From Chloroflexota bacterium (lineage in GTDB: Bacteria; Chloroflexota; Limnocylindria; Limnocylindrales; CSP1-4): 64,000 bases of DNA. The notes beneath the pieces are model-generated. The model was not told where the DNA came from. It worked only from the letters and a program-made list of their open reading frames with translations, and searched no databases. Both the position numbers and the translations under genes were made by a program. Positions 1 through 64,000 of this stretch are shown in pieces; the first letter of the stretch is position 1; each line of letters opens with the position of its first letter. The stretch is from positions 1-64,000 of the forward strand of contig PNAP01000010.1 of assembly GCA_003169735.1 (NCBI GenBank), read 5' to 3'.

Positions 1-436
1 CCTCGACGATGGCGGTCTTGCCGGCACCGGCCGCGCCGAGCAGGACCGGGTTGCGCTTCTCCGTCCGGCAGAGCACCTCGATGATCCACTGCATCTCCGC
101 CTCGCGGCCGATGAGTGGCGACAACTCACCCTGCTTGGCGAGCAGCGTCAGGTCGCGCCCGATCTTGTCGAGCAGCGGCGTCGTGCTGGGTGACGTGGCG
201 GACGTCGCGGCGGGCGGTACCGAGCCGTCGGTCGGCGGGGCCGGCGCATCGGCCGTGGCGAACTCGGGTGGCGTGGCCGACGTCGCGTCTGCCGCGGCTG
301 TCCCGGGTGGTGCCGCCCCGACCGCGGGTCCAATAGCGAGATCGCGCGTGCGACGCGTCGCGTCGGCCAACTCATCGATGCCGTGCTGGAGCCAACCGAT
401 GGCCAGATCGACGCTCTGCGGCTGCTGATCGTCCAT
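1..436 (-). CDS. Clp-type AAA+ ATPase, N-terminal part (cut by window edge)
   Basis: Reading the minus strand from an ATG at 436 gives 145 residues before the left edge. The first ~85 residues are low-complexity (Ala/Pro/Thr-rich) and are not a Clp N-domain. They are followed by [17 protein letters not shown] and a Walker A, GAAGAGKT, at residues 134-141, as at the start of the first AAA+ module of ClpA/ClpB/ClpC proteins (family knowledge). Start is 17 nt after the end of the upstream gene, so it is the fifth gene of the operon running from 5262. By family it would be an ATP-driven unfoldase or remodelling factor. Its place behind TelA and XpaC-like genes suggests it serves that envelope-stress system (inference). 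The remainder of the protein, including Walker B, is outside the window. Confidence 0.75.
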
Positions 437-452
437 CAGGTCCGTCGGTGCC

Positions 453-1223
453 TCAATGGACCGACTCGCGCTCGTCCTCTTCGACCTTTGCGGCGACCGG
501 GCGGGCCCCGGCCGGCGTCTTCACCGCCGCCGCCGGGAGTGCCAGTGAGTCGGAGGCGGTCGCGTCGGTTCCGTCCGGTGCATCGGTGGCCGCCTGCACG
601 TTGCCGAGGTCGAGCGAATTCGGGGCGAACTTCTCGGCCAGGAACCGGCCGTTCGCCAGCAGGCGGTCGGAGTCGTTCCTGGTGATGTCGTCGGCCGCTT
701 CCTTCATCTTCGAGTTCATCAGGTCCAGCTGCGCGATGAGGATGCCGTGGGACGTCTGGCCGTTGGCGACGATGCGCTGCTCGGCGTAGACGCGGGGCAG
801 CGCAAGGTATGCCGAGAGCGCTGCCGGCAGGTAGTCGAGCGCGGTCTGTCGGATCAGGTACACGTTCTTGTCGCCGACACCGACGACGTCGGGGCCCTCG
901 GCGGCGATGGTCGCGAGGATCGAATCGCGGATGGCCACCACGCGGGCGTAGACATCGTCGGCGACGCGGCTCTGGATGCTTGCCAGCAGCTGATCGAGGT
1001 CGGCCCTGATCTGGGCCGAGTCCTGGGACGCGTCGAGCCGCAGCGCGAGACTCGGCTCGCCGGGCACCACCAGCACGCCGATGGCGTACAGGCCGGCCAC
1101 GATCGGCACCCACAGCAGGCCGCCGATGAAGCCGGTGAAGAAGAGCCCGAGGCCGCCCAGCGCCAGCAGGCTGCCGACGATGTTGCGCCGCGAGTAGAGG
1201 AATGGCCGGATCCGGCGCCACAC
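453..1223 (-). CDS. XpaC-like membrane protein
   Basis: 256 aa from a GTG at 1223, two bases past the preceding stop codon (TAA GG GTG context); the longer ATG start at 1280 would run back into the upstream gene. Residues ~10-50 form two hydrophobic segments ([19 protein letters not shown] and [16 protein letters not shown]), leaving a long soluble, helical C-terminal part. That part, with a [19 protein letters not shown] stretch followed by a long helix, resembles XpaC (5-bromo-4-chloroindolyl phosphate hydrolysis protein), which is commonly encoded next to TelA. The C-terminal ~45 residues are Ala/Asp/Pro-rich. The XpaC link rests on my reading of the pattern plus the TelA neighbour, so it is moderate. 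Biochemical function is unknown. Confidence 0.6.
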
Positions 1224-1224
1224 C

Positions 1225-2811
1225 TTACTGGTACCCCCGGATCTGCTTGAAGATGGCCAGCAACGAGGCGGACTTGGCATCGAACAGCTGGCCGCCGGTC
1301 AGATCGGCGATGGCCTGCATGTCGGCAAGGCTGCTGTCTCCGAAGAAGATGGGGAACGTGTGGACGTTGCGCGCCGCGTCCGGCAGCGCGTCGTACGCGG
1401 CCGTGAACGCGTCCGCATCGCTGCCCGAGTTGTTCTCGCCGTCCGTCATCAGGACGATCGAGTAGAGGCGATCCGGGTTGGTCGCCTCGTCGGTCTGGAC
1501 CGTCGTGTACGCCTGTTCGAGGGCGTCATAGATGGCCGTCGCGCCGCCCGCCTCGAGGCCGTCGACGTAATCGCGGATGGCCTGCATGTCGGGCGAGTCG
1601 GGCTGCGTGTCGTCGATGGTGAAATCGCGCTGATCGAGCACGGTGCTCGAGAAGGTGATGATGGTCACGGTCTCGTTGGCATGGAAGTGGGTGAACTGGC
1701 CGGTCAGCGACGTGTCCGTGCCGGTCAGCGCGTTCAACGCGGTCTGAAGCGACGACAGCCGATCGCCCGCCATCGAGCCTGACAGGTCGAGCACGAAGAT
1801 GGCCGAAGCCGGCTTTCGGAACTCGTCGAGGTAGGTCGAGATGAGCGCGTCGATGGTGTCGAGCTGCGAGGGATACGGCAGCTCGATGAGCGTCGTTGTC
1901 GGGAACCGGGAATCGAGCGGGACACCGGGCACGGCCGGGCGGCGTGCCGTGTCGGTCATGATCCGCTTCTGCACGTCGGGTGACCGCAGGTAAGCGACGA
2001 CCTTGTCGTACGCGGTCTTCTTGGCGGCATTGAGCAGGATCATCGGGTAGTCCGCGGTCACGATGCCCTCGGCGGGATAGATGATGTCGAGCTGCTCCTT
2101 GAGCTGGCCGCCGGCATTCAGGCCCATCAGCACCGATTCGTAGTTGATGATGCCGTCGACCGTGCCCTGCTCGCGGACGTAGGTATCGGCGAGGAAGCCG
2201 GAGCTGCCGGCGGTGACCGTCTGGCCCTTGAAGAAGCCCTTCATCGCATCGCTGTCGATGGTTCCCGCGTCGATGGCGTCAGAGCTCCCCGACAGAGCCG
2301 AGGCGACCCCGATGAGCGCCGTGAGGCCGCTGTTGGAAGCGGCCGGGTTGGTCATCGCGAAATGGAACGAACCGTCCGCCGCGTGCGATTCGATGTCCTT
2401 CCAGGACACGTTGGGGTTACCCGCCCAGCCGAACGACTGCGCGACGGACTGCTTCACGCCGATGACCACCGGACTGAGCATGATCTGGTTCGAGGCCACG
2501 ATCCGGCTCGCCGCGGCCGGCAGCAACGACAGGTATTTGGCGTTGGCGAACCAAGCCACGTCCGCGTCAGCGCCGCCGGCGATGCTGTCCGCGCCCTCGA
2601 GCGTGCCGATGTAGGTCGGCACGAGCTTGACTCCCGTCGCGGCCTGGATGTCGGGCAGCATCGGCTCGAGATCCTTGAGTTCCGAACCGGCCAGGACGCT
2701 CAGCGTGTTCTCGGGGCTCGGCGCGCTGCTGCCGCAGGCCGACACGAGCGAGATGAGCGCGACCCCGAACAGGATCGCGGCAAGTCGGCCGACCGGCGTG
2801 GCTCGGGTCAC
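1225..2811 (-). CDS. Lipoprotein with solute-binding-like region and von Willebrand A domain
   Basis: 528 aa. GTG start overlaps the telA stop (GTGA), so translation is coupled. The N-terminus is a lipoprotein signal: hydrophobic stretch then a lipobox LVSAC with the cysteine at about residue 26. Residues ~35-320 read like an extracellular solute-binding protein (LSVLAGSELKDLEPMLPDIQ start, a two-lobe pattern with a pocket region). Residues ~335-528 are a VWA domain with the MIDAS motif DLSGSMA, D342-S344-S346. VWA MIDAS sites bind a divalent metal and protein partners. A surface protein that reads a small ligand in one half and recruits a partner with the other is plausible (inference). Both flanking genes are part of the same operon. 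Confidence 0.75.
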   Translation of the reverse strand: MTRATPVGRLAAILFGVALISLVSACGSSAPSPENTLSVLAGSELKDLEPMLPDIQAATGVKLVPTYIGTLEGADSIAGGADADVAWFANAKYLSLLPAAASRIVASNQIMLSPVVIGVKQSVAQSFGWAGNPNVSWKDIESHAADGSFHFAMTNPAASNSGLTALIGVASALSGSSDAIDAGTIDSDAMKGFFKGQTVTAGSSGFLADTYVREQGTVDGIINYESVLMGLNAGGQLKEQLDIIYPAEGIVTADYPMILLNAAKKTAYDKVVAYLRSPDVQKRIMTDTARRPAVPGVPLDSRFPTTTLIELPYPSQLDTIDALISTYLDEFRKPASAIFVLDLSGSMAGDRLSSLQTALNALTGTDTSLTGQFTHFHANETVTIITFSSTVLDQRDFTIDDTQPDSPDMQAIRDYVDGLEAGGATAIYDALEQAYTTVQTDEATNPDRLYSIVLMTDGENNSGSDADAFTAAYDALPDAARNVHTFPIFFGDSSLADMQAIADLTGGQLFDAKSASLLAIFKQIRGYQ

Positions 2812-4124
2812 GGCTGGCTGGATGCTCCCGACGCGTCGGGCGTCGCCTCGTCCTGCTCGCGCGCGCGGGCCCGGTCGAGGTACGCCTGCGACTTGGTGAT
2901 CTCGGTCGACAGGGCGTTGATGGTCGTCGACATGTTGTCGAGCGCCTTGACCTTGAAGGTGTCGATCTCATCCATCGTCGCGTAGATGTTGTCGAACGAC
3001 TTCTGGAGCTTGGAGACGTCGATGGTCGCCGATGCGGCTTGCTCGCCGATCTGGCTCGACTGCTGGCGCAGCATCTCCGAGGTCGACTCGATGAGGTTGC
3101 CGGTCGTCGTGTTGAGCGCGGTGATCTGGTCGAGGACGAGCTTCTGATCGCCAAGCGCCTGGGCCACGATGATGGCCGTCCGGAGCGCCGAGACGGTCGT
3201 CGTCGTGGCGCGATCGACGCCCTTGATCAGTTCCACGTTGTTGCGCCGGATCAGGTCGAGGGCGAGATAGCCCTGGACGCTGACCGCGAGCTGCGTGAGC
3301 AGGTCCTGCACCTTCTGCCGGACGCTGAAGAGGAGATCCTCCTTGAGCACGTTGGCGCGATCCGGGTCGGTCGCCTCGACCGCGGCGATGCGCGCGGTGA
3401 GCCCGGCGTCGAGTTGCTGGCCGAGGTAGACGTACTGGCGCAGGCGCCCCATCACGTCCCACAGGTTGGCCTTCTCCTGCTCGATGTCGGCGTTGTCCTT
3501 CTGGAGCTCGTCCTGGCCGTGATAGAGCGACTGGATGATGGCGTCGAGCTGTTTCTGGCTCGACTGGTACTTGGCGAAGTAGTTCTCGACCTTGTTGCCG
3601 AACGGGATGATGCCGAGCAGCTTGTGGACCGAGAGCAGGTCGCCCTGCTTGGACGGATCGAGATCCTCGACCGTGTGGCGGAGGTTGAGCAGCGACTTGG
3701 AAACGTCTCCCGCCTCGGAGATGCCGCCGTTCTGCATGGCCGCGAGGGGCTTGTCGAGCAACCGGTTGGAGACCGCCGCCGAGGCCCGCACGTCGTCATC
3801 GCCGAGCGTCTGGATGTCCTTGATCTTGGCCGCGAACGCCGGGTCGTGGATATCGAGCTTGGTGACCGCGTCGAGGTAGGTCGAGACCATGCCGTTGAGC
3901 TTGGCCGTCTCGGCCGGGTCGAGCTTGACCGCGCCGATGGCCTGTGTCGGATCGACCGCCGTGACGGCGGCCGGCGGCGAGAGGGTCAGCGTGGCGGTCG
4001 TGGTGGTTGTTTCGACGGCCGGGCCCGCGACCGACGTGTCGACGGCCGGCGCGGCGGCGGCCGCAGCGCCTGCCGGCACGGCGGCCGTGGTGGCGTTCCC
4101 GAGATCGAGGGACGAATCGGTCAT
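2808..4124 (-). CDS. telA: TelA family toxic-anion-resistance protein
   Basis: 438 aa, ATG at 4124 with an AGGAGAGG Shine-Dalgarno about 8 nt upstream. After a disordered Ala/Val/Thr-rich first ~65 residues the protein is almost wholly helical. It carries the TelA signature features: LLGIIPFGNKVENYFAKYQ near residue 170, then YLGQQLDAGL, and a long run around TTTVSALRTAIIVAQALGDQ. TelA proteins were named for tellurite resistance and are predicted to take part in envelope or chemical-stress complexes with AAA+ ATPases, VWA and XpaC proteins; the molecular activity is not established. The neighbours here match that set. The gene starts 13 nt after the upstream solute-binding-like gene and overlaps the next by GTGA. 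Confidence 0.88.
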   Translation of the reverse strand: MTDSSLDLGNATTAAVPAGAAAAAAPAVDTSVAGPAVETTTTTATLTLSPPAAVTAVDPTQAIGAVKLDPAETAKLNGMVSTYLDAVTKLDIHDPAFAAKIKDIQTLGDDDVRASAAVSNRLLDKPLAAMQNGGISEAGDVSKSLLNLRHTVEDLDPSKQGDLLSVHKLLGIIPFGNKVENYFAKYQSSQKQLDAIIQSLYHGQDELQKDNADIEQEKANLWDVMGRLRQYVYLGQQLDAGLTARIAAVEATDPDRANVLKEDLLFSVRQKVQDLLTQLAVSVQGYLALDLIRRNNVELIKGVDRATTTTVSALRTAIIVAQALGDQKLVLDQITALNTTTGNLIESTSEMLRQQSSQIGEQAASATIDVSKLQKSFDNIYATMDEIDTFKVKALDNMSTTINALSTEITKSQAYLDRARAREQDEATPDASGASSQP

Positions 4125-4137
4125 CTTCCGGCCTCTC

Positions 4138-5262
4138 CTATGGTGTTTCGCTTGGCGAGAGTGTGGGCAGGCTGCCGGCGTACAGCCCTTCGAACTGGGT
4201 GATCATCGCCTCCAGTGCCTCGTAGCTGGGCGGGTCGATGACGTCGTTGAGGCTGTCCGGGATGGTCAGGCCGTGGTTCGTCACGAAGGTCGAGAAGGCG
4301 GCCGTGTCGGAGGTGCGGAACCCATATTGCGTGGCCAGCGTGCGCATCTCCGGGTCCGTGGCGATGAAGTTCCCGAGGCGCGTCCCATCGGGCGTCAGGC
4401 CGACGAAAGTGTGCTTGGAGAAGATCGTCGGCTCGGGATACATCAGGCGCATCTGCGAGGTGATGCCGCCGGTGGTGGAGGCGGCCGCGGCCACGTACTG
4501 GGCCTCGTAGATCATCACCAGCGGACTCTTGCCCATGCCCTGCACCAGGTAGTCGTCGAACGGTTCTTCCGTGCTGCTCTCGACGAAACCCTGCTTCAGG
4601 AAGAGCGGCGCCGTCTGCTGGACGATGGAGTCGATGTCACCGTTGTTCTGGACGATGTTGTCGCCGTTGACGACGTAGCTGGCGATGGCGAGATACATCG
4701 CCGCCGAGTTCGACTTGCGCACGTCGGTCGACGTGATGAGGATGCTCTTGTTGACCGGGTAGGTGGTGTTGCCCGGCAGGTCGATCCAGCGCTTGTCCGA
4801 CGCGACGAGGGCCATGTACTTGGTCATGTCGAAGCCGAGATAGCCCGGTTGCTGCGTGACCACGCCGGCCTGGGTCAGCAGATCGACGATGGGCTGGAAG
4901 GTCGCGATGGCCATCGGCGTGTAGAACGGCACGATCGACGTCGTGCCCGAGTGGTTCAGCGCGATCTCCGCGGCCGATGGGCCGCCGGCCGGAAAGGCGA
5001 AGTCCTCGTTGCTGAGATCGGCCGTCGCGATCTGGCGGGAGCCGGCAGTCGCCACGATCACGTCGAAACCGCCACGGTGTAGCGCGGCGACGACCTGCGG
5101 ATCGCTGAAGAAGGGCTGCTTCTCCGATCCGATGAGGCCGCGCAGCGTGACCGCAGTCGGGCCAAGGTGTTGGCTGACCGATTGGAAGATGGCGAAGCCG
5201 ACGCCGACGATGAGGATCGCGGCGAGACCGAGCGCAGCCAGACGGCGAGACGGGTTGTTCAC
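4138..5262 (-). CDS. Membrane-anchored solute-binding-like protein
   Basis: 374 aa, GTG at 5262. The N-terminus has one hydrophobic segment (AALGLAAILIVGVGFAIF) after a short basic leader, with no lipobox cysteine, so it is probably an uncleaved anchor. The rest is extracellular and resembles type 2 periplasmic binding proteins (LRGLIGSEKQPFFSD, then a TSTDVRKSNSAAMYLA hinge-like region). No ABC permease or ATPase lies beside it, so transport is unlikely. A role as a sensor or partner of the VWA lipoprotein two genes on is inferred. It is first in the operon. A GATAAT box lies at 5276-5271 on the minus strand, only 8 nt before the GTG, so the mRNA is probably leaderless. Confidence 0.65.
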   Translation of the reverse strand: MNNPSRRLAALGLAAILIVGVGFAIFQSVSQHLGPTAVTLRGLIGSEKQPFFSDPQVVAALHRGGFDVIVATAGSRQIATADLSNEDFAFPAGGPSAAEIALNHSGTTSIVPFYTPMAIATFQPIVDLLTQAGVVTQQPGYLGFDMTKYMALVASDKRWIDLPGNTTYPVNKSILITSTDVRKSNSAAMYLAIASYVVNGDNIVQNNGDIDSIVQQTAPLFLKQGFVESSTEEPFDDYLVQGMGKSPLVMIYEAQYVAAAASTTGGITSQMRLMYPEPTIFSKHTFVGLTPDGTRLGNFIATDPEMRTLATQYGFRTSDTAAFSTFVTNHGLTIPDSLNDVIDPPSYEALEAMITQFEGLYAGSLPTLSPSETP

Positions 5263-5270
5263 GGGTGTCG

Positions 5271-5276
5271 ATTATC
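5271..5276 (-). promoter_or_regulatory. Predicted -10 box of the TelA operon
   Basis: TGATAAT on the minus strand (extended -10 type) sits 8 nt from the GTG start, placing transcription start at or next to the start codon. No convincing -35 is seen. Confidence 0.5.
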
Positions 5277-5315
5277 AGGCACGGGCGGTTGGTGCACGCT
5301 ACGACCCGGCGCCGC

Positions 5316-6647
5316 TCACGGCAAGGGGTCCGTGCGGGGAATCGATCGCGTGGCTCGGGTGCGGCGGGCCGTCGCTCCGCCTGCGAGGGGTCGTGCCCGC
5401 GTCCGTCGGGGCGGCTTCGGGTGGACATCGGGCGGTGCGTCTGGCGAGCCGGCCTCCGGCGCCGGGGCGCCGAGCTGCAGGTACGAATCGATCGCCGTCC
5501 GCAGCCCGACATCGTGCCGGGCGCGCTCCGAGAGGATCCACTTCTCCTCCAGGACATCGCAGTAAGCCTGGAGCGGGTCGCGATCCGGCCCGATGAGCGG
5601 TGTCAACTCGACGATCGTCGGCTCGAGCACCCGCTCCAGCCACCGCTGCGCACCGGCCGCCTCGCTCATCGGCCGCCCTTCGGCGGTTTCGAGCCACGTC
5701 GTGTACTCGTGCATGTCGTTGAGCAGCAGTCGCGCCTGGCCCTCGAGCGCCACGAGACCGGTCAGTCGTTGGAGCCGGCGCGAGTGATACGTCCGATTTG
5801 TGACCGCGACCTTCATCTTGACCCGCTGGCCGGCCTGGGATGGCTCGAGTTCGATCTCCTCGACCCAGAACCCGAGATCGTTCAGCCGCCGTATGCGCGC
5901 CCGGATCGCCTGGCGATCACTGGCCATCAGCTCGTGCGTCGACATCAGTTCGTCCCACAGGGCGAGATACCGGGTACGCACGCCCTTTGCAGCGACGATG
6001 GCCTCATCCAGGTCGAGGTCGGTGTCACGGAGCTGCGACATCGCCAGGTCGGCCAAGCCGTAGGCCACGTTCTCGACCAGGATCTCGAGGTCGAGATCGC
6101 GCTGGCCGTCGGACAGGCTGGGATGGATCTCGCTCGTCTCGGCATCGACGAGGTAGGCCTGGATCTTGTCGCCGTCACGCTGGAAAAGGGTGTTCGCGAG
6201 TGAGCAATCGCCCCAGTAGACGCCGGCGCGATGAAGATCGACCAGCAGCGAGGCCATGCCGTCCATGACGCGATCGCGATACGGACCCGCCGGCAAGCGC
6301 GTCAGCAGCCGCCGGTACTGGAGCGAGTGGGCCAGGTACTCGGTCACCAGGATGGCCGAGTCGCGTTCTTCCGCCTCGGCGATGCCGACAGCGCGCACGG
6401 CCGGCAGTTCGCGCGTCTCGAGGCGCCGCAGCACGTCGAACTCGCTTCGCCCGACCTCGAGCGGGAGCTCCTTGAGGGCCAGCGTGCCCGACCCGATGGC
6501 CAGGAACCTGACCACGTGACGCGATGGGCCCACGTCGAGCTCGCGGAAGGGGAGGGATGCCACGGGCCACGCCTCGAGCGGCTTCTCCCACGGCAGATCG
6601 ATCAGTTCGGAGGTCGGTTGTCTCAGGCGGAGGTGCGGGAAGGACAC
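5316..6647 (-). CDS. DUF4032 domain protein, kinase-like
   Basis: 443 aa, GTG at 6647. The N-terminal ~240 residues look like a lipopolysaccharide-kinase/protein-kinase-like fold: LALKELPLEVGRSEFDVLRRL (a VAIK-like lysine then a helix glutamate), and at about residue 137-165 HRAGVYWGDCSLANTLF followed by YLVDAET, matching catalytic-loop and DFG-like positions (HxGxxxGDxxxxN and D). This block followed by a second, mostly helical and hydrophilic domain is characteristic of DUF4032 proteins found in Actinobacteria and Chloroflexota. The last ~45 residues are Pro/Arg-rich and probably disordered. Substrate is unknown. It stands alone: 53 nt separate it from the TelA operon, which has its own -10 box. 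Confidence 0.75.
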   Translation of the reverse strand: MSFPHLRLRQPTSELIDLPWEKPLEAWPVASLPFRELDVGPSRHVVRFLAIGSGTLALKELPLEVGRSEFDVLRRLETRELPAVRAVGIAEAEERDSAILVTEYLAHSLQYRRLLTRLPAGPYRDRVMDGMASLLVDLHRAGVYWGDCSLANTLFQRDGDKIQAYLVDAETSEIHPSLSDGQRDLDLEILVENVAYGLADLAMSQLRDTDLDLDEAIVAAKGVRTRYLALWDELMSTHELMASDRQAIRARIRRLNDLGFWVEEIELEPSQAGQRVKMKVAVTNRTYHSRRLQRLTGLVALEGQARLLLNDMHEYTTWLETAEGRPMSEAAGAQRWLERVLEPTIVELTPLIGPDRDPLQAYCDVLEEKWILSERARHDVGLRTAIDSYLQLGAPAPEAGSPDAPPDVHPKPPRRTRARPLAGGATARRTRATRSIPRTDPLP

Positions 6648-6785
6648 GCATCATCGTCCCACGCCGCGCCGCGCCGCGCGACCGATCGCCGAACGAACCC
6701 GGTCGGAACGACCGCCAGGGCCGGGGCTGATGCATGATGAAACGAGCGGTATTCGATGGCTGCACCATTCGGGGAGGAGCTGAGC

Positions 6786-6875
6786 ATGGACACCGCGAAG
6801 CGCCACGCGAGCGATCGCGCACCGGTCGCGCGGGCGGCCCTGCGCAAGGCGCGTTCGCGGCGCAGCCGGGTCTAG
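6786..6875 (+). CDS. Small basic peptide ORF (29 aa)
   Basis: ATG at 6786 is preceded by GGGGAGGAG ending about 7 nt upstream, one of the best Shine-Dalgarno sites in this region. It encodes 29 residues, strongly basic (MDTAKRHASDRAPVARAALR, then KARSRRSRV). The stop at 6875 lies 6 nt before the first possible start of the cyclotransferase gene, so it could be a translated leader coupled to it, or a small DNA/RNA-binding peptide. No family recognised. Too short for composition to prove coding. Confidence 0.4.
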   Translation: MDTAKRHASDRAPVARAALRKARSRRSRV

Positions 6876-6902
6876 CGCGCGATGCCCGATCGTGCCAGCG
6901 GG

Positions 6903-7805
6903 ATGGTCGTGGCGGTCTATGGCACGCTCCGGCGCGGCGAGCGCAACCATCATCTGCTGGCCGGCGCCGACTGGCTCGGCACGGGGTACACGGTGGGCAC
7001 CATCCACGACGTGCCCGGGCAGAGGCATCGCTCGTTCGCGTACCCGGCGCTCGTCCCGGAGCCTGCCGGTACCGTCCTCATCGAGCTGTACCGAATCGTC
7101 GATGACGCGATGCTCAAGGCGCTCGACGCACTGGAAAGCTACGACCCCGATGACGAGGCGCACTCGCTCTACGTGCGCCGCGCCGTCGCCGTCCTCGATG
7201 GTCCGGTCGTATCAGCCGAGATCTACTACTACCACGGCCCGGCTGAGGATCTTGGCGAACGGATCGCCGGCGGTGACTGGGTGACGTACCACGCGCGCCG
7301 TCATCACGATCCGCTCGACCGTCCAGCCACCCATCATATATTTCGCCCGGCCCCGCCACGGGCTTCATCGCCAGGAGGTCTCACGGTGGACTGGTCACTC
7401 GAGCTCATCGTCGTCCCCGTCTCGGACGTGGGTCGCGCCAAGGCGTTCTACGTCGACAGGGTCGGCTTCGACGTGCTGGTCGACCACAGCGCTGGCGAAG
7501 ACTTCCGCGTCGTCCAGTTGGTGCCGCCAGGTTCGGCGTGCGCCATCGCTCTGATGCGCCAGTCCGAGATGGCGCCGGGCTCCCTGCATGGTATGCATCT
7601 CATCGTCTCAGACCTCGACGCGGCTCGCGCCCAGCTGGTCGAGCGAGGCGTCGACGCCAGCGAGCCGTTCCACTTCGACGCCGGCGGCCAGCAGCCCGGC
7701 CCCGATCCGCAGCGCCAGAGCTACAACTCATTCCTGTCGTTCCACGACCCCGATGGCAACACGTGGCTCGTCCAGGAGGTCAAGCGAACCGGCCAGGCGA
7801 ACTGA
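6903..7805 (+). CDS. Gamma-glutamylcyclotransferase-like domain fused to a glyoxalase/VOC domain
   Basis: 300 aa from ATG 6903, chosen because AIG2/GGCT proteins start just before VYGTLRRG; ATG 6882 adds 7 residues. Residues ~1-130 are a gamma-glutamylcyclotransferase-like (AIG2) domain: YGTLRRG substrate loop and the catalytic-type glutamate in LDALESYD. Residues ~160-300 are a VOC/glyoxalase domain (LIVVPVSDVGRAKAFYVDRVGF ... FHDPDGNTWLVQEV). The two are joined in frame by ~25 residues of His/Pro-rich sequence that looks untypical of coding DNA. An internal AGGAGG at 7373-7378 followed 7 nt later by GTG 7386 could start the VOC part separately as a 139-aa protein. So this is either a true fusion or two genes whose intervening stop codon was lost. 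Substrates are unknown. Confidence 0.75.
   Translation: MVVAVYGTLRRGERNHHLLAGADWLGTGYTVGTIHDVPGQRHRSFAYPALVPEPAGTVLIELYRIVDDAMLKALDALESYDPDDEAHSLYVRRAVAVLDGPVVSAEIYYYHGPAEDLGERIAGGDWVTYHARRHHDPLDRPATHHIFRPAPPRASSPGGLTVDWSLELIVVPVSDVGRAKAFYVDRVGFDVLVDHSAGEDFRVVQLVPPGSACAIALMRQSEMAPGSLHGMHLIVSDLDAARAQLVERGVDASEPFHFDAGGQQPGPDPQRQSYNSFLSFHDPDGNTWLVQEVKRTGQAN
7314..7378 (+). promoter_or_regulatory. Possible internal promoter and ribosome binding site for the VOC part
   Basis: CTCGAC (7314-7319), 17 bp, TATATT (7337-7342), then a perfect AGGAGG (7373-7378) 7 nt before GTG 7386. The AT-rich TATATT stands out in coding-like GC-rich surroundings. Confidence 0.4.
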
Positions 7806-7830
7806 ACCGGCTCGATGGCCGTTCGGGTTC

Positions 7831-8505
7831 CTAGGTCGGTGACAGATCCCGGTCCTGCATCTCCCAGGTGTGGTCGAGCACGTGGTATGCCGTGTGACGG
7901 AGCAGGTACGGGATCGTCCAGTTGCCGAGCGGCTTGCCCTCCGCGTACCACGCACGCATCGCCTCGACGAAGCGGTCGCGGTGCTGGGCGAGCGCGCTTG
8001 GCGTCAGCAGATCCTGCCATTCGGACTTCGCCTTCACGCGCTTCGAGAAGTCCCCACCCTCGGTCGCAAGGACATGCCGGACGATCACGTCGCGGGAGCG
8101 GCCGCCGCCGCGGACACCCGGCCGAAGCTCGGCCGAAACGCGGGCAGCCGTCTCATCGAACTCGGCCCACGCGGCGCGCAGCAGCCGCACCTGCCGGTCG
8201 AAGGTCGGCGCGTCGAACGGCCCGCGGTCGAGCGGTGATGGTGCGAACGAGATACCCCAGAAATCGGTCGAGCCGACCCCCGGGTACCGGCCGATGATGT
8301 CGAGGTCGGTCTGGCTCGCCAGCTCCGCCTCCAGCCCGACGCGCTTCGCGACCGGGGCGTAGCGCGGCACGTAGCGGGCGAGCTTCTCGACTGCCTCGTC
8401 CTCCGTCTTGCCGCCGCGTTCGAAACCCGGCCAGTCCGCGGCGACCGCTACCCACCGCTTGCCCCTCGTGGGCTGTTCGACGAGCACGCGCAGCTGGGAT
8501 GTCAT
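7831..8505 (-). CDS. DinB-like protein with HicB-like N-terminus
   Basis: 224 aa from ATG 8505 (MTSQLRVLVEQ); the longer frame back to 8568 would run into the msrA gene and lacks a ribosome binding site. The first ~60 residues resemble a HicB-type antitoxin-like fold (WVAVAADWPGFERGGKTEDEAVEKL). The remainder resembles a DinB/YfiT four-helix protein, with an HxxxxxxH pattern near the end (LLRHTAYHVLDHTWEMQDRD) and an upstream VIVRHVLATEGG histidine that would complete a metal site. Function is unknown; DinB proteins are metal-dependent thiol transferases or stress-linked. A TACGAT box ends 6 nt before the ATG, so the mRNA looks leaderless. Convergent with the cyclotransferase gene, 25 nt apart. 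Confidence 0.6.
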   Translation of the reverse strand: MTSQLRVLVEQPTRGKRWVAVAADWPGFERGGKTEDEAVEKLARYVPRYAPVAKRVGLEAELASQTDLDIIGRYPGVGSTDFWGISFAPSPLDRGPFDAPTFDRQVRLLRAAWAEFDETAARVSAELRPGVRGGGRSRDVIVRHVLATEGGDFSKRVKAKSEWQDLLTPSALAQHRDRFVEAMRAWYAEGKPLGNWTIPYLLRHTAYHVLDHTWEMQDRDLSPT

Positions 8506-8511
8506 CGGCTC

Positions 8512-8517
8512 ATCGTA
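8512..8517 (-). promoter_or_regulatory. Predicted -10 box of the DinB-like gene
   Basis: TACGAT on the minus strand with 6 nt (GAGCCG) before ATG 8505; predicts a leaderless transcript. Confidence 0.45.
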
Positions 8518-8560
8518 CCGGCGGCTCGGGAAGGACCGTCCGTCGACTGGCGCCAGCAGC

Positions 8561-9241
8561 CTACCCAAGTATCTCGATCGGCGAGGAAGTTGCCGGCACG
8601 CCTAGTCCGACCGGGCACGCGACGCCCGTTCCGAGATCGGGGCAGTAGCCGTTCGGGTTCTTGGACAGGTACTGCTGGTGGTAGGGCTCGGCGTAGTAGA
8701 AGGGGCCGGCGTCGGCGATCTCGGTCGTGATGGGGCCGTAACCGGCGGCCGTCAGTTCCTTCTGATAGGCATCGCATGACAGCTCGGCGATCCGGCGCTG
8801 CTCGGGATCCGCGGTATAGATCGCCGAGCGGTACTGCGTGCCCTGGTCATTGCCCTGGCGCATGCCCTGGGTCGGGTCGTGGTGCTCCCAGAAGACCTTG
8901 AGCAGCTGCTCGTATGTGACCACGCTCGGGTCGAACGCGACCAGCACCACCTCCGCGTGGCCGGTCTTGCCGCTGCACGCTTCCTCGTAGGTCGCGTTCG
9001 GGGTGTAGCCACCCGAGTACCCGACCGCCGTCGAGTAGACGCCGGGGATCGACCAGAAATCCTTCTCAGCGCCCCAGAAGCAGCCCATCCCGAAGATGGC
9101 GGTCTTGATGCCAGCCGGCCACGGCGGAGCGATGGGGTGGCCGTTGACGTGGTGGCGCTCTGGGATGCGCATCGGCTCGCTGCGGCCGGGGAGCGCTTCA
9201 GCGGGGGAGGGCATGGTCGTGGGGCGGCGGAAGAGGAACAT
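8561..9241 (-). CDS. msrA: Peptide-methionine (S)-S-oxide reductase MsrA
   Basis: 226 aa. Reduces the S-epimer of methionine sulfoxide in proteins using thioredoxin; cytoplasmic. The active-site motif GCFWG carries the catalytic cysteine at residue 54, followed by the family blocks [46 protein letters not shown] and [17 protein letters not shown]; the cysteine in NGYCP is a possible resolving residue. Slightly longer N-terminus than most MsrA (~45 residues before the domain). A TAGAGT box at 9253-9248 on the minus strand ends 6 nt before the ATG, which fits a leaderless transcript. No MsrB beside it. Confidence 0.95.
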
Positions 9242-9247
9242 GGCGTG

Positions 9248-9253
9248 ACTCTA
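9248..9253 (-). promoter_or_regulatory. Predicted -10 box of msrA
   Basis: TAGAGT, 6 nt (CACGCC) before ATG 9241 on the minus strand; leaderless arrangement. Confidence 0.4.
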
Positions 9254-9343
9254 CGCGCGGAATGTGACATCCGGGTGTCGACAGGGCTGGTACCTTGACG
9301 CATCGCGCTCAAGCCCATCGACCGCCCAGCCCAAGGAGCCGAG

Positions 9344-10969
9344 ATGCGCCCCTTCATCGTCGCCCTTTCGATCGTCATGTCAGTCGTGTTGACCGTCGCG
9401 TCCCTGGTGTCGGCGACCGGCGGTGGCGGATGGACCCATCTCGGTCACGGAAGCACGGCAACGACCCCGGCCCTCAACGGTTCGGTCCTCGCCTTCGATA
9501 CCAGTGACCCGATGCAGACCTACGTCGGTGGCTCGTTCACCAACGCCGGCGGCAACGCCAACGCCGACGACATCGCCGTCTGGGACGGCACCAACTGGAG
9601 CGCGCTTGGTTCGAACCCGATCGCCAGCGGCGCCGTCCAGGCGATCGCCGTCCACGATGGCAAGGTCTACGTCGGCGGAACCTTCACCAACGCTGGTGGC
9701 AACGCCGATGCCGACTACGTGGCCGTCTGGAACGGTTCGAGCTGGGGCACCGCTTGCAACTCGACCGGGGCGGCGGTGAGCCAGAACGTGGATGCGCTCC
9801 AGATCATCGGCAACACGTTGTACGTCGGCGGCGCATTCCAGAACGGCGCCGGCAACGCGGCGGCCGACTACCTGATGGCCTGCGACCTGACGACCGGGGC
9901 GGCGAGCCCCGTGGTCTCCACGGACGGCTACATCACCGGCACGGTCTACGCGCTCACGGCCGACTCGAGCGGCAACCTGTACGCGGGCGGGGCGTTCGTG
10001 GACATGGATCACATCACGATCGCCGACCACATCGCGATGATGGATACCACTGGGACCTGGCATGCCATGGGCTCAGGTCCGGCATCGTGTGGATGCGCCA
10101 TCCCGGACGACGTCCGGTCGCTCGCTTCCGACGGGACGAATGTCTACGTCGGAGCGGATTCGGACAACATCGCCGGGCTCGCACAGGCGGACCGCGTCGC
10201 CAAGTGGAACGGTTCGAACTGGAGCGCGATGGGCTCGGCCACCGGCGGCGCCGATGGCTGGTTCCCGCACGCACAGTCGACGTCGACCACCATCTACTCA
10301 CTGGCAACGGCCGGCTCGCTCGTCTTCGCCGGCGGCTCCTTCATCAATGCCAACGGCGATGCCACGGCCGACAACGTGGCCTACTTCGACGGCTCGAACT
10401 GGCACGCGCTGGGTTCCGACGGCGCCGGCGGCGGCCCGTGGGTGGGCACGACGCGGGCGTTGGCCACGTCCTTCGGGAGACTCTACGGCGGTGGCAATTT
10501 CACCGAGGCCGGCGGCGACACGATGGCGGAATTCGCCGCCCAGTTCGACTATGTCCAGCCGGACAACCGGATCGGAACCGCCGCCGGTGGCCCGTTCGTC
10601 GGTGACAACGTCTACAACAGCACCGGGACAGGCCAATCGAAGACGCTCTCGGTGCACCGCGGCCATACCGGCACGCTGTACGTGAGCATCCAGAACGATG
10701 GGCTGCGGTCAGGGACGGCCACGGTCCACGGCACCGGATCGGCCAGCGGGTTCACGGTCAAGTACTTCAACGGCGCCACCGACGTGACGGCCGCTGTGAA
10801 AGCCGGGACGTATTCCGCCGGGTCGATCCCGCCCAACTCGACCATCGTGCTCAAGATGACCATCAAGCTGTCCGGCTCGAGCGCCGCCAAGGGGACCTTC
10901 AAGGTCACCACGTCATTCGGATCGGGCTTCCCAGAAGACACCGTCAAGGCGCTCGTCAAGGCGACCTGA
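9344..10969 (+). CDS. Secreted beta-propeller-like repeat protein
   Basis: 541 aa, ATG 9344 with AAGGAG about 5 nt upstream. The N-terminus is a signal peptide (PFIVALSIVMSVVLTVASLVSA, cleavage near residue 25). Residues ~30-410 contain six or seven repeats of a YVGGxFTNAGGNAxADxxA(V/Y)W(D/N)G(T/S)xW unit, each about 45-60 residues, typical of kelch/delta-60-like beta-propellers. Residues ~430-541 form a separate beta-rich, Ig-like domain (SKTLSVHRGHTGTLYVSIQN ...). It is probably extracellular; no enzymatic motif is visible. Transcribed alone, divergent from msrA and convergent with the acetyltransferase gene. Confidence 0.75.
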   Translation: MRPFIVALSIVMSVVLTVASLVSATGGGGWTHLGHGSTATTPALNGSVLAFDTSDPMQTYVGGSFTNAGGNANADDIAVWDGTNWSALGSNPIASGAVQAIAVHDGKVYVGGTFTNAGGNADADYVAVWNGSSWGTACNSTGAAVSQNVDALQIIGNTLYVGGAFQNGAGNAAADYLMACDLTTGAASPVVSTDGYITGTVYALTADSSGNLYAGGAFVDMDHITIADHIAMMDTTGTWHAMGSGPASCGCAIPDDVRSLASDGTNVYVGADSDNIAGLAQADRVAKWNGSNWSAMGSATGGADGWFPHAQSTSTTIYSLATAGSLVFAGGSFINANGDATADNVAYFDGSNWHALGSDGAGGGPWVGTTRALATSFGRLYGGGNFTEAGGDTMAEFAAQFDYVQPDNRIGTAAGGPFVGDNVYNSTGTGQSKTLSVHRGHTGTLYVSIQNDGLRSGTATVHGTGSASGFTVKYFNGATDVTAAVKAGTYSAGSIPPNSTIVLKMTIKLSGSSAAKGTFKVTTSFGSGFPEDTVKALVKAT

Positions 10970-11004
10970 GGCCTCGCGAGCTCAGCCTGTATCGAACATC
11001 CGTT

Positions 11005-11595
11005 CTATTCCGACGGGAACTCCCATGACCGTGGACGCTTCAGGGCGGCCCACTCGTCGTGGAGGATCGACATCAGATGGATGTCGATGTACGCGCCCCG
11101 ACGGAACGCGGCGTGCCGTCGGATGCCCTCGAGCACGAACCCGCACTTCTCGTAGGAGCGTTGCGCGCGCTTGTTGAAGTCGTAGACGTCGAGCCAGATC
11201 CGCTCCATTCGGAGATTCCCGAAACCGAAGTCAACGAGCGCGTTCAGCGCGTCGGAGCCGAACCCCTGGCTCCACTGCGACTTCTCACCGATGGTGATGC
11301 CGAGGCCGGCGTTTCCGTCGGTGGTGTCCACGTCGAAGAGGCCGATGACACCGATCGGCTGGTCGTCTTCGAGGCGGCAGATGACGAAGTGGTAGGCGTC
11401 GTGACCCTGGTGTTCGAGCATCCGCTCGAACCACTTCTCCTCCGCGGCGAGGCTGAAGGGCGCGCGCGTCGAAAGGAAGGTGCTCGTTTCGCTGTCGTTG
11501 AGCCAGTCGACGAACATCGGCAGGTCGGTCCGCTCCGAAGCCCGCAACCAGACGCGCTCACCGCGGATGATCGGCGCTGGACGGCTCGTGCTCAT
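11005..11595 (-). CDS. GNAT acetyltransferase (RimJ/RimL type)
   Basis: 196 aa from ATG 11595 (MSTSRPAPIIRGERVWLR); the longer frame back to 11649 would overlap the divergent gene. Acetyl-CoA-dependent N-acetyltransferase fold: RGERVWLRASERTDLPMFVDWLND start, PIGVIGLFDVD strand 4, GLGITIGEKSQWSQGFGSDAL with the pyrophosphate-loop-like QGFGSDA, and the RAQRSYEKCGFVLEG C-terminal signature typical of RimL-like enzymes. Substrate could be ribosomal protein, peptide or small amine; not determinable. A TACACT box at 11610-11605 (minus strand) lies 9 nt before the ATG. Confidence 0.88.
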   Translation of the reverse strand: MSTSRPAPIIRGERVWLRASERTDLPMFVDWLNDSETSTFLSTRAPFSLAAEEKWFERMLEHQGHDAYHFVICRLEDDQPIGVIGLFDVDTTDGNAGLGITIGEKSQWSQGFGSDALNALVDFGFGNLRMERIWLDVYDFNKRAQRSYEKCGFVLEGIRRHAAFRRGAYIDIHLMSILHDEWAALKRPRSWEFPSE

Positions 11596-11604
11596 GAGGC
11601 GGGC

Positions 11605-11642
11605 AGTGTACGGCGCCGCGCCGGCCGCGGGCTGGGTATCAT
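11605..11642. promoter_or_regulatory. Divergent -10 boxes between the GNAT gene and the 121-aa gene
   Basis: Minus strand: TACACT at 11610-11605, 9 nt before ATG 11595. Plus strand: TATCAT at 11637-11642, 6 nt before ATG 11649. The whole intergenic gap is 53 bp, so both transcripts must have almost no leader. Confidence 0.5.
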
Positions 11643-11648
11643 TCGCCA

Positions 11649-12014
11649 ATGTCCGCCACCGGCCTGTCGGCCGACCCGAAGGAGTACCGCGCTCGGCTCG
11701 ACGAGCAATCCGACGATGCCATCGACGCGTACACGGCCGAGCTGCTGCGCGATCTCTCCATCCGCGTCGGCGTCATCCGCGTTCTGGGCGAGTTCATGAA
11801 GGCGACCCGCCTCAACGAGCGGGAGCTGGAGCGATGTTTCGCGGCCGGGGGAGGGGCACCCGCGACGCTCGGCCGGACCGCCGACGGCCACCTGATGCTG
11901 CCCGCCATCTCGCTCCACTTCCTGATCCCCGGCGTGCGCAGCGAGACGCCCGACGGGCGCAAACGCCTGACCGATTACCTGGTCGACAGCTTCAACGAGA
12001 TAGTCTTCCTCTGA
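11649..12014 (+). CDS. Hypothetical protein, 121 aa
   Basis: Predicted soluble, mostly helical: EYRARLDEQSDDAIDAYTAELLRDLSIRVGVIRVLGEFMKATRL, ending in IVFL. No signal peptide, no membrane segment, no recognised family. The mid-part (LGRTADGHLMLPAISLHFLIPGV) contains the only hydrophobic stretch. The gene has its own -10 box with a leaderless arrangement and is followed after 13 nt by a UbiA-type prenyltransferase gene, so the two are probably co-transcribed. I assign no function. Confidence 0.65.
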   Translation: MSATGLSADPKEYRARLDEQSDDAIDAYTAELLRDLSIRVGVIRVLGEFMKATRLNERELERCFAAGGGAPATLGRTADGHLMLPAISLHFLIPGVRSETPDGRKRLTDYLVDSFNEIVFL

Positions 12015-12027
12015 GCCGGGTCGGGCC

Positions 12028-12882
12028 GTGAGCACCGCCGGCCTGGCTGCTCGCCTGCCGAGGTCGGTCCGCGCCCTGGCCGTCCTTCATCCGTTCCCGT
12101 CGCTGCTCAACGCCGCGCTCGTCGCAGTCCTCGTCATCGTCGCGGGCGGCAGCGCCACGATGGCGGTGACACTCGGGGTGGCGATGCTCGGCTTCCAGAT
12201 ATCGATCGGATCCGTCAACGACCTGGTGGACGAGGCTGTCGATGCTCGGGCCAAACCCCACAAGCCGATCCCGGCCGGGCTGGTCACGCGACGGACGGCG
12301 GCCGCATTCGCCATCGCTGGCGGCATGGCGGGGACCGGTCTCTCAGCCGTCTACGGGCCGATCATCCTGGCGTTGGGTCTCGGCATGTACGGGTGCGGGC
12401 TGGCCTACGACCTGTTCCTCAAACCGACCGTGTTCGCCGCATTGTGCTGGGCGGTCGCCTTCCCGCTGCTGCCTCTCTACGCGTGGATTGCCGCGACGGG
12501 GGACTTCCCCCCGCACGCGACGCTCCTCCTGCCCGTGGCTGCGTTGGCCGGACCGACCCTCCAACTGGCGAACGGCATCGTCGATCTCGAACGGGACCAG
12601 GCCGCCGGCCTGGCCGGGCCGGTGGTCCGCCTCGGGCGAACGAGGACCCTGGCGCTCCTCATCTTGCTAGAGCTCGTCATCCACGGTTTTGCATGGGCGA
12701 CGCTCGTCGCCGAGGGCGGGGTGCCCGGCATCTCGTTCGTGGCCGTGGGAGCGGCGAGCGCTTGCGCCGCTTTCGGGCTGTGGCTCTCGGCCGCGCAGCA
12801 GCCCGACCTGCGGGAACGTGGTTGGCAGGCCCAGGCGACGGCGATCGTCCTGCTCGGCGCTGGCTGGCTGATGGCCGCCTAG
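12028..12882 (+). CDS. UbiA-family prenyltransferase
   Basis: 284 aa, GTG start. Integral membrane protein with about eight hydrophobic helices. The first Asp-rich motif NDLVDEAVD (residues 64-72, NDxxDxxxD) and the second motif NGIVDLERD (starting near residue 182) are the Mg-diphosphate sites of UbiA enzymes, which attach polyprenyl chains to quinone, heme or phospholipid acceptors. The following KPHKPIPAG matches the family loop. Acceptor is not determinable: no menaquinone, heme or archaeal-lipid gene is adjacent. Convergent with parB, 9 nt apart. Confidence 0.88.
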   Translation: MSTAGLAARLPRSVRALAVLHPFPSLLNAALVAVLVIVAGGSATMAVTLGVAMLGFQISIGSVNDLVDEAVDARAKPHKPIPAGLVTRRTAAAFAIAGGMAGTGLSAVYGPIILALGLGMYGCGLAYDLFLKPTVFAALCWAVAFPLLPLYAWIAATGDFPPHATLLLPVAALAGPTLQLANGIVDLERDQAAGLAGPVVRLGRTRTLALLILLELVIHGFAWATLVAEGGVPGISFVAVGAASACAAFGLWLSAAQQPDLRERGWQAQATAIVLLGAGWLMAA

Positions 12883-12891
12883 GAGCGAGGC

Positions 12892-13878
12892 TCAGTGGCG
12901 CGGGCGTCCGCCGCTCTCGACGATCCGAACCTGGGCGATGGCATTCTCGAGCCGGATCTTGGCGATGGTCAGGTACTTCGCCAGGTTCTGGCGGTCGGTC
13001 GTCTCGATCTCGGACATCGCGCCGTCCGACTGGAGCACCGCCGACAGCTCGTCGAGCGCGACCGCCAGGTGGGCCTTGGCGGAGACGAGCGAATCGTCGC
13101 GTACCGGTCGGCCGTCGCCGGACGACGCGAGTTGCGGCTCGACTGGTTCAGACGCCACATCCGCGGCCGCGTCCACCGTGTCGCCGACTGTCGCCGTTCG
13201 TGGCCGGCCCTCGATCTTCTCGCGCAACTTGATGAGCGTCAGTTCTCCGCGCGCCACCTGCTCGGCCAGCCGACGTCGCTTCTTGGGGTCGAGGACCTTC
13301 ATCAATTCGTAGGCGTGGGACAACGTGTCTTTGCGCAAAGACACCAGCTGCTTGATCTCGGCAGGGGCATCGGCGAGGCGCAGCCGGTTCTCGATGTAGC
13401 CCTTGTCCTTGCCGAGCTTCTGGGCCAAACGGCGAAGGCTGTAGCCGTGGTCGTTCGTCATCCGCTCGTACATGATCGCTTCGTCGAGCGGTGACAGATC
13501 CTCGCGCTGCAGGTTCTCGATGAGCGCGATCTCGAGCGCCGTGTCGTCATCGATCTGCTCGATGAGCGCCGGGATCTCAGCGAGGCCGGCGATGCGCGCA
13601 GCGCGCCAGCGGCGCTCGCCCGCGACCAGTTGGTAGCGTCCGTCCTCGGCCGGCCGCACCAGGATGGGCTGGAGGACGCCATGCTCGACGATCGACGCTG
13701 CCAGCTCCGCAAGCGTTGCCTCGTCGAAGGTGAGGCGCGGTTGCTGCGGGTTGGCCGAGATGAGATCGAGTGGAACGTTGCGGACGCCATGGACGGCGGT
13801 CGCGCTGTTGGGCGTCAGGAAACTGATGATGGTGGGGGAGAGCTCTCGCTCCTCGGACAGCCGCTCCGCCGCGCGCAT
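12892..13878 (-). CDS. parB: Chromosome partitioning protein ParB
   Basis: 328 aa from ATG 13878; a TTG at 13899 overlapping the parA stop is an alternative start. DNA-binding CTPase that loads at parS and spreads to form the partition complex. Motifs in order: VPLDLISANPQQPR, GVLQPILVRP, the CTP-site blocks VAGERRWRA (near residue 85) and IENLQRE, then the helix-turn-helix YSLRRLAQKLGKDKGYIENR (near 147-166). The recognition helix GKDKGYIENRLRL departs from the usual GKSRSxVxN, which suggests a changed target site. The frame runs through a 20-bp palindrome encoding VSLRKDT (near residues 179-185). The C-terminal dimerisation domain is preceded by a long acidic/Ala linker. Confidence 0.95.
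   Translation of the reverse strand: MRAAERLSEERELSPTIISFLTPNSATAVHGVRNVPLDLISANPQQPRLTFDEATLAELAASIVEHGVLQPILVRPAEDGRYQLVAGERRWRAARIAGLAEIPALIEQIDDDTALEIALIENLQREDLSPLDEAIMYERMTNDHGYSLRRLAQKLGKDKGYIENRLRLADAPAEIKQLVSLRKDTLSHAYELMKVLDPKKRRRLAEQVARGELTLIKLREKIEGRPRTATVGDTVDAAADVASEPVEPQLASSGDGRPVRDDSLVSAKAHLAVALDELSAVLQSDGAMSEIETTDRQNLAKYLTIAKIRLENAIAQVRIVESGGRPRH
13325..13344. repeat. 20-bp perfect palindrome, copy 1 (candidate parS)
   Basis: GTGTCTTTGCGCAAAGACAC, a perfect inverted repeat with no spacer, inside parB. The identical 20-mer recurs at 16423-16442, and I saw no third copy in the window. Chance occurrence of two identical 20-bp palindromes 3 kb apart is negligible. Position inside/near parAB and presence within coding DNA are typical of parS, although the canonical parS core is TGTTTCACGTGAAACA. 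Confidence 0.7.
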
Positions 13879-13891
13879 CCGGAAGTCCGGC

Positions 13892-14662
13892 CTAACCAAG
13901 CTCGATGACCTCGCGGGCGAGTCCGCGATAGACGCGCGCCGCCTCGGAGTTCGTGGCGTACTCGGTGACCGGCCGACCGACCAGCGGTGCCTCGCCCAAC
14001 CGGACGGTCTGCTTGACCATGTTCTGGAAGATGTGGTGGTCGCCCATCGACTTCAACTCCTCGAGCATGTCGCGCCCGAGCAGTGTGCGCCCATCGAAGA
14101 AAGTGGGCAACAGGCCGAGGATCCGCAGGTCGGGATTGAGGCCCCGGCTACGGACCTGGTCGATGACATTGACCAGGGCGTTGAAACCCTTGAGCGCGTA
14201 GTACTGCGTCTGGACCGGGATGATGACGCTGTCGGCCGCGACCAGCGCGTTGATGGTCAAGAGTCCGAGCGTCGGCGGGCAGTCGATGAGGATGAAGTCG
14301 TAGTTCTCGTGCGCCCAACCCTGGAGCGCCTCGCGCAGCGCGTACTCGCGACCGATGGCACTGAACAGCGTGTTCTCGGTGGCCGACAGGTCGATGTCCG
14401 ACGGAGCAACGTCGATCCCGACGGTCTGGGTCGGCACGATCACGTCACGAATCGTCACGCCGGGTTCGATGAGCACGTTGGCGATGGAGCGCTCGATGGT
14501 CCGCGGATTGAGTCCCAGGCCGACGGTCAGGTTAGCCTGCGCATCCATGTCGACGCACAGCAACCGATTCCCGTTCTCGGCAAGTGAGCCCGCGAGGTTG
14601 ATCGCGGTCGTGGTCTTGCCGACGCCGCCCTTCTGATTGGCGATGGCGATGACTCGTGACAA
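13892..14662 (-). CDS. parA: Chromosome partitioning ATPase ParA/Soj
   Basis: 256 aa from a TTG at 14662, chosen because GGAGG lies about 5 nt upstream and the product then starts right before the ATPase core, as in other Soj proteins; a GTG at 14746 would add 28 residues. Deviant Walker [10 protein letters not shown] at residues 11-19, then [11 protein letters not shown] (switch I) and [13 protein letters not shown] (Walker B/switch II), followed by [11 protein letters not shown]. It binds DNA as an ATP dimer and is stimulated by ParB-parS. Its stop lies 13 nt before the ParB ATG (and inside the alternative TTG start), so the pair is co-translated. Confidence 0.95.
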
Positions 14663-14738
14663 TGCGTCCTCCGTGACCGACGCGTCGAAAGCGCCGGGAT
14701 TGAATCTAACCCAGGATGGCCGTTCTGCCTCCGGCGGG

Positions 14739-14747
14739 TTATCCACA
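14739..14747 (+). promoter_or_regulatory. Consensus DnaA box upstream of parA
   Basis: TTATCCACA, a perfect match to the bacterial DnaA-box consensus, 77 bp upstream of the parA TTG. Two degenerate relatives follow within 35 bp: ATCCACC at about 14761 and, on the other strand, TATCCACGG (14780-14772). The latter two form an inverted repeat, ATCCAC-N7-GTGGAT (14761-14779). Confidence 0.5.
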
Positions 14748-14814
14748 AAACTGTTGGTTCATCCACCGAATCCGTGGATATCTCGGGACCGCGTGTCGGC
14801 CCCGGGGCGCGCGG

Positions 14815-14820
14815 TACGAT
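14815..14820 (+). promoter_or_regulatory. Possible -10 box of the propionyl-CoA carboxylase operon
   Basis: TACGAT 46 nt upstream of the TTG start of pccB, in the parA-pccB divergent region. No good -35. Confidence 0.3.
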
Positions 14821-14866
14821 ACGTCGGCTCCGGACTCCTGCGACGTCCGTGGCCAGGAGGATGGGA

Positions 14867-16420
14867 TTGACGACGAACCGCGACCAGATGGATCGGCTGG
14901 CAGCGATGCGCGCCGAATCGCGACTCGGCGGTGGCGTCGAGCGCATCGAGCAACAGCACGCGCGCGGCAAGCTGACCGCCCGTGAGCGTTTGGAACTGCT
15001 CCTCGACGACGGATCCTTCGTCGAGTTCGACCCGTTCGTGACGCACCGTGCCACCGACTTCGGGCTCGGCGAGCAGCGCATCCTGGGCGACGGCGTCGTG
15101 ACCGGCCACGGCACCATCGACGGCCGTCTCGCCTTCGTCTTCAGCCAGGACTTTACGGTCTTCGGCGGATCCCTGTCTGAGACGCACGCCGAGAAGATCT
15201 GCAAGGTCATGGACCTGGCGATGAAGGTCGGCGCGCCCATCATCGGGCTCAACGACTCGGGTGGCGCGCGCATCCAGGAGGGCGTCGTCTCACTCGGCGG
15301 CTACGCCGACATCTTCCTGCGGAACACGCGCGCGTCCGGTGTCGTACCGCAGCTGTCGCTGGTCATGGGCCCGTGCGCGGGTGGTGCGGTCTACTCGCCG
15401 GCCATCACGGACATCACCATCATGGTCGAGGGCACGAGCTACATGTTCGTAACGGGACCCGATGTGGTTCGCGCCGTCACCCACGAGGATGTCGATCGCG
15501 AGCGACTGGGTGGCGCGGTGACGCACACCACGGTCAGCGGCGTGGCGCATCTGGCCGCTGACGACGAACCGAGTGCCATCGCCATGGCGCGGAGGGTGCT
15601 CGGCTACCTGCCGCAGAACAACCTGTCGGATCCGCCACGGTCGCCGACCGCCGATCCGCCCGGCCGGATGGACGCCGCCCTTGATTCGCTCATCCCCGAT
15701 GAGCCGTCGCAGCCCTACGACATGCACGACGTCATCACGCGGATCGTGGACGACGGCGAGTTCCTTGAGATCCAGCCGGGTTGGGCAGCGAACGTCCTCG
15801 TCGGTTTCGGTCGGTTCGATGGCCGCAGCACCGGCATCATCGCCCAGCAACCGGCGGTCCTTGCGGGTGCGCTCGATATCGACGCCTCGGATAAGGCGGC
15901 GCGGTTCGTGCGCATGTGCGATGCGTTCAACGTGCCGTTGCTCACCCTGGTTGATGTGCCGGGTTTCCTGCCCGGCGTCACCCAGGAGCATGGCGGGATC
16001 ATCCGCCACGGAGCGAAGCTCCTCTACGCCTACGCTGAGGCGACTGTCCCGAAGGTCACCGTCATCACCCGCAAGGCCTACGGCGGCGCCTACGACGTCA
16101 TGAGCAGCAGGCATATCGGCGGTGATGTCAACCTCGCCTGGCCGACGGCCCGCATCGCGGTGATGGGCGTGGAGGGCGCCGTCAACATCGTCTTCCGCGA
16201 CCGGATCGCCAAAGCCACCGACCCGGACGCGGAACGCGTCAAGCTCAACGCCGAATACGAGGAACAGTTCGCCCACCCGTACATCGCGGCAGCGCGGGGA
16301 TTCGTTGACGACGTGATCCTGCCCTCCGAGACACGCCCGCGGGTCATCTCCGCACTGACCATGCTGGACGGGAAGCGTGAGCGTAACCCGGCCAAGAAGC
16401 ACGGCAACATCCCGCTCTGA
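14867..16420 (+). CDS. pccB: Propionyl-CoA (acyl-CoA) carboxylase beta subunit
   Basis: 517 aa. The start chosen is TTG 14867, which has AGGAGG (14855-14860) exactly 6 nt upstream; ATG 14861 abuts that site and is too close. This subunit transfers CO2 from carboxybiotin to acyl-CoA, forming methylmalonyl-CoA from propionyl-CoA. Crotonase-fold carboxyltransferase: [18 protein letters not shown] start, [19 protein letters not shown], the oxyanion-hole GGARIQEGV and [12 protein letters not shown] in the N-half, and [20 protein letters not shown] plus [12 protein letters not shown] in the C-half. Length is usual for PccB. Heads an operon with the biotin carboxylase and carrier. Acetyl-CoA or a longer chain cannot be excluded as an additional substrate, but the mutase and epimerase downstream argue for propionyl-CoA. 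Confidence 0.93.
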
Positions 16421-18021
16421 TGGTGTCTTTGCGCAAAGACACCCAGGCCCGGCGAACGAACCCGCCGTTCCGCCGCGTCCTCATCGCTAACCGTGGCGAG
16501 ATCGCGTTGCGCATCATGCGGGCCTGTCGCGAGCTGGGGATGGAGTCGGTTGCGGTCTACAGCGACGCCGATGCGACGGCTCGCCACGTCCGGGCCGCCG
16601 ACGCGGCGGTCCGCATCGGCCCGGCGCCGGCAGGGGAGAGCTACCTGCGGGGCGACGTCATCATCGCCGCAGCCGTGGAGACGGGCGCCGAGGCCATCCA
16701 CCCCGGCTATGGATTCCTCTCCGAGCAGAGCGACTTCGCCCACGCATGTGAAGCGGCCGGCATCGTCTTCGTCGGGCCGACGCCGCGGACCCTGGCGTCA
16801 CTCGGCGACAAGGTGGCGGCTCGTCGATCGGCGAGGGCGGTTGGCGTACCCATCGTGCCCGGCATGTTCAAGCCACTGCCGGCGGACGGCGCCGCTGCCC
16901 TGCCGCTGATGGCCGCTGAGGCGGCGAGGATCGGTTGGCCGCTGATGGTCAAGGCGTCGGCCGGCGGCGGTGGCCGCGGCATGCGCCGCGTCGACCGCGA
17001 AGCCGACCTGCCGATGGCCGTGGCCGCGGCGTCGCGCGAGGCGAAAGCGGCGTTCGGCGACGGTTCCGTCTACCTCGAGCGGCTCATCGAGGGCGCCCGC
17101 CACGTGGAGGTGCAGCTCCTTGGCGATTCTGCCGGCAAGGTCGTGGCGATCGGCGAGCGGGACTGTTCCGTCCAGCGCCGCAACCAGAAGCTCGTCGAGG
17201 AGGCGCCCGCCCCCGGCTTATCCACCGAGCAGCGACGCCATCTGCACGGGCTGGCGGTCACCATCGCGGGCACGGTCGGGCTGCGGAACGCCGCGACGGC
17301 CGAGTTCCTGCTGACACCGGCTGGCGAGTTCTTCTTCCTCGAAGTCAACGCCCGTCTCCAGGTCGAGCACGGGGTCACGGAGCTTGTCACGGGCCTCGAC
17401 CTGGTCAAGGAACAGTTCCGCATCGCAGCCGGTGAGCCGCTCTCCGCGGCCGTCTTGGCGGCCGCGGACGCGTCCTCCCGGCCGGCCCGCCACGCCATCG
17501 AGGTGCGCATCTCGGCCGAGGATCCGTCGCGCGACTTCGCGCCGGTGCCGGGGACGGTCACCCACTGGCGCGAACCCGGTGGGCCGGGGGTCCGCATCGA
17601 TGGCTGGGTCGAGGAGGGGACCCGTGTCGGCCCCGACTACGACCCTCTGATGGCCAAGTTGCTGGTCGTCGCCGATGACCGACCGGCCGCCATCGCCCGA
17701 CTGCGGCGGGCGCTCGATGAGTTCGAGATCGGCGGCCTTCAGACGACCCTGCCGTTCCACCACTGGCTTGCCGACCTGCCCGACTTCGTCGACGCCCACC
17801 TCCGCACCGACCTCGTTGCCCGGAGCTGGGAGCCGCTGCCGCTCCGGAGGATCGCCGCCGGGCACGCGGCCCACGCGGTCGCCGCGCACCTGCTGGACGC
17901 CACGGGGGGAAGCTCGGCCGCTCATACCATGGGTGCCAGGCCGGCCACGGCGGCTACAATGACCACGGGATCGGGCTGGCATGCCGCGGCGCTTCGCGAA
18001 GGCACGGAGCGATGGCCGTGA
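16420..18021 (+). CDS. pccA: Acyl-CoA carboxylase biotin carboxylase subunit
   Basis: 533 aa; ATG overlaps the pccB stop (TGATG). ATP-dependent carboxylation of biotin. Motifs: RRVLIANRGEIALRI start, the ATP-grasp glycine loop KASAGGGGRGMRRV, EVQLLGDSAGKVVAIGERDCSVQRRNQKL, and FFLEVNARLQVEHGVTE with the catalytic Glu/Arg cluster. Unlike long PccA/AccA3 proteins it has no fused biotinyl domain; that is the next gene. The first ~15 residues ([16 protein letters not shown]) are an extra extension encoded by the 20-bp palindrome, which also yields VSLRKDT in ParB. The last ~60 residues after the C-domain are Ala/His-rich and look poorly conserved. Confidence 0.92.
   Translation: MVSLRKDTQARRTNPPFRRVLIANRGEIALRIMRACRELGMESVAVYSDADATARHVRAADAAVRIGPAPAGESYLRGDVIIAAAVETGAEAIHPGYGFLSEQSDFAHACEAAGIVFVGPTPRTLASLGDKVAARRSARAVGVPIVPGMFKPLPADGAAALPLMAAEAARIGWPLMVKASAGGGGRGMRRVDREADLPMAVAAASREAKAAFGDGSVYLERLIEGARHVEVQLLGDSAGKVVAIGERDCSVQRRNQKLVEEAPAPGLSTEQRRHLHGLAVTIAGTVGLRNAATAEFLLTPAGEFFFLEVNARLQVEHGVTELVTGLDLVKEQFRIAAGEPLSAAVLAAADASSRPARHAIEVRISAEDPSRDFAPVPGTVTHWREPGGPGVRIDGWVEEGTRVGPDYDPLMAKLLVVADDRPAAIARLRRALDEFEIGGLQTTLPFHHWLADLPDFVDAHLRTDLVARSWEPLPLRRIAAGHAAHAVAAHLLDATGGSSAAHTMGARPATAATMTTGSGWHAAALREGTERWP
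16423..16442. repeat. 20-bp perfect palindrome, copy 2 (candidate parS)
   Basis: GTGTCTTTGCGCAAAGACAC, identical to the copy in parB; with its flanking G and C the symmetry extends to 22 bp (16422-16443). It begins 3 bases into the biotin carboxylase gene, so it adds seven residues to the N-terminus without disturbing the domain. Confidence 0.7.
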
Positions 18022-18485
18022 CCGATCCCGGGACGCTGCGTCTGACAGTGGCCGGTCCGGAGCCGATCGTCATCGAGCTGGACGCGGCGCTGCCAGACGG
18101 CACCGTGGCCACCCGCGAACTCGCCGTCTCTCCCGCCGACCGTGCCACCGGGATCCGGCGTTTCGAGGCGGTCGTCGATGGGTGGGTCTTCGAGGTCACC
18201 GCCGAGGACGCTCGGCGGGCCGCCCTGCGTGAACGTGCCGGCCGTGGCGTCCGCCAGGGCGGCCCGAATGTCCGGACCGCGCTCCTGGCTCGCATCCCCG
18301 GGCGCGTCGTTCGGGTCTGGGTGGCGCCTGGTGATCGCGTCGAGGCAGGCCAGCGCCTCGTGGCCGTCGAGGCCATGAAGATGGAGAACGAGATCCGATC
18401 GCCGCGTGCCGGCACCGTTCGGTCTGTCGCGGCGACCATCGGCCAGACGGTCGACCTCGGAGACGAGCTGGCGGTCATCGACTGA
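18012..18485 (+). CDS. Biotin carboxyl carrier subunit
   Basis: 157 aa, ATG with GGAG just upstream, overlapping the biotin carboxylase gene by 10 nt. The C-terminal ~70 residues are a biotinyl/lipoyl domain with the biotinylation site EAMKMEN (the second-last K is modified) and [19 protein letters not shown] before it. The N-terminal half is a beta-rich segment similar to the BT (interaction) domain that links carrier to carboxylase core in propionyl-CoA carboxylases. It shuttles carboxybiotin between the two preceding subunits. Confidence 0.92.
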
Positions 18486-18501
18486 GCGACCGCGCGGACC
18501 G

Positions 18502-18507
18502 TATGCT
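18502..18507 (+). promoter_or_regulatory. Predicted -10 box of the methylmalonyl-CoA mutase gene
   Basis: TATGCT, 7 nt (CTGCACG) before ATG 18515; predicts an extra leaderless start for the mutase unit inside the carboxylase operon. Confidence 0.4.
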
Positions 18508-18514
18508 CTGCACG

Positions 18515-20193
<1,679 letters not shown>

Positions 20194-20194
<1 letters not shown>

Positions 20195-20664
20195 TGGAAA
20201 GAGAACAGTTGTTCGATAAGCTTCGACCCATGACCGACTTCACGCGCGTCCACCACGTCGCCGTCGTCGTCGGCTCGATGGACGAGGCGCTCGGTTTCTG
20301 GCGGGACACGCTCGGGCTGCCGGTGGAACTCGTGCTGCCCATCGAGTCCGATGGCGTGCGGATCGGCTTCCTGCCCATCGGCGAGAGCAAGATCGAGCTG
20401 GTCGAACCGACCGACCCGCTGACCGGCGTCGCCCGCTTCCTCGATGCGCGCGGCGAGGGATTCCACCACGTCTGCCTGGAGGTGCCCGATCTCGCGGCCG
20501 CGCTCGGTCGGCTCGCGGCCGCTGGGACGCGGCTCATCGATGCCGAGCCGCGTCGCGGAGCCGAGGGGCCGGTCGCCTTCGTCCACCCCTCGAGCTGCAA
20601 TGGCGTGCTGGTCGAGCTCATCGAGGCTCCGGGCGGGCCGGCCTGGGCCACGCTGGACTACTGA
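20194..20664 (+). CDS. mce: Methylmalonyl-CoA epimerase
   Basis: 156 aa; ATG overlaps the mutase stop (TGATG). A second ATG 36 nt on is possible. Converts (S)- to (R)-methylmalonyl-CoA, the step between the carboxylase and the mutase. VOC fold with paired beta-alpha-beta-beta-beta modules: VHHVAVVVGSMDEALGFWRDTLGL, IELVEPTDPLTGVARFLDARGEGFHHVCLEV, VHPSSCNGVLVELIE. The conserved metal ligands (His in VHHVAV, Glu in KIELVE, His in FHHVCLE, Glu in VELIE) are all present. Confidence 0.92.
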
Positions 20665-20675
20665 CGAGGACGCCC

Positions 20676-23252
20676 ATGGGCGCGCTGCCGACGGGGACGG
20701 TCACCTTCCTCTTCACCGACATCGAGGGTTCGACAGCGCTCGGGCTGCGCCTCGGCGACGCGTTCGGGGCGGTCATCGACCGGCATCACGCGTTGATGCG
20801 GGCGGCCATCGACGCTGCCGGTGGAACGACGGTCTCGACGGAGGGGGATGCCTTCTTCGCCGTCTTCACGAGTGCCGGTGATGCCGTGCGGTCTGCTGCC
20901 GCGGCACAACGCGCTATCGCGGCCGAGCCCTGGCAGAGCGACACGACACTTCGCGTGCGGATGGGCATCCACACGGGCGTGGGTCGGCTGGGTGGCGATT
21001 CCTACGCCGGATCGGACGTCAACCGCGCGGCGCGGGTCGCCGCTGCCGGTCACGGTGGCCAGGTACTCCTCTCCGAGGCGACGCGTGCCCTCGTCACGGC
21101 CGACCTGCCCGCCGGCGTCGCGCTGCGTGACCTCGGGGAGCATCGACTCAAGGATCTGCCGACGGCGGAGCGCATCTACCAGCTCGATATCGACGGGCTG
21201 ACGGCCGACTTCCCGCCGCTGCGCGCGGCCGGACTCGGGAACCTGCCCGACCCCGTGACCAGCTTCGTTGGTCGCGAGGCGGAGATCGCGGCCGTCGCGG
21301 CGCTCCTGGAACGCGCGCGCCTGGTGACGCTCACCGGGCCGGGCGGCACGGGCAAGACGCGCCTCTCGATCGAGGTCGCGCGGAGCATCGGCGGCCGCTT
21401 CCCCGACGGCGCCTGGTTCGTGGCGCTCGATGCGGTCGTGGATCCGGCCCTCGTCCTGCCCGCCATCGCGACCGTCCTGGGTGTGCCCGAGGAAGCCGGT
21501 CGCAGCGTGGAGACGGCGCTCGTGGCGCACCTGGCAACGCGGCGCCTGCTCATCGTCCTCGACAACTTCGAGCAGGTCGTGGAGGCGGCCGGAGCCATCG
21601 GTCGGCTCGCTGCGGCGGGACCGGACGTCCGCATCCTCGTCAGCAGCCGCGAGATCCTGCGGCTCGCGGGCGAGCAGGGCTACCCGGTCCCGCCGCTCGA
21701 GAGCGATCCGGCCGAGCAGCTCTTCCTGGAGCGCGCCCGGCTCGTTCGGCCCGACATCAGTATCGACGGCGCGGATCGCGAGGCGATCCGGCTCATCTGC
21801 GAGCGGCTGGAACGCCTGCCGCTGGCCATCGAGCTGGCGGCGGCCCGAACGCGCCTCTTCCCGCCGCGCCAACTGTTGACCCGCCTAGATCACCGGTTCG
21901 CGACGCTTTCCTCGGACCTCCGCGATCTTCCGTTGCGCCAACGCACGCTGCGCGGCGCCATCGACTGGAGCTACGACCTCCTGCCGCCGCCGGAGCGCAC
22001 CGTCTTCGCGCGTCTTGCCGTCTTCTCGGGCGGGGCCGACATCGAGGCGATCGAGGCGGTCGTCGACCCGTCGGGCTCGGTCGGCATCGATGCGCTCGAT
22101 GCGACGGCCTCGCTCACCGAGAAGAGTCTTGTCATCCAACGCGACGACGGACATGGCAACGCCCGGTTCCGGATGCTCGAGACGATCCGCGAGTACGCCA
22201 GCGAACGACTCGCCGCCGACCCGGACGTGGCCGAGGTCCACGTGCGCCACGCCGACCACTACCTTCGACTTGCCGAGCGCCTCGAGCCGGAGTTCGCCGG
22301 GCAGGACGCAGCCGCGTTCTTCGCCACGCTCGAGACCGAGCACGACAATCTCCGGGCGGCCATCGCCTGGTCCATCGAGAAGGGTCGGCCGGATATCGGG
22401 CTGCGAGTCGGCTCGGCGATCTGGCGCTTCTGGCACCAGCGCGGTCACCTTGCCGAGGGCGTCGAGCGGCTGAACGCGCTGCTCGCCGCGGCGGAGTCGG
22501 GCGTCACACCCTCGCTCCGTGCCAGGAGCATGGCGGCGCTGGGTGGCATGTATTGGTGGCAGGGCGACTACGAGGCGACCGGTCGCGTGTATCGCGAGGT
22601 CCTCGACGCGCGACGCGAGATGGGCGACCCCGCTGGCATCGCCGGGGCCCTCTTCGACCTGAGCTTCGTATCGCTGCGGTCGGGTGACATGGCGGCGGCG
22701 ACCGAGATGCTCACCGAGAGTGGCGAACTGTTCGGTCAGGTCGGCGACACTGACGGGGTCTTCAAGGTCAACGAGGCGATGGCGGCCGGGGCCCTGATCT
22801 CGCACGACTACGAGCGAGCCCTGGTCTTGGAAACGTCGATCGTCGACGAAAATCGCCGGCGCGGACTTGGCTTCAGGCTCGCCGACAGCCTCGGCCTGCT
22901 GACCATCGTCACGCTGCGTCTCAACGATCCGGCGGCGGCACGGCGCCACCTGGCGGAATGCATCGCGGTCTACGACCGGATCGGGGACGTCTCGTCAGGC
23001 GGCTTCGTGGTGCTGTTCGCAGCGATGCTGGCTGTCGTCGAAGGCCGCCCGGCGGATGCCGCCCGCCTGTGCGGAGCACGAGCGGCGATGCTGGAGTCGA
23101 GCGGCCCGACGCTGACGCCCATCGACACGCTGGGGCTCACGGATCCCGAGGAGCAGGCACGCGCCATCCTCGATCCGGCGTCCTTCGATCGAGCCTATGC
23201 GGAAGGCAAGACGTGGGATCAGGAAACCATCCGCGCCCAACTCCTGCCCTGA
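20676..23252 (+). CDS. Class III nucleotidyl cyclase domain fused to NB-ARC-type ATPase and TPR-like region
   Basis: 858 aa. Residues ~5-170 are a class III adenylate/guanylate cyclase domain with both metal aspartates (D15 in FTDIEGST, D58 in STEGDAFFAVF) and the SDVNRAARVAAAGHGGQ block. Residues ~200-480 are a STAND-type ATPase: SFVGREAEI, Walker A TGPGGTGKTRL (near 219-228), LLIVLDNFE (Walker B), ILVSSRE, and LPLAIELAAARTRL. The remaining ~370 residues are helical repeats (TPR-like). Such proteins are usually signalling regulators; there is no helix-turn-helix. Whether it makes cAMP is open. 11 nt after the epimerase stop, so likely in the same transcript, but a specific role in propionate metabolism is only a guess. 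Confidence 0.85.
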   Translation: MGALPTGTVTFLFTDIEGSTALGLRLGDAFGAVIDRHHALMRAAIDAAGGTTVSTEGDAFFAVFTSAGDAVRSAAAAQRAIAAEPWQSDTTLRVRMGIHTGVGRLGGDSYAGSDVNRAARVAAAGHGGQVLLSEATRALVTADLPAGVALRDLGEHRLKDLPTAERIYQLDIDGLTADFPPLRAAGLGNLPDPVTSFVGREAEIAAVAALLERARLVTLTGPGGTGKTRLSIEVARSIGGRFPDGAWFVALDAVVDPALVLPAIATVLGVPEEAGRSVETALVAHLATRRLLIVLDNFEQVVEAAGAIGRLAAAGPDVRILVSSREILRLAGEQGYPVPPLESDPAEQLFLERARLVRPDISIDGADREAIRLICERLERLPLAIELAAARTRLFPPRQLLTRLDHRFATLSSDLRDLPLRQRTLRGAIDWSYDLLPPPERTVFARLAVFSGGADIEAIEAVVDPSGSVGIDALDATASLTEKSLVIQRDDGHGNARFRMLETIREYASERLAADPDVAEVHVRHADHYLRLAERLEPEFAGQDAAAFFATLETEHDNLRAAIAWSIEKGRPDIGLRVGSAIWRFWHQRGHLAEGVERLNALLAAAESGVTPSLRARSMAALGGMYWWQGDYEATGRVYREVLDARREMGDPAGIAGALFDLSFVSLRSGDMAAATEMLTESGELFGQVGDTDGVFKVNEAMAAGALISHDYERALVLETSIVDENRRRGLGFRLADSLGLLTIVTLRLNDPAAARRHLAECIAVYDRIGDVSSGGFVVLFAAMLAVVEGRPADAARLCGARAAMLESSGPTLTPIDTLGLTDPEEQARAILDPASFDRAYAEGKTWDQETIRAQLLP

Positions 23253-23257
23253 GCGGG

Positions 23258-23995
23258 ATGAGCGGCCCGCGGCGCGACGGTGTCGACGGCCATGTGCCCG
23301 GCACCGGCCCGTGGCTCGTCTTCATGCGCTGGGAGGACCTGCTCTTCCTGCATTGGCGCGTCCCCATCGAGGCGCTGCGGCCGCTCATCCCGGACGCGTT
23401 CGATATCGAGACGTTCGACGGCTCGGCGTGGCTGGGCGTCGTGCCGTTCCGCATGGCGCACGTCCATCCGCGGTTCCTGCCGCCGGTCGGGATCGTCTCG
23501 GACTTCGCCGAGATCAACGTGCGCACCTACGTGCGTTTCGGTGGTCGGCCCGGCGTCTGGTTCCTCAGCCTTGACGCTGACGATCGGCTCGCCTGCGCGT
23601 TGGGTCGAAACGCCTTCCGGCTGCCCTATCGCCGGGCGGTCATGTCAGCCGAGGAAGGAAGCGACGGCTGGATCGATTACCGGTCGGACCGCGTCGGCCG
23701 GGTCGCGGCCGGCTTCCGGGGTCGTTTCCGTCCGCGCTCCGACGGCCCCGCCCCAGCTGATGAGCTGACCGACTGGCTGACGGTGCGCGATGGCCTCTGG
23801 ACGGTCGATCGACAAGGCCGACCGCTCTGGGCCGGCATCCGGCATCCAGCCTGGCCGCTCCAGGCCGCCGAGGCAGAGATCTCGGACATCTCGCTGGTGG
23901 CGGCTGACGGGGTCTCGGTCGAGGGCCCGCCCGTCCACATGGCCTTCAGTCGTGCGCTCGATGTCGTCGGCTGGCGCCCGGTCAGGCTCGGCTGA
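23258..23995 (+). CDS. YqjF/DUF2071 family protein
   Basis: 245 aa from ATG 23258, 5 nt after the cyclase stop. The DUF2071 pattern is clear: FMRWEDLLFLHWRVPIEALRPLIPDAFDIETFDGSAWLGVVPFRM, then NVRTYVRFGGRPGVWFLSLDA and a conserved tail with two beta-hairpins. Soluble, acetoacetate-decarboxylase-like beta-barrel fold (family knowledge). Function unknown. Confidence 0.88.
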   Translation: MSGPRRDGVDGHVPGTGPWLVFMRWEDLLFLHWRVPIEALRPLIPDAFDIETFDGSAWLGVVPFRMAHVHPRFLPPVGIVSDFAEINVRTYVRFGGRPGVWFLSLDADDRLACALGRNAFRLPYRRAVMSAEEGSDGWIDYRSDRVGRVAAGFRGRFRPRSDGPAPADELTDWLTVRDGLWTVDRQGRPLWAGIRHPAWPLQAAEAEISDISLVAADGVSVEGPPVHMAFSRALDVVGWRPVRLG

Positions 23996-24002
23996 CGTCG
24001 CC

Positions 24003-24886
24003 TCAGTTCGGGCGGACGCCGATCTCCTGGAGGAGGCGCGGGATGTGGGTGGGCGACTCGGCGACGTGGATGCCGGCGGCTTCGAGGGCGGCGATCTTGC
24101 TGGCGGCGCTGCCGCCGCTGCCGCTGATGATGGCGCCGGCGTGGCCCATGCGGCGACCGGGCGGCGCGGTGCGGCCGGCGATGAAGGCGACCATCGGCGT
24201 ATCGGGGATGTTGGCCGTCTTCCACAGCGCGGAAAGTTCCTCGGCATCGCCGCCGATCTCGCCGATGAGCACGATGGCGCTCGTCTCCGGGTCCGCCTTG
24301 AACAGCTCGAGGATGTCGATGAACGTGCTGCCGATGATCGGATCGCCGCCGATCCCGACACACGTCGACTGGCCCATGCCGGCGTCGGTCAACGCCTGGA
24401 CGACCTCGTAGGTCAGCGTCCCCGAGCGGCTGACGACGCCGATGCGGCCCTCGCGATGGATCGTCGCCGGGATGATGCCGACCTTGGCCCGGCCGGGGGA
24501 GGTCGCGCCGGGGCAATTCGGACCGACCAATCGGGCGCCGGCGGCCTGCACGACGGGCATCACCTTGAGCATGTCGAGCGCCGGGATGTGCTCGGTGATG
24601 CAGAAGACGGTGGTGATCCCCGCGCCGACAGCTTCCATGATGGCGTCGGGCGCGCCGGCTGCCGGCACGTAGATGACGGTCGTGTTGGCGCCGGTCTCGC
24701 GGACGGCCGCCGAGCACGTGTCGAAGACGGGCACCGTGCCGTCGAGTGCCGTCTGACCACCCTTGCCGGGCGTCATGCCGGCCACGATGTTGGTGCCGTA
24801 GGCCTGCATCTGCTGAGCGTGGAACGTGCCCTCGCGGCCGGTGATGCCCTGCACGAGCAGCCGCGTCTCGCGCCCGACGAGGATGC

Positions 24887-24890
<4 letters not shown>
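24003..24890 (-). CDS. sucD: Succinyl-CoA ligase alpha subunit
   Basis: 295 aa; start overlaps the sucC stop by 4 nt. Substrate-level phosphorylation step of the TCA cycle, succinyl-CoA + ADP(GDP) + Pi to succinate + CoA + NTP. CoA-binding Rossmann domain [29 protein letters not shown], and the phosphohistidine loop in [18 protein letters not shown], with His in GHAGA being the phosphorylated residue. Confidence 0.96.
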
Positions 24891-26062
<1,172 letters not shown>

Positions 26063-26086
26063 GGGCTCCTCGATGGTACAGGCATA

Positions 26087-26111
26087 GCCTCATGCGCGGC
26101 TAGCATGAGGC
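26087..26111. repeat. Perfect 9-bp inverted repeat upstream of sucC
   Basis: GCCTCATGC-GCGGCTA-GCATGAGGC. Nine-base arms, seven-base loop; lies 25 bp upstream of the sucC start, so it could be an operator or a leader hairpin. Confidence 0.55.
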
Positions 26112-26113
26112 GT

Positions 26114-26145
26114 GCGCTCATCCGGCGCGGTTAGCCGGTGAGCGC
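26114..26145. repeat. REP-like palindromic element, single degenerate copy
   Basis: GCGCTCA ... TGAGCGC arms around TCCGGCGCGGTTAGCCGG. This is the reverse complement (with a few changes) of the element found twice after rnpB (32624-32653 and 32700-32729), so the same family occurs at two loci. Confidence 0.55.
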
Positions 26146-26211
26146 TACAAGCCCGACAAGCCGCACGCCGCACGAGTCGCCGCGAGTCGCCGCGTGAGCG
26201 GGCCGGACGGC

Positions 26212-26217
26212 TAGAAT
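26212..26217 (+). promoter_or_regulatory. Predicted -10 box of the isocitrate/succinate dehydrogenase operon
   Basis: TAGAAT, then 6 nt (GCCGGG), then GTG 26224; transcription would start at the start codon. Confidence 0.5.
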
Positions 26218-26223
26218 GCCGGG

Positions 26224-27270
26224 GTGACCCACCGCGTGACGCTGATCCCGGGAGATGGGATCGGACCAGAGCTGGCGGACGCCGCCGTCACCGTGTTGGA
26301 AGCCACCGGCATCAGCTTCGAGTGGGAGCGCGTCGACGCCGGCGAGGCGATGATCGAACGCTACGGGACGCCGCTGCCCGATGAGGTGCTGGCGTCCATC
26401 CGGCGCAACCGCCTCGCCCTCAAGGGTCCGATCACGACGCCGATCGGCGAGGGATTTCGTTCGGTCAACGTGGCGCTGCGCCAGGCGCTCGACCTGTACG
26501 CCAACGTCCGCCCGGGCCGATCCATCCCCGGCATCGCGTCGCGCTACCAGGACGTGGACCTCGTCATCGTCCGGGAAAACACCGAGGACCTCTACGCCGG
26601 CATCGAGCATCGCGTCGGCGCGGACGCGGCCGAGAGCATCAAGATCATCACCCGTGTCGCGTCCATGCGCATCGCGCGCTACGCCTTCGAGTACGCGGTC
26701 GCGAACGGGCGGCGCAAGGTCACCGCGGTGCACAAGGCCAACATCATGAAACTCAGCGATGGGCTCTTCCTCGAGTGTTGCCGGACCGTAGCCGCCGACT
26801 ACGCCGGCCGCATCGAGTTCGAGGACCGCATCGTCGACAACATGTGCATGCAGCTGGTGCAGAGGCCGGAGCAGTTCGACGTCATCGTCGCGCCCAATCT
26901 CTACGGCGACATCCTGAGCGACCTCGTGGCCGGACTCGTGGGCGGACTCGGCGTGGCGCCCGGCGCCAACATCGGGCTGCATGCCGCCGTCTTCGAGCCG
27001 GTCCATGGCTCAGCGCCCAAGTACGCAGGCCTCGACATCGCCGACCCGACGGCGCTGATCCTGTCCGGCGCGCTGATGCTCCGCCACATCGGCGAGACCG
27101 CGGCGGCCGAGCATGTGGAAGGTGCTATCCGCTCGGTCATCGGCGCGGGCAAGGTGCTGCCGCGCGACCTCGGCGGATCGGCCGGGACGAAGGCATTCGC
27201 GGCCGCGGTCGCCGAGCGTGTCGGCGATGCATCTCGGGCAGCGACCAAGCCGTCGCCCGCGCGGCCGTGA
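26224..27270 (+). CDS. NAD-type isocitrate dehydrogenase (isocitrate/isopropylmalate dehydrogenase family)
   Basis: 348 aa, GTG. Beta-decarboxylating dehydrogenase: LIPGDGIGPELADAAV, FRSVNVALRQALDLYANVRP, ENTEDLYAGIEH, the KAN/Tyr region VTAVHKANIMKLSDGLF, VDNMCMQLV, NLYGDILSDL and the cofactor loop EPVHGSAPKYAG. ENTEDLY and the RQ-L-NVRP block favour isocitrate over isopropylmalate, and EPVHGSAPKYAG favours NAD. It produces 2-oxoglutarate. Its stop overlaps the sdhC start (GTGA), linking it to succinate dehydrogenase. Homoisocitrate specificity cannot be ruled out. Confidence 0.88.
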   Translation: MTHRVTLIPGDGIGPELADAAVTVLEATGISFEWERVDAGEAMIERYGTPLPDEVLASIRRNRLALKGPITTPIGEGFRSVNVALRQALDLYANVRPGRSIPGIASRYQDVDLVIVRENTEDLYAGIEHRVGADAAESIKIITRVASMRIARYAFEYAVANGRRKVTAVHKANIMKLSDGLFLECCRTVAADYAGRIEFEDRIVDNMCMQLVQRPEQFDVIVAPNLYGDILSDLVAGLVGGLGVAPGANIGLHAAVFEPVHGSAPKYAGLDIADPTALILSGALMLRHIGETAAAEHVEGAIRSVIGAGKVLPRDLGGSAGTKAFAAAVAERVGDASRAATKPSPARP

Positions 27271-27683
27271 GGCGCTATCTCGGGCTGCTGTTCACCTATC
27301 GGTCGCGGGAGGGCACCGTCGCCTGGCTCTTCCACCGCATCAGCGGCCTCGCCATCTGGGCCTTCCTCGTCCTGCACGTCCTCGACATCTATCTCGTCGG
27401 CGACAACCCGGGCGCCTATGACGACATCCTGCGGTTCTACGCCAGTCCGGTCGGTCGGGTGCTGGAGGTGCTGCTCGGGGCCGCCCTGCTCTACCACGCG
27501 CTCAATGGGTTGCGCATCGTGATCATCGACCTGTGGCCGTCGATGGCCCAGTACCACAAGGTGCTGTGGCGGGCCAGCTGGGTGATCTTCATCCTCCTCG
27601 GACTGCCCGGCGCCGCGATCATCCTGCTGCCGCTCTACCGCGACTCGCTGACCAGCCTGCTCCACACGCTCGGGATCAACTGA
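27267..27683 (+). CDS. sdhC: Succinate dehydrogenase cytochrome b subunit
   Basis: 138 aa, GTG overlapping the isocitrate dehydrogenase stop. Three membrane helices. FHRISGLAIWAFLVLHVLDIYL carries the H-R-x-SG quinone-site signature and a heme-ligand-type histidine; LLYHALNGLRIVIIDLW holds another. It anchors SdhAB to the membrane and passes electrons to quinone. Confidence 0.88.
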   Translation: MRRYLGLLFTYRSREGTVAWLFHRISGLAIWAFLVLHVLDIYLVGDNPGAYDDILRFYASPVGRVLEVLLGAALLYHALNGLRIVIIDLWPSMAQYHKVLWRASWVIFILLGLPGAAIILLPLYRDSLTSLLHTLGIN

Positions 27684-28077
27684 TGCAGATCTCCCCCAAG
27701 TCCAAGGGCCGGGCCAAGCCGAGCGGCAGCCGCGTGGAGATCTTCATCTGGTACTTCATGCGCCTCAGCGGCGTGGCGCTCTTCGTGCTGGCGCTGGCGC
27801 ATTTCAGCATCCTGCACTTCATCTACGACCCGTCCAAGGAGACGGCCGATTTCATCCTCGGCCAGCGCTGGAGCGAGCTCTTCTGGCGAGTCAACGACTG
27901 GCTGCTGCTGACGCTGGTCGTGCTCCACAGCACGTTCGGGGTCCGGACGGTCGTGAATGACTACCTCCACAGCCCGCGCGGCCGCGTCATCACCCTCTCG
28001 CTGCTCTACATCCTGACGCTGCTGCTGCTGGCGGGCGGCACGATGGCCGTCGCCAGCGCCGGGGCACCGGGGGCCTG

Positions 28078-28078
<1 letters not shown>
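27683..28078 (+). CDS. sdhD: Succinate dehydrogenase membrane anchor subunit
   Basis: 131 aa; ATG overlaps the sdhC stop (TGATG). Three hydrophobic helices; [23 protein letters not shown] contains the RxSG and histidines, and [17 protein letters not shown] the second heme/quinone region. Basic N-terminus. Pairs with SdhC. Confidence 0.88.
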
Positions 28079-29838
<1,760 letters not shown>

Positions 29839-29859
29839 GAGCGAGGGTCGAACGAACCG

Positions 29860-30558
29860 ATGCAGGTCGATCTGCGCATCCTCCGGTATGACCCAGAACG
29901 CGACAAGAAGCCGCACTGGGAGACCTACCGCGTCGAGTCCGCACCGATGGACCGCGTCCTCGACGTGCTCAACGCCGTCAAGTGGGAGAAGGACGGGACG
30001 CTGACCTATCGGCGCTCCTGCGCCCACGGCGTGTGCGGGTCGGACGCGATGCTCATCAACGGTCGCAACCGGCTGGCATGCAAGATCCGCGTCGACCAGC
30101 TGGGCAAGAAGATTTCGGTCGCGCCGCTGCCCGGTTTCGCGGTCATCAAGGACCTCGTCGTCGACATGGAGGATTTCTTCGCCAAGTACCGGAGCGTCCA
30201 TCCCTACCAGATCGACGAGCGTCCGATGCCGGTCACCGAGCGCCTCCAATCACCGGAGGACCGCGCGCGCTACGACGACACGACCAAGTGCATCCTGTGC
30301 GCCGCGTGCACGTCATCATGCCCGTCGTTCTGGGCCAAGGACACGTATGTCGGACCGGCGGCCATCGTGCAAGCGCATCGCTTCATCTTCGACACGCGCG
30401 ACGAAGGCTCGGACGAACGCCTCGAGATCCTGGCCGACGCCGACGGCGTGTGGCGATGCCGGACCATCTTCAACTGCACGGAAGCCTGTCCACGCGGCAT
30501 CGACATCACGCGCGCCATCCTCGAAGTCTCGAGCGCCATCGTGGAGCGCTCGGTCTGA
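29860..30558 (+). CDS. sdhB: Succinate dehydrogenase iron-sulfur subunit
   Basis: 232 aa, 21 nt after sdhA. Carries three clusters: [2Fe-2S] in SCAHGVCGSDAMLINGRNRLAC, then ferredoxin-like CILCAACTSSCP and CxxxCP in NCTEACPRGIDI for [4Fe-4S] and [3Fe-4S]. Transfers electrons from SdhA to the membrane subunits. Confidence 0.96.
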   Translation: MQVDLRILRYDPERDKKPHWETYRVESAPMDRVLDVLNAVKWEKDGTLTYRRSCAHGVCGSDAMLINGRNRLACKIRVDQLGKKISVAPLPGFAVIKDLVVDMEDFFAKYRSVHPYQIDERPMPVTERLQSPEDRARYDDTTKCILCAACTSSCPSFWAKDTYVGPAAIVQAHRFIFDTRDEGSDERLEILADADGVWRCRTIFNCTEACPRGIDITRAILEVSSAIVERSV

Positions 30559-31946
30559 GCGAGACACCGGTCCGCGCGCCCCTCCGGCGGGTCCTCATCC
30601 GGGCCGACGGCGCCGCCCGTGGCAACCCCGGGCCGGCCTCGGCCGGCGCGGTGATCATCGACGCCGAGCAACCCGGCGCGTCGGATCCGATGGCGCGGCC
30701 GATCGCCGCCATCGCTCGGCCGCTCGGCATCCAGACCAATAACTTCGCCGAGTGGACGGCGGTCGTGCTGGCGCTCGAGCGGGCCAGGGCGTTGGGGGCT
30801 TCCGAGGTCGAACTGGTGCTCGATTCGAAGCTGGTGGTCGAACAGTTAATGGGCCGCTGGCGGGTCAAGGAGCCGACCCTGGCCACGCTCCATGCGCAGG
30901 CACGGACGCTGTTGGCCGGGTTCCGCGGCTGGAACGCGCGACACGAGGGCCGAGCCAACAACAAGCAGGCCGACGCGATGGCCAACCTGGCGCTCGACGA
31001 CCCGGTCGCGGCGCGCCTGGCCGAAGCGGGGGAGCGGCCTCCGCCGACCTCGGGGTCCGCGGCCGGGGATCCGATCGCCGCTCCCGATCCGTCAGGACGC
31101 GCCGACGCTTCGGGCCTGGTGCGGCTGCCATCGGCTGGCCCCGAGGCCTGGATCTGCGTCACGTGCGGCGTCCAGTACCCACTCTCGGATGTGCCGCCCG
31201 TCGAGTGCCCGATCTGCCAGGACGAGCGCCAGTACGTGGGCTGGGGCGGCCAGCAGTGGACGACGATGGCCCGCCTCGCCGCGGCCGGGCATCGCAACGA
31301 GCTGGCCGAGGAGGAGGCGGGTCTCTGGAACCTCGGAACGCGACCGAGGGTCGCCATCGGCCAGCGCGCGCTGATCGTGCGGACGCCGGCCGGCAACGTG
31401 ATGTGGGATTGCATCCCGTTCGTCGACGGCGACAGCGTCGCCCAGCTGCGTCGTATGGGCGGCCTGGCGGCGATCGCCATCTCGCATCCCCATTTCTATG
31501 GCTCGATGACCACGTGGAGCGCGGCCTTCGGCGATTGCCCCGTCTACATCCACGCCGCCGACGGCGAGTGGGTCCAGTTCCGCGGGCCGGGCCTGCGGCT
31601 GTGGGAGGGCGATGCGCTCGAGATCCTGTCGGGCATAACGCTCATCAATACCCGCGGCCACTTCCCCGGCGCGACGGTGCTGCATTGGGCAGCCGGCGCC
31701 GATGGCCGCGGCACGCTGCTGACCGGTGACTCGATCACCGTCGTCCAAGATCGCCGCTGGGTCAGCTTCATGTACTCGTACCCGAACCTGGTGCCACTCT
31801 CCGACGCGGAGGTGCGGCACATCGCCGACGCCGTTCGGCCCTTCCGCTACGACCGCATGTACTCGGCCTGGGAGGGGAGGGTCACGGCGACGGACGGCCC
31901 CGACGCCGTCGAGCGCTCGGTGGAGAGGTATCTCGTCCACCGCTGA
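30555..31946 (+). CDS. RNase HI domain fused to zinc ribbon and metallo-beta-lactamase-fold domain
   Basis: 463 aa if translation begins at CTG 30555, which overlaps the sdhB stop (CTGA) with GGAG upstream; no ATG/GTG/TTG fits at the domain start, and the next ones lie inside sdhB or the domain. Residues ~10-150 are RNase HI with all four catalytic acids: D17 (RADGAARGNPGP), E66 (NNFAEWTAV), D90 (LVLDSKLVVEQL), D140 (NKQADAMAN). A Pro/Ala linker follows, then a C-x2-C ... C-x2-C ribbon (CVTCGVQYP ... CPICQDE, near residue 200). Residues ~220-463 are a metallo-hydrolase with SHPHFYGSMTTWS (HxH without the usual following D-H), GHFPGATVLHW and LLTGDSI. The combination is unusual; a nucleic-acid role is inferred from the RNase H part alone. 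Confidence 0.8.
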   Translation: MSETPVRAPLRRVLIRADGAARGNPGPASAGAVIIDAEQPGASDPMARPIAAIARPLGIQTNNFAEWTAVVLALERARALGASEVELVLDSKLVVEQLMGRWRVKEPTLATLHAQARTLLAGFRGWNARHEGRANNKQADAMANLALDDPVAARLAEAGERPPPTSGSAAGDPIAAPDPSGRADASGLVRLPSAGPEAWICVTCGVQYPLSDVPPVECPICQDERQYVGWGGQQWTTMARLAAAGHRNELAEEEAGLWNLGTRPRVAIGQRALIVRTPAGNVMWDCIPFVDGDSVAQLRRMGGLAAIAISHPHFYGSMTTWSAAFGDCPVYIHAADGEWVQFRGPGLRLWEGDALEILSGITLINTRGHFPGATVLHWAAGADGRGTLLTGDSITVVQDRRWVSFMYSYPNLVPLSDAEVRHIADAVRPFRYDRMYSAWEGRVTATDGPDAVERSVERYLVHR

Positions 31947-32224
31947 GAGGAGCCGCTCTGGCGTGCCGGGTTCCGTGCCGCGAATCCCCAGATGCGAATC
32001 CGGGAAGCGTTCGGCGGACCGGACGGCCCGGTCGGTCGTGCACCGGTCGTTCGGTGGGAGGTTCGGGCGTGTTCCTGAGCGTGGATCGGGCCGTGGCTGG
32101 GTGGTCGATGGCTCCGCGAATCGGCGATCCGGCGTCACCGGCCGGATAACGCTCTGGGGGTTCGCATCTGGCCGACGATCGCCGTTCTGTCGAGAGCGCC
32201 GATGACGGCGGGTAGAATCAACCG
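31947..32224. other. Non-coding gap upstream of rnpB
   Basis: 278 bp with no convincing ORF. TAGAAT at 32213-32218 sits 6 nt before the first paired base of RNase P RNA and is the probable -10 of rnpB; no clear -35. Confidence 0.4.
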
Positions 32225-32597
32225 GTCAGCGAGACGGCCGGATGGTCGCGTGCCTCATCGGGGTGACCCGCATCGGCACGAGGAAAGTCCGAGCTCCTCG
32301 ACGCAGGGTAGCGGGTAACTCCCGTCCGCCGCGAGGCGAGGACCAGCGCCACAGAGACGAGCCGGATCGGTCGACCTCGGTCGGCCGGGCCGGAGTGAAA
32401 CGGGCAAGCTCTACCTGGAGCAAGGCCAAATAGGAGAGCCTCCGAGACCGTCCGCAAGGGCGTTCGAGGAAGGGGTGCGTCGCCCCGCTCTCGGGTCGGC
32501 CGCTAGAGGCGCCGGGCAACCGGCGACCGTAGATGGATGACCATCCCCGCGGCGCGAGTCGCGGGACAGAACTCGGCTTACAGGCCGTCTCGCTGAC
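32225..32597 (+). ncRNA. rnpB: RNase P RNA (bacterial type A)
   Basis: About 373 nt; catalytic RNA that removes 5' leaders from tRNA precursors. The ends pair perfectly as P1 (GTCAGCGAGACGGCC with GGCCGTCTCGCTGAC). Universally conserved blocks are in order: GAGGAAAGTCCGAGCTC near 32278, CAGGGTAGCGGGTAACTCCC near 32305, GTGAAACGGGCAAGCTCTAC near 32395, AGGCCAAATAGG near 32422, GCCGGGCAACCGGCGACCGT near 32512, and ACAGAACTCGGCTTACAGGCCG at the 3' end. The lone copy sits between the succinate dehydrogenase operon and the dcw cluster. Confidence 0.96.
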
Positions 32598-32600
32598 ACT

Positions 32601-32768
32601 TCGCCCAACGGCGCGGGTCTGTTGCGCTCACCGCTAGCCGCGCGGATGAGCGCACGCGCTTGGGCTCGCTAGCCGCGCTCGCCCGCCGGCGCGTCAGTTG
32701 CGCTCACCGCTAGCCGCGCGGATGAGCGCGGGCGCTTGGCTTCGCTAGCCGCGCTCAGCCAACGGCGC
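32601..32768. repeat. Tandem palindromic repeat (2.2 copies of a 76-bp unit) after rnpB
   Basis: Unit 1 begins with GTTGCGCTCACCGCTAGCC at 32621, unit 2 with the same sequence at 32697, 76 bp on. Each contains an inverted repeat GCGCTCA ... TGAGCGC (32624-32653 and 32700-32729) around CCGCTAGCCGCGCGGA, and a second GCTAGCCGCGCTC further on. CCAACGGCGC flanks both ends (about 32605 and 32759). The hairpins may terminate rnpB; the tandem form suggests a spreading REP-like element. Confidence 0.75.
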
Positions 32769-33263
32769 CTAGTCCTCGTCGGCGCGGAAGATGCCGGGGT
32801 AGCGACAGGCTTCGCAGACGCGGCGGGCGTCGGGGATGTCGCCGAGCGCGAGCGGCTGCGGCAGCGTGGGATAGATGCACTCGACGGAGTACGAGGCGGC
32901 CTTCCGGCCGCGTTTGGCGGCGGGGGTCGCGACGGTGACGCGGCGGAACATGCAGCGCCGGAAATGGGTCTCTCCCAGGACCACCAGTGCGTGCCGCTCG
33001 GCGACCGGCGGACGCGCCGGGGCGATGAGCGGGACGGGAGTGGTGCTGTCGGCCTGCGGCGCGGCGGGGGCCGACGGGCGAATCGACCGACGCCTGCTGG
33101 GCGCTGGAGCAGCCACGGGACCCGGGAGCATCGTCCCGATCCCGGTTGCGGCCGCGTGGGTCACGGTGCCCGTGTCAGGGTTCGCGGTCGGGCCCGGCGT
33201 CGCACCGAGAGGCGCCGCGGCCGGGGGCGCGTCTAGCTTGGGTCGCGCCAAGCGTCGCGTCAT
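32769..33263 (-). CDS. Hypothetical protein with Cys-containing C-terminal domain
   Basis: 164 aa from ATG 33263 (MTRRLARPKLD); a longer frame back to 33383 has no ribosome binding site. The first ~85 residues are Pro/Ala/Thr-rich and probably disordered. The C-terminal ~75 residues look folded: HALVVLGETHFRRCMFRRV, then VECIYPTLPQPLALGDI and VCEACRYPGIFRADED at the end, with Cys in a C-x2-C pattern plus two earlier ones, suggesting a structural metal site. No family recognised. The gene is convergent with rnpB, its stop touching the end of the tandem repeat. Confidence 0.55.
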   Translation of the reverse strand: MTRRLARPKLDAPPAAAPLGATPGPTANPDTGTVTHAAATGIGTMLPGPVAAPAPSRRRSIRPSAPAAPQADSTTPVPLIAPARPPVAERHALVVLGETHFRRCMFRRVTVATPAAKRGRKAASYSVECIYPTLPQPLALGDIPDARRVCEACRYPGIFRADED

Positions 33264-33559
33264 GGCGGACACGGTCCGCCGGGCGCGCGGCGCACGACCA
33301 TCGGCCGCCTGTGCAGGGACAGGCGGAAGCGGCATGCGGGTCGGTCGGTGATCGGGTCCGAGAAGAGCCAAAGGGCGAACCACGAGCTGCCGTGAGCGAC
33401 GGCGCCTGGAGAGCGCCCTTCACGAGCGTGCGGACCGTACCAGTGACCGGTGCCCACCGGCAATACCCGACTAGTACTAACGCCCCTCCGCGGCCCTGGG
33501 CATGAGCCGACCGCGCTCGGGAGGTGCGCTGAGATGGGTCCTTCGACCGAATCTGGCGC
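33264..33559. other. Non-coding region between the Cys-protein gene and the dcw promoter
   Basis: Divergent upstream region. It has a perfect hairpin CCGCCTGT-GCAGGG-ACAGGCGG at 33305-33326 (in the leader of the minus-strand gene, or its coding part if the longer start is used), and a short CCGGTG-CC-CACCGG palindrome near 33447. No ORF with convincing protein features. Confidence 0.35.
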
Positions 33560-33587
33560 TTGACGGATGGCTGGACTGCGCTAAGAT
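33560..33587 (+). promoter_or_regulatory. dcw cluster promoter
   Basis: TTGACG (33560-33565), 16-bp spacer, TAAGAT (33582-33587): a good housekeeping sigma-factor promoter. Predicted start near 33594, giving a leader of about 190 nt before mraZ. Confidence 0.65.
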
Positions 33588-33595
33588 GCGGTGAT

Positions 33596-33621
33596 GTGGC
33601 GCCGAGTGGCGCGAAGTGGGG
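33596..33621 (+). promoter_or_regulatory. MraZ operator (three GTGGNG repeats)
   Basis: GTGGCG-N4-GTGGCG-N4-GTGGGG with exact 10-bp spacing, immediately downstream of the -10. MraZ is known to repress its own operon through such short direct repeats at one face of the helix. Confidence 0.7.
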
Positions 33622-33781
33622 AACAGCGGTGAGGAAACCATCAGGAGCGGCTCAGGTCGGGCCGAGGGTGGGGACCGGATCACGCAACTCAGGGTGAGCC
33701 CGAAACCCAGCGCGGCCCATGTCGGGTCGAGGAGCGGAGGGCTCGCCCACCGTCCGTCGGTGGTCGAGGCAGGGAGCCAGG

Positions 33782-34213
33782 ATGTTCACAGGCGAATACC
33801 GCCATTCCGTGGACGAGAAGGGCCGCGTCGCGGTACCCATCCGATTCCGCGCGGATCTGGCGGGTGGCGCCATGGTCAGCAAATGGATCGACGGCTGCCT
33901 GGCCATCTTCCCGCGCGATGCCTGGGACCAACTGGCCTCGAAGGCCTCGAACCTGCTGGTGACCGACGCCAGCGCACGCACATTCCAGCGCTTCCTCTAC
34001 GGCAACGCGTTCGAGGTCGAGCTGGATCGGCAGGGTCGGTTGGTCGTCCCGGCCAGCCTTCGCGAGTACTCCGGGTTGACCGGCGACGCGGCCGTCGTGG
34101 TCGGCTCGTTCGATCACCTCGAGCTGTGGTCACCCGACCGCTGGCGCGCCTACAGCGCCGGCATGGATGTGCCCGAGGTGCTGGCACAGCACCTCCAGGG
34201 CCTGGGGATCTAG
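33782..34213 (+). CDS. mraZ: Transcriptional regulator MraZ
   Basis: 143 aa from ATG 33782 (AGCCAGG just upstream), the start that gives the standard MraZ N-terminus MFTGEYRHSVDEKGRVAVP. Two AbrB/SpoVT-like swapped-hairpin repeats: residues ~5-50 and ~75-125, the second beginning FEVELDRQGRLVVPASLREYSGL. Ring-forming DNA-binding protein that autoregulates the division/cell-wall cluster; the three-repeat operator lies upstream. Confidence 0.95.
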   Translation: MFTGEYRHSVDEKGRVAVPIRFRADLAGGAMVSKWIDGCLAIFPRDAWDQLASKASNLLVTDASARTFQRFLYGNAFEVELDRQGRLVVPASLREYSGLTGDAAVVVGSFDHLELWSPDRWRAYSAGMDVPEVLAQHLQGLGI

Positions 34214-34221
34214 CAAACCAG

Positions 34222-35214
34222 ATGAGCCTCCAGGATCCGGAGGGATCCGCACGAGAGGCGGTCGCGATCGTGGAAGCAGGGCATCTGCCCGTGATGGAGG
34301 AGGAGGTCATGGCGGCTCTCTCACCCATTCCGGGCAGCTTCCAGATCGACGCGACCGTCGGTGGCGGAGGGCACACTTTTCGGATCTTGGAGGCCGCCAC
34401 TCCGGGCGGTCGCGTCCTCGGACTTGACGCGGACCCGGCGGCGATCAGGCGGTCGTCGGAGCGGCTGCGGCCGTTCGGCGACCGAGCTGTCCTGCGACAG
34501 GCGAATTTCGAGCGCATCGGCGAGGTCGCTCGCGACGCGGGCTTCGGGGCCGTCGACGGCGTCCTGTTCGATCTCGGCCTCAGCTCGTACCAGCTGGCCG
34601 ACCTCGAGCGAGCGTTCAGCTTCCGCGCCGCGGGCCTGCTCGACATGCGCTTCGACACGTCGGTCGGAGAGCCGGCGCGACGACTCCTGGCGACGCTCGA
34701 TGAGCGCCAGCTCGCCGATCTGCTGCAGCGGTACGGCGAGGAGCCGTCGGCGCGGCGGATCGCCAGGGCCATCGTCGAGCGACGTCGAAGTGAGCCCATC
34801 GAGACCGGCCAGCAACTGGCGCAGCTCGTCGTCTCGGTCGTGCCCGCCGCGCGGCCGGGCCGGCGGCGGATCCACCCCGCCACGCGCACCTTCCAGGCGC
34901 TGCGCATCGCGGTCAACCGCGAGCTCGAGGTGCTGCCCGTGGCGCTGGCAGCCGCCGTCGACCTGCTCAAGCCGGAGGGCCGCCTGGCGGTCATCAGCTA
35001 CCACTCGCTCGAGGACCGCATCGTGAAGCGATTCGTGGCGGCCGAGCGCCGCGGCTGCATATGCCCGCCGCAGTTACCCGTCTGTGTCTGCGGCCGCTCG
35101 CCGCGTCTCGCGCCGGTCGGACCACAGCCGCAACGTCCCACCGAGGCCGAGGTGAGCGGCAACCCGCGCGCCCGCAGCGCGCGATTGCGCGTGGCGCGGA
35201 GGCTCGCGGCATGA
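34222..35214 (+). CDS. rsmH: 16S rRNA (cytosine-1402-N4)-methyltransferase RsmH
   Basis: 330 aa, ATG 34222, 8 nt after mraZ. Methylates N4 of C1402 in the ribosomal P site using SAM. Motifs: GHLPVMEEEVMAAL, DATVGGGGHTFRIL (SAM motif I), LGLDADPAAI, VLFDLGLSSYQLADLERAFSF, RTFQALRIAVNREL and AVISYHSLEDRIVKRF. Usual size. Carries a CxCPP-like tail (GCICPPQLPVCVCG) seen in many members. Confidence 0.95.
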   Translation: MSLQDPEGSAREAVAIVEAGHLPVMEEEVMAALSPIPGSFQIDATVGGGGHTFRILEAATPGGRVLGLDADPAAIRRSSERLRPFGDRAVLRQANFERIGEVARDAGFGAVDGVLFDLGLSSYQLADLERAFSFRAAGLLDMRFDTSVGEPARRLLATLDERQLADLLQRYGEEPSARRIARAIVERRRSEPIETGQQLAQLVVSVVPAARPGRRRIHPATRTFQALRIAVNRELEVLPVALAAAVDLLKPEGRLAVISYHSLEDRIVKRFVAAERRGCICPPQLPVCVCGRSPRLAPVGPQPQRPTEAEVSGNPRARSARLRVARRLAA

Positions 35215-35414
35215 GCCGGCGCCACGGCGCGGCGCGACGGCGCAGTTACGGACCCCGCCAGCGAGATCTCAGGCGGCGGGCGCCGCAGATCCTCGACCTC
35301 GACATCGAGTCGCCCATCGGATCTTCGGGCGCCGTGGTCACCGACGTCGACCGGCTCACCATCGTGACCGAGGACCTCCGGTCAGCCCGAGCCTCCACCG
35401 GAGGTGCCATCTGA
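35211..35414 (+). CDS. Hypothetical small protein, 67 aa, between rsmH and ftsL
   Basis: ATG overlaps the rsmH stop (ATGA), and its own stop overlaps the next ATG (TGATG), so it is embedded in the coupled operon and is likely to be translated. The N-terminal half is strongly basic (SRRHGAARRRSYGPRQRDLR), the C-terminal half acidic (DLDIESPIG ... DVDRLTIVTEDLRS). No membrane segment and no known family. The charge layout would suit a nucleic-acid or membrane-surface contact, but this is a guess. Confidence 0.6.
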   Translation: MSRRHGAARRRSYGPRQRDLRRRAPQILDLDIESPIGSSGAVVTDVDRLTIVTEDLRSARASTGGAI

Positions 35415-35785
35415 TGGCCGTCTACCAGGGCACGCAGCGGCCTGTCCTCATCCCCGGCGCTCGGCGGCGCGCGGCACCGATGGAGCGGCGCGCCCGGCGC
35501 ATCCCCATCCGTGCCCAGCGACGAGCGCGACCGATCGCCATCGCCCTCGTCTTCATCGTGGCCGTCTTCATGGTGGCCCTCGTCTACCTGACCCAGTCAC
35601 TCCAGACCGCGGCCGTGCAGTTCCAGATCGACCAGCTGCGATCCGACCAGACGGAGCTCCACCGGCAGATCCAGACCCAGCAGGGGACCATCGCCCGCTG
35701 GGGAGCGGAACCGCAGGTCGTCGAATGGGCACAGCAGAACGGCCTTGGGCAGCTCGGCGGCACCATCCACGTCCCGGCTCGGTAG
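35414..35785 (+). CDS. ftsL: FtsL/DivIC-like septum protein
   Basis: 123 aa. Basic cytoplasmic leader (~45 residues), one membrane helix (IAIALVFIVAVFMVALVYL), then an extracytoplasmic coiled coil (QIDQLRSDQTELHRQIQTQQGTIARW) and a short C-terminal segment with VEWAQQNGLGQL. Bitopic architecture and place just before ftsI match FtsL, which links FtsQ/DivIB to FtsW-FtsI. Sequence conservation in this family is low, so the symbol is by architecture and order. Confidence 0.75.
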   Translation: MAVYQGTQRPVLIPGARRRAAPMERRARRIPIRAQRRARPIAIALVFIVAVFMVALVYLTQSLQTAAVQFQIDQLRSDQTELHRQIQTQQGTIARWGAEPQVVEWAQQNGLGQLGGTIHVPAR

Positions 35786-35791
35786 CCCGGC

Positions 35792-37798
35792 ATGCTTGGC
35801 CGCACGGATCGCCGCCTTCGCCTCGTCATCATCCTCGTCATCTTCGCCGGGCTGGCGGTGGCGATGGTGGCGCGCCTTTCGTACTGGCAGCTCTCCCAGG
35901 CGACCGTGCTGCGCGATCAGGCCGCCGCGCAACTCACCCATACGACCGAGGATCCGGCGCTGCGTGGCGACATCATCGATCGCAATGGGACGGTCCTTGC
36001 CACGACCTCGTTCACCGACCTGCTCGCGGCATCACCGGCGCAACTCGGACAGGATCGGACCCTCACCGAGACGCTGGCGCGTCTCGACAGTATCCTCGGC
36101 GAGGACGCTGCCGGCCGAGCAGCGCTCCAGACGCTGCTCACCGGCACGGATCCCTACGTCGTGGTGGCACATCGCCTGACCGAAGCCCAGAGCCAGGCCA
36201 TCCGTGCCGCCCAGGCCGGTCCGGCGGCTGGGCAGATCGACGGCATCACGCTCGAACCGGAGCCGGTCCGGTTCTACCCGAACCCGGGCGGCGCGCCCGG
36301 CACGACCCTGGCCAGCCAATTGCTGGGCTTCGTGACCGAGGACGGCCAGGGTCAGCACGGCATCGAGCAGTACTACAACGACCTGCTGGCCGGCACCCCG
36401 ACCAAGGTCGCCTCGCTGGTGGGCCCCGGCGGAACGTCGCTCGAAAGCTCGCAGCAGGTGCTCCAGCCCGGACGCCCGGGGTCGACCATCCAGCTGACAA
36501 TCGACGCCGGCCTCCAGCTCCAGCTCGAGAAGGAACTCTATGCGACGTGGGTGGCGGACCCATCGTCGCGGGTGAGCGCCACGATCATCGATCCGTGGAC
36601 CGGTGAGGTCCTCGCCTGGGCGTCTGTGCCCGGCTACGACGAGAACGACTACTCGACGGTGGCCTCCACGTCGCCCGGCCTGTTCGCCGATCCCATCGCC
36701 AGCCAGGTCTACGAACCGGGTTCGGTCATGAAGATGCTGACCGCCGCCGCCGCGCTGAACGCCGGTGTCGTGACGCTCGACCAGACCGTCCAGGACAGCA
36801 CCGAGTTGCGCTTCGGTTCCGACGTCATCCGCAACTACGACGATCTCTCGATGGGCCGCTTGCCCTTCGAGGACGCGGTCGCGTACTCCCGCAACGTGGC
36901 CGTCGCGAAGGTCGCCGCGACCCTCGACAAGACGGTGCCGACGGCAGCCGCGCGTCTGTACGGGATGTGGCAGCAGTTCGGCATCGGCCAGCCGACCGGT
37001 ATCGACCTGGCCAACGAGGCGGCGGGCATCGTGGCCGACCCGGCCACGCAGCCGTGGCAGCCGGTCGACCTTGCCGACCGGGCCTTCGGCCAGGGCGTTG
37101 CGGTGACCCAGGTCCAGCTCGCAGTCGCCTACGCCGCGATGGTCAACGGCGGCATGAAGGTCACGCCCTACCTGGTCAAGCAGATCGACGACACGCCGCA
37201 CGCCGTCGCGCCTCCGACGTCGATCATCTCGCCGTCACTGGCCGGCCAGTTGCAGAGCCTGCTCCAGCACGTCACCGAGGTCGTGCCCTGGTACAAGTCC
37301 GGCACGCAGATTCCCGGCTACGTGGTCGGCGGCAAGACCGGCACGGCCCAGATCTGGGATGCCAGCGCCAACGCCTGGGAACCCAACACGTTCAACTTCT
37401 CGTTCGATGGTTTCGTCGGCACGGACAAGCCGCGCGCGGTCATCACGATCCGCATCCAGGATGGCGTCCCGGATAACCGCGGTGGCGGCAACCTCTATCT
37501 CGCGGTCGCGTCGTACCAGCTGTTCCGCCGCCTCGCCATCGACACGATGTCGGCGATGGGCGTGCCGCCACTCACCGGCGGGCAGCCGCCGATCGCCTCG
37601 CCATCCCCGACCCCGAGCAGTCGCCCGAGTGGGGGCGGTGGCGGCGGTGCGAACGGCGGATCGGGCGGCAGCGGGAGCGGCGGGCACGGTCATGGCCCGT
37701 CACCGAGCCCAACGCCGCGTCCTACCCCGAAGCCGACCACGAGTCCCCCGGCGCGTCCGAGCCCTGACCCATCGCCGGGCCCGAGCGCCGGAGGGTAG
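35792..37798 (+). CDS. ftsI: Penicillin-binding protein FtsI (PBP3-type transpeptidase)
   Basis: 668 aa. Cytoplasmic start, one membrane helix near residues 10-30, pedestal domain (PALRGDIIDRNGTVLATT), transpeptidase domain. Catalytic motifs: SVMK at S311-K314, YSRN (SxN) near residue 368, and KTG at 515-517. It cross-links septal peptidoglycan together with FtsW (encoded further on). The last ~75 residues are a low-complexity Gly/Ser then Pro/Ser/Thr tail; no PASTA domains. 6 nt after ftsL. Confidence 0.94.
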   Translation: MLGRTDRRLRLVIILVIFAGLAVAMVARLSYWQLSQATVLRDQAAAQLTHTTEDPALRGDIIDRNGTVLATTSFTDLLAASPAQLGQDRTLTETLARLDSILGEDAAGRAALQTLLTGTDPYVVVAHRLTEAQSQAIRAAQAGPAAGQIDGITLEPEPVRFYPNPGGAPGTTLASQLLGFVTEDGQGQHGIEQYYNDLLAGTPTKVASLVGPGGTSLESSQQVLQPGRPGSTIQLTIDAGLQLQLEKELYATWVADPSSRVSATIIDPWTGEVLAWASVPGYDENDYSTVASTSPGLFADPIASQVYEPGSVMKMLTAAAALNAGVVTLDQTVQDSTELRFGSDVIRNYDDLSMGRLPFEDAVAYSRNVAVAKVAATLDKTVPTAAARLYGMWQQFGIGQPTGIDLANEAAGIVADPATQPWQPVDLADRAFGQGVAVTQVQLAVAYAAMVNGGMKVTPYLVKQIDDTPHAVAPPTSIISPSLAGQLQSLLQHVTEVVPWYKSGTQIPGYVVGGKTGTAQIWDASANAWEPNTFNFSFDGFVGTDKPRAVITIRIQDGVPDNRGGGNLYLAVASYQLFRRLAIDTMSAMGVPPLTGGQPPIASPSPTPSSRPSGGGGGGANGGSGGSGSGGHGHGPSPSPTPRPTPKPTTSPPARPSPDPSPGPSAGG

Positions 37799-37805
37799 GG
37801 CGACC

Positions 37806-39281
37806 GTGCGAGAATGGCCGACGATCGTGAGTGACGCGCCGAGCCAACCGCTGACCAACGGCGCGCCCGGCTTCGACGCTGCGTCGCTCACCCGAGCCGT
37901 ACATGGCCGCGTCGTGATCCCGGGGCGTTCGCCGATCCGGGGCGGCTCGGTCGATTCGCGTCGCATCACCGCCGGTAGCTGTTTCTTCGCCCTGCCCGGT
38001 GAGAGGACCGACGGACACCGCTTCCTGGCCGAAGCGATCGCGGCCGGTGCCGCGGCGCTCGTCGTGCGCGAGGATCGGATGCTGGATGCCGACGCGGCGC
38101 GGGTTGCCAATGAAGCCGGTGGGCGGACCTCTGTCATCGCCGTCCCCGACGTCCTGCTCGCGTTGCAGGCGGCGGCCGTCGCCTGGCGCGATCGCTTCGA
38201 CCCGCTCGTCGTGGGCGTCACGGGATCACTCGCCAAGACGTCCACCAAGGAGCAGATCGCCGAGGTGCTCGCCGAGCGATGGAGCGTGCTGCGCAACGAG
38301 GGCAACGAGAACAACGAGATCGGCCTGCCGCTCACGCTTCTCCGACTCCTGCCGGAGCACCACGCCGCCGTCCTCGAGATGGGCATGTACGTCGAGGGCG
38401 ACATCGCGCTGCTGGCGCGCCTCGCACGCCCGAGCATCGGTGTCGTGACCGCGGTGCGTGGCACGCACCTGTCTCGCGCGGGCTCGATCGAGGCGGTCGC
38501 CCGCGGCAAGGGCGAGCTCATCGACGCGCTGCCGGCCGGCGGCACCGCCATCCTGAACGCCGACGACGAGCGCGTCCTGGCGATGCGGGACCGGACCACC
38601 GCGCGGGTCCTCACCTACGGCTTGACCGGCCGGCCCGACGTGACGGCTGATGGCGTGGAGTCGCTGGCCGAGGCGGGCATGCGCTTCACGCTCCGGACGC
38701 CGAGCGGCAGCATCGCCGTCGAGACCGCCGCGCTGGGTCGCCATAGCGTGCACAACGCGCTGGCCGCGGCCGCGGTCGGGCTGACTGCCGGCTTCGATCT
38801 TCCGACCATCGCGAGCGGCCTGCGAGGCGGCTTTCATGCGCCGCATCGGACAGCGCTGGTGCGGGCCGGGGAGTGGCGCATCCTCGACGACAGCTACAAC
38901 GCCGCACCCGATTCGATGATCGCGGCGCTGGGATTGCTGGCCTCGCTGCCCGGCCGCCGGATCGCGGTTCTCGGCGAGATGCTGGAACTCGGCGATGCCG
39001 CGGAGGCGGCACACATCGAGGTCGGGCGCGACGCGGGCAGGCTGGCTGACCGCCTCGTGGTCGTTGGCGAGGGCGCGATCGGGATCGCTCAGGGGGCGCG
39101 CGAGGCCGGCATGATGCCCGAGGCTGTCAGCGTCGTCGCCGACCGAGACGCCGCTCTCGAGCTGTTGCTGCGGATCCTTCGGCCGCAGGACGCCATCCTC
39201 GTCAAGGCGTCGCGCGGCATCGCCCTCGAACTGCTGGTCGATGCGCTGGTCGCCGCTGGCGGCGACCCGGTACGCGCGTGA
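37806..39281 (+). CDS. murF: UDP-N-acetylmuramoyl-tripeptide-D-alanyl-D-alanine ligase MurF
   Basis: 491 aa from GTG 37806; GTG 37827 is an alternative. Adds D-Ala-D-Ala to the UDP-MurNAc-tripeptide. Three Mur-ligase domains: GGSVDSRRITAGSCFFALPGERTDGHRFLAEAIAAGA N-domain, the ATP loop, and the C-domain ILDDSYNAAPDSMIAAL ... LGEMLELGDAAEAAHIEVG. The ATP loop reads GVTGSLAKTSTKE, where the usual GxxGKT(T) glycine is alanine; EMGMYVEGDIALLARLARP is normal. It follows ftsI by 7 nt. No murE precedes it. Confidence 0.9.
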   Translation: MREWPTIVSDAPSQPLTNGAPGFDAASLTRAVHGRVVIPGRSPIRGGSVDSRRITAGSCFFALPGERTDGHRFLAEAIAAGAAALVVREDRMLDADAARVANEAGGRTSVIAVPDVLLALQAAAVAWRDRFDPLVVGVTGSLAKTSTKEQIAEVLAERWSVLRNEGNENNEIGLPLTLLRLLPEHHAAVLEMGMYVEGDIALLARLARPSIGVVTAVRGTHLSRAGSIEAVARGKGELIDALPAGGTAILNADDERVLAMRDRTTARVLTYGLTGRPDVTADGVESLAEAGMRFTLRTPSGSIAVETAALGRHSVHNALAAAAVGLTAGFDLPTIASGLRGGFHAPHRTALVRAGEWRILDDSYNAAPDSMIAALGLLASLPGRRIAVLGEMLELGDAAEAAHIEVGRDAGRLADRLVVVGEGAIGIAQGAREAGMMPEAVSVVADRDAALELLLRILRPQDAILVKASRGIALELLVDALVAAGGDPVRA

Positions 39282-39298
39282 CGCGCGTGACGCGCGTC
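39272..39298 (+). repeat. Three tandem 9-mers at the end of murF
   Basis: ACGCGCGTG x2 then ACGCGCGTC; spans the murF stop codon. Probably a slippage-type microrepeat. Confidence 0.6.
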
Positions 39299-39321
39299 CA
39301 GCTCGCGATGGGCCACGGGCG

Positions 39322-40311
39322 ATGAGCGGCACCGAGAACATCGTCCAGGCGCTCCTGTTGGCCTTCGCGCTGGTGGTCATCACCATGCCCGCCTTCATGC
39401 GCCTGCTGCGCCGCCTCGGCTTCGGCAAACGCATCCGTCTCGAGGGTCCGCAGAGCCACCTGGTGAAGGAGGGCACGCCGACCATGGGCGGGCTGCTCAT
39501 CATCGGCGTCGCTGGCGGGGTGGCGATGCTGGTGGAGCTGCTCGGTGGCCGCTTCGTGGACGGCTCGACCTTCGCTCCGTTGGCCACGCTTGCCCTCGTC
39601 GGCCTGCTCGGAGCCGTGGACGACTACCTGAATGCGCGGACCGGGCAGGGCATCCGCGTACGCCAGAAGCTGCTGTGGCAGACCGCCGTGGCCGGCTACG
39701 CCGCCTTCCAGATCCAGCAGACATACGACATCCACCATCTGCTGGTGCCATTCGTCGGCTCGGTCGAGGTCGCACCCATCCTGTACGTCCTGTTCGCCGC
39801 GTTCGCCATCATCGCCACGAGCAACAGCGTCAACATCACCGATGGCCTCGACGGCCTCGCCGGCGGGACGCTCATCTTCGCGTTCATCGGCTACATGATC
39901 ATCGCCGCCGTGAACGGCCAGCCGAACCTGGCCGTGCTGTGCGCGCTGATCATCGGCGCGCTGCTCGGCTTCCTCTGGTTCAACGTCCACCCGGCGCAGG
40001 TCTTCATGGGCGACGCCGGTTCGCTGGCCCTCGGCGCGACGCTGGCGGTCGTCGGGCTCATCTCTGACCAGATCCTGCTGTTACCGCTCATCGGCCTGAT
40101 CTTCGTGGTCGAGACGGGCTCCGACCTGGTCCAGATCCTCAACTACCGCCTGACCGGTCGGCGCATCTTCCGAATGGCGCCGCTGCATCACCACTTCGAG
40201 CTGGCCGGATGGGACGAGGAGAAGATCACCGTCCGCTTCTGGATCGTCGGCGTCCTATCGGCGATGCTCGGCGTGGTCGTCTTCGTCGCCAGCCGCAATT
40301 TCCACGCATGA
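39322..40311 (+). CDS. mraY: Phospho-N-acetylmuramoyl-pentapeptide-transferase MraY
   Basis: 329 aa from ATG 39322. Polytopic membrane enzyme that makes lipid I from UDP-MurNAc-pentapeptide and undecaprenyl phosphate. About ten helices. Signature regions: KEGTPTMGGLLII, GAVDDYLNAR (Asp pair), SVNITDGLDGLAGGT and FMGDAGSLALG, then RMAPLHHHFELAGWDEEKI with the HHH motif. Confidence 0.95.
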   Translation: MSGTENIVQALLLAFALVVITMPAFMRLLRRLGFGKRIRLEGPQSHLVKEGTPTMGGLLIIGVAGGVAMLVELLGGRFVDGSTFAPLATLALVGLLGAVDDYLNARTGQGIRVRQKLLWQTAVAGYAAFQIQQTYDIHHLLVPFVGSVEVAPILYVLFAAFAIIATSNSVNITDGLDGLAGGTLIFAFIGYMIIAAVNGQPNLAVLCALIIGALLGFLWFNVHPAQVFMGDAGSLALGATLAVVGLISDQILLLPLIGLIFVVETGSDLVQILNYRLTGRRIFRMAPLHHHFELAGWDEEKITVRFWIVGVLSAMLGVVVFVASRNFHA

Positions 40312-41882
40312 CCGCCGCCGTGGAGCCCGTCCGACCGTTGGCCGACACGCCGCCCATCGACCTCGACACCATGACGCTCGATTCGTTTGCCGGCCGACCG
40401 GTGGCCGTGCTCGGCCTGGCGCGCAGTGGCGTCGCCCTGGCACGGTTCCTGGTCGACCGTGGAGCGCGGATGACCGTCTACGACGGCCGTCCGGCGGCAG
40501 AGCTTGCGCGCTCGATCGAGGCGCTCGGTGATCGACGCGTGAGGCTTCTGCTCGGCCCGGAGGTGGCACCCGACGAAGCACTCCGCGACCAGGCGCTGGT
40601 CTGCACGTCGCCCTCGGTCAGCAGCCGCTACCCGACCACCGAGCCGCGGCTGCGCGAGGCGCTCGGCCGGCTCGAAGCCGAGGGACGCGTGCCGGTGGTC
40701 AGCGAGATCGACCTCTTCCTGCGGCTGTGCCCCTCGACGACCATAGGCGTCACCGGGACCAAGGGCAAGACGACGACATCGTCGTTCATCGCCGCGGTGC
40801 TGGCGGCCGGTCCCGACCCGGTCATCCTCGGTGGCAACATCGGGACGCCGCTCGTCGAGCGGCTGCCCGAGCTGACCGCGCGCCACCGGGTCGTGCTCGA
40901 GCTCTCCGAGCTGCAACTGCCGACCATGTCGCGCGGCACGGACGTCGCCGTCTACACCCACGTCACGGCCGATCACCTCGACCGTCACGGCTCGCTGGAG
41001 GCGTATCGGGCCGCGAAGCGGCGCCTCGTGGAACTGCTCCCCGACGACGGTACGCTCGTCCTGAACGGCGAGGATCCGGTCACGGCGCCGTACGCGGAGC
41101 TGCGGCCGGCCGGCGCCGCGCTGGTGCGCTATCGCCGCCAGCCACCGGAGCGCGGCGAGATCGGCGTGGCCGACGGCTGGATCGTCGCCGACACCGAGCG
41201 CTTCAGCGGCCCCATCATGCCCATCGCGGAACTGCTCATCCCCGGGGAGCACAACCTAAGCAACGCGGCCGCGGCCGCGGCCGTCGGGCTCCTGTTCGGC
41301 ATCGCCCCCGACGCCATCCGGGCCGCGATGGCCGGGTTCCGCGGTGTCGAGCATCGCCTCGAGACGGTCGCCACGCTCGACGGTGTCCGATTCGTCAACG
41401 ACTCGATGGGCACGCAACCCGACGCCGTCATCGCCGCATTGCGCAGCTTCGCCCCGCCCATCGTGCTCATCGCCGGTGGGCGCGCCAAGGATCTGCCCAT
41501 CGACGAGCTGGCCGGCGTGGTCGCCGCGCGGGCTGCTGCGGCAGTCTTCATCGGCGAGAGTGGGCCGCGCCTCGAGGAGGCGTTCCGGCGGGCGGGCATG
41601 CGCCACACCGAGTTCGCCGCCGATCTGCCGGCCGCCGTCACCCGCGCCGACGCCATCGCCCATGAGCTTCTCGGAGGCGGCGCGCCGAGCCCCGCCACGG
41701 TGCTGATGAGCCCCGCCGCGGCGAGCTTCGACATGTTCGAGGACTACGCCGTCCGCGGCCGCGTCTTCAAGACGGCCGTCGCCGCCCTCGCCGCCGCTCG
41801 GGCGAGCGTCGCCGCGGCCGGGAAACGGTCCCCGACCGACGCCGGCACGGCCCCCGATGGCCGACGCCCGGAGCGGCCATGA
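40308..41882 (+). CDS. murD: UDP-N-acetylmuramoylalanine-D-glutamate ligase MurD
   Basis: 524 aa; ATG overlaps the mraY stop (ATGA). Adds D-Glu to UDP-MurNAc-L-Ala. N-terminal Rossmann domain (PVAVLGLARSGVALARFLVDRGARMTVYD), ATP loop GVTGTKGKTTTSSFI, GGNIGTPLVERL, HVTADHLDRHGSLEAY, and FRGVEHRLETVATLDGVRFV. The NDS(K)AT-type motif reads NDSMGTQPDAV. About 70 residues longer than E. coli MurD owing to a long first segment and an Ala-rich tail. It overlaps ftsW by 4 nt. Confidence 0.92.
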   Translation: MTAAVEPVRPLADTPPIDLDTMTLDSFAGRPVAVLGLARSGVALARFLVDRGARMTVYDGRPAAELARSIEALGDRRVRLLLGPEVAPDEALRDQALVCTSPSVSSRYPTTEPRLREALGRLEAEGRVPVVSEIDLFLRLCPSTTIGVTGTKGKTTTSSFIAAVLAAGPDPVILGGNIGTPLVERLPELTARHRVVLELSELQLPTMSRGTDVAVYTHVTADHLDRHGSLEAYRAAKRRLVELLPDDGTLVLNGEDPVTAPYAELRPAGAALVRYRRQPPERGEIGVADGWIVADTERFSGPIMPIAELLIPGEHNLSNAAAAAAVGLLFGIAPDAIRAAMAGFRGVEHRLETVATLDGVRFVNDSMGTQPDAVIAALRSFAPPIVLIAGGRAKDLPIDELAGVVAARAAAAVFIGESGPRLEEAFRRAGMRHTEFAADLPAAVTRADAIAHELLGGGAPSPATVLMSPAAASFDMFEDYAVRGRVFKTAVAALAAARASVAAAGKRSPTDAGTAPDGRRPERP

Positions 41883-43237
41883 CCGCCCGTCCAGAGCCCG
41901 TCCGGCGTCGGCTGGTGCTGCCGCGCGTGCCGCTCGCCGGGCCGGTGGCACGCCCGGCGGCGGCCCTCGTCGCACCAGTGCGGCGCGACGCGTCGTCCGG
42001 TGGCAAGTCACGCGTCGCACGCGGGCCGCAACGTGAGCGCCACGAGCCCGACTACCTGGTGCTCCTCCTGGTCGCCGCGCTCACCGCCGTCGGCCTGTTG
42101 ATGATCTACTCGAGCTCCGGCGTCCATGCCGCGATCACCACCGGTGGCGACCCATTCGTCGCCGTCGCGCCGCAGATCTGCTGGTCGCTGCTGGGCATCG
42201 TCGCGCTCGTGCTGATGATGCGCCTCGACTACCGCTACCTGCGGCTGATGTCCGTGCCGGTGTACGGCGTGGCCATCGTCCTGCTCGTCATCGTCCTTTC
42301 GCCCGGCATCGGCCCCATCAAACCCATCGAGATCGGCGGCTCCACGCGTTGGCTGCAGATCGGCCCGCTGCCATCGATGCATCCGGCCGAGTTCGCCAAA
42401 CTGGCGCTCGTCATCTACCTCGCGCACTGGCTGGCAAAGCGCGGTACGCAGAGCGCCAGCCTCGTCCACGGCATGATCCCGTTCCTCATCATCAGCGGCC
42501 TGTGCCTCGGCCTGGTCGCTCTCGAGCCGGACCTCGGCACGACCGGCGTGCTGACGCTGACCGCCTTCACGATGTTCTTCGTGGCCGGCGCGAGCCTCTG
42601 GCAGCTGGCGTTGGTGGCGCCGGTCGGGCTCGCCGGTCTCGCCGCGTTCATCGCCACATCGGCCTACCAGATGGATCGCATCCGCAGCTTCCTCGACCCG
42701 TGGGCGTATCGGCTCGAAGGTGGCTTCCAGACCGTGCAGGGCCTGCTCTCGCTCGGGCTGGGCGGCCTGTTCGGGACCGGCCTGGGGCAGAGCCAATTGC
42801 CCGGCGGCCTGGACCTGCCGAACAGCGACAATGACTTCATCTTCGCCATCATCGGCCAGGAGTTCGGGTTCATCGGAGCAAGCCTGGTCATCGCCCTCTT
42901 CCTGTTCCTGGCCTATCGCGGCGTGCGCATCGCCCTCGCCGCGCCCGACACCTTCGGCGCCCTGCTGGCCACCGGCATCACCGCCTGGTTGACGTTCCAG
43001 GCGCTCATCAACATCGCGGTGGTCATCAACCTCCTGCCCATCACCGGCATCCCGCTGCCGTTCGTGAGCGACGGTGGCTCGTCGCTCGTCGTCAGCTTCG
43101 CGGCGGTCGGTATCCTCCTATCCATCTCGCGAGAAACGCAGCCTCGAGGCACATGGAACGATGCGGATCCTGATCGCGGCCGGGGGTACGGGCGGCCACA
43201 TCTACCCAGCCCTCGCGGTGCTGCGGTCCCTCGCTGA
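41879..43237 (+). CDS. ftsW: Peptidoglycan glycosyltransferase FtsW
   Basis: 452 aa. SEDS-family polymerase acting with FtsI at the septum. A basic, Pro-rich ~58-residue cytoplasmic leader precedes about ten helices. Family markers: GLLMIYSSSG near the first helix, GGSTRWLQIGPLPSMHPAEFAKLALVIYLA, ALEPDLGTTGVLTL (the conserved LEPDxGT aspartate), LDPWAYRLEGGFQTVQGLLSLGLGG, NSDNDFIFAIIGQEFGFIG and GIPLPFVSDGGSS. The frame runs 77 nt into murG, which adds an untypical Arg-rich tail. Confidence 0.95.
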   Translation: MTARPEPVRRRLVLPRVPLAGPVARPAAALVAPVRRDASSGGKSRVARGPQRERHEPDYLVLLLVAALTAVGLLMIYSSSGVHAAITTGGDPFVAVAPQICWSLLGIVALVLMMRLDYRYLRLMSVPVYGVAIVLLVIVLSPGIGPIKPIEIGGSTRWLQIGPLPSMHPAEFAKLALVIYLAHWLAKRGTQSASLVHGMIPFLIISGLCLGLVALEPDLGTTGVLTLTAFTMFFVAGASLWQLALVAPVGLAGLAAFIATSAYQMDRIRSFLDPWAYRLEGGFQTVQGLLSLGLGGLFGTGLGQSQLPGGLDLPNSDNDFIFAIIGQEFGFIGASLVIALFLFLAYRGVRIALAAPDTFGALLATGITAWLTFQALINIAVVINLLPITGIPLPFVSDGGSSLVVSFAAVGILLSISRETQPRGTWNDADPDRGRGYGRPHLPSPRGAAVPR

Positions 43238-44303
43238 CCAGGTCGACGATCTCGACATCCAGTGGCTCGGGGGACACCGCGGCATCGAATCGAGCATCGT
43301 CCCGGGCGCCGGATACGAGCTCGATCGGCTCTGGCTGCGCTCGCTCCGGACGGTCGACCTCTCCTATCACACGGTGGCCGACCCGCTGCGCCTGGTGGCG
43401 TCCGTGCCGCAGGCGGCGGCGCTGCTGGCCCGGTTCCGCCCGCGTGCCATCTTCACCACCGGCGGGTACGTGGCCGTGCCGGTGCTCACCGCCGCCGCGG
43501 CCGGCCGCATCCCGTCGCTGCTCTGGGAAGGCAATCGGCTGGCCGGCCGGAGCGTCCGCGCCACGGCGCGCATGGCGACCGCCATCGCGGTCACCTTCGA
43601 GGAGACGTGCCGGTCGCTGCCGGGTCGCTGTTTCGTGACGGGCACGCCCATCCGGCCGATGTCCGGCATCGATCGCGCTGAGGCTCGGGCCCGGCTCGCG
43701 CTCTCGGCGGAACTGCCGACCCTGCTCGTCTTCGGTGGCTCGCAGGCGGTCCGGCGGCTCAACGATGCGGTGGCCGACGCGCTGCCCAAGCTGCTCGAAC
43801 GGGCGAACGTCGTCCATCTGACCGGCGAATCGTCGTACGCGGAGGCGCTCCGGCGTCGGGAGGCGCTGCCGCTCGAACGACGGGCGCGGTATCGGCCGTT
43901 CCCATTCCTGCGCGACGAGATGGCCGATGCGCTTGTGGCGGCCGACCTGTTGATCGGTCGTGCCGGTTCCTCCACGCTGGCCGAGGCGACGGCGGTGGGG
44001 CTGCCGATGGTCGTCGTTCCGTATCCCCATGCCGCCGCGCACCAGGTCGCGAACGCCCTTGGCCTGGTCGCGGCCGGCGCCGCGCAGCTCATCGCCGACG
44101 AGGACTTCGACGGACCAGCGTTGCTCCGGGCGAGCGCCATCCTCGACGACGGGCCGGCCTTGGCGGCGATGTCGGCCGCGAGTCGGGCGCTCGGCCGGCC
44201 GGGTGCCGCGCGCGCCACCGCCGAGCTGCTGCTCGCCCTGGCCGAGCACCGCCCGCTCGCGTCGCCGGAGCGCGTCGAGCGGCTCGCCCGGGAGGCCGCG
44301 TGA
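43161..44303 (+). CDS. murG: UDP-N-acetylglucosamine transferase MurG
   Basis: 380 aa from ATG 43161 (MRILIAAGGTGGHIYPALA), the start that gives the family N-terminus; it lies inside the 3' end of ftsW. Makes lipid II from lipid I. GT-B fold: AGGTGGH sugar-phosphate loop, RPRAIFTTGGYVAVPV, VTGTPIRP, LLVFGGSQAVRRLNDAVADAL, LIGRAGSSTLAEATAVGLPMVVVPYPHAAAHQVANA. Peripheral on the inner membrane face. Confidence 0.95.
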   Translation: MRILIAAGGTGGHIYPALAVLRSLADQVDDLDIQWLGGHRGIESSIVPGAGYELDRLWLRSLRTVDLSYHTVADPLRLVASVPQAAALLARFRPRAIFTTGGYVAVPVLTAAAAGRIPSLLWEGNRLAGRSVRATARMATAIAVTFEETCRSLPGRCFVTGTPIRPMSGIDRAEARARLALSAELPTLLVFGGSQAVRRLNDAVADALPKLLERANVVHLTGESSYAEALRRREALPLERRARYRPFPFLRDEMADALVAADLLIGRAGSSTLAEATAVGLPMVVVPYPHAAAHQVANALGLVAAGAAQLIADEDFDGPALLRASAILDDGPALAAMSAASRALGRPGAARATAELLLALAEHRPLASPERVERLAREAA

Positions 44304-45286
44304 CCGGCGCCACCACCGCGCGCCGGCTCGACGAGGCGGAAGCACTCCGCCTCGGCACGGAGATCCAGCGCCGCATCGGCGTCAAGACGTCGCGCCACGA
44401 ACCGCTGGCGCGCTTCACCACGATGCGCGTCGGCGGCCCGGCCGACCTTTTCGCGGAGATCCATAACCTCTTCGAGCTGCGGGCCATCGTCCGCTTCGCG
44501 CGCTCGCGCGACGTGCCGCTCTTCATCCTCGGGCGCGGTTCGGACCTGGTCATCAGCGACGCTGGCATGGGCGGTCTGGTCGTCCTCAACCGCGCGGAGC
44601 AGGTGCGCATCGAGGGCACCGTCTTCACGACCGATTCGGGCCTGCCGATGGCCAAGGCTGCGACGGTCACCAAGGACGCCGGCCTCTCCGGGCTCGAATT
44701 CGGGCTGGCCATCCCGGGCACCGTCGGTGGCGCCGTCTGGGCCAACGCCGGCGCCCACGAATCGGACGTCCAGACCATCCTCGTCGAGGCGAGTGTCATC
44801 GCCGCTGACGGCACCGAGGAGCGCCGGACCAGCGTCGAACTCGGCTTTGCCTACCGCGAATCGACCCTCAAGCACGCCGCGGAAGGTGTGCCGGAGGTGG
44901 TCACGTGGGCCAGCTTCCGGCTCGACCCGGCAGAACCCGCGGTCATCGCCGAACGCCTTGACGACATCCGCCGCTGGCGCCAGGCGCACCAGCCGCTGGG
45001 CATGCCGTCGGCGGGGAGCGTCTTCCGCAACCCATCGCCGGAGCTGTCGGCCGGCCGGATCATCGATGAGCTTGGCCTCAAGGGCCGCCGCATCGGCGGT
45101 GCATCGGTCAGCGAGAAGCATGCCAACTTCATCGTCAACGACGAGAAGGGCAGCGCGGCCGACGTCCGCAGCCTGGCCGAGGAGGTCCATGCGACGGTGC
45201 GGCGCGAGCGTGGCCTCGACCTTCGTTTCGAGATCGTCTTCGCCGGTGACTGGAGCGGCTGGGTCGACGGGGACGTGCCGGCGTGA
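44300..45286 (+). CDS. murB: UDP-N-acetylenolpyruvoylglucosamine reductase MurB
   Basis: 328 aa, GTG overlapping the murG stop (GTGA). FAD-dependent reduction of UDP-GlcNAc-enolpyruvate with NADPH. RFTTMRVGGPADLFAEI, ILGRGSDLVISD, GLSGLEFGLAIPGTVGGAVWANAGAH, AYRESTLK (the YRxS region of type II MurB), MPSAGSVFRNP with the catalytic serine, and HANFIVN near the end. Type II (no extra tyrosine loop), as in Gram-positives and Chloroflexota. Confidence 0.95.
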   Translation: MTGATTARRLDEAEALRLGTEIQRRIGVKTSRHEPLARFTTMRVGGPADLFAEIHNLFELRAIVRFARSRDVPLFILGRGSDLVISDAGMGGLVVLNRAEQVRIEGTVFTTDSGLPMAKAATVTKDAGLSGLEFGLAIPGTVGGAVWANAGAHESDVQTILVEASVIAADGTEERRTSVELGFAYRESTLKHAAEGVPEVVTWASFRLDPAEPAVIAERLDDIRRWRQAHQPLGMPSAGSVFRNPSPELSAGRIIDELGLKGRRIGGASVSEKHANFIVNDEKGSAADVRSLAEEVHATVRRERGLDLRFEIVFAGDWSGWVDGDVPA

Positions 45287-46404
45287 CCCGTCGCGCCGTC
45301 GCGGTGCTGCTCGGCGGTCCCTCCGCCGAACACGATGTCTCGCTCGTTTCCGGCCGCGCCATCGCCGAGGCGCTGACCGCGCGCGGACACACGGTCGAGG
45401 GATGGCTGATCGACCTCGACGCGCGCTGGTGGCGATTGCCGGATTCGGCCATGGATCGGAGCCGGGCGGCACGCGACTACGACGATCCGGCGGCGCTCGG
45501 AGCGGAGGGCCCGGTCGGCGCGGGAACGGCGCTCGAAGGACTCGCCGAGCGACACCCTCGACCGGTCGTCTTCATCGCCCTCCACGGGCCATACGGCGAG
45601 GACGGCACGGTCCAGGCGCTGTGCGAAGCGGCCGGCCTGACCTATACCGGCGCCGGCGTGGCGGCCTCGGCGGTGGGCATGGACAAGGCGCTCTTCAAGC
45701 GGCTGGTCGGCGCCCTCGGCCTACCGGTGCTGCCGTGGATCTCCATCGGCGCCGCCGAGTTCGCGGGCCATCGCGCTGCCGCGATCAGCCGACTCGAGAC
45801 GTTCGCCGCCGGCCTGCCCGATCCCCGCCTGATCATCAAGCCGAATTCGCTCGGTTCAAGCGTCGGCGTCTCGATCGTCCATCAGCCCGACGAACCGCCC
45901 GAGCTCGAATACGCCGTTGCGGAGGCATTCCGGTTCGACGACACGATCATCGCCGAGGCCTATCTCGCCGGCGCGCGCGAGCTCGAGGCCGGCGTCCTGG
46001 GCAACGCCACGGCCGATCTCGAGGTCCATGGGCCGGGTGAGATCTTCCCCGGCCACGAGTTCTACGACTACACGGCCAAGTACCAGGCCGGGCTCTCGCG
46101 CACGACCGGGCGCGCGGAACTCGAGCCCGAGGTTCGGGACCGTATCCGGGCGCTCGCCTCGGAGGCGTTCCTGGCCATCGGCGCGCAGGGCTTCGCGCGC
46201 GTCGACTTCCTGATGGGCGACGCGCATCTGTACATCTCGGAGATCAATACCATCCCGGGCTTCACGCCCATCAGCCTCTTTCCGGTCGTCTGTGCCGATG
46301 GTGGCTACGACTTCGGGGCGCTCGCTGAGCGGATCGTCGAGCTGGCGGTGTCGCGCCGGTCGCATCGCCCGAGCGGCCGCTTGACCCGCGCCGACCTGCC
46401 ATGA
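45283..46404 (+). CDS. ddl: D-alanine-D-alanine ligase
   Basis: 373 aa, GTG overlapping the murB stop. ATP-grasp enzyme joining two D-Ala. AVLLGGPSAEHDVSLVSGRAIAEAL, VFIALHGPYGEDGTVQ, YTGAGVAASAVGMDKALFK, LIIKPNSLGSSVGVSIV, the AYLAGARELEAGVLGN strand, and FARVDFLMGDAHLYISEINTIPGFTPISLFP. Slightly divergent EFYDYTAKYQAG omega-loop region is intact. D-Ala-D-lactate specificity is not suggested. Confidence 0.94.
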   Translation: MTRRAVAVLLGGPSAEHDVSLVSGRAIAEALTARGHTVEGWLIDLDARWWRLPDSAMDRSRAARDYDDPAALGAEGPVGAGTALEGLAERHPRPVVFIALHGPYGEDGTVQALCEAAGLTYTGAGVAASAVGMDKALFKRLVGALGLPVLPWISIGAAEFAGHRAAAISRLETFAAGLPDPRLIIKPNSLGSSVGVSIVHQPDEPPELEYAVAEAFRFDDTIIAEAYLAGARELEAGVLGNATADLEVHGPGEIFPGHEFYDYTAKYQAGLSRTTGRAELEPEVRDRIRALASEAFLAIGAQGFARVDFLMGDAHLYISEINTIPGFTPISLFPVVCADGGYDFGALAERIVELAVSRRSHRPSGRLTRADLP

Positions 46405-47276
46405 CACTGCCCGTCCGACCGCCCGCCACGCGGCGTCGCGGCCTGACCCTCGGTACGCCGGCGCCGATCCTTTCCGCCGTCCGCCTCGCCGCGGCGCTCG
46501 TCCTGATGCTCGTCGCGGGCATCTTCTACTGGCTGACATCCGCGCCGACGTTCTCGCTCGACCCGGCCAAGGTCGACCTGACCGGCTTCCATTACACCGA
46601 TCCGGCGGTCGCCCTCGCGGCAATGGGTCTCGGACCCGACGCACGCCCGAACCTCTTCCGGATCGATACCGGCGCCATGGCCTCCGCGCTGCGCGGGTTG
46701 CCGGCCGTCCAGTCCGCGGATGTCGCGGTCCGGCTGCCCGACCAGCTCGACGTGAGCATCACCGAACGGGTCCCGATCATGATCTGGCAGCACGGCGCGA
46801 CGCGGCTGCTGTCCGACATCGATGGCGACCTGTTCGCGCCGGCCACGGACGCGGACGCCCTGCCCGCCATCGACGACCAGCGTGGCGGCGAAGCCGACCC
46901 GGCGCCCGGCGCCACGCTCGCGCCGCTCGACCTGGAGGTGGCGCGAACGCTCAGCGCGATCACGCCGGCCGACCTCGGCAGTGACGCGACGACGCTCTCC
47001 CTGTCAGTGACCGACAGCGACGGCTGGGTCCTCGCAGCACCCGCCGGCTGGCGCGCCGTGTTCGGGTTCTACACGCCTGATCTGCGCCCGCCCTCGATGA
47101 TCGACGGCCAGGTGCAGTGCCTGGCGGCCCTCCTGGCGGCCGGTGAATCGAGTGTCGCGTCGGTGACGCTGGCGCTCAACGAGACCGATTGCGGTACCTA
47201 CCTGCCGAGGCCGAGCCCGTCCGCCTCGCCCCAACCGACGCGCGAGCGATCGCCTTCACCCACCAAACGCCCGTGA
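46401..47276 (+). CDS. ftsQ: Cell-division protein FtsQ (POTRA domain)
   Basis: 291 aa; ATG overlaps the ddl stop (ATGA). One membrane helix (LAAALVLMLVAGIFYWL) near residues 30-50, then a POTRA domain: VDLTGFHYTDPAVALAAMGLG ... NLFRIDTGAMASALRGLPAVQSADVAVRLPDQLDVSITERVP, a good match to FtsQ/DivIB, and a beta domain. The tail is Pro/Ser-rich. Scaffold of the septal complex. The gene is the last before the ftsA promoter gap. Confidence 0.88.
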   Translation: MTLPVRPPATRRRGLTLGTPAPILSAVRLAAALVLMLVAGIFYWLTSAPTFSLDPAKVDLTGFHYTDPAVALAAMGLGPDARPNLFRIDTGAMASALRGLPAVQSADVAVRLPDQLDVSITERVPIMIWQHGATRLLSDIDGDLFAPATDADALPAIDDQRGGEADPAPGATLAPLDLEVARTLSAITPADLGSDATTLSLSVTDSDGWVLAAPAGWRAVFGFYTPDLRPPSMIDGQVQCLAALLAAGESSVASVTLALNETDCGTYLPRPSPSASPQPTRERSPSPTKRP

Positions 47277-47355
47277 TGAACGTCCGGGCAGCGCATCGAA
47301 CACAATGGTCGTGAGCCGCGGCCGGATGCCCGCGGCGATGAGTGGAAGGGGAGTC

Positions 47356-48591
47356 GTGGAGCGCGAAGCGGTGCTGGTCGCCATCGATGTCGGCACGAGC
47401 AAGGTCGTGGCGCTCATCGGCGAGGTCACGCGGGATGGGTCGCTGACCATCATCGGCAAGGGCACGCCGACCGCCACGGGGCTCAAGAAGGGCGTCGTCA
47501 TCAACATCGACCAGACGGTAGCGTCCATCCGCTCCGCCATCGAGGGCGCCGAGAGACTGTCGGGCTACAAGCTCGAGTCGGCGTTCGTGAGCGTCGGTGG
47601 AAGTCACGTCGAGAGCCAGAACTCGCGCGGTGCCGTGGCCGTTTCCGGCCCGCGCCGCGAGGTCAGTCGCGAGGACATCGAGCGGGCCACCGAGGTCGCC
47701 CGCGCGGTCACGATCCCATCCAACCGGGAAGTGCTGCACGTCCTGCCGCGTGGCTTCGTGGTCGACGGCCAGGAGGGCGTCAAGGACCCGCTCGGCATGA
47801 GCGCCATCCGCCTCGAGGTCGAGACGCACATCGTCCATGCCAGTGCGACCGCCGTCCAGAACCTGACCAAGTGCGTCGTCCAGGCCAACGTCCGCATCGA
47901 TGAACTGGTCGCGGCCCCGCTCGCGGCGGCCGAGGCGGTCCTCTCCGACACGGAGCGCGAGCTGGGCGTCGCGGTCGCCGATATCGGCGCCGGCACGACC
48001 GGCCTGGCGCTCTTCGTGGACGGCTCGCCGCTCCACACCGCGATCCTGCCCATCGGCGGCAACAACGTCACCAATGACGTGGCCATCGGCCTCAAGACGA
48101 ACCTCATCTCGGCCGAGGCGATGAAGATCAGCCATGGCACGGCCGACCCCTCGGCGGTCGAACCCGACGAGGTCGTGACGGTCGAGGTCATCGGCGAAGG
48201 CGCCGGGCGGACGGCACCGCGCTCGGAGCTGGCGAAGATCATCGAGGCGCGCATGCGCGAGCTGTTCGAGAAGGTCGGCGAAGAGATCGACCGGGCCGGG
48301 CACACCGGGCGGCTGCCCGCCGGGCTGGTGTTGACTGGGGGCGCCTCACAGCTGGCGGGTACCGCCGAGCTCGGTCGGGAGGTCCTCCAGATGCCGGTCC
48401 GCGTCGCCGGGCCGAGCGGCGTCGGCGGCCTCACCGACCACCTGTTGACACCTGCCTACAGCACCTCCATCGGGCTGCTTCTGTGGGGTGCCCGGGCGGT
48501 CCAGGAGACCGAGCCCGGCCGCTACGAATCGGCGCCGGCTGGTGGATCGCTCGGCCGATTCCGCGATTGGGTCAGGGCACTCTTCCCCTGA
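47356..48591 (+). CDS. ftsA: Cell-division actin-like protein FtsA
   Basis: 411 aa from GTG 47356, which has GGAAGGGGAG just upstream and yields the usual VAIDVGTSKVVALIGE start; ATG 47338 or 47305 would add untypical residues. Actin/HSP70-fold ATPase: phosphate-1 IDVGTSK, the 1C subdomain SGYKLESAFVSVGGSHVESQNSRG, phosphate-2 VADIGAGTTGLALF, and the adenosine loop GLVLTGGASQLAG. The C-terminus (SLGRFRDWVRALF) is an amphipathic membrane-targeting helix. Tethers FtsZ to the membrane. Confidence 0.94.
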   Translation: MEREAVLVAIDVGTSKVVALIGEVTRDGSLTIIGKGTPTATGLKKGVVINIDQTVASIRSAIEGAERLSGYKLESAFVSVGGSHVESQNSRGAVAVSGPRREVSREDIERATEVARAVTIPSNREVLHVLPRGFVVDGQEGVKDPLGMSAIRLEVETHIVHASATAVQNLTKCVVQANVRIDELVAAPLAAAEAVLSDTERELGVAVADIGAGTTGLALFVDGSPLHTAILPIGGNNVTNDVAIGLKTNLISAEAMKISHGTADPSAVEPDEVVTVEVIGEGAGRTAPRSELAKIIEARMRELFEKVGEEIDRAGHTGRLPAGLVLTGGASQLAGTAELGREVLQMPVRVAGPSGVGGLTDHLLTPAYSTSIGLLLWGARAVQETEPGRYESAPAGGSLGRFRDWVRALFP

Positions 48592-48612
48592 TGCCGACGG
48601 CAGGCACGCGGT

Positions 48613-48621
48613 CGTGGATAA
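48613..48621 (-). promoter_or_regulatory. DnaA-box-like site upstream of ftsZ
   Basis: TTATCCACG on the minus strand, one mismatch from the DnaA-box consensus, in the ftsA-ftsZ spacer. Confidence 0.3.
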
Positions 48622-48734
48622 CTCCACCGGCCGTCCACCGTCGGTCCACACCGGCCCCAAGAAATGTCGCCAAAGCGCGACGTTGACGAGTCGTCTCGAC
48701 CGGTCTCCATGTCCCCCGCCGAGGGGTGGGCGTC

Positions 48735-48740
48735 TATACT
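48735..48740 (+). promoter_or_regulatory. Predicted -10 box of ftsZ
   Basis: TATACT in the 248-bp ftsA-ftsZ spacer, 99 nt before the ftsZ ATG; no clear -35. Would let ftsZ be expressed apart from the rest of the cluster. Confidence 0.4.
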
Positions 48741-48839
48741 CGTCCGACGACCTCCGGCCGATCGCGCCTGGGCCACCGGCCCGGTGCAGGCACGTCGTTG
48801 ACTCATCGAATAGCCCGTCAAGCTCCCGGAGGGAAGCCG

Positions 48840-50099
48840 ATGCCGCTGCGGTCTGACTCGGAGAATTTCGCCCTGATCCGGGTGATCGGCATCGGCGGCG
48901 GCGGGAGCAACGCCGTCAACCGGATGATCCGCGCAGAGCTGATGGGTGTCGAGTTCATCGCGGTGAACACCGACGCCCAGGCGCTGCTGCAATCCGACGC
49001 TCCGCACAAGATCCGCATCGGCGACAAGATCACCCGCGGCCTCGGCGCCGGCGGCGACCCGAGCATCGGGCAGCGCGCGGCCGAGGAGGACTCCGAGAAG
49101 ATCTTCGAGGCGCTCAAGGACTCGGACATGGTCTTCATCACCGCCGGCATGGGCGGCGGGACGGGATCGGGGGCCGCGCCGATCATCGCCGAGATCGCGC
49201 GCGACCTCGGCGCGCTGACCATCGGCGTCGTTACCAAGCCGTTCAGTTTCGAGGGCGCGCGCCGCCGGCTCAACGCCGAGAAGGCCAGTGAGCAGCTGCG
49301 CGACAAGGTCGACACGCTCATCACCATCCCCAACGACCGGCTCAAGGATGTCGTCGACAAGACGACCTCGATCGTCGATGCCTTCCGCGTCGTCGATGAC
49401 GTGCTCCGCCAGGGCGTCCAGGGCATCAGCGACCTGATCACGGTGCCGGGCCTGATCAATCTCGACTTCGCCGACGTGCGCACGATCATGAAGGACGCCG
49501 GTTCAGCGTTGATGGGCATCGGGCGGGGGAGTGGCGAGAACCGCGCTGCGGACGCCGCGCGTGCCGCCATCGCCAGTCCGCTCCTCGAGATCAACATCGC
49601 CGGCGCGCAGGGCGTCCTGTTCAACATCACCGGCGGCCCCGGCCTCGGCCTGTTCGAAGTGGACGAGGCGGCCGAGATCATCAAGGAGACGGCCGATCCG
49701 GAGGCGAACATCATCTTCGGCACCGTCATCGACGAGCGCATGGGCGACGAGGTGATGATCACCGTCATCGCCACCGGCTTCGATTCGAACAAGAAGCGCG
49801 ACCTGTACCGAGTGGCGACCACCGAGAGCGGCCTGCGCGTCGGGCGGGAGAATCGCGACTTCATGCGCGAGCTGGAGGAGCAGCGCGCCGCGGCCGCCAT
49901 CCCGGTCATCGGCACCGGTGCCGATCACGGCTCTGAGGCAGCCGCGGCGTCGCTCGAACTGGCCGGCGTTCCGGTCGCCGCAAGTGGCAACGGTGGCCCA
50001 GCCCAGACGCGGACCGCGGCCCGACCTGCCGATACGTCGCGCCGCGCGCCGGAGGTCGAGGATCTCGACATCCCGGCCTTCCTGCGCCGCAACCGCTGA
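48840..50099 (+). CDS. ftsZ: Cell-division GTPase FtsZ
   Basis: 419 aa from ATG 48840, with GGAGGG about 6 nt upstream. Tubulin homologue forming the Z ring. [36 protein letters not shown], the tubulin signature [10 protein letters not shown] (near 105-114), the T7 synergy loop [11 protein letters not shown], and the conserved C-terminal peptide [12 protein letters not shown] that binds FtsA. The linker before it is Ala/Thr-rich, ~60 residues. Confidence 0.97.
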
Positions 50100-50788
50100 C
50101 CCAGGACCTCGTCCGCGCTCGAGCGGAGGTGCTGGCGCGCATCGCGCGCGCCTGTGGGCGAGTCGGCCGTGACCCGGCCTCGGTGACGCTGGTCGCCATC
50201 TCCAAGACCGTGCCGGCCGAACGGCTGGTGGCCGCCGTCGCGGCTGGCCTGACCGTCCTCGGGGAGAACCGCGTCCAGGAGGCCGAGGCGAAGGTGCCAG
50301 CAGTCCCCGGCGCGAGCTGGCACATGGTCGGGCACCTCCAGGGCAACAAGGTCGCCAAGGCGCTGGAGCTGTTCGCCGTCATCGAATCGGTCGATACCGT
50401 CGGCCTCGCGCGCCGACTCGACCGGTTGGCTGGCGATCGATCGAGCGGACGGCTGCCCGTCTTCCTGCAGGTCAACGTCGACGGCGATCCGGCCAAGGAA
50501 GGCTTCGGCCCGGCGGAGCTCTCGGCCCAGCTCGATGAGGTCGAGGCACTCCCCAACCTCGAGGTGCGCGGCCTGATGACGGTCGGTCGGCTCGTCGCGA
50601 CGCCCGCCCAGGCGCGCCCGACCTTCGTCGCCCTGCGCGAACTGTCCGAGCGGCTCCGCGCGCAGCAGCCGGCGCTCGGCGCCGACCTGTCGATGGGCAT
50701 GAGCGACGACTTCGAGGTCGCGGTCGAAGAAGGCGCGACCCTGGTGCGCGTGGGACGGGCGCTGTTCGGGGCACGGCCAACAGCCTGA
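50096..50788 (+). CDS. YggS family PLP-dependent homeostasis protein
   Basis: The conserved frame opens at CTG 50096 (overlapping the ftsZ stop as CTGA; 230 aa) or at GTG 50129 (219 aa). The residues encoded before GTG 50129 ([10 protein letters not shown]) match the usual N-terminal helix of YggS, so the family argues for the upstream start although CTG is unusual. PLP-binding proteins of pyridoxal/amino-acid homeostasis: VTLVAISKT with the PLP lysine, [50 protein letters not shown], and [27 protein letters not shown]. Confidence 0.9.
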
Positions 50789-51150
50789 TTCCACTCGCAG
50801 TCCTCCCGAGGATCGCGCCAGGCCCGATCATCCGTCCGTGGCGGGCCCATCGTGGGGGATCGGGCAGCTTGGACTCGGCCGTACTCCGTGCATGCGTACC
50901 GATTGGCGGAACGCCGGCGCAAGCCAATCCCTCGATCCCCGGTTCAGGTTCTTATCGGTCCGGATATTCCCGGAGGTGGTATCTCAGCCGACAAGCAGGC
51001 AGATCGACGGGCGTTCTGGCCTCCAGCGGCCTCGGCGACCTCTCGACCAGGACCTTCCCCGAACGCTTCCGCGTGCGGTAACCATGCATGGAGTACGGGC
51101 TGGTTCAAGCACGACCGCCGGTCACGCTCGCGCCGATACACTCGCGCTCC
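50789..51150. other. Non-coding gap between yggS and yggT
   Basis: 362 bp. ORFs here are short, Arg/Ser-rich and in shadow frames; none looks like SepF, which often occupies this place. The only signal is TACACT at 51137-51142, 8 nt before the yggT ATG, a probable -10 with a leaderless arrangement. Confidence 0.4.
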
Positions 51151-51399
51151 ATGGCCGTCATCGTCTTCCTCGCTCGCTACGGACTGCTTCTCCTGTGGAT
51201 CCTCATCCTCGCGCGCGTGCTCCTGAGCTGGATCGACCCGAGATACACCACTGCCGCGGGGCACGTGATCTACCAGGCGACCGAGCCGATGCTCGCCCCC
51301 ATCCGCCGCTTCATGCCGCGGACGGGCATGATCGACTTCAGCCCGATGGTCCTGTTCATCCTCGTTGCCGTCGTGATGCGCCTGTTCGGTCTGCCCTGA
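51151..51399 (+). CDS. yggT: YggT family membrane protein
   Basis: 82 aa from ATG 51151. Two membrane helices: IVFLARYGLLLLWILILARVLLSWI and the second at FSPMVLFILVAVVMRLF. Contains the family block RVLLSWIDPRY ... ATEPMLAPIRRFMPR. Small inner-membrane protein found next to division genes; function unclear, linked in other bacteria with osmotic stress and cell shape. Confidence 0.88.
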   Translation: MAVIVFLARYGLLLLWILILARVLLSWIDPRYTTAAGHVIYQATEPMLAPIRRFMPRTGMIDFSPMVLFILVAVVMRLFGLP

Positions 51400-51400
51400 A

Positions 51401-51712
51401 ATGACGTCACCGGCGCCGGGCGCGGTCCGCTTCGAGGTCAGGTTGACGCCGCGAGGCGGACGCGACGCGATCGACGGTGTCGCCGAGGACGGCGCGCTGA
51501 GGGTGCGCGTGGCGGCCCCACCTGTCGACGGCGCTGCCAATCGAGCGCTCATCCGACTCCTCGCCGACGAGATCGGCGTCGCGCCTTCCGCCGTGACCAT
51601 CGAATCCGGGGAGGGGAGCCGGCGCAAGCGCATCGCCGTGATCGGGCCACCCCCAGGCGACCTCATCGTTCGATGGCCGGGGCTGTTGCTGGGAACGACC
51701 GAGCGTCGTTGA
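51401..51712 (+). CDS. yggU: DUF167 (YggU) family protein
   Basis: 103 aa, one base after the yggT stop. Typical DUF167: VRFEVRLTPRGGRDAIDGV, LRVRVAAPPVDGAANRALIRLLADEIGVAPSAVTIESGEGSRRKRIAVIG. Small soluble alpha/beta protein of unknown function, usually co-located with yggT. Confidence 0.9.
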   Translation: MTSPAPGAVRFEVRLTPRGGRDAIDGVAEDGALRVRVAAPPVDGAANRALIRLLADEIGVAPSAVTIESGEGSRRKRIAVIGPPPGDLIVRWPGLLLGTTERR

Positions 51713-51738
51713 CGCTCATCGCCGGCGCCGCCGATAAT
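51709..51738 (+). promoter_or_regulatory. tRNA-Val promoter
   Basis: TTGACG (51709-51714), 18 bp, GATAAT (51733-51738); about 31 nt upstream of the tRNA. Confidence 0.55.
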
Positions 51739-51769
51739 GCCGTCAGCCCGACCGGTCGGGCGTCCCCAA

Positions 51770-53302
<1,533 letters not shown>

Positions 53303-53306
<4 letters not shown>

Positions 53307-53548
53307 GCTGTAGGGTCCTCCCGATCGCCAACCACCATCGACCGTTGCTGTGACCTCATCCGGCTCGCCTCGCCGATGGCGAACACCACGGCCGACTCGA
53401 AGCGGTCGAGCGGCGCGTCCGTGGAACCGGGCGATGGCGCAGCGTGTTGATGGACCCATTCACGCTCTGACCGGAGGGTCTTGGCAAGGTCCGCGATTGA
53501 CGCGGGTCTCGTCGCCCTCGTCGGAGCGCCACTCGGCTCCGCAGTCAT
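53303..53548 (-). CDS. Small protein coupled to the serine recombinase
   Basis: 81 aa. Its TGA shares bases with the recombinase GTG (GTGA), the tight coupling expected for a partner protein. Contents: a Pro/Ala-rich first ~15 residues, a helix ADLAKTLRSEREWVHQH, then DRFESAVVFAIGEASRMRSQQRSM. No family recognised. Possible recombination directionality factor or accessory protein by position only. Confidence 0.45.
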
Positions 53549-53713
53549 CGCGCTGCCCCTGTGCGACGGCTCCGAGAACCGCCGATGCCGTCGCTGCCGG
53601 GCCAGGGAGACAAGGTCACCGACTGGCTCGAACGGCCGAACCGGACCCGTGGCAGCGTGAGGCTGGCGGGGGGATGACCGTGGCTCTGGCTGAGCGATAC
53701 CATCTACCTACGG

Positions 53714-54850
53714 ATGGCGGCCAAAAACGAAGGTCTAGCGGATCAGCTCGTGGCGGTAGCCGGATTCGCCCAACGTTGGCTCCGCGGCGAGCGGCCCAAA
53801 CCGCCCGAATGCTGGCGGCTTGAGGCGATGCCCGGGCTCTTCTCGACCGAGCCCACGACGGCCGGATCGAGCCAACCGGTGGAACGGATCGTGACCGAGG
53901 CTGGTCACGTCATCCTGCGCTTCGAGGCCGACGCATCGGGGGTCGTACCCGGCGTGGAGCGATCGTGGCAGGGTCCAAGCGAGCTTCTTGCGACGCACCT
54001 TGCTGATCCGGGCATCCGCCTCGTCTTCACGCTGGCCCCGGGGCGCCTGCGCGGCGTGCGCGGCCACTGGATCGCCCCAGCCACGGGACCGGACGGGCGA
54101 CGCGCGATGCGGCGTCCGGGACGCCATCGTCCGGCGGCCTGGCAGACGGTGTGGGGCGCGCCGCGCTGGAGCGCCATCGTCGTCTCCGCCGAGGGCTATC
54201 CCGAGCTGCGGAGCCTGCAGGTCGGTCGCGCCGAAGGCTGGTTGAAAGAGGATGCGACTGCCGCGGCCCTGGTCGATGCGCTAGACAAGCGCGGCTACGA
54301 CGATCCGCACCGTTCGGTAATCGCCTACCAGCTGGTGGGCGATGCCGCCGCCCGACGCCACACACCAGCGCTGGCGCTGCGCTCGCTGTATCTGTACTAC
54401 CTCGGTCGAGGTGAAGGCTCGCGCAGGAGCGCTGTGGCGGAGCCGTCCGAGGATGCCGGCGATGACTGGATCGAGCCCGGTGAAGATGGGCAACCGACGA
54501 AAGGCACTGCGCCACCGGTCCCGGTCGCGGACCTCCCGTCGGCACGTGGTGGCCATTCGGAGCGGTCGCTGCGACGCGAGGCCAAGGCGCTGGCCGAGGC
54601 CGACGGTTTCGATGGTCTCTGGGACCTTGAGCCCGAAGAGCGGGAAGGCTATCGGAACGCCGCGGTCACGAAGCTCGCCGCCAGACAGCGACTGCGCGAT
54701 GAGCGGCGTCTCCTGGCCGAGGTGTTGGCCGAGGCGGGCGTCGTGCGCAGCCAGCGGGCCATCGAGCAGTTCGTGGCGCGTCATCGGGCCGAGACCCCCG
54801 AGGAGCTGCGGCGCTCCGTCGCACGCTACCTGGACGGTCGGCGGCGATGA
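53714..54850 (+). CDS. Hypothetical island protein, 378 aa
   Basis: No signal peptide, no membrane helix, no recognised motif. The N-half looks beta-rich (VERIVTEAGHVILRFEADASGVVPG ... LVFTLAPGRLRGVRGHWIAPATG). Residues ~180-225 form a helical stretch with RGYDDPHRSVIAYQLVGDAAARRHTPALALRSLYLYYLG. An acidic linker follows, and the C-terminal ~90 residues are a charged helix (LRREAKALAEADGF ... RRSVARYLDGRRR). Divergent from the recombinase pair, 165 bp away. Start uncertain: no clear ribosome binding site at ATG 53714; ATG 53828 is an option. Confidence 0.5.
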   Translation: MAAKNEGLADQLVAVAGFAQRWLRGERPKPPECWRLEAMPGLFSTEPTTAGSSQPVERIVTEAGHVILRFEADASGVVPGVERSWQGPSELLATHLADPGIRLVFTLAPGRLRGVRGHWIAPATGPDGRRAMRRPGRHRPAAWQTVWGAPRWSAIVVSAEGYPELRSLQVGRAEGWLKEDATAAALVDALDKRGYDDPHRSVIAYQLVGDAAARRHTPALALRSLYLYYLGRGEGSRRSAVAEPSEDAGDDWIEPGEDGQPTKGTAPPVPVADLPSARGGHSERSLRREAKALAEADGFDGLWDLEPEEREGYRNAAVTKLAARQRLRDERRLLAEVLAEAGVVRSQRAIEQFVARHRAETPEELRRSVARYLDGRRR

Positions 54851-54978
54851 CCCTCATCCACGGCGTTGGATCCAACGCCGCGCACCCCCCGGGAGGGGTC
54901 GACCACTCACCGTCTGCGCCTGATTCCAACCGCTCCAACTGCTTCTCTGGGCAGGGCTGGCAGCTCTGTCTTGCAGAC

Positions 54979-57525
54979 TCAGCGTGGTGTCACCGTCGCC
55001 GGCGACGGAAAGGCCGCATGAATCTTCTCGACCCAGTCGAGGTAGGTGCCTATTGTCTCTCCGACATCCGTTCCGAAGACGCCACCAGCGAGGGAGCTGA
55101 GCGTCGACATCCGCAAACGGTATGACTCGTCTTTGTAGAGGCTGCGTGTGGCCGGGATGTCGGCCTTGGCGTCGCGAAGAAAGAACGCGATTCGGGTTGC
55201 AAGCGCCACACGTCCCGCAGCCAGCGCCGCGCCGCCCAGTTTGGCCAAGCCGAAGTCAATTCGTTGCTTCCGTCCGGCTAGTCCTGGTGCGAGTGACAGA
55301 GACACTAGTTTCATGCATCCTCGTTCGACCTGGACCTCGAGGAAATAGTCGGCGCGCATTGCGCGGCCAAGCATCTCCTCGAACCGCTGGCGTACCAACT
55401 CCTCTTGGCGCGGCAACGGCGTCGTAGCGACAAGCCGGTCCAACATGCTTTCCATCGCGACGCGAGCCGGGAAGAACGACCCACGCCTCCCAGCCTCGCA
55501 AACGATTCCAGCGACCTCCGACATCAGGGCCGCACAGGTAGGGCTAGCCTCGGCCGACGCGGTTCTTGCAGCGACGTCGAGACGAGCTATCAGGATGTCC
55601 GCCGCGGAGGAATACTGACTGGCATATGTCAGACGTGCCAAACGTAGAGCGTGCTCGCGTAGGACTTCTACCTGGGCTTCATCCCTCCGCTCGCTGGCTT
55701 CGTACCACGCCGATTCGAAGCCCCTTACGGCTCCGAGCTCGAGTCCGAATGAGAGTTTCGCAGCGAGGTACCCTTCCGGGGCTTCCTTTGTGGCCAAGAG
55801 ATCGTCAGCGACGCGAAGGAACCGCAGAATCAGTATCTCGATCCTCCGACTGGTCTCGTTAGCGCCTTCCGCGTCTCGGTCTGACTGGCTGTTGAAGACC
55901 CGCGCGAGGGAGAGTAGGGTTTCGTAGGCTCGACGGACCGACGGTAGCCGTTTCACGTCGACCAATTCCGTTGCCGCTGGCAAGAGTCGGCGGGCAACCT
56001 CTGGTTCATCGACCTCGACAACCGCGATCACCTCGTTGGCGGATACGGTCGCGCCCGGATCTTCGAGGAGAACCAGCGAGGGAGCCGGTGACCCGGTTCG
56101 CAGGGGTGACTGCTGGGTCTCATCAAGGAGAGCGCCCGCCCGTGCCATGCGAGCTGGATCGAGGCTCAAATAGCCATCGTGCCGCGCTTGAATGACCATT
56201 CGCCGGCGTGTGATGGGCTCGGTCGTCGCGCGACGTATTCGCGCAGATGTCGCCAGGACGTCTTTGATAGAGACCGCCATGGTAAGGAACCGGGCTGCGT
56301 GTTCGCCTGCAATGGCAAAGTCTCGAGAACGATCCCTGGCGACGCGAGCGGTCGCCCGCCTCGTGTCGGCCTTCGGAACTAGGTCCATTGCCACGATCGG
56401 GACGTGCGCCACCAAAACCACCGCGACTGCAAGGGCAAGGTTCCCCGTCGCATCGGGAACCACGACGACGAGGACGAAGAATGCGGCAATGGCGTAGGCG
56501 GAGACGAGTCTTGCGGGCCAAGCCACGCTCGACACCATTCCAAGGGGTAGGGCGCTGGATGCGAGTTGTACTGCCAGAACATGAAGCGCTATCAGAAGCC
56601 CCGCAGTCGCCAGCGCATCGCCGAGACCGAATGTGGGAAGGCGATGACCATCCTGTGCCAATCGGTCGAAGCCAGCCCGTAGGGACAAGACAAGGGCCAT
56701 GTCAGCAAGGAGCAGAACCGATAACCGAATCCTGAATCCAAAGCCGACATACTTGAACCGGAGGCGGTTGACCGTCCTCCTTGCGCGACCCAGCCACCCA
56801 CGTGAGGTTCTTGGCTCTCGGAGAGAATCGGTGGTGGAGTAGCGATCATCCGCTGGTCGCAGTCGTTCGGCGAGGGCGTCAGGGGAATCGGCCAGTACTC
56901 GAGCGACGTCAGGCAACGCGGCAGCTGTCAGGAGTCCACGGCGCGCTACGGCCATGACAACTACTTCGGCCGCACCGATGGAACCCGAGGGAGAACCCTC
57001 GACCGCATCGAGCAGCTCCTTCGCCAAGGACGGATACAGCGCCAGCATCGATGCGACGGCCCGACGAGCGACAAAGGCTGAGCCGGGCGCGTAGGGGTTG
57101 AGCGGTGAAGTTGCCTCGACTGTCGCCGAGGCAACGATCATCGCCGCCTCAGTCGCGTTCACGCTCGCAGCAAATTCGGGAACCAGTGCGATCGCCGTCA
57201 ATCGCCGTGTCGTCAGGAGTGCGGGGAGAAGGACCAGTTTCGCTGCGACTGGATCCTTTGCAGCAATCCCTGTCGCGATACGGAACACGCTGGCACCCAG
57301 ATCCGCGCTGTTGGCGCTCAGCAGCTGCGAAAGGAAGTCCACGGTGAGGCTCTCCGGCTCGAGGACAGCCTGGAATGCGACCTCTGCTGGAAGAATGTTG
57401 CGTAGCTCGGTCGCGACCCGCCAAGGGTCATCAATCTGGCCATGCGCGGCGAGTCGGACCATTGGAGGCCAGATCGGCCAAGTCGGATGGCGGGCGATAC
57501 GCCGGGCAAGTACCTGCCGAATCAC
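54979..57525 (-). CDS. Large membrane protein of unknown function in the island
   Basis: 848 aa, GTG start 13 nt after the preceding stop. The N-terminal ~230 residues are helical repeat-like (HEAT-like character). Then come about four membrane helices at residues ~265-390 (IRLSVLLLADMALVLSL; LATAGLLIALHVLAVQLASSALPLGM; AIAAFFVLVVVVP; LALAVAVVLVAHVPIVAMDLV). A ~450-residue cytoplasmic or external C-terminal part follows, mostly helical, with no nuclease, ATPase or protease motif that I can see. Codon use is less GC-biased than the host genes. By position and composition it forms a two-gene unit with the next upstream gene. No family recognised. Confidence 0.65.
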   Translation of the reverse strand: MIRQVLARRIARHPTWPIWPPMVRLAAHGQIDDPWRVATELRNILPAEVAFQAVLEPESLTVDFLSQLLSANSADLGASVFRIATGIAAKDPVAAKLVLLPALLTTRRLTAIALVPEFAASVNATEAAMIVASATVEATSPLNPYAPGSAFVARRAVASMLALYPSLAKELLDAVEGSPSGSIGAAEVVVMAVARRGLLTAAALPDVARVLADSPDALAERLRPADDRYSTTDSLREPRTSRGWLGRARRTVNRLRFKYVGFGFRIRLSVLLLADMALVLSLRAGFDRLAQDGHRLPTFGLGDALATAGLLIALHVLAVQLASSALPLGMVSSVAWPARLVSAYAIAAFFVLVVVVPDATGNLALAVAVVLVAHVPIVAMDLVPKADTRRATARVARDRSRDFAIAGEHAARFLTMAVSIKDVLATSARIRRATTEPITRRRMVIQARHDGYLSLDPARMARAGALLDETQQSPLRTGSPAPSLVLLEDPGATVSANEVIAVVEVDEPEVARRLLPAATELVDVKRLPSVRRAYETLLSLARVFNSQSDRDAEGANETSRRIEILILRFLRVADDLLATKEAPEGYLAAKLSFGLELGAVRGFESAWYEASERRDEAQVEVLREHALRLARLTYASQYSSAADILIARLDVAARTASAEASPTCAALMSEVAGIVCEAGRRGSFFPARVAMESMLDRLVATTPLPRQEELVRQRFEEMLGRAMRADYFLEVQVERGCMKLVSLSLAPGLAGRKQRIDFGLAKLGGAALAAGRVALATRIAFFLRDAKADIPATRSLYKDESYRLRMSTLSSLAGGVFGTDVGETIGTYLDWVEKIHAAFPSPATVTPR

Positions 57526-57538
57526 GACGCGCTGCGCT

Positions 57539-58735
57539 CTACGGCCACCGTTCGTGGCCTGGAAAGTAAAGGGGATGGTTAGGCTGCTCGAAGTCGCTCA
57601 GGAGCTGGCTGAGATGAGACTCGAGTGACCCCTCGGCACGATTCGCCACGTCGCGAGCCACCACGACTGTCTCGGCCAAACTTGCAGCCGCAGCACTTCG
57701 CTCGTTCTCTGGCGGAAGAGTCGCCTCGAATCGGTCCGCGTTCGCTCGCATGCGAGCGATGGTGGCCAGCGAGAGGGACCACGGTTCCAGCAGCGACGCA
57801 GGGTACGACGGTGCGCGCTGCTCGATTCCGGGAATGACAAGCGCGTCGACCGGGCGCCAAATGCCGGTTTCGTCGGATTCTAGTATCTGTCCATTTGGGC
57901 GATCGTTGCCCAGATCGAGCCGGTCGGGACGCACAACGCGCACCTGGGGAACGCCGACGGACTGGTCGATCACGAGCGCGCCTGCGCCCATCAGGAGTGA
58001 GTCTCGAACGGCGTGGGCGACGAATGTCGCAGTGCGAGCGTCGGTGGTCGACTGCTCCACGACCCGACGGACATGCTCCGATGGACCTACCGCACGATGC
58101 CCAAGCCCGACGGTGACGGCCACGACCTTGTCCACGGACTGCCGAATCACGGGCAACGAGTTGTAGCACCAGGCGAAGAAGTTCGTGCGGGCAGCGAATG
58201 CGGCTCGCGTCAGCATCGGTTGGAATACGCACGTCTGGATACCGAACCCCCACCGAGTGAGCGTAATCGCGACTTCGTCGCGATGTCCCGCTCGCATCGC
58301 CCGTGCGAGCGCGTAGGCGTCAGCCTTCGACAGAAGGTCCAACTGGTCGATACCGTCGATTAGGTCAGTGATGTCGGCTTCGTCTTTGGCCACTTTCGCG
58401 GTGACATCTTGGCGACGCAGTATCGAAATGACGTAGTCAGCCACAATCAGGGCTTGAACGTCTGGAGTCCGATCTTCATTGACGGCTATCACGAATGGAT
58501 TGTCGCCGGTCCCCTCGGGAACAGACATCGCGGTATCGAAGGGCAAGACTGGGAACGCGTCTAGATTGGTCGGCCACCACGGACCGGGCCGGAAAAGCGT
58601 AAATGCGAACTGGAAGGTCGGCTTGCCCTCCGCAGGGCGCACGGAGTCCAAGGCATCGACCGCCTGGGAAAGGCTGGCGAACTCAGGAGAGGTGTCTACC
58701 AGCTTCTCCCGAGTCTCGGCATCTGATTGGTTCAT
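57539..58735 (-). CDS. Hypothetical soluble protein upstream of the membrane protein
   Basis: 398 aa, ATG 58735. No signal peptide or membrane helix. Mixed alpha/beta; regions include FQFAFTLFRPGPWWPTNLDAFPVLPFDT, a helix-rich middle (FFAWCYNSLPVIRQSVDKVVAVTVGLGHRAVG) and VVRPDRLDLGNDRPNGQILES followed by a long C-terminal helix. I recognise no family or catalytic motif. Lower-GC composition like the downstream membrane-protein gene, so the two were probably acquired together. Function unknown; the defence genes next to it make a role in phage defence possible. Confidence 0.6.
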   Translation of the reverse strand: MNQSDAETREKLVDTSPEFASLSQAVDALDSVRPAEGKPTFQFAFTLFRPGPWWPTNLDAFPVLPFDTAMSVPEGTGDNPFVIAVNEDRTPDVQALIVADYVISILRRQDVTAKVAKDEADITDLIDGIDQLDLLSKADAYALARAMRAGHRDEVAITLTRWGFGIQTCVFQPMLTRAAFAARTNFFAWCYNSLPVIRQSVDKVVAVTVGLGHRAVGPSEHVRRVVEQSTTDARTATFVAHAVRDSLLMGAGALVIDQSVGVPQVRVVRPDRLDLGNDRPNGQILESDETGIWRPVDALVIPGIEQRAPSYPASLLEPWSLSLATIARMRANADRFEATLPPENERSAAAASLAETVVVARDVANRAEGSLESHLSQLLSDFEQPNHPLYFPGHERWP

Positions 58736-58824
58736 GGCCTTATCGATGGCAAAGGGTCATTGCCTGAAGACGCGGAGCGGTGGCAAAGCCAACACCTTCG
58801 TGACGCCGTAAGTATCGGCGGCAT

Positions 58825-58842
58825 GCCCGTGCCGGCACGGGC
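58825..58842. repeat. 18-bp perfect palindrome in the 187-bp gap
   Basis: GCCCGTGCCGGCACGGGC, between the DUF499 gene end and the start of the 398-aa gene (90 bp upstream of its ATG). Could be an operator; no T-run, so a classical terminator is unlikely. Confidence 0.5.
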
Positions 58843-58922
58843 TACGCCGCGCAAGCCCTCTTCCTATCGGGCACTGTGGCGTTAGGTAGACATTGTCGCG
58901 CTTGCATCATCTGTCTCGAGGC

Positions 58923-61900
58923 CTACTCTTTGTCCCAGCCGAAGTCTTTGAAACGGAGGGTCTTGGCGTTCTCGGAGATGGTGCGGACGGTGTCGTCGGT
59001 GAAGCCGTCGGCGGCGGCGTGATCGGCTTCGACCTGGAGGGTGATGTGCAGTCGGACGTCGGTCTGCTGGGCGAGGCGGTCGATGACTTCATCGACGATC
59101 TTGATGAGTTCGGGCATGGGGCGACGAGGGTCGCTCAGCGCCACTTCGCCGTGGAACCGCTTGATGTGTCGCTCCGGTGGCGTCTCGGCCTCGGGGCCGG
59201 CAACCGGCGGCTTCGGGCCCTCCACGCCTGGCAGCGGGTCCGGTAGCGCCGAACCATCCACGATGAAGCTGGCCGACGTGATCGGCGTCTCGGCGACCCG
59301 GCCGGCGACAATACCCCCGTACTCCCCGGCCTCCTCACGCGCGGCCGCGTAGGCGAATGTCTCGGAGCGCCACAGCAGGCTCGACGACCCGTCGCGAACT
59401 GCACCTTCGAGGACTGAGACGTCTCGTAGGCGCGGCAGGTACGGATACTGGGCGAACCAACCCCATAGCTGCTTCAGCCCGAAGGCGTGGTCGGCGTCCC
59501 ACTTCTCCTTGAGCACGCCGTCGAGCACGAGCCGCAGGTTCACGCCGCCGAACTTCGTGATGAGGTGCTCCTCGTTGCGGAGCTTGGCCCCGGCGCGGAC
59601 GGCGATCGAGTCAGTCCCACCGGAGACCTTGATCGGCTGGAGGACGACCTTGGCGAGCGGATCGGCCTGCTGCGGGACGAGTAGCCAGTGGTAGGTCTCG
59701 GGGATCCTCGACTGCGCGGATTGGTCGGCGCCATCCCGCTGCGATTTCGCCTGGCTCCGCTGGAACCCGTCGAGGTTGAGCCGGCCGGCCTCTCCATCCG
59801 AGACGATCGATTCCCACGCCAAGAACTCGCGGACCGCCTGCGTGAGCTCGGCGAGGCGGAGGTGGTCGGCCGCCAGGAACACGACCATGTTCTGGTTTGT
59901 GCGAGCGCCCGCACCGCGTGACGCCAGGATCTCGGCCGCCGCGGTGATCGCCTTCGACACAGCGCCCTTGGCGTCGTGCGGGTACTCGGGCCCGAGCGCG
60001 ACGAGCGCGACCTCGTCCTCGTCGGGCACATCCGCGCCGGACTTGGGCGACGGGTGGACCCGGGCGAACGGGCCCCGGTCGGCCAGAAGCAGCTTCTTGA
60101 GCCGACTTTCGATCTCCATCTCGACCCGATCCGTCGATTGCTGCGCAGCACGGTCACGGGCGAGCTGATTGACCGAAGGCTGCGTCGCATACCAGTAGCG
60201 GCCGGCATCCTCGTACAGGTACGTCGCCTGCCCAGCGAGCCTGCGCAGCGCATCACCGAATGTCGCCGGCGTCTCTCCCGGCTGCACCGAACCGAGCAAG
60301 ATCCGCCGGTCGTCGATCCCACGATTGGCCGCCGATGGTATGGGCGCCGACCCCAGGAAGACCGCCCGCGCGACCCGGCGAGCCGCCGAGTACCGCCCGT
60401 ATGTCCCGGCGTTCTCTTGGTCCAGCCGAAGCGGCAGGGACCCGACGCCATCGACATCGGTCTCGATGATCGGCACCCATCCGTCGTCGAGGTATTGCGT
60501 CAGCTGCGGAAGGACGGTCGCGTCGTCGAGCGGGATCGCCGCCGGGAGGATGAGCAGGTTCCCGTCCTGGCGCTCCCAGAGCGCGTGGACCACGGCAGCC
60601 ATGAGTTTGAGTACGCCGCGCGTGCGCTGGAACCGTTCGAGGGTGGACCAATCGTTGAACAGAACGTCGAACAGCTCGGGGTGGATCGGGTAGCAGCTGC
60701 GGATGCGGTCGAGGTACGCCTTCTCCTTGGCCTCGGCCGGGAAGCTCCCGTGGTGCTGGGCGTACAACTCGCCGAAACGCTGGACGACCTCGTCCCTCCC
60801 CTTCGCTCCTTCAGGCGACAGCTGGTCGAAGAGCCGGCGTCGTACGATCTCGAAGGATTCCTGAGCGGCCGCCGGACGCCACGGAGCATCGACTCGATGG
60901 ACGACGTGCTTGAGCGATTCGAGCGCCTTCTGGCCACCTTCGCCGCCGACCTCGATGGCCGACGACGGGAGCGAAACGACGAGCATCGCACCCGGCACCT
61001 GGTCGATGGCACCCGTCAGTTGTTGGGCGAATGAAAGGGCCGCATCGAAGGTCCCACCGGGCAGATCGTCCTTGCCCCATTGGAGCCGGGCGTAGGTCAC
61101 CCATTCGTCGATGAGGACGACCACCGGGGCGTGTGCGGCAAGCAACGCACGAAGGGCAACGGCGCCGGGTGGCACGGCCTGTCGGTCCGCCTCGGCGACC
61201 GTCGCGAATGCCTTGGCGCCGCCGAGCTGCCAGGCGAGCTCGCCCCACAGCGTTCGGATCTCGGTCCCGTCCACCGTCTTCGGGGTGATGGGCGACATGT
61301 CCGTCCCGACAATGGCTGCGCGGGAGATCTTCGGCAGGCTCGTCACCTTAGCGTCGGTCAGCACGCGCTCGAGACCGGGCAGGCTCGCGATCTGGACCTT
61401 AGGGTCGGCGAGATGCCAGAGCGCGAGCATCGAGTGCGTCTTGCCGCCACCGAACGTGGTCTGCAAATCGATGACCGACTCGCCACCGGTCCCGGTCAGC
61501 CGCCGGAGCGCGCCCGTGAGGAGGAGCCGGAGTCCCTCGGTGAGGTACGTCCGGGAGAAGAACTCGCGGGGGTCGACGTACTCTTTGGCACCCTCGCCGC
61601 GCGCCACCTGCGCGAGATCCGCGGCAAACTCGGCCTGGCGAAAGTTGCCTGACGAAACGTCAGGGTGCGGGGTGGCGAGTGTCCGCCACGACGCGAGTCC
61701 CTTGAGCGGTTCGGCCGAGACTGCCGTTGCGCTGGAGGCCCGCTTTCCGTCCTTCTGATTGGCGATGGCGTTCTCCAGGCCAATCGCCGATCGGCTCTTT
61801 GCCAACTCGTCTGCCTGAGATGCGGAGACCGCACGAAGGAGCCGTTCGGCGGTGTCGTAGGCGCGATAGACGTCCTCGCCGCTGAATGGCTTGCCTGCCC

Positions 61901-62195
61901 CGTGCGCCCACCGATTCCGCGTGTCACGCAACTCGGACACATAGTTCCTCTCGGCCGCTCCGAGGGTCTTGCCAAGCGTCGCCGCCCAGTGGAACTGAAT
62001 CGCGTTGAGCAGGAACTGCGGGTCATTCGGGTTCGACGAGGCGGACGAACCGGTCGCCAACTGCCTGTCAGCGGCAACGACGGAGACCCAGGACGATCCA
62101 TACGCCTTCGTGAACTCCTCGTTCACAACCGGGCTGAGCCCGTTCGCGAGCGTGTCGAGCATCCGCCCGATCCGCTCCTTGTTTGTCAGGGCCAT
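58923..62195 (-). CDS. DUF499-type AAA+ ATPase with N-terminal Swt1-like HEPN domain
   Basis: 1090 aa from ATG 62195, with GGAGGTGG directly upstream; the longer frame back to 62342 overlaps the methylase. Residues ~1-125 resemble the Swt1 type of HEPN domain, with the RNase-type motif R93-N94-R-W-A-H98 inside LRDTRNRWAHGAG. The ATPase core has Walker A FGGGKTH at 248-254 (LQTTFGGGKTHSMLALWHL) and VVLIDEWVTYARL (Walker B-like). The C-terminal part ends in the DUF499 signature region TVRTISENAKTLRFKDF. COG1483 ATPases of this kind are encoded with COG1743 (DUF1156) methylases in defence-type loci. Starts 10 bp after the methylase stop. Confidence 0.85.
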   Translation of the reverse strand: MALTNKERIGRMLDTLANGLSPVVNEEFTKAYGSSWVSVVAADRQLATGSSASSNPNDPQFLLNAIQFHWAATLGKTLGAAERNYVSELRDTRNRWAHGAGKPFSGEDVYRAYDTAERLLRAVSASQADELAKSRSAIGLENAIANQKDGKRASSATAVSAEPLKGLASWRTLATPHPDVSSGNFRQAEFAADLAQVARGEGAKEYVDPREFFSRTYLTEGLRLLLTGALRRLTGTGGESVIDLQTTFGGGKTHSMLALWHLADPKVQIASLPGLERVLTDAKVTSLPKISRAAIVGTDMSPITPKTVDGTEIRTLWGELAWQLGGAKAFATVAEADRQAVPPGAVALRALLAAHAPVVVLIDEWVTYARLQWGKDDLPGGTFDAALSFAQQLTGAIDQVPGAMLVVSLPSSAIEVGGEGGQKALESLKHVVHRVDAPWRPAAAQESFEIVRRRLFDQLSPEGAKGRDEVVQRFGELYAQHHGSFPAEAKEKAYLDRIRSCYPIHPELFDVLFNDWSTLERFQRTRGVLKLMAAVVHALWERQDGNLLILPAAIPLDDATVLPQLTQYLDDGWVPIIETDVDGVGSLPLRLDQENAGTYGRYSAARRVARAVFLGSAPIPSAANRGIDDRRILLGSVQPGETPATFGDALRRLAGQATYLYEDAGRYWYATQPSVNQLARDRAAQQSTDRVEMEIESRLKKLLLADRGPFARVHPSPKSGADVPDEDEVALVALGPEYPHDAKGAVSKAITAAAEILASRGAGARTNQNMVVFLAADHLRLAELTQAVREFLAWESIVSDGEAGRLNLDGFQRSQAKSQRDGADQSAQSRIPETYHWLLVPQQADPLAKVVLQPIKVSGGTDSIAVRAGAKLRNEEHLITKFGGVNLRLVLDGVLKEKWDADHAFGLKQLWGWFAQYPYLPRLRDVSVLEGAVRDGSSSLLWRSETFAYAAAREEAGEYGGIVAGRVAETPITSASFIVDGSALPDPLPGVEGPKPPVAGPEAETPPERHIKRFHGEVALSDPRRPMPELIKIVDEVIDRLAQQTDVRLHITLQVEADHAAADGFTDDTVRTISENAKTLRFKDFGWDKE

Positions 62196-62205
62196 TCCAC
62201 CTCCA

Positions 62206-64000
62206 TCAAGTGTCGAGCCCCAAGCGGGACTGACCCGGCTGCCAACCAGCTGCCGAGTCGGCGCGACGGATAAGCTCGGGCCACGCAACAACGAGTGCGT
62301 TGTAAGCCAGCGCCTCGTCCGTCCAGCCTCTTCGCCCCGCAAGCTGGTACAGGCGATACGCGAGGTCGCGCGCCGTGTCGCCTGAACCTCTCAAACGACC
62401 AAGCAGCTCGCCAGCTGGTCCTTCGCCGTCAGTCAGGAGTAGGTGGACGAGGCGTTGAGTTGCCTCCCACGTTGGCAGTCTCGTGTCGTGTGACGGATCC
62501 CAATTCACGGTGTACTCGCGTCGCGCCAGCAAACGAACGCGCCCTCGAATGGCTGAAACGATTCCTGCCTCGACTAAACCAGGCACTGAGGTGTTCTTGG
62601 CGGTTGAGAGAGTCTCAGCGATTCCGTACTCGCCCTCGTGAAGTCCGAACTGCTCATACCAGGCAATAGCCCACCTTGTGTCGGCATCGAACTCACCTTC
62701 CTGCTCTGCCAGGATCTCGTCCAGGACCCCATTTATCAGAGCAAGCGCAGTTCGGACGCGCATCCCAGAGCCATCGGGCTCGAGCACCCTCGCGTACCGG
62801 CTGAAGACCGCCATCCCCGGGCCGATGGCCGATTGGGCCAGGTCCACGGGAGCGATGTTTCCACGCTGCAGCGTCCGAACTGCAACAGGCATCTCGCGCT
62901 TCAGGGCAGTAACGAAGTCCTTGCGGGCTACTACCTCGGCATCGAACTTGCGTGGCCGGCAAACGAGGACAATCGATGACGCGAGGGCATTTGACGCGGA
63001 CGCACGAGACCGCTGGGCCTGTTCGGTCCTCAGAGGCCATGTGCCGGTGACCGAATACCCCGCGGCGACCAAGCCTTCGAGCATCGTGGACCAACCCGTG
63101 CTTGCAACCACTATTGAACCGTCATCTTCCGCTGCGGACTCGACCTGCCTGAACGCGTAGTAGATCGTCGCAGGGCAGTCGGTCCCTTCGGTTGCGGCCC
63201 GAAGCGCCCGGAATGTTCGGCTCATTCCGGCATCGAAAAAGTCGCGCGCTGCAAGCCGACCACCCTGCCTTACGGGGTCCGCCACGAGCTCGGTCGCCTT
63301 AGGGGTAAGGAGGGTCTTGAATAGGTCGGGCCAGATTTGCCTCATCGAATGGCGCAGCCACACGTAGTAGAAGTCCGCCAGATCGGCATATGGCACGTTG
63401 TCGTAGTAAGGGGGATCAGTCGACGCAACGACATTTCGTCCCTCCATGCTCGCCGTTGCATCGGCCATCTCGACGAAAGCCGCGGTCACGGGAACGACCG
63501 CGCCCAACGCGTTTGCGACCCATTCAATAGCCGTCGCAAGCGTGACGGAACCGTGAGTGAGACTGGCCTCGGCGAAGTCCCAGGACATGGGAAAGGCCTG
63601 GCGGACAAATAGCTGCCTCAAGTTGGTGTTACCTGAATCCCATGATGCGAGACTGTTGTGGAAATCCGTTAAACGCGACACGGCGAGTGACAGGTATGTC
63701 GAAATGGCATCGGAGTATGCCTTAGCTCCTGTTCCGCCAGTCGCGAGACGAGTTCCCGAGAGCTCGAATCCCGCATCACCTGCGTCGCGGAGCACCTGGG
63801 CTGCGACGTTCGGAATCAGGTCAACAAGGGTCGTAAGCCCCACCAGCTGCCGATTGGTGAACAGGTCTGCAAATGACTGCATGCCGTACGTCGGCGGTGT
63901 CGAATGTCGGATGTTCCTGGAGAGATCGCCGGGCGGCACCCAGCTGGGAGTGTCCGCCACGTTTCGCATCGCGTCCGAGTGGTCGCCCGGAATGTAGCTT
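62206..64000 (-). CDS. DUF1156-type DNA methylase, C-terminal part (cut by window edge)
   Basis: About 598 codons in the window, open to the right edge, so the N-terminus and start are missing. The amino-methyltransferase motif IV is TDPPYYDNVPYADLADFYY (near 63400). The segment before it (WVPPGDLSRNIRHSTPPTYGM ... FADLFTNRQLVGLTTLVDLI) is typical of DUF1156/COG1743 adenine-specific methylases. After motif IV come FFDAGMSRTFRALR, YYAFRQVESAAEDDGSIVVASTGWSTMLEGLVAAGY and TWPLRTE. It modifies DNA, presumably to mark self in the same system as the DUF499 ATPase, whose gene follows 10 bp later. Composition is less GC-rich than the ATPase gene. Confidence 0.85.
   Translation of the reverse strand, partial: SYIPGDHSDAMRNVADTPSWVPPGDLSRNIRHSTPPTYGMQSFADLFTNRQLVGLTTLVDLIPNVAAQVLRDAGDAGFELSGTRLATGGTGAKAYSDAISTYLSLAVSRLTDFHNSLASWDSGNTNLRQLFVRQAFPMSWDFAEASLTHGSVTLATAIEWVANALGAVVPVTAAFVEMADATASMEGRNVVASTDPPYYDNVPYADLADFYYVWLRHSMRQIWPDLFKTLLTPKATELVADPVRQGGRLAARDFFDAGMSRTFRALRAATEGTDCPATIYYAFRQVESAAEDDGSIVVASTGWSTMLEGLVAAGYSVTGTWPLRTEQAQRSRASASNALASSIVLVCRPRKFDAEVVARKDFVTALKREMPVAVRTLQRGNIAPVDLAQSAIGPGMAVFSRYARVLEPDGSGMRVRTALALINGVLDEILAEQEGEFDADTRWAIAWYEQFGLHEGEYGIAETLSTAKNTSVPGLVEAGIVSAIRGRVRLLARREYTVNWDPSHDTRLPTWEATQRLVHLLLTDGEGPAGELLGRLRGSGDTARDLAYRLYQLAGRRGWTDEALAYNALVVAWPELIRRADSAAGWQPGQSRLGLDT

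Follow-up and report, generated by a model that had tools for sequence, protein, structure and literature searches.

In canonical ParABS (parS TGTTTCACGTGAAACA) parA and parB are linked, ParB combines a ParB_N CTPase domain bearing GERRWR and ENLQR with an HTH_ParB domain, and 16-bp palindromes centred on CG, including sites within genes, cluster at parAB. Two ParB residues that contact parS, R173 and G201, are absolutely conserved in ParB orthologs; R173 contacts guanine 1 of the site and position 201 faces base pair 6 (PMC7383237). Noc of Bacillus and Geobacillus is a ParB paralogue with switched DNA specificity, present beside a canonical ParB and characterised by the quartet QKKR (Q173 K179 K184 R201). 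The NBS sites of Noc are scattered throughout the chromosome. A second ParABS, with a palindromic site specific to it, can also reside in one cell, as on secondary chromosomes and plasmids (Burkholderiales, Vibrio parS2); the parS of Burkholderiales is a 16-bp palindrome with a central CG (PMC5450999).

Here we describe a locus from a draft genome (3.06 Mb, 92.65% complete) of CSP1-4, a lineage assigned to Ca. Limnocylindria, Chloroflexota (PMC10608941). The stretch analysed, hereafter the window, is 64,000 nucleotides long, and two palindromes within it very probably serve as centromere sites (parS1) for a second ParABS on the chromosome, ParA1-ParB1-parS1. The locus shares with canonical ParABS the gene linkage, both ParB domains with their motifs, and the geometry, clustering and intragenic position of the sites. 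It differs in that most positions of each half-site are changed, R173 and G201 are replaced, and parAB1 coexists with a canonical ParABS (ParAB2), with which dnaA is associated. Like Noc, ParB1 is a ParB paralogue of apparently switched specificity beside a canonical ParB, but it has its own parA, a site different from NBS and the quartet K-R-x-S, and its sites number one to five and are tightly clustered, the draft genome having two that lie 3.1 kb apart. The best NCBIfam match of ParB1 by score is TIGR04285, below the cut-off (191 of 315). Its sites share the 16-bp, CG-centred geometry of Burkholderiales parS, whereas the contig that carries parAB1 also carries the dcw cluster, TCA-cycle genes and a tRNA, and no separate replicon was seen. 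We found no report of a second Limnocylindria ParABS in the open-licence papers searched.

The parAB1 locus and its palindromes

Relatives were grouped into numbered families of the class, f1 to f5, and the window belongs to f1. The features of the window are as follows.

12892..13899, minus strand: parB1, a ParB CTPase-fold centromere-binding protein of 335 aa with a TTG start, assigned from domain profiles and structures
13325..13344, no strand: parS1-a (candidate site), palindrome GTGTCTTTGCGCAAAGACAC within parB1, core GTCTTTGCGCAAAGAC at 13327-13342; an exact copy, also found in the parB of f1 relatives, with constant codons
13396..13413, minus strand: start of the ParB1 recognition helix, GKDKGY, invariant in the class
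13892..14746, minus strand: parA1, a Walker-type partition ATPase (QKGGVGKTT) of the ParA/MinD families, PF13614 at 4.8e-62
14774..16420, plus strand: pccB-like carboxyltransferase
16420..18021, plus strand: pccA-like biotin carboxylase, with parS1-b in codons 2-8
16422..16443, no strand: parS1-b (candidate site), 22-bp palindrome GGTGTCTTTGCGCAAAGACACC at the start of pccA, core 16425-16440
33616..50099, plus strand: dcw cell-division cluster (rsmH, PBP, ftsW, murG-like, murB, ftsA, ftsZ)

Profile matches of ParB1 (TIGR00180, 2.5e-48; PF02195, 1e-35; PF17762, 1.5e-17) identify both the ParB_N CTPase fold and the HTH_ParB domain. The AlphaFold model, with a mean pLDDT of 74 and values mostly of 82-93 in the CTPase and HTH part, matches ParB and Noc structures, which are the nearest solved ones. 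As expected of a ParABS, a Walker-type parA1 adjoins parB1, and in f1 and f4 a few palindromic sites cluster near the two genes. A plasmid origin of ParB1 was considered and rejected, as no close plasmid relative appeared among the matches listed, the best of which had about 45-46% identity over about half of the protein.

The exact 20-mer GTGTCTTTGCGCAAAGACAC occurs twice in the window, at 13325-13344 and 16423-16442. A search of the 64 kb at up to 3 mismatches found nothing else (0.01 expected from shuffles), and the perfect palindromy of the second copy reaches 22 bp (16422-16443). As the window has a GC content of 68%, an AT-richer perfect palindrome is conspicuous. The sequence-only reading had reported no other copy in 64 kb; this extends to the whole draft genome, where a search at up to 3 mismatches returned the same two copies and the reversed-pattern control none. 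The two copies flank parA1 within 3.1 kb. A search of the genome and its relatives had been suggested as a check, and in the window's genome the 20-mer does cluster at parAB with no scatter; the closeness to oriC predicted alongside found no support (see below). No canonical parS was found at the parAB1 locus of the window.

Both copies are coding and translate as the same peptide, VSLRKDT, in internal codons of parB and codons 2-8 of pccA, as had been read from the sequence. The accompanying suggestion that this is an added peptide is right for PccA, where it forms an N-terminal extension, but not for ParB, where it occupies normal homologous positions of the DNA-binding domain.

The site and the recognition helix across Ca. 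Limnocylindria

The palindrome GTGTCTTTGCGCAAAGACAC is a member of a motif, YGTCNNTGCGCANNGACR, conserved across the class, the genomes compared being mostly fragmented MAGs. Among f1 genomes 34 of 37 have one to five sites with up to 2 mismatches to the 16-mer core, against 3 matches in total, all genomes together, for the reversed control. At up to 3 mismatches the 34 f1 parAB1 loci contain 90 sites and their shuffles contain 0. Mapped on 30 stretches from relatives and on the window, f1 sites fall within parB, between parA and pccB, and at the pccB-pccA junction or gap or the start of pccA; the site in the parA1-pccB gap is present in most relatives and absent from the window. Sites are typically 1.5-1.7 kb apart, a spacing that is mostly a consequence of gene length. 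The same sites occupy the same places in f4. The consensus site is present in 33 of 38 sampled class genomes compared with 28 of 263 other Chloroflexota. In two families outside the class, f14 and f24, a few genomes have 2-4 consensus matches and no ParB1 helix, and these matches are probably GC-rich background. One MAG (G013) contains two different ParB1-pcc loci (L055 on contig C75 and L056 on C106), probably through mixed strains or contamination.

Within the 90 f1 sites the outer GTC is conserved at 100%, and in the inner TGC T5 reaches 100%, G6 96% and C7 91%. The flanking pyrimidine is also close to invariant. Positions 3-4 are variable and often non-complementary, with arms that do not pair in 61/90 and 63/90 of the f1 sites and in 5/13 and 6/13 of the f3/f5 sites.

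The coding sequence beneath parS1-a provides a test of what is conserved. In the VS[LV]RKDT segment of 34 f1 parB genes lysine is AAA in 30 and serine is TCT in 24; both are rare codons, and AAG is the predominant lysine codon elsewhere in these genes. Mean codon divergence at VSLRKDT is 0.92, against 0.15 ± 0.16 (s.d.) over 240 windows. The peptide is absent from the ParB1 of f2, f3, f5 and one f4 member, hence the protein has no need of it. The constant rare codons together with this absence imply that the palindrome, not the peptide, is kept in f1, and the codon data indicate that the rare codons are held there to preserve it.

The helix GKDKGY[IVL]ENR of ParB1 is invariant in f1-f5 except for S in place of the first G in one f3 sequence. 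Its coding pattern, GKDKGY, is present in all 38 sampled class genomes and in 2 of 263 other Chloroflexota, both of these being chance matches and neither a ParB. Judged by this pattern, ParB1 was found only in Ca. Limnocylindria. In Caulobacter numbering ParB1 carries R173K and G201S/T/A, and so lacks the R173 and G201 of a canonical ParB; it further has D at S172, Y at R204 and a hydrophobic residue at Q162. If the 16-mer is counted from 0, as we read the numbering of PMC7383237, position 1 of the new site is T where canonical parS has G, and position 6 is G in place of the canonical A. Both are positions that the residues replaced in ParB1 would read, which amounts to a correlation.

The arrangement is looser in the other families. 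In f3 and f5 no site was found near parB1, and when exact palindromes around ParB1 were sought de novo in f2, f3 and f5, none was shared. The pattern GTCNNTGCGCANNGAC has 34 occurrences in the 30 f2/f3/f5 genomes against 7 control matches, with no perfect match in several of these genomes. In the sample of 38 class genomes, one f3 genome (G069) also has no perfect match. A genome-wide search recovered the half-site motif just past the end of a uvrD-like helicase gene, no more than about 110 bp from it, in 13 f3/f5 genomes (L154:8956, L155:8925, L166-L169, L171-L178, L180). In G056 one contig carries both the uvrD-linked site and parB1, 48 kb apart and separated by the dcw cluster. As the f3/f5 site lies some 50 kb away from parB1 or else on a different contig, its link to ParB1 rests on half-site identity. 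In family f2, with small genomes of about 1.1 Mb (L105, L107, L115, L140-L144), ParB1 keeps the helix, yet no full palindrome was found near it, and some f2 loci have half-site-like GTCTGTGCGC or GCGCACAGAC pieces upstream of parA1. Matches in dprA-like and ileS-like genes of f2 resemble ordinary coding conservation and were not counted.

The ordinary ParABS and other readings of the palindrome

A ParB match was present in 121 of 121 sampled class genomes, most of which have both ParB1 and a second ParB at about 36-45% identity. Contig C111 of the window's genome carries this ParAB2 as parA2-parB2-gyrB-gyrA-secA, at 28 kb from dnaA; throughout the class ParAB2 is next to gyrBA, and the distances to dnaA that were measured span 22-37 kb. 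The comparison indicates that ParB1 is present in every sampled member of Ca. Limnocylindria, and that the majority also have an ordinary ParABS at gyrBA near dnaA. ParB2 keeps the canonical R..G residues (RTDG). Canonical-like parS (TGTTTCACGTGAAACA, 0-2 mismatches) is present in 48 of 61 relatives and adjoins parA2/parB2 wherever the listed positions are comparable (for example G009, G015, G022, G027, G031 and G059). In the window's genome it is reduced to a 3-mismatch TGTTTCACGTGTTACC upstream of parA2. This decayed copy is at L096:12559-12574 (G000:C111:80559-80574); GTGAAAC follows after a few bases, which makes the site look split, and in most relatives the canonical parS at this place looks intact.

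A canonical ParAB2 with its own parS means that parS1 belongs to an additional system and is not a divergent main parS of the genome. The original proposal of a non-canonical parS is thus strongly supported for the site of the neighbouring ParB1, but not as a replacement of the genome's canonical parS, which belongs to ParAB2. Canonical parS elsewhere in the genome had been named as grounds for refutation; such sites do exist in relatives, but they belong to a different ParB, ParB2.

The first alternative is that the palindrome is the operator of another class-specific regulator, acting for example on pcc/mcm or parAB1 expression and unrelated to partition. Several sites do fall in the parA1-pccB and pccB-pccA gaps, as operators would, but the best-conserved f1 site is well within parB, the f3/f5 sites follow uvrD away from pcc, and the range of the site coincides with that of ParB1. 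Sites also persist after loss of pcc: in one f1 genus (g3) pcc is absent from the locus, with no pccA match at 1e-100 in G006, and the mcm-parA1 and parB1 sites are kept. A pcc operator was rejected because the sites do not follow pcc, and we regard the wider operator reading as improbable. Autoregulation by ParB through the palindrome is compatible with both the operator and the parS readings.

It is very unlikely that the palindrome is a diverged parS of the canonical ParB2, with ParB1 being something else. The decay of ParB2's canonical parS to TGTTTCACGTGTTACC in the window's genome would suit such a switch, yet ParB2 retains RTDG, relatives hold canonical-like sites beside parA2 with both systems side by side, and the new site clusters on ParB1. 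Least credible is a coding repeat or an RNA signal (VSLRKDT, or an attenuator or terminator hairpin), for although both window copies are coding with the same peptide and a perfect palindrome could fold, the copies are intergenic in many relatives, the synonymous codons are constrained, the arms at positions 3-4 are often unpaired, there is no loop and the location is mid-gene; the codon test and the intergenic copies rule out a coding repeat and largely refute this reading.

The assignment of the palindromes to ParB1 is supported by their clustering at parAB in f1 and f4, selection at the DNA level, independence from pcc and the rewritten specificity residues.

A probable second partition locus and its possible roles

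The dcw cluster (rsmH to ftsZ) is about 20-36 kb from parAB1 in the window, and the linkage was found in the f1, f3 and f4 genomes checked (G009, G018, G008, G059, G057 and G056). Across f1 and f4 dcw is linked to parAB1 and sucCD/idh/sdhA, and in one f3 genome to parAB1. As the window also holds sucCD, idh, sdhA and a tRNA besides dcw, parAB1 is most likely on the main chromosome. In the best-assembled relative (G059, 7 contigs) dnaA and ParAB2 are 22 kb apart, and the contig ends put parAB1, which is on a different contig, at a minimum of about 365 kb from dnaA, and so from oriC if dnaA marks it; the GC skew of this genome is too weak to place the origin. The expectation that parS1 lies near oriC thus has no support, dnaA going with ParAB2.

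From sequence we propose the following model, in which binding, CTP loading, spreading and movement are inferred steps. A ParB1 dimer would read two half-sites YGTCNNTGC through its rewritten recognition helix (GKDKGY-x-ENR) and load at the palindrome with CTP. Loaded ParB1 would then close as a clamp and spread across the flanking kilobases, over parAB1, pcc and possibly towards dcw, and nucleoid-bound ParA1-ATP would move or position the complex. The distinct code would block ParB1 from the canonical parS of ParB2, and ParB2 from parS1.

On balance we lean, with some reserve, towards two orthogonal ParABS on one chromosome throughout the class, a canonical one at gyrBA/dnaA and one with a new-code parS by dcw. 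The chromosome would then have two centromere-like loci, and the one at dcw might couple the segregation or positioning of that region to division. The second system may serve as an additional centromere next to dcw, may be an ancestral chromosomal system retained after a shift of the origin, or may have a positioning role like that of Noc. A ParB found throughout the class, encoded with a parA of its own and departing from both R173 and G201, would together with a matching site represent a natural second solution to a change of ParB specificity, besides Noc. The two make up a defined ParB-parS pair for which orthogonality to canonical parS is predicted and which would be useful for DNA labelling. 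The finding also raises the question of why one chromosome should have two partition systems, one of them beside the division genes.

Follow-up and report, generated by a model that had tools for sequence, protein, structure and literature searches.

A HEPN-fused Hma operon carried by a phage-like element in a Chloroflexota genome, and a methylase segment that appears to be exchanged between systems

The window (the whole 64,000-nucleotide stretch of DNA analysed, positions 1 to 64,000 of contig PNAP01000010.1) contains, at its right-hand end, two genes, hmaC and hmaB, of a three-gene operon assigned to Hma (helicase-methylase-ATPase), a bacterial anti-phage system. The following features were located (window numbering):

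58923..62195, minus strand: hmaC, encoding a HEPN_Swt1-DUF499 AAA+ ATPase of 1090 aa (PADLOC, Pfam, start, motifs and spacing)
61824..62165, minus strand: HEPN domain of HmaC, about residues 11-124 (Pfam; coordinates from the protein match)
61902..61919, minus strand: R93-x4-H98 motif (RNRWAH), predicted RNase active site (motif scan; conservation in relatives)
61434..61454, minus strand: Walker A motif FGGGKTH, HmaC residues 248-254 (motif scan; conservation in relatives)
62206..64000, full gene to 65007, minus strand: hmaB, encoding a DUF1156 DNA methyltransferase of 933 aa in full (PADLOC, Pfam, motifs)
63406..63417, minus strand: methyltransferase motif IV DPPY, HmaB residues 531-534 (motif scan; conservation among operons)
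63427..64000, onward to 64221, minus strand: hypervariable, apparently exchangeable HmaB segment, residues 263-527, putative target-recognition insert (DNA alignment breakpoints, Mantel and AU tests)

The hmaC open reading frame ends at 58923 and its likely ATG is at 62195, with GGAGGTGG directly upstream. As the stop codon of hmaB is at 62206, the gap between the genes is the 10 bp given in the initial annotation, which had also proposed a COG1743/COG1483-type (DUF1156/DUF499) pairing; both families were recovered by Pfam searches, DUF1156 in HmaB (E=1.7e-23) and DUF499 in HmaC (E=1.2e-31). The HEPN domain with an R-x4-H motif that had been noticed on the ATPase was likewise confirmed (HEPN_Swt1, E=6e-30), and R93-NRWA-H98 is the sole R-x4-H within HmaC. 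In addition, an IDE Walker-B-like motif is found at residue 362, residues F248 to T253 are invariant in 39/39 relatives, and the match to the PADLOC HmaC profile (E=1e-293) is far beyond chance. No match to HmaC was found in a sequence search of the PDB, and no relatives were found among phage GenBank records.

Since hmaB reaches 65007, position 64000 is the edge of the window and not the start of the gene. Full-length HmaB (PADLOC HmaB, E=0) carries DPFCGG at residue 119 and DPPY at residue 531, about 410 residues apart, with an insert between motifs I and IV. The DPF-G and DPPY motifs are intact, and they are invariant in 21/21 complete operons. HmaB was described as an m5C methylase by Payne et al. 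2021 (PMC8565338); here, the DPPY motif and the label given by PADLOC point to an adenine methylase. An AlphaFold2 model of a related HmaB (L066), built from a four-row alignment, was too poor for use (mean pLDDT 47), and the limits of the target-recognition domain (TRD) were therefore drawn from the sequence.

The initial annotation had predicted that a helicase or nuclease would follow beyond the right edge of the window. In the metagenome-assembled genome to which the window belongs, this position is occupied by hmaA, which encodes a Snf2 helicase with a C-terminal NOV_C (DUF3883-type) nuclease (Pfam E=1e-21). The gene is divided between two contigs, and the joined gene forms a single open frame of 1170 aa; the join is backed by a 20-bp overlap at the contig ends and agrees with synteny at the empty site described below. 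The two halves span positions 3-595 and 590-1172 of the PADLOC HmaA profile (E=1e-259 for the N-terminal half, on contig C28, and E=3e-206 for the C-terminal half). Its Snf2 motifs, DDPGAGKT and DEAH, are intact, and the nuclease residues D1077, E1091 and K1093 are invariant in 21/21 complete operons. With hmaA, all three Hma profiles of PADLOC were matched, in line with the defence locus originally proposed. A search of this genome for DUF3780 gave no match, and the controls of that search likewise gave none.

The three genes lie on one strand, hmaA and hmaB overlapping by 4 bp, and most complete relatives share the A-B-C order. It is very improbable that the operon is degraded or inactive: while the neighbouring Zac defence system has clearly been deleted, with just its ends left, the three hma genes all have uninterrupted, full-length frames, and their catalytic motifs are intact and conserved.

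An integrative phage-like element of 34.5 kb, inserted at a tRNA-Val gene, carries the operon as cargo, and a relative shows the empty site. Within the window, the left part of this element comprises, next to hmaB and hmaC:

51770..51846, plus strand: tRNA-Val(CAC), attachment site and left end of the element (3'-half repeat at C28:19546-19589; empty site in a relative)
51789..53459, minus strand: serine recombinase/integrase, its 3' end running into the tRNA-Val gene (Pfam Resolvase E=1.5e-8, PHROG integrase E=2e-27)
54979..57525, minus strand: 848-aa gene without a family match, 13 bp after the 398-aa gene (profile searches)
57539..58735, minus strand: 398-aa gene without a family match, 187 bp after hmaC (profile searches)

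The last two genes were considered as extra Hma components and rejected, because they have no profile match and essentially no relatives: none were found for the 398-aa gene in 60 related genomes or in viral contigs, and the 848-aa gene gave a single short fragment match in the 60 genomes and none in viral contigs.

Besides its integrase, the element encodes a primase, a D5 helicase and a terminase. A near-identical copy of the operon, on a viral contig from IMG/VR, is accompanied by a related D5 (59%) and a related integrase (37%), and another copy, L033, is flanked by a prim-pol gene and a tail tape-measure gene. This phage-like context makes it conceivable, if tentatively so, that the operon guards the mobile element and not the host, with HmaB methylating the DNA of the element and with competing phages being excluded or the cell addicted. 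However, Hma is also found outside recognisable phages, including in 131 plasmid records, and protection of the element and protection of the host can hold together.

The divergence of the three proteins was compared by Mantel tests across 21 complete operons (210 operon pairs). HmaA and HmaC diverge in parallel (r=0.87), whereas HmaB 263-527 and HmaB 528-690 showed correlations with HmaA of r=0.01 and r=0.07, respectively; every control block of HmaA and HmaC gave r=0.51-0.84. The least expected feature of these systems is that the part of the methylase predicted to read DNA seems to have been swapped between otherwise near-identical operons. In the extreme pair, L033 and L086, HmaA is 97% and HmaC 95% identical while the TRD is 39% identical; conversely, L080 and L091 share 47% identity in HmaA and 55% in the TRD. 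In AU tests on the TRD tree, a five-operon clade of the HmaA and HmaC trees was rejected (p=0.003); as a larger seven-operon clade was not significantly broken (p-AU 0.107), rejection is claimed for the five-operon clade only. On either side of the HmaB segment, DNA identity returns to 86-90% at sharp breakpoints. Past the predicted TRD insert, the hypervariable stretch continues as far as about residue 690, and its limits therefore fit no one domain neatly.

Fast evolution in place, as in an arms race without exchange, could also generate a divergent HmaB 263-690, since target-recognition domains are generally quick to evolve (PMC12839542) and most close pairs fall at a similar 35-50% identity. 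This explanation seems improbable, however, given the sharp rise in DNA identity on either flank and cassettes that are more alike between distant operons than between near-identical ones. Moreover, HmaC block 796-1060 is as divergent as the HmaB segment (median 39%), yet it follows the operon tree (r=0.84). Saturation was rejected as the cause of the lost correlation, since the control blocks, the DNA breakpoints and the TRD tree all speak against it.

As HmaA and HmaC diverge in step and HmaB 263-690 does not, HmaB is probably the specificity subunit, its segment probably being swapped as a cassette, as in PglX of BREX. It thus appears likely that HmaB alone dictates the DNA sequence specificity of protection as well as of attack, and that the insert at about 263-527, together with 528-690, recombines among systems, including between HEPN-bearing and HEPN-less ones (TRD cassettes are common to L078/L080 and L090/L091). 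If so, HmaA and HmaC would be sequence-agnostic and accept new HmaB cassettes, in parallel to type I R-M systems taking a new HsdS or BREX taking a new PglX. The sharing of cassettes across HEPN-bearing and HEPN-less systems would also make it possible to tell the role of HEPN apart from that of DNA recognition.

According to the mechanism proposed here, HmaB would methylate its recognition sites in host DNA, as its motifs and family indicate, and its exchangeable insert would determine the site used in modification and in defence alike, as the mosaicism suggests. HmaC, a BrxC-like AAA+ ATPase, may assemble at unmethylated sites, and HmaA, in which a Snf2 translocase is followed by a PD-(D/E)XK nuclease at the C terminus, might then cut the invading DNA. 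In the weakest step of this scheme, the HEPN domain of HmaC could serve as a second, conditional effector in a putative abortive (suicide) response, cleaving RNA once restriction has failed. The initial annotation had joined an abortive response through such RNA cleavage to DNA modification in one protein, which has to be corrected, because HEPN belongs to the ATPase and the methylase is encoded by a gene of its own; in the 2013 HEPN survey, R-M-associated HEPN domains are fused to nucleases, helicases and ATPase subunits, not to methylases (PMC3710099).

Conservation of the HEPN residues had been set beforehand as the check on which this RNase reading could fail, and R93 and H98 proved invariant in 35/35 HEPN-bearing relatives. 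The AlphaFold2 model of the domain is fair (pLDDT 76) and places both residues in helix 80-98; its top match among PDB folds, the HEPN protein 2hsb, was below significance (E=0.8), and the model was therefore not counted as evidence. HEPN domains often form dimers, and non-catalytic examples are possible. It is rather unlikely that the domain is a structural or regulatory module for dimerisation or RNA binding, with killing achieved entirely by DNA restriction through HmaA. Consistent with such a role, HEPN is missing from 4/39 relatives and is thus dispensable in evolution, 1370/2446 taxa with published type-1 systems have HEPN and a large minority do not (PMC12839542), and specificity cassettes cross between the two kinds of system. 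By contrast, the two predicted catalytic residues are kept in every copy that bears the domain, and the bacterial DUF499-fused (Ava_2192) form was counted as active in the HEPN survey (PMC3710099), both of which favour the conditional effector.

Taken together, the locus is very probably a complete HEPN-fused Hma system, equivalent to a type-1 DUF499-centred BREX-related (BR) system, most likely an R-M-like defence, perhaps with a conditional HEPN effector, and it is carried as mobile-element cargo. This kind of system has already been described and the locus is another copy, which adds a complete, well-delimited, mobile-element-borne HEPN-type Hma system in Chloroflexota. The comparative result is the more useful part, and it points to the methylase, rather than the hypervariable tail of the ATPase, as the part that reads DNA.

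Among known systems, BREX types 1 and 3 (BrxC, PglX/BrxX, PglZ) resemble Hma in their BrxC-like ATPase and in the logic of their methylase; PMC11341690 describes PglX as the specificity factor. Unlike in BREX, the Hma helicase bears its own nuclease, and no match to PglZ (PF08665) was found in this genome (assembly 92.65% complete), where a control search gave matches; canonical BREX was therefore rejected. DISARM class 1 (DrmD and DrmMI) also has a Snf2-type helicase, with weak DrmD similarity (E=4e-20), but DrmA, DrmB and DrmC are not beside the hma operon. This assignment was rejected because the C-terminal half of HmaA scored 69.5 bits against an NCBIfam DrmD cut-off of 610; the HmaA profile fits the helicase far better than DrmD and covers the other half too. 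Type-2 BR systems are defined by a phospholipase-D-like nuclease on the helicase and by the antiphage DUF499 and DUF1156 equivalogs, for which scores of 189/1200 bits (DUF499_antiphage) and 127/1000 bits (DUF1156_antiphage) did not support membership.

The locus has the same architecture as the Ava_2192-type HEPN-DUF499 R-M neighbourhood (PMC3710099, 2013), with a Swt1-like HEPN on a DUF499 AAA+ protein in an operon with R-M components and a SNF2-DUF3883 helicase, and no architectural difference was found. It matches Hma (PMC8565338) in gene set and order, with the HmaA, HmaB and HmaC profiles matched over most of their length; it differs in that the HmaC match starts at about residue 167, so that the PADLOC model leaves the HEPN domain uncovered. 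The three genes that define Hma and type-1 BR, encoding a DUF499 ATPase, a DUF1156 methylase and a Snf2-nuclease helicase, are found in one operon, and HmaC carries the N-terminal HEPN with Rx4-6H that marks the HEPN-fused variant. Similarly, the HEPN-fused type-1 BR systems (PMC12839542, 2026) combine a HEPN-DUF499 ATPase with a DUF1156 methylase carrying a TRD insert and a Snf2 helicase with a C-terminal active PD-(D/E)XK nuclease. While that study places invader recognition mainly in rapidly evolving regions of the ATPase, in the operons compared here the ATPase keeps to the operon tree, from which the methylase insert departs.

The window covers bases 1-64000 of a 66,767-base contig (C97) in a 3.06 Mb metagenome assembly of 124 contigs, and the operon at its right edge is split between this contig and a second one, C28:

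62195-58923, minus strand: hmaC, the ATPase gene, with its ATG at 62195 (1090 aa)
65007-62206, minus strand: hmaB, the methylase gene, truncated by the window edge, with its stop codon at 62206 (933 aa in full)
upstream of hmaB, minus strand, continued on C28: hmaA, the helicase-nuclease gene (1170 aa when joined)

HmaC matched the Swt1-like HEPN domain (E=6e-30) and the DUF499 domain (E=1.2e-31) and HmaB matched DUF1156 (E=1.7e-23), all in Pfam. With these matches and only 10 bp between the two genes, the ATPase-methylase pair proposed in the initial annotation is real, and the motifs named there (R93-NRWA-H98, FGGGKTH and DPPYYDN) were all found. The rest of the system had been predicted to lie to the right of the window, where a helicase with a NOV_C nuclease indeed lies just upstream of hmaB; the stop codon of this gene, hmaA, overlaps the hmaB start by 4 bp. 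C97 carries the C-terminal half of hmaA (a helicase C end and the NOV_C domain), while the N-terminal half sits at the end of C28. The two contig ends have 20 bp in common, exactly, and the joined gene is a single frame with DDPGAGKT and DEAH and with the nuclease motif IEVKG. PADLOC assigned the three proteins as HmaA, HmaB and HmaC.

Close relatives, fetched from metagenome assemblies and ranked by PADLOC score (which favours type-1 systems), provided 21 complete operons and 210 pairs for Mantel tests, in which pairs are non-independent, though permutation preserves that structure. HmaA and HmaC identities were strongly correlated (Spearman 0.87) and the HmaB C-terminus also tracked the operon (0.78); HmaB 263-527 (0.01) and 528-690 (0.07) did not. 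Saturation as the cause of the lost correlation was rejected, since control blocks of like size in HmaA and HmaC all gave 0.51-0.84, including the equally divergent HmaC 796-1060 (median identity 39%; r=0.84). Operons L033 and L086 are 97% identical in HmaA and 95% in HmaC, yet only 39% in the insert, and L080 and L091 share 47% and 40%, yet 55% in the insert (64% over 250-690). DNA similarity breaks off and returns at operon positions of about 4320-4379 and 5173-5178, nearly the same in three comparisons; the alignment with a fourth relative, L036, runs unbroken through these points, which would fit its having a cassette of the same type. Moreover, the insert tree rejects the five-operon HmaA/HmaC clade (p-AU 0.003). 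The insert is flanked by methylase motifs I and IV, the position given for the target-recognition insert in BREX-related systems (PMC12839542). The simplest reading is that HmaB holds the specificity for the whole system and that this is swapped as a cassette.

Two variants were also seen. L090 and L091 are HEPN-less Hma operons with very distant HmaC; in the insert tree, their HmaB recognition segment groups within HEPN-bearing systems. L077 has a tandem pair of hmaB-like genes ahead of hmaC, which might represent two specificities in one operon.

HmaC was compared with 38 relatives, which apart from L066 came from the Chloroflexota genomes searched; in all 39 proteins, Walker A and Walker B residues were unvarying. 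HEPN was present in 35 of the 39, and R93, W96, A97 and H98 were invariant in all 35, so the conservation of R93 and H98 expected of an RNase-type site was confirmed. All 21 complete operons retain the D/E/K residues of the nuclease, as well as DPF-G and DPPY of the methylase, without variation. This invariance indicates that selection maintains the catalytic sites, that of HEPN included, although it does not reveal the cleavage target of HEPN. Structure models yielded nothing firm in addition.

While the gene set, gene order and intact motifs are established directly, the activities are predicted. HmaB would mark self DNA, HmaC would then assemble at unmarked sites, and HmaA would translocate and cut DNA, with HEPN as a putative backup RNase. 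This order is drawn from family knowledge and operon anatomy; the same order has been proposed previously (PMC12839542).

A genome-contig search gave five matches, all Chloroflexi metagenome-assembled genomes, one of which, with contig JAJYLZ010000026.1 (46,064 bases), belongs to the family of the window's genome. In some related operons, further genes lie between hmaA and hmaB or follow hmaC (L035:2046-2750, L036:3749-6190, L036:12382-14265, L034:3812-5542); they encode an HNH nuclease, an ADP-ribosylglycohydrolase/phosphatase/HNH fusion and OLD-type TOPRIM ATPases.

The operon lies in an island of about 34.5 kb, flanked on one side by tRNA-Val (51770-51846) and on the other, on C28, by an aconitase gene. 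The gene for a serine recombinase reads into tRNA-Val, and at the far end there are exact matches of 13 and 17 bases to the tRNA-Val 3' half. In the related genome L102, tRNA-Val is followed directly by aconitase, after about 300 bp, with yggT on the opposite side; this is an empty site, and the C97/C28 join is thus supported independently. The island encodes a prim-pol, a D5 helicase and both terminase subunits. An IMG/VR viral contig carries an HmaC 84% identical, with D5 (59%) and recombinase (37%) related to those of the island, and a third copy (L033) is flanked by prim-pol and tail tape-measure genes. No HmaC relatives were found in phage GenBank records. Other genes of the element are:

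54979-57525: cargo gene, 848 aa, with a central hydrophobic stretch
57539-58735: adjoining cargo gene, 398 aa; neither has a family match, and for both, relatives are nearly absent from IMG/VR and from 60 related genomes
C28:4330-3710 and 3642-2713, just upstream of hmaA: Zac defence system remnant, N-terminal ZacA (profile 1-164 of 396) adjoining C-terminal ZacC (739-1016 of 1019), the middle deleted
C28:6227-4670: small uncharacterised ORF (RelE-like, by reading only), Xre-type HTH protein and SecB-like protein in a row, which look like a toxin-antitoxin-chaperone module
C28:7397-11665: CDF cation-efflux transporter, ArsR-like regulator, permease, rhodanese and small methyltransferase, read from ORFs only; possible metal-resistance cargo

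The gene set is the HEPN-fused form of the already described Hma system (PMC8565338), which was redescribed in 2026 as type-1 DUF499-centred BREX-related, with an N-terminal HEPN fusion in 1370/2446 taxa (PMC12839542). The HEPN-DUF499 neighbourhood was recorded in 2013 (PMC3710099), and plasmid relatives carry the NCBI name 'Swt1 family HEPN domain-containing protein'. By comparison with BREX, this genome lacks PglZ, and canonical BREX is therefore ruled out. PglX has been described as the BREX specificity factor (PMC11341690), and it is in a like role that HmaB is read here.
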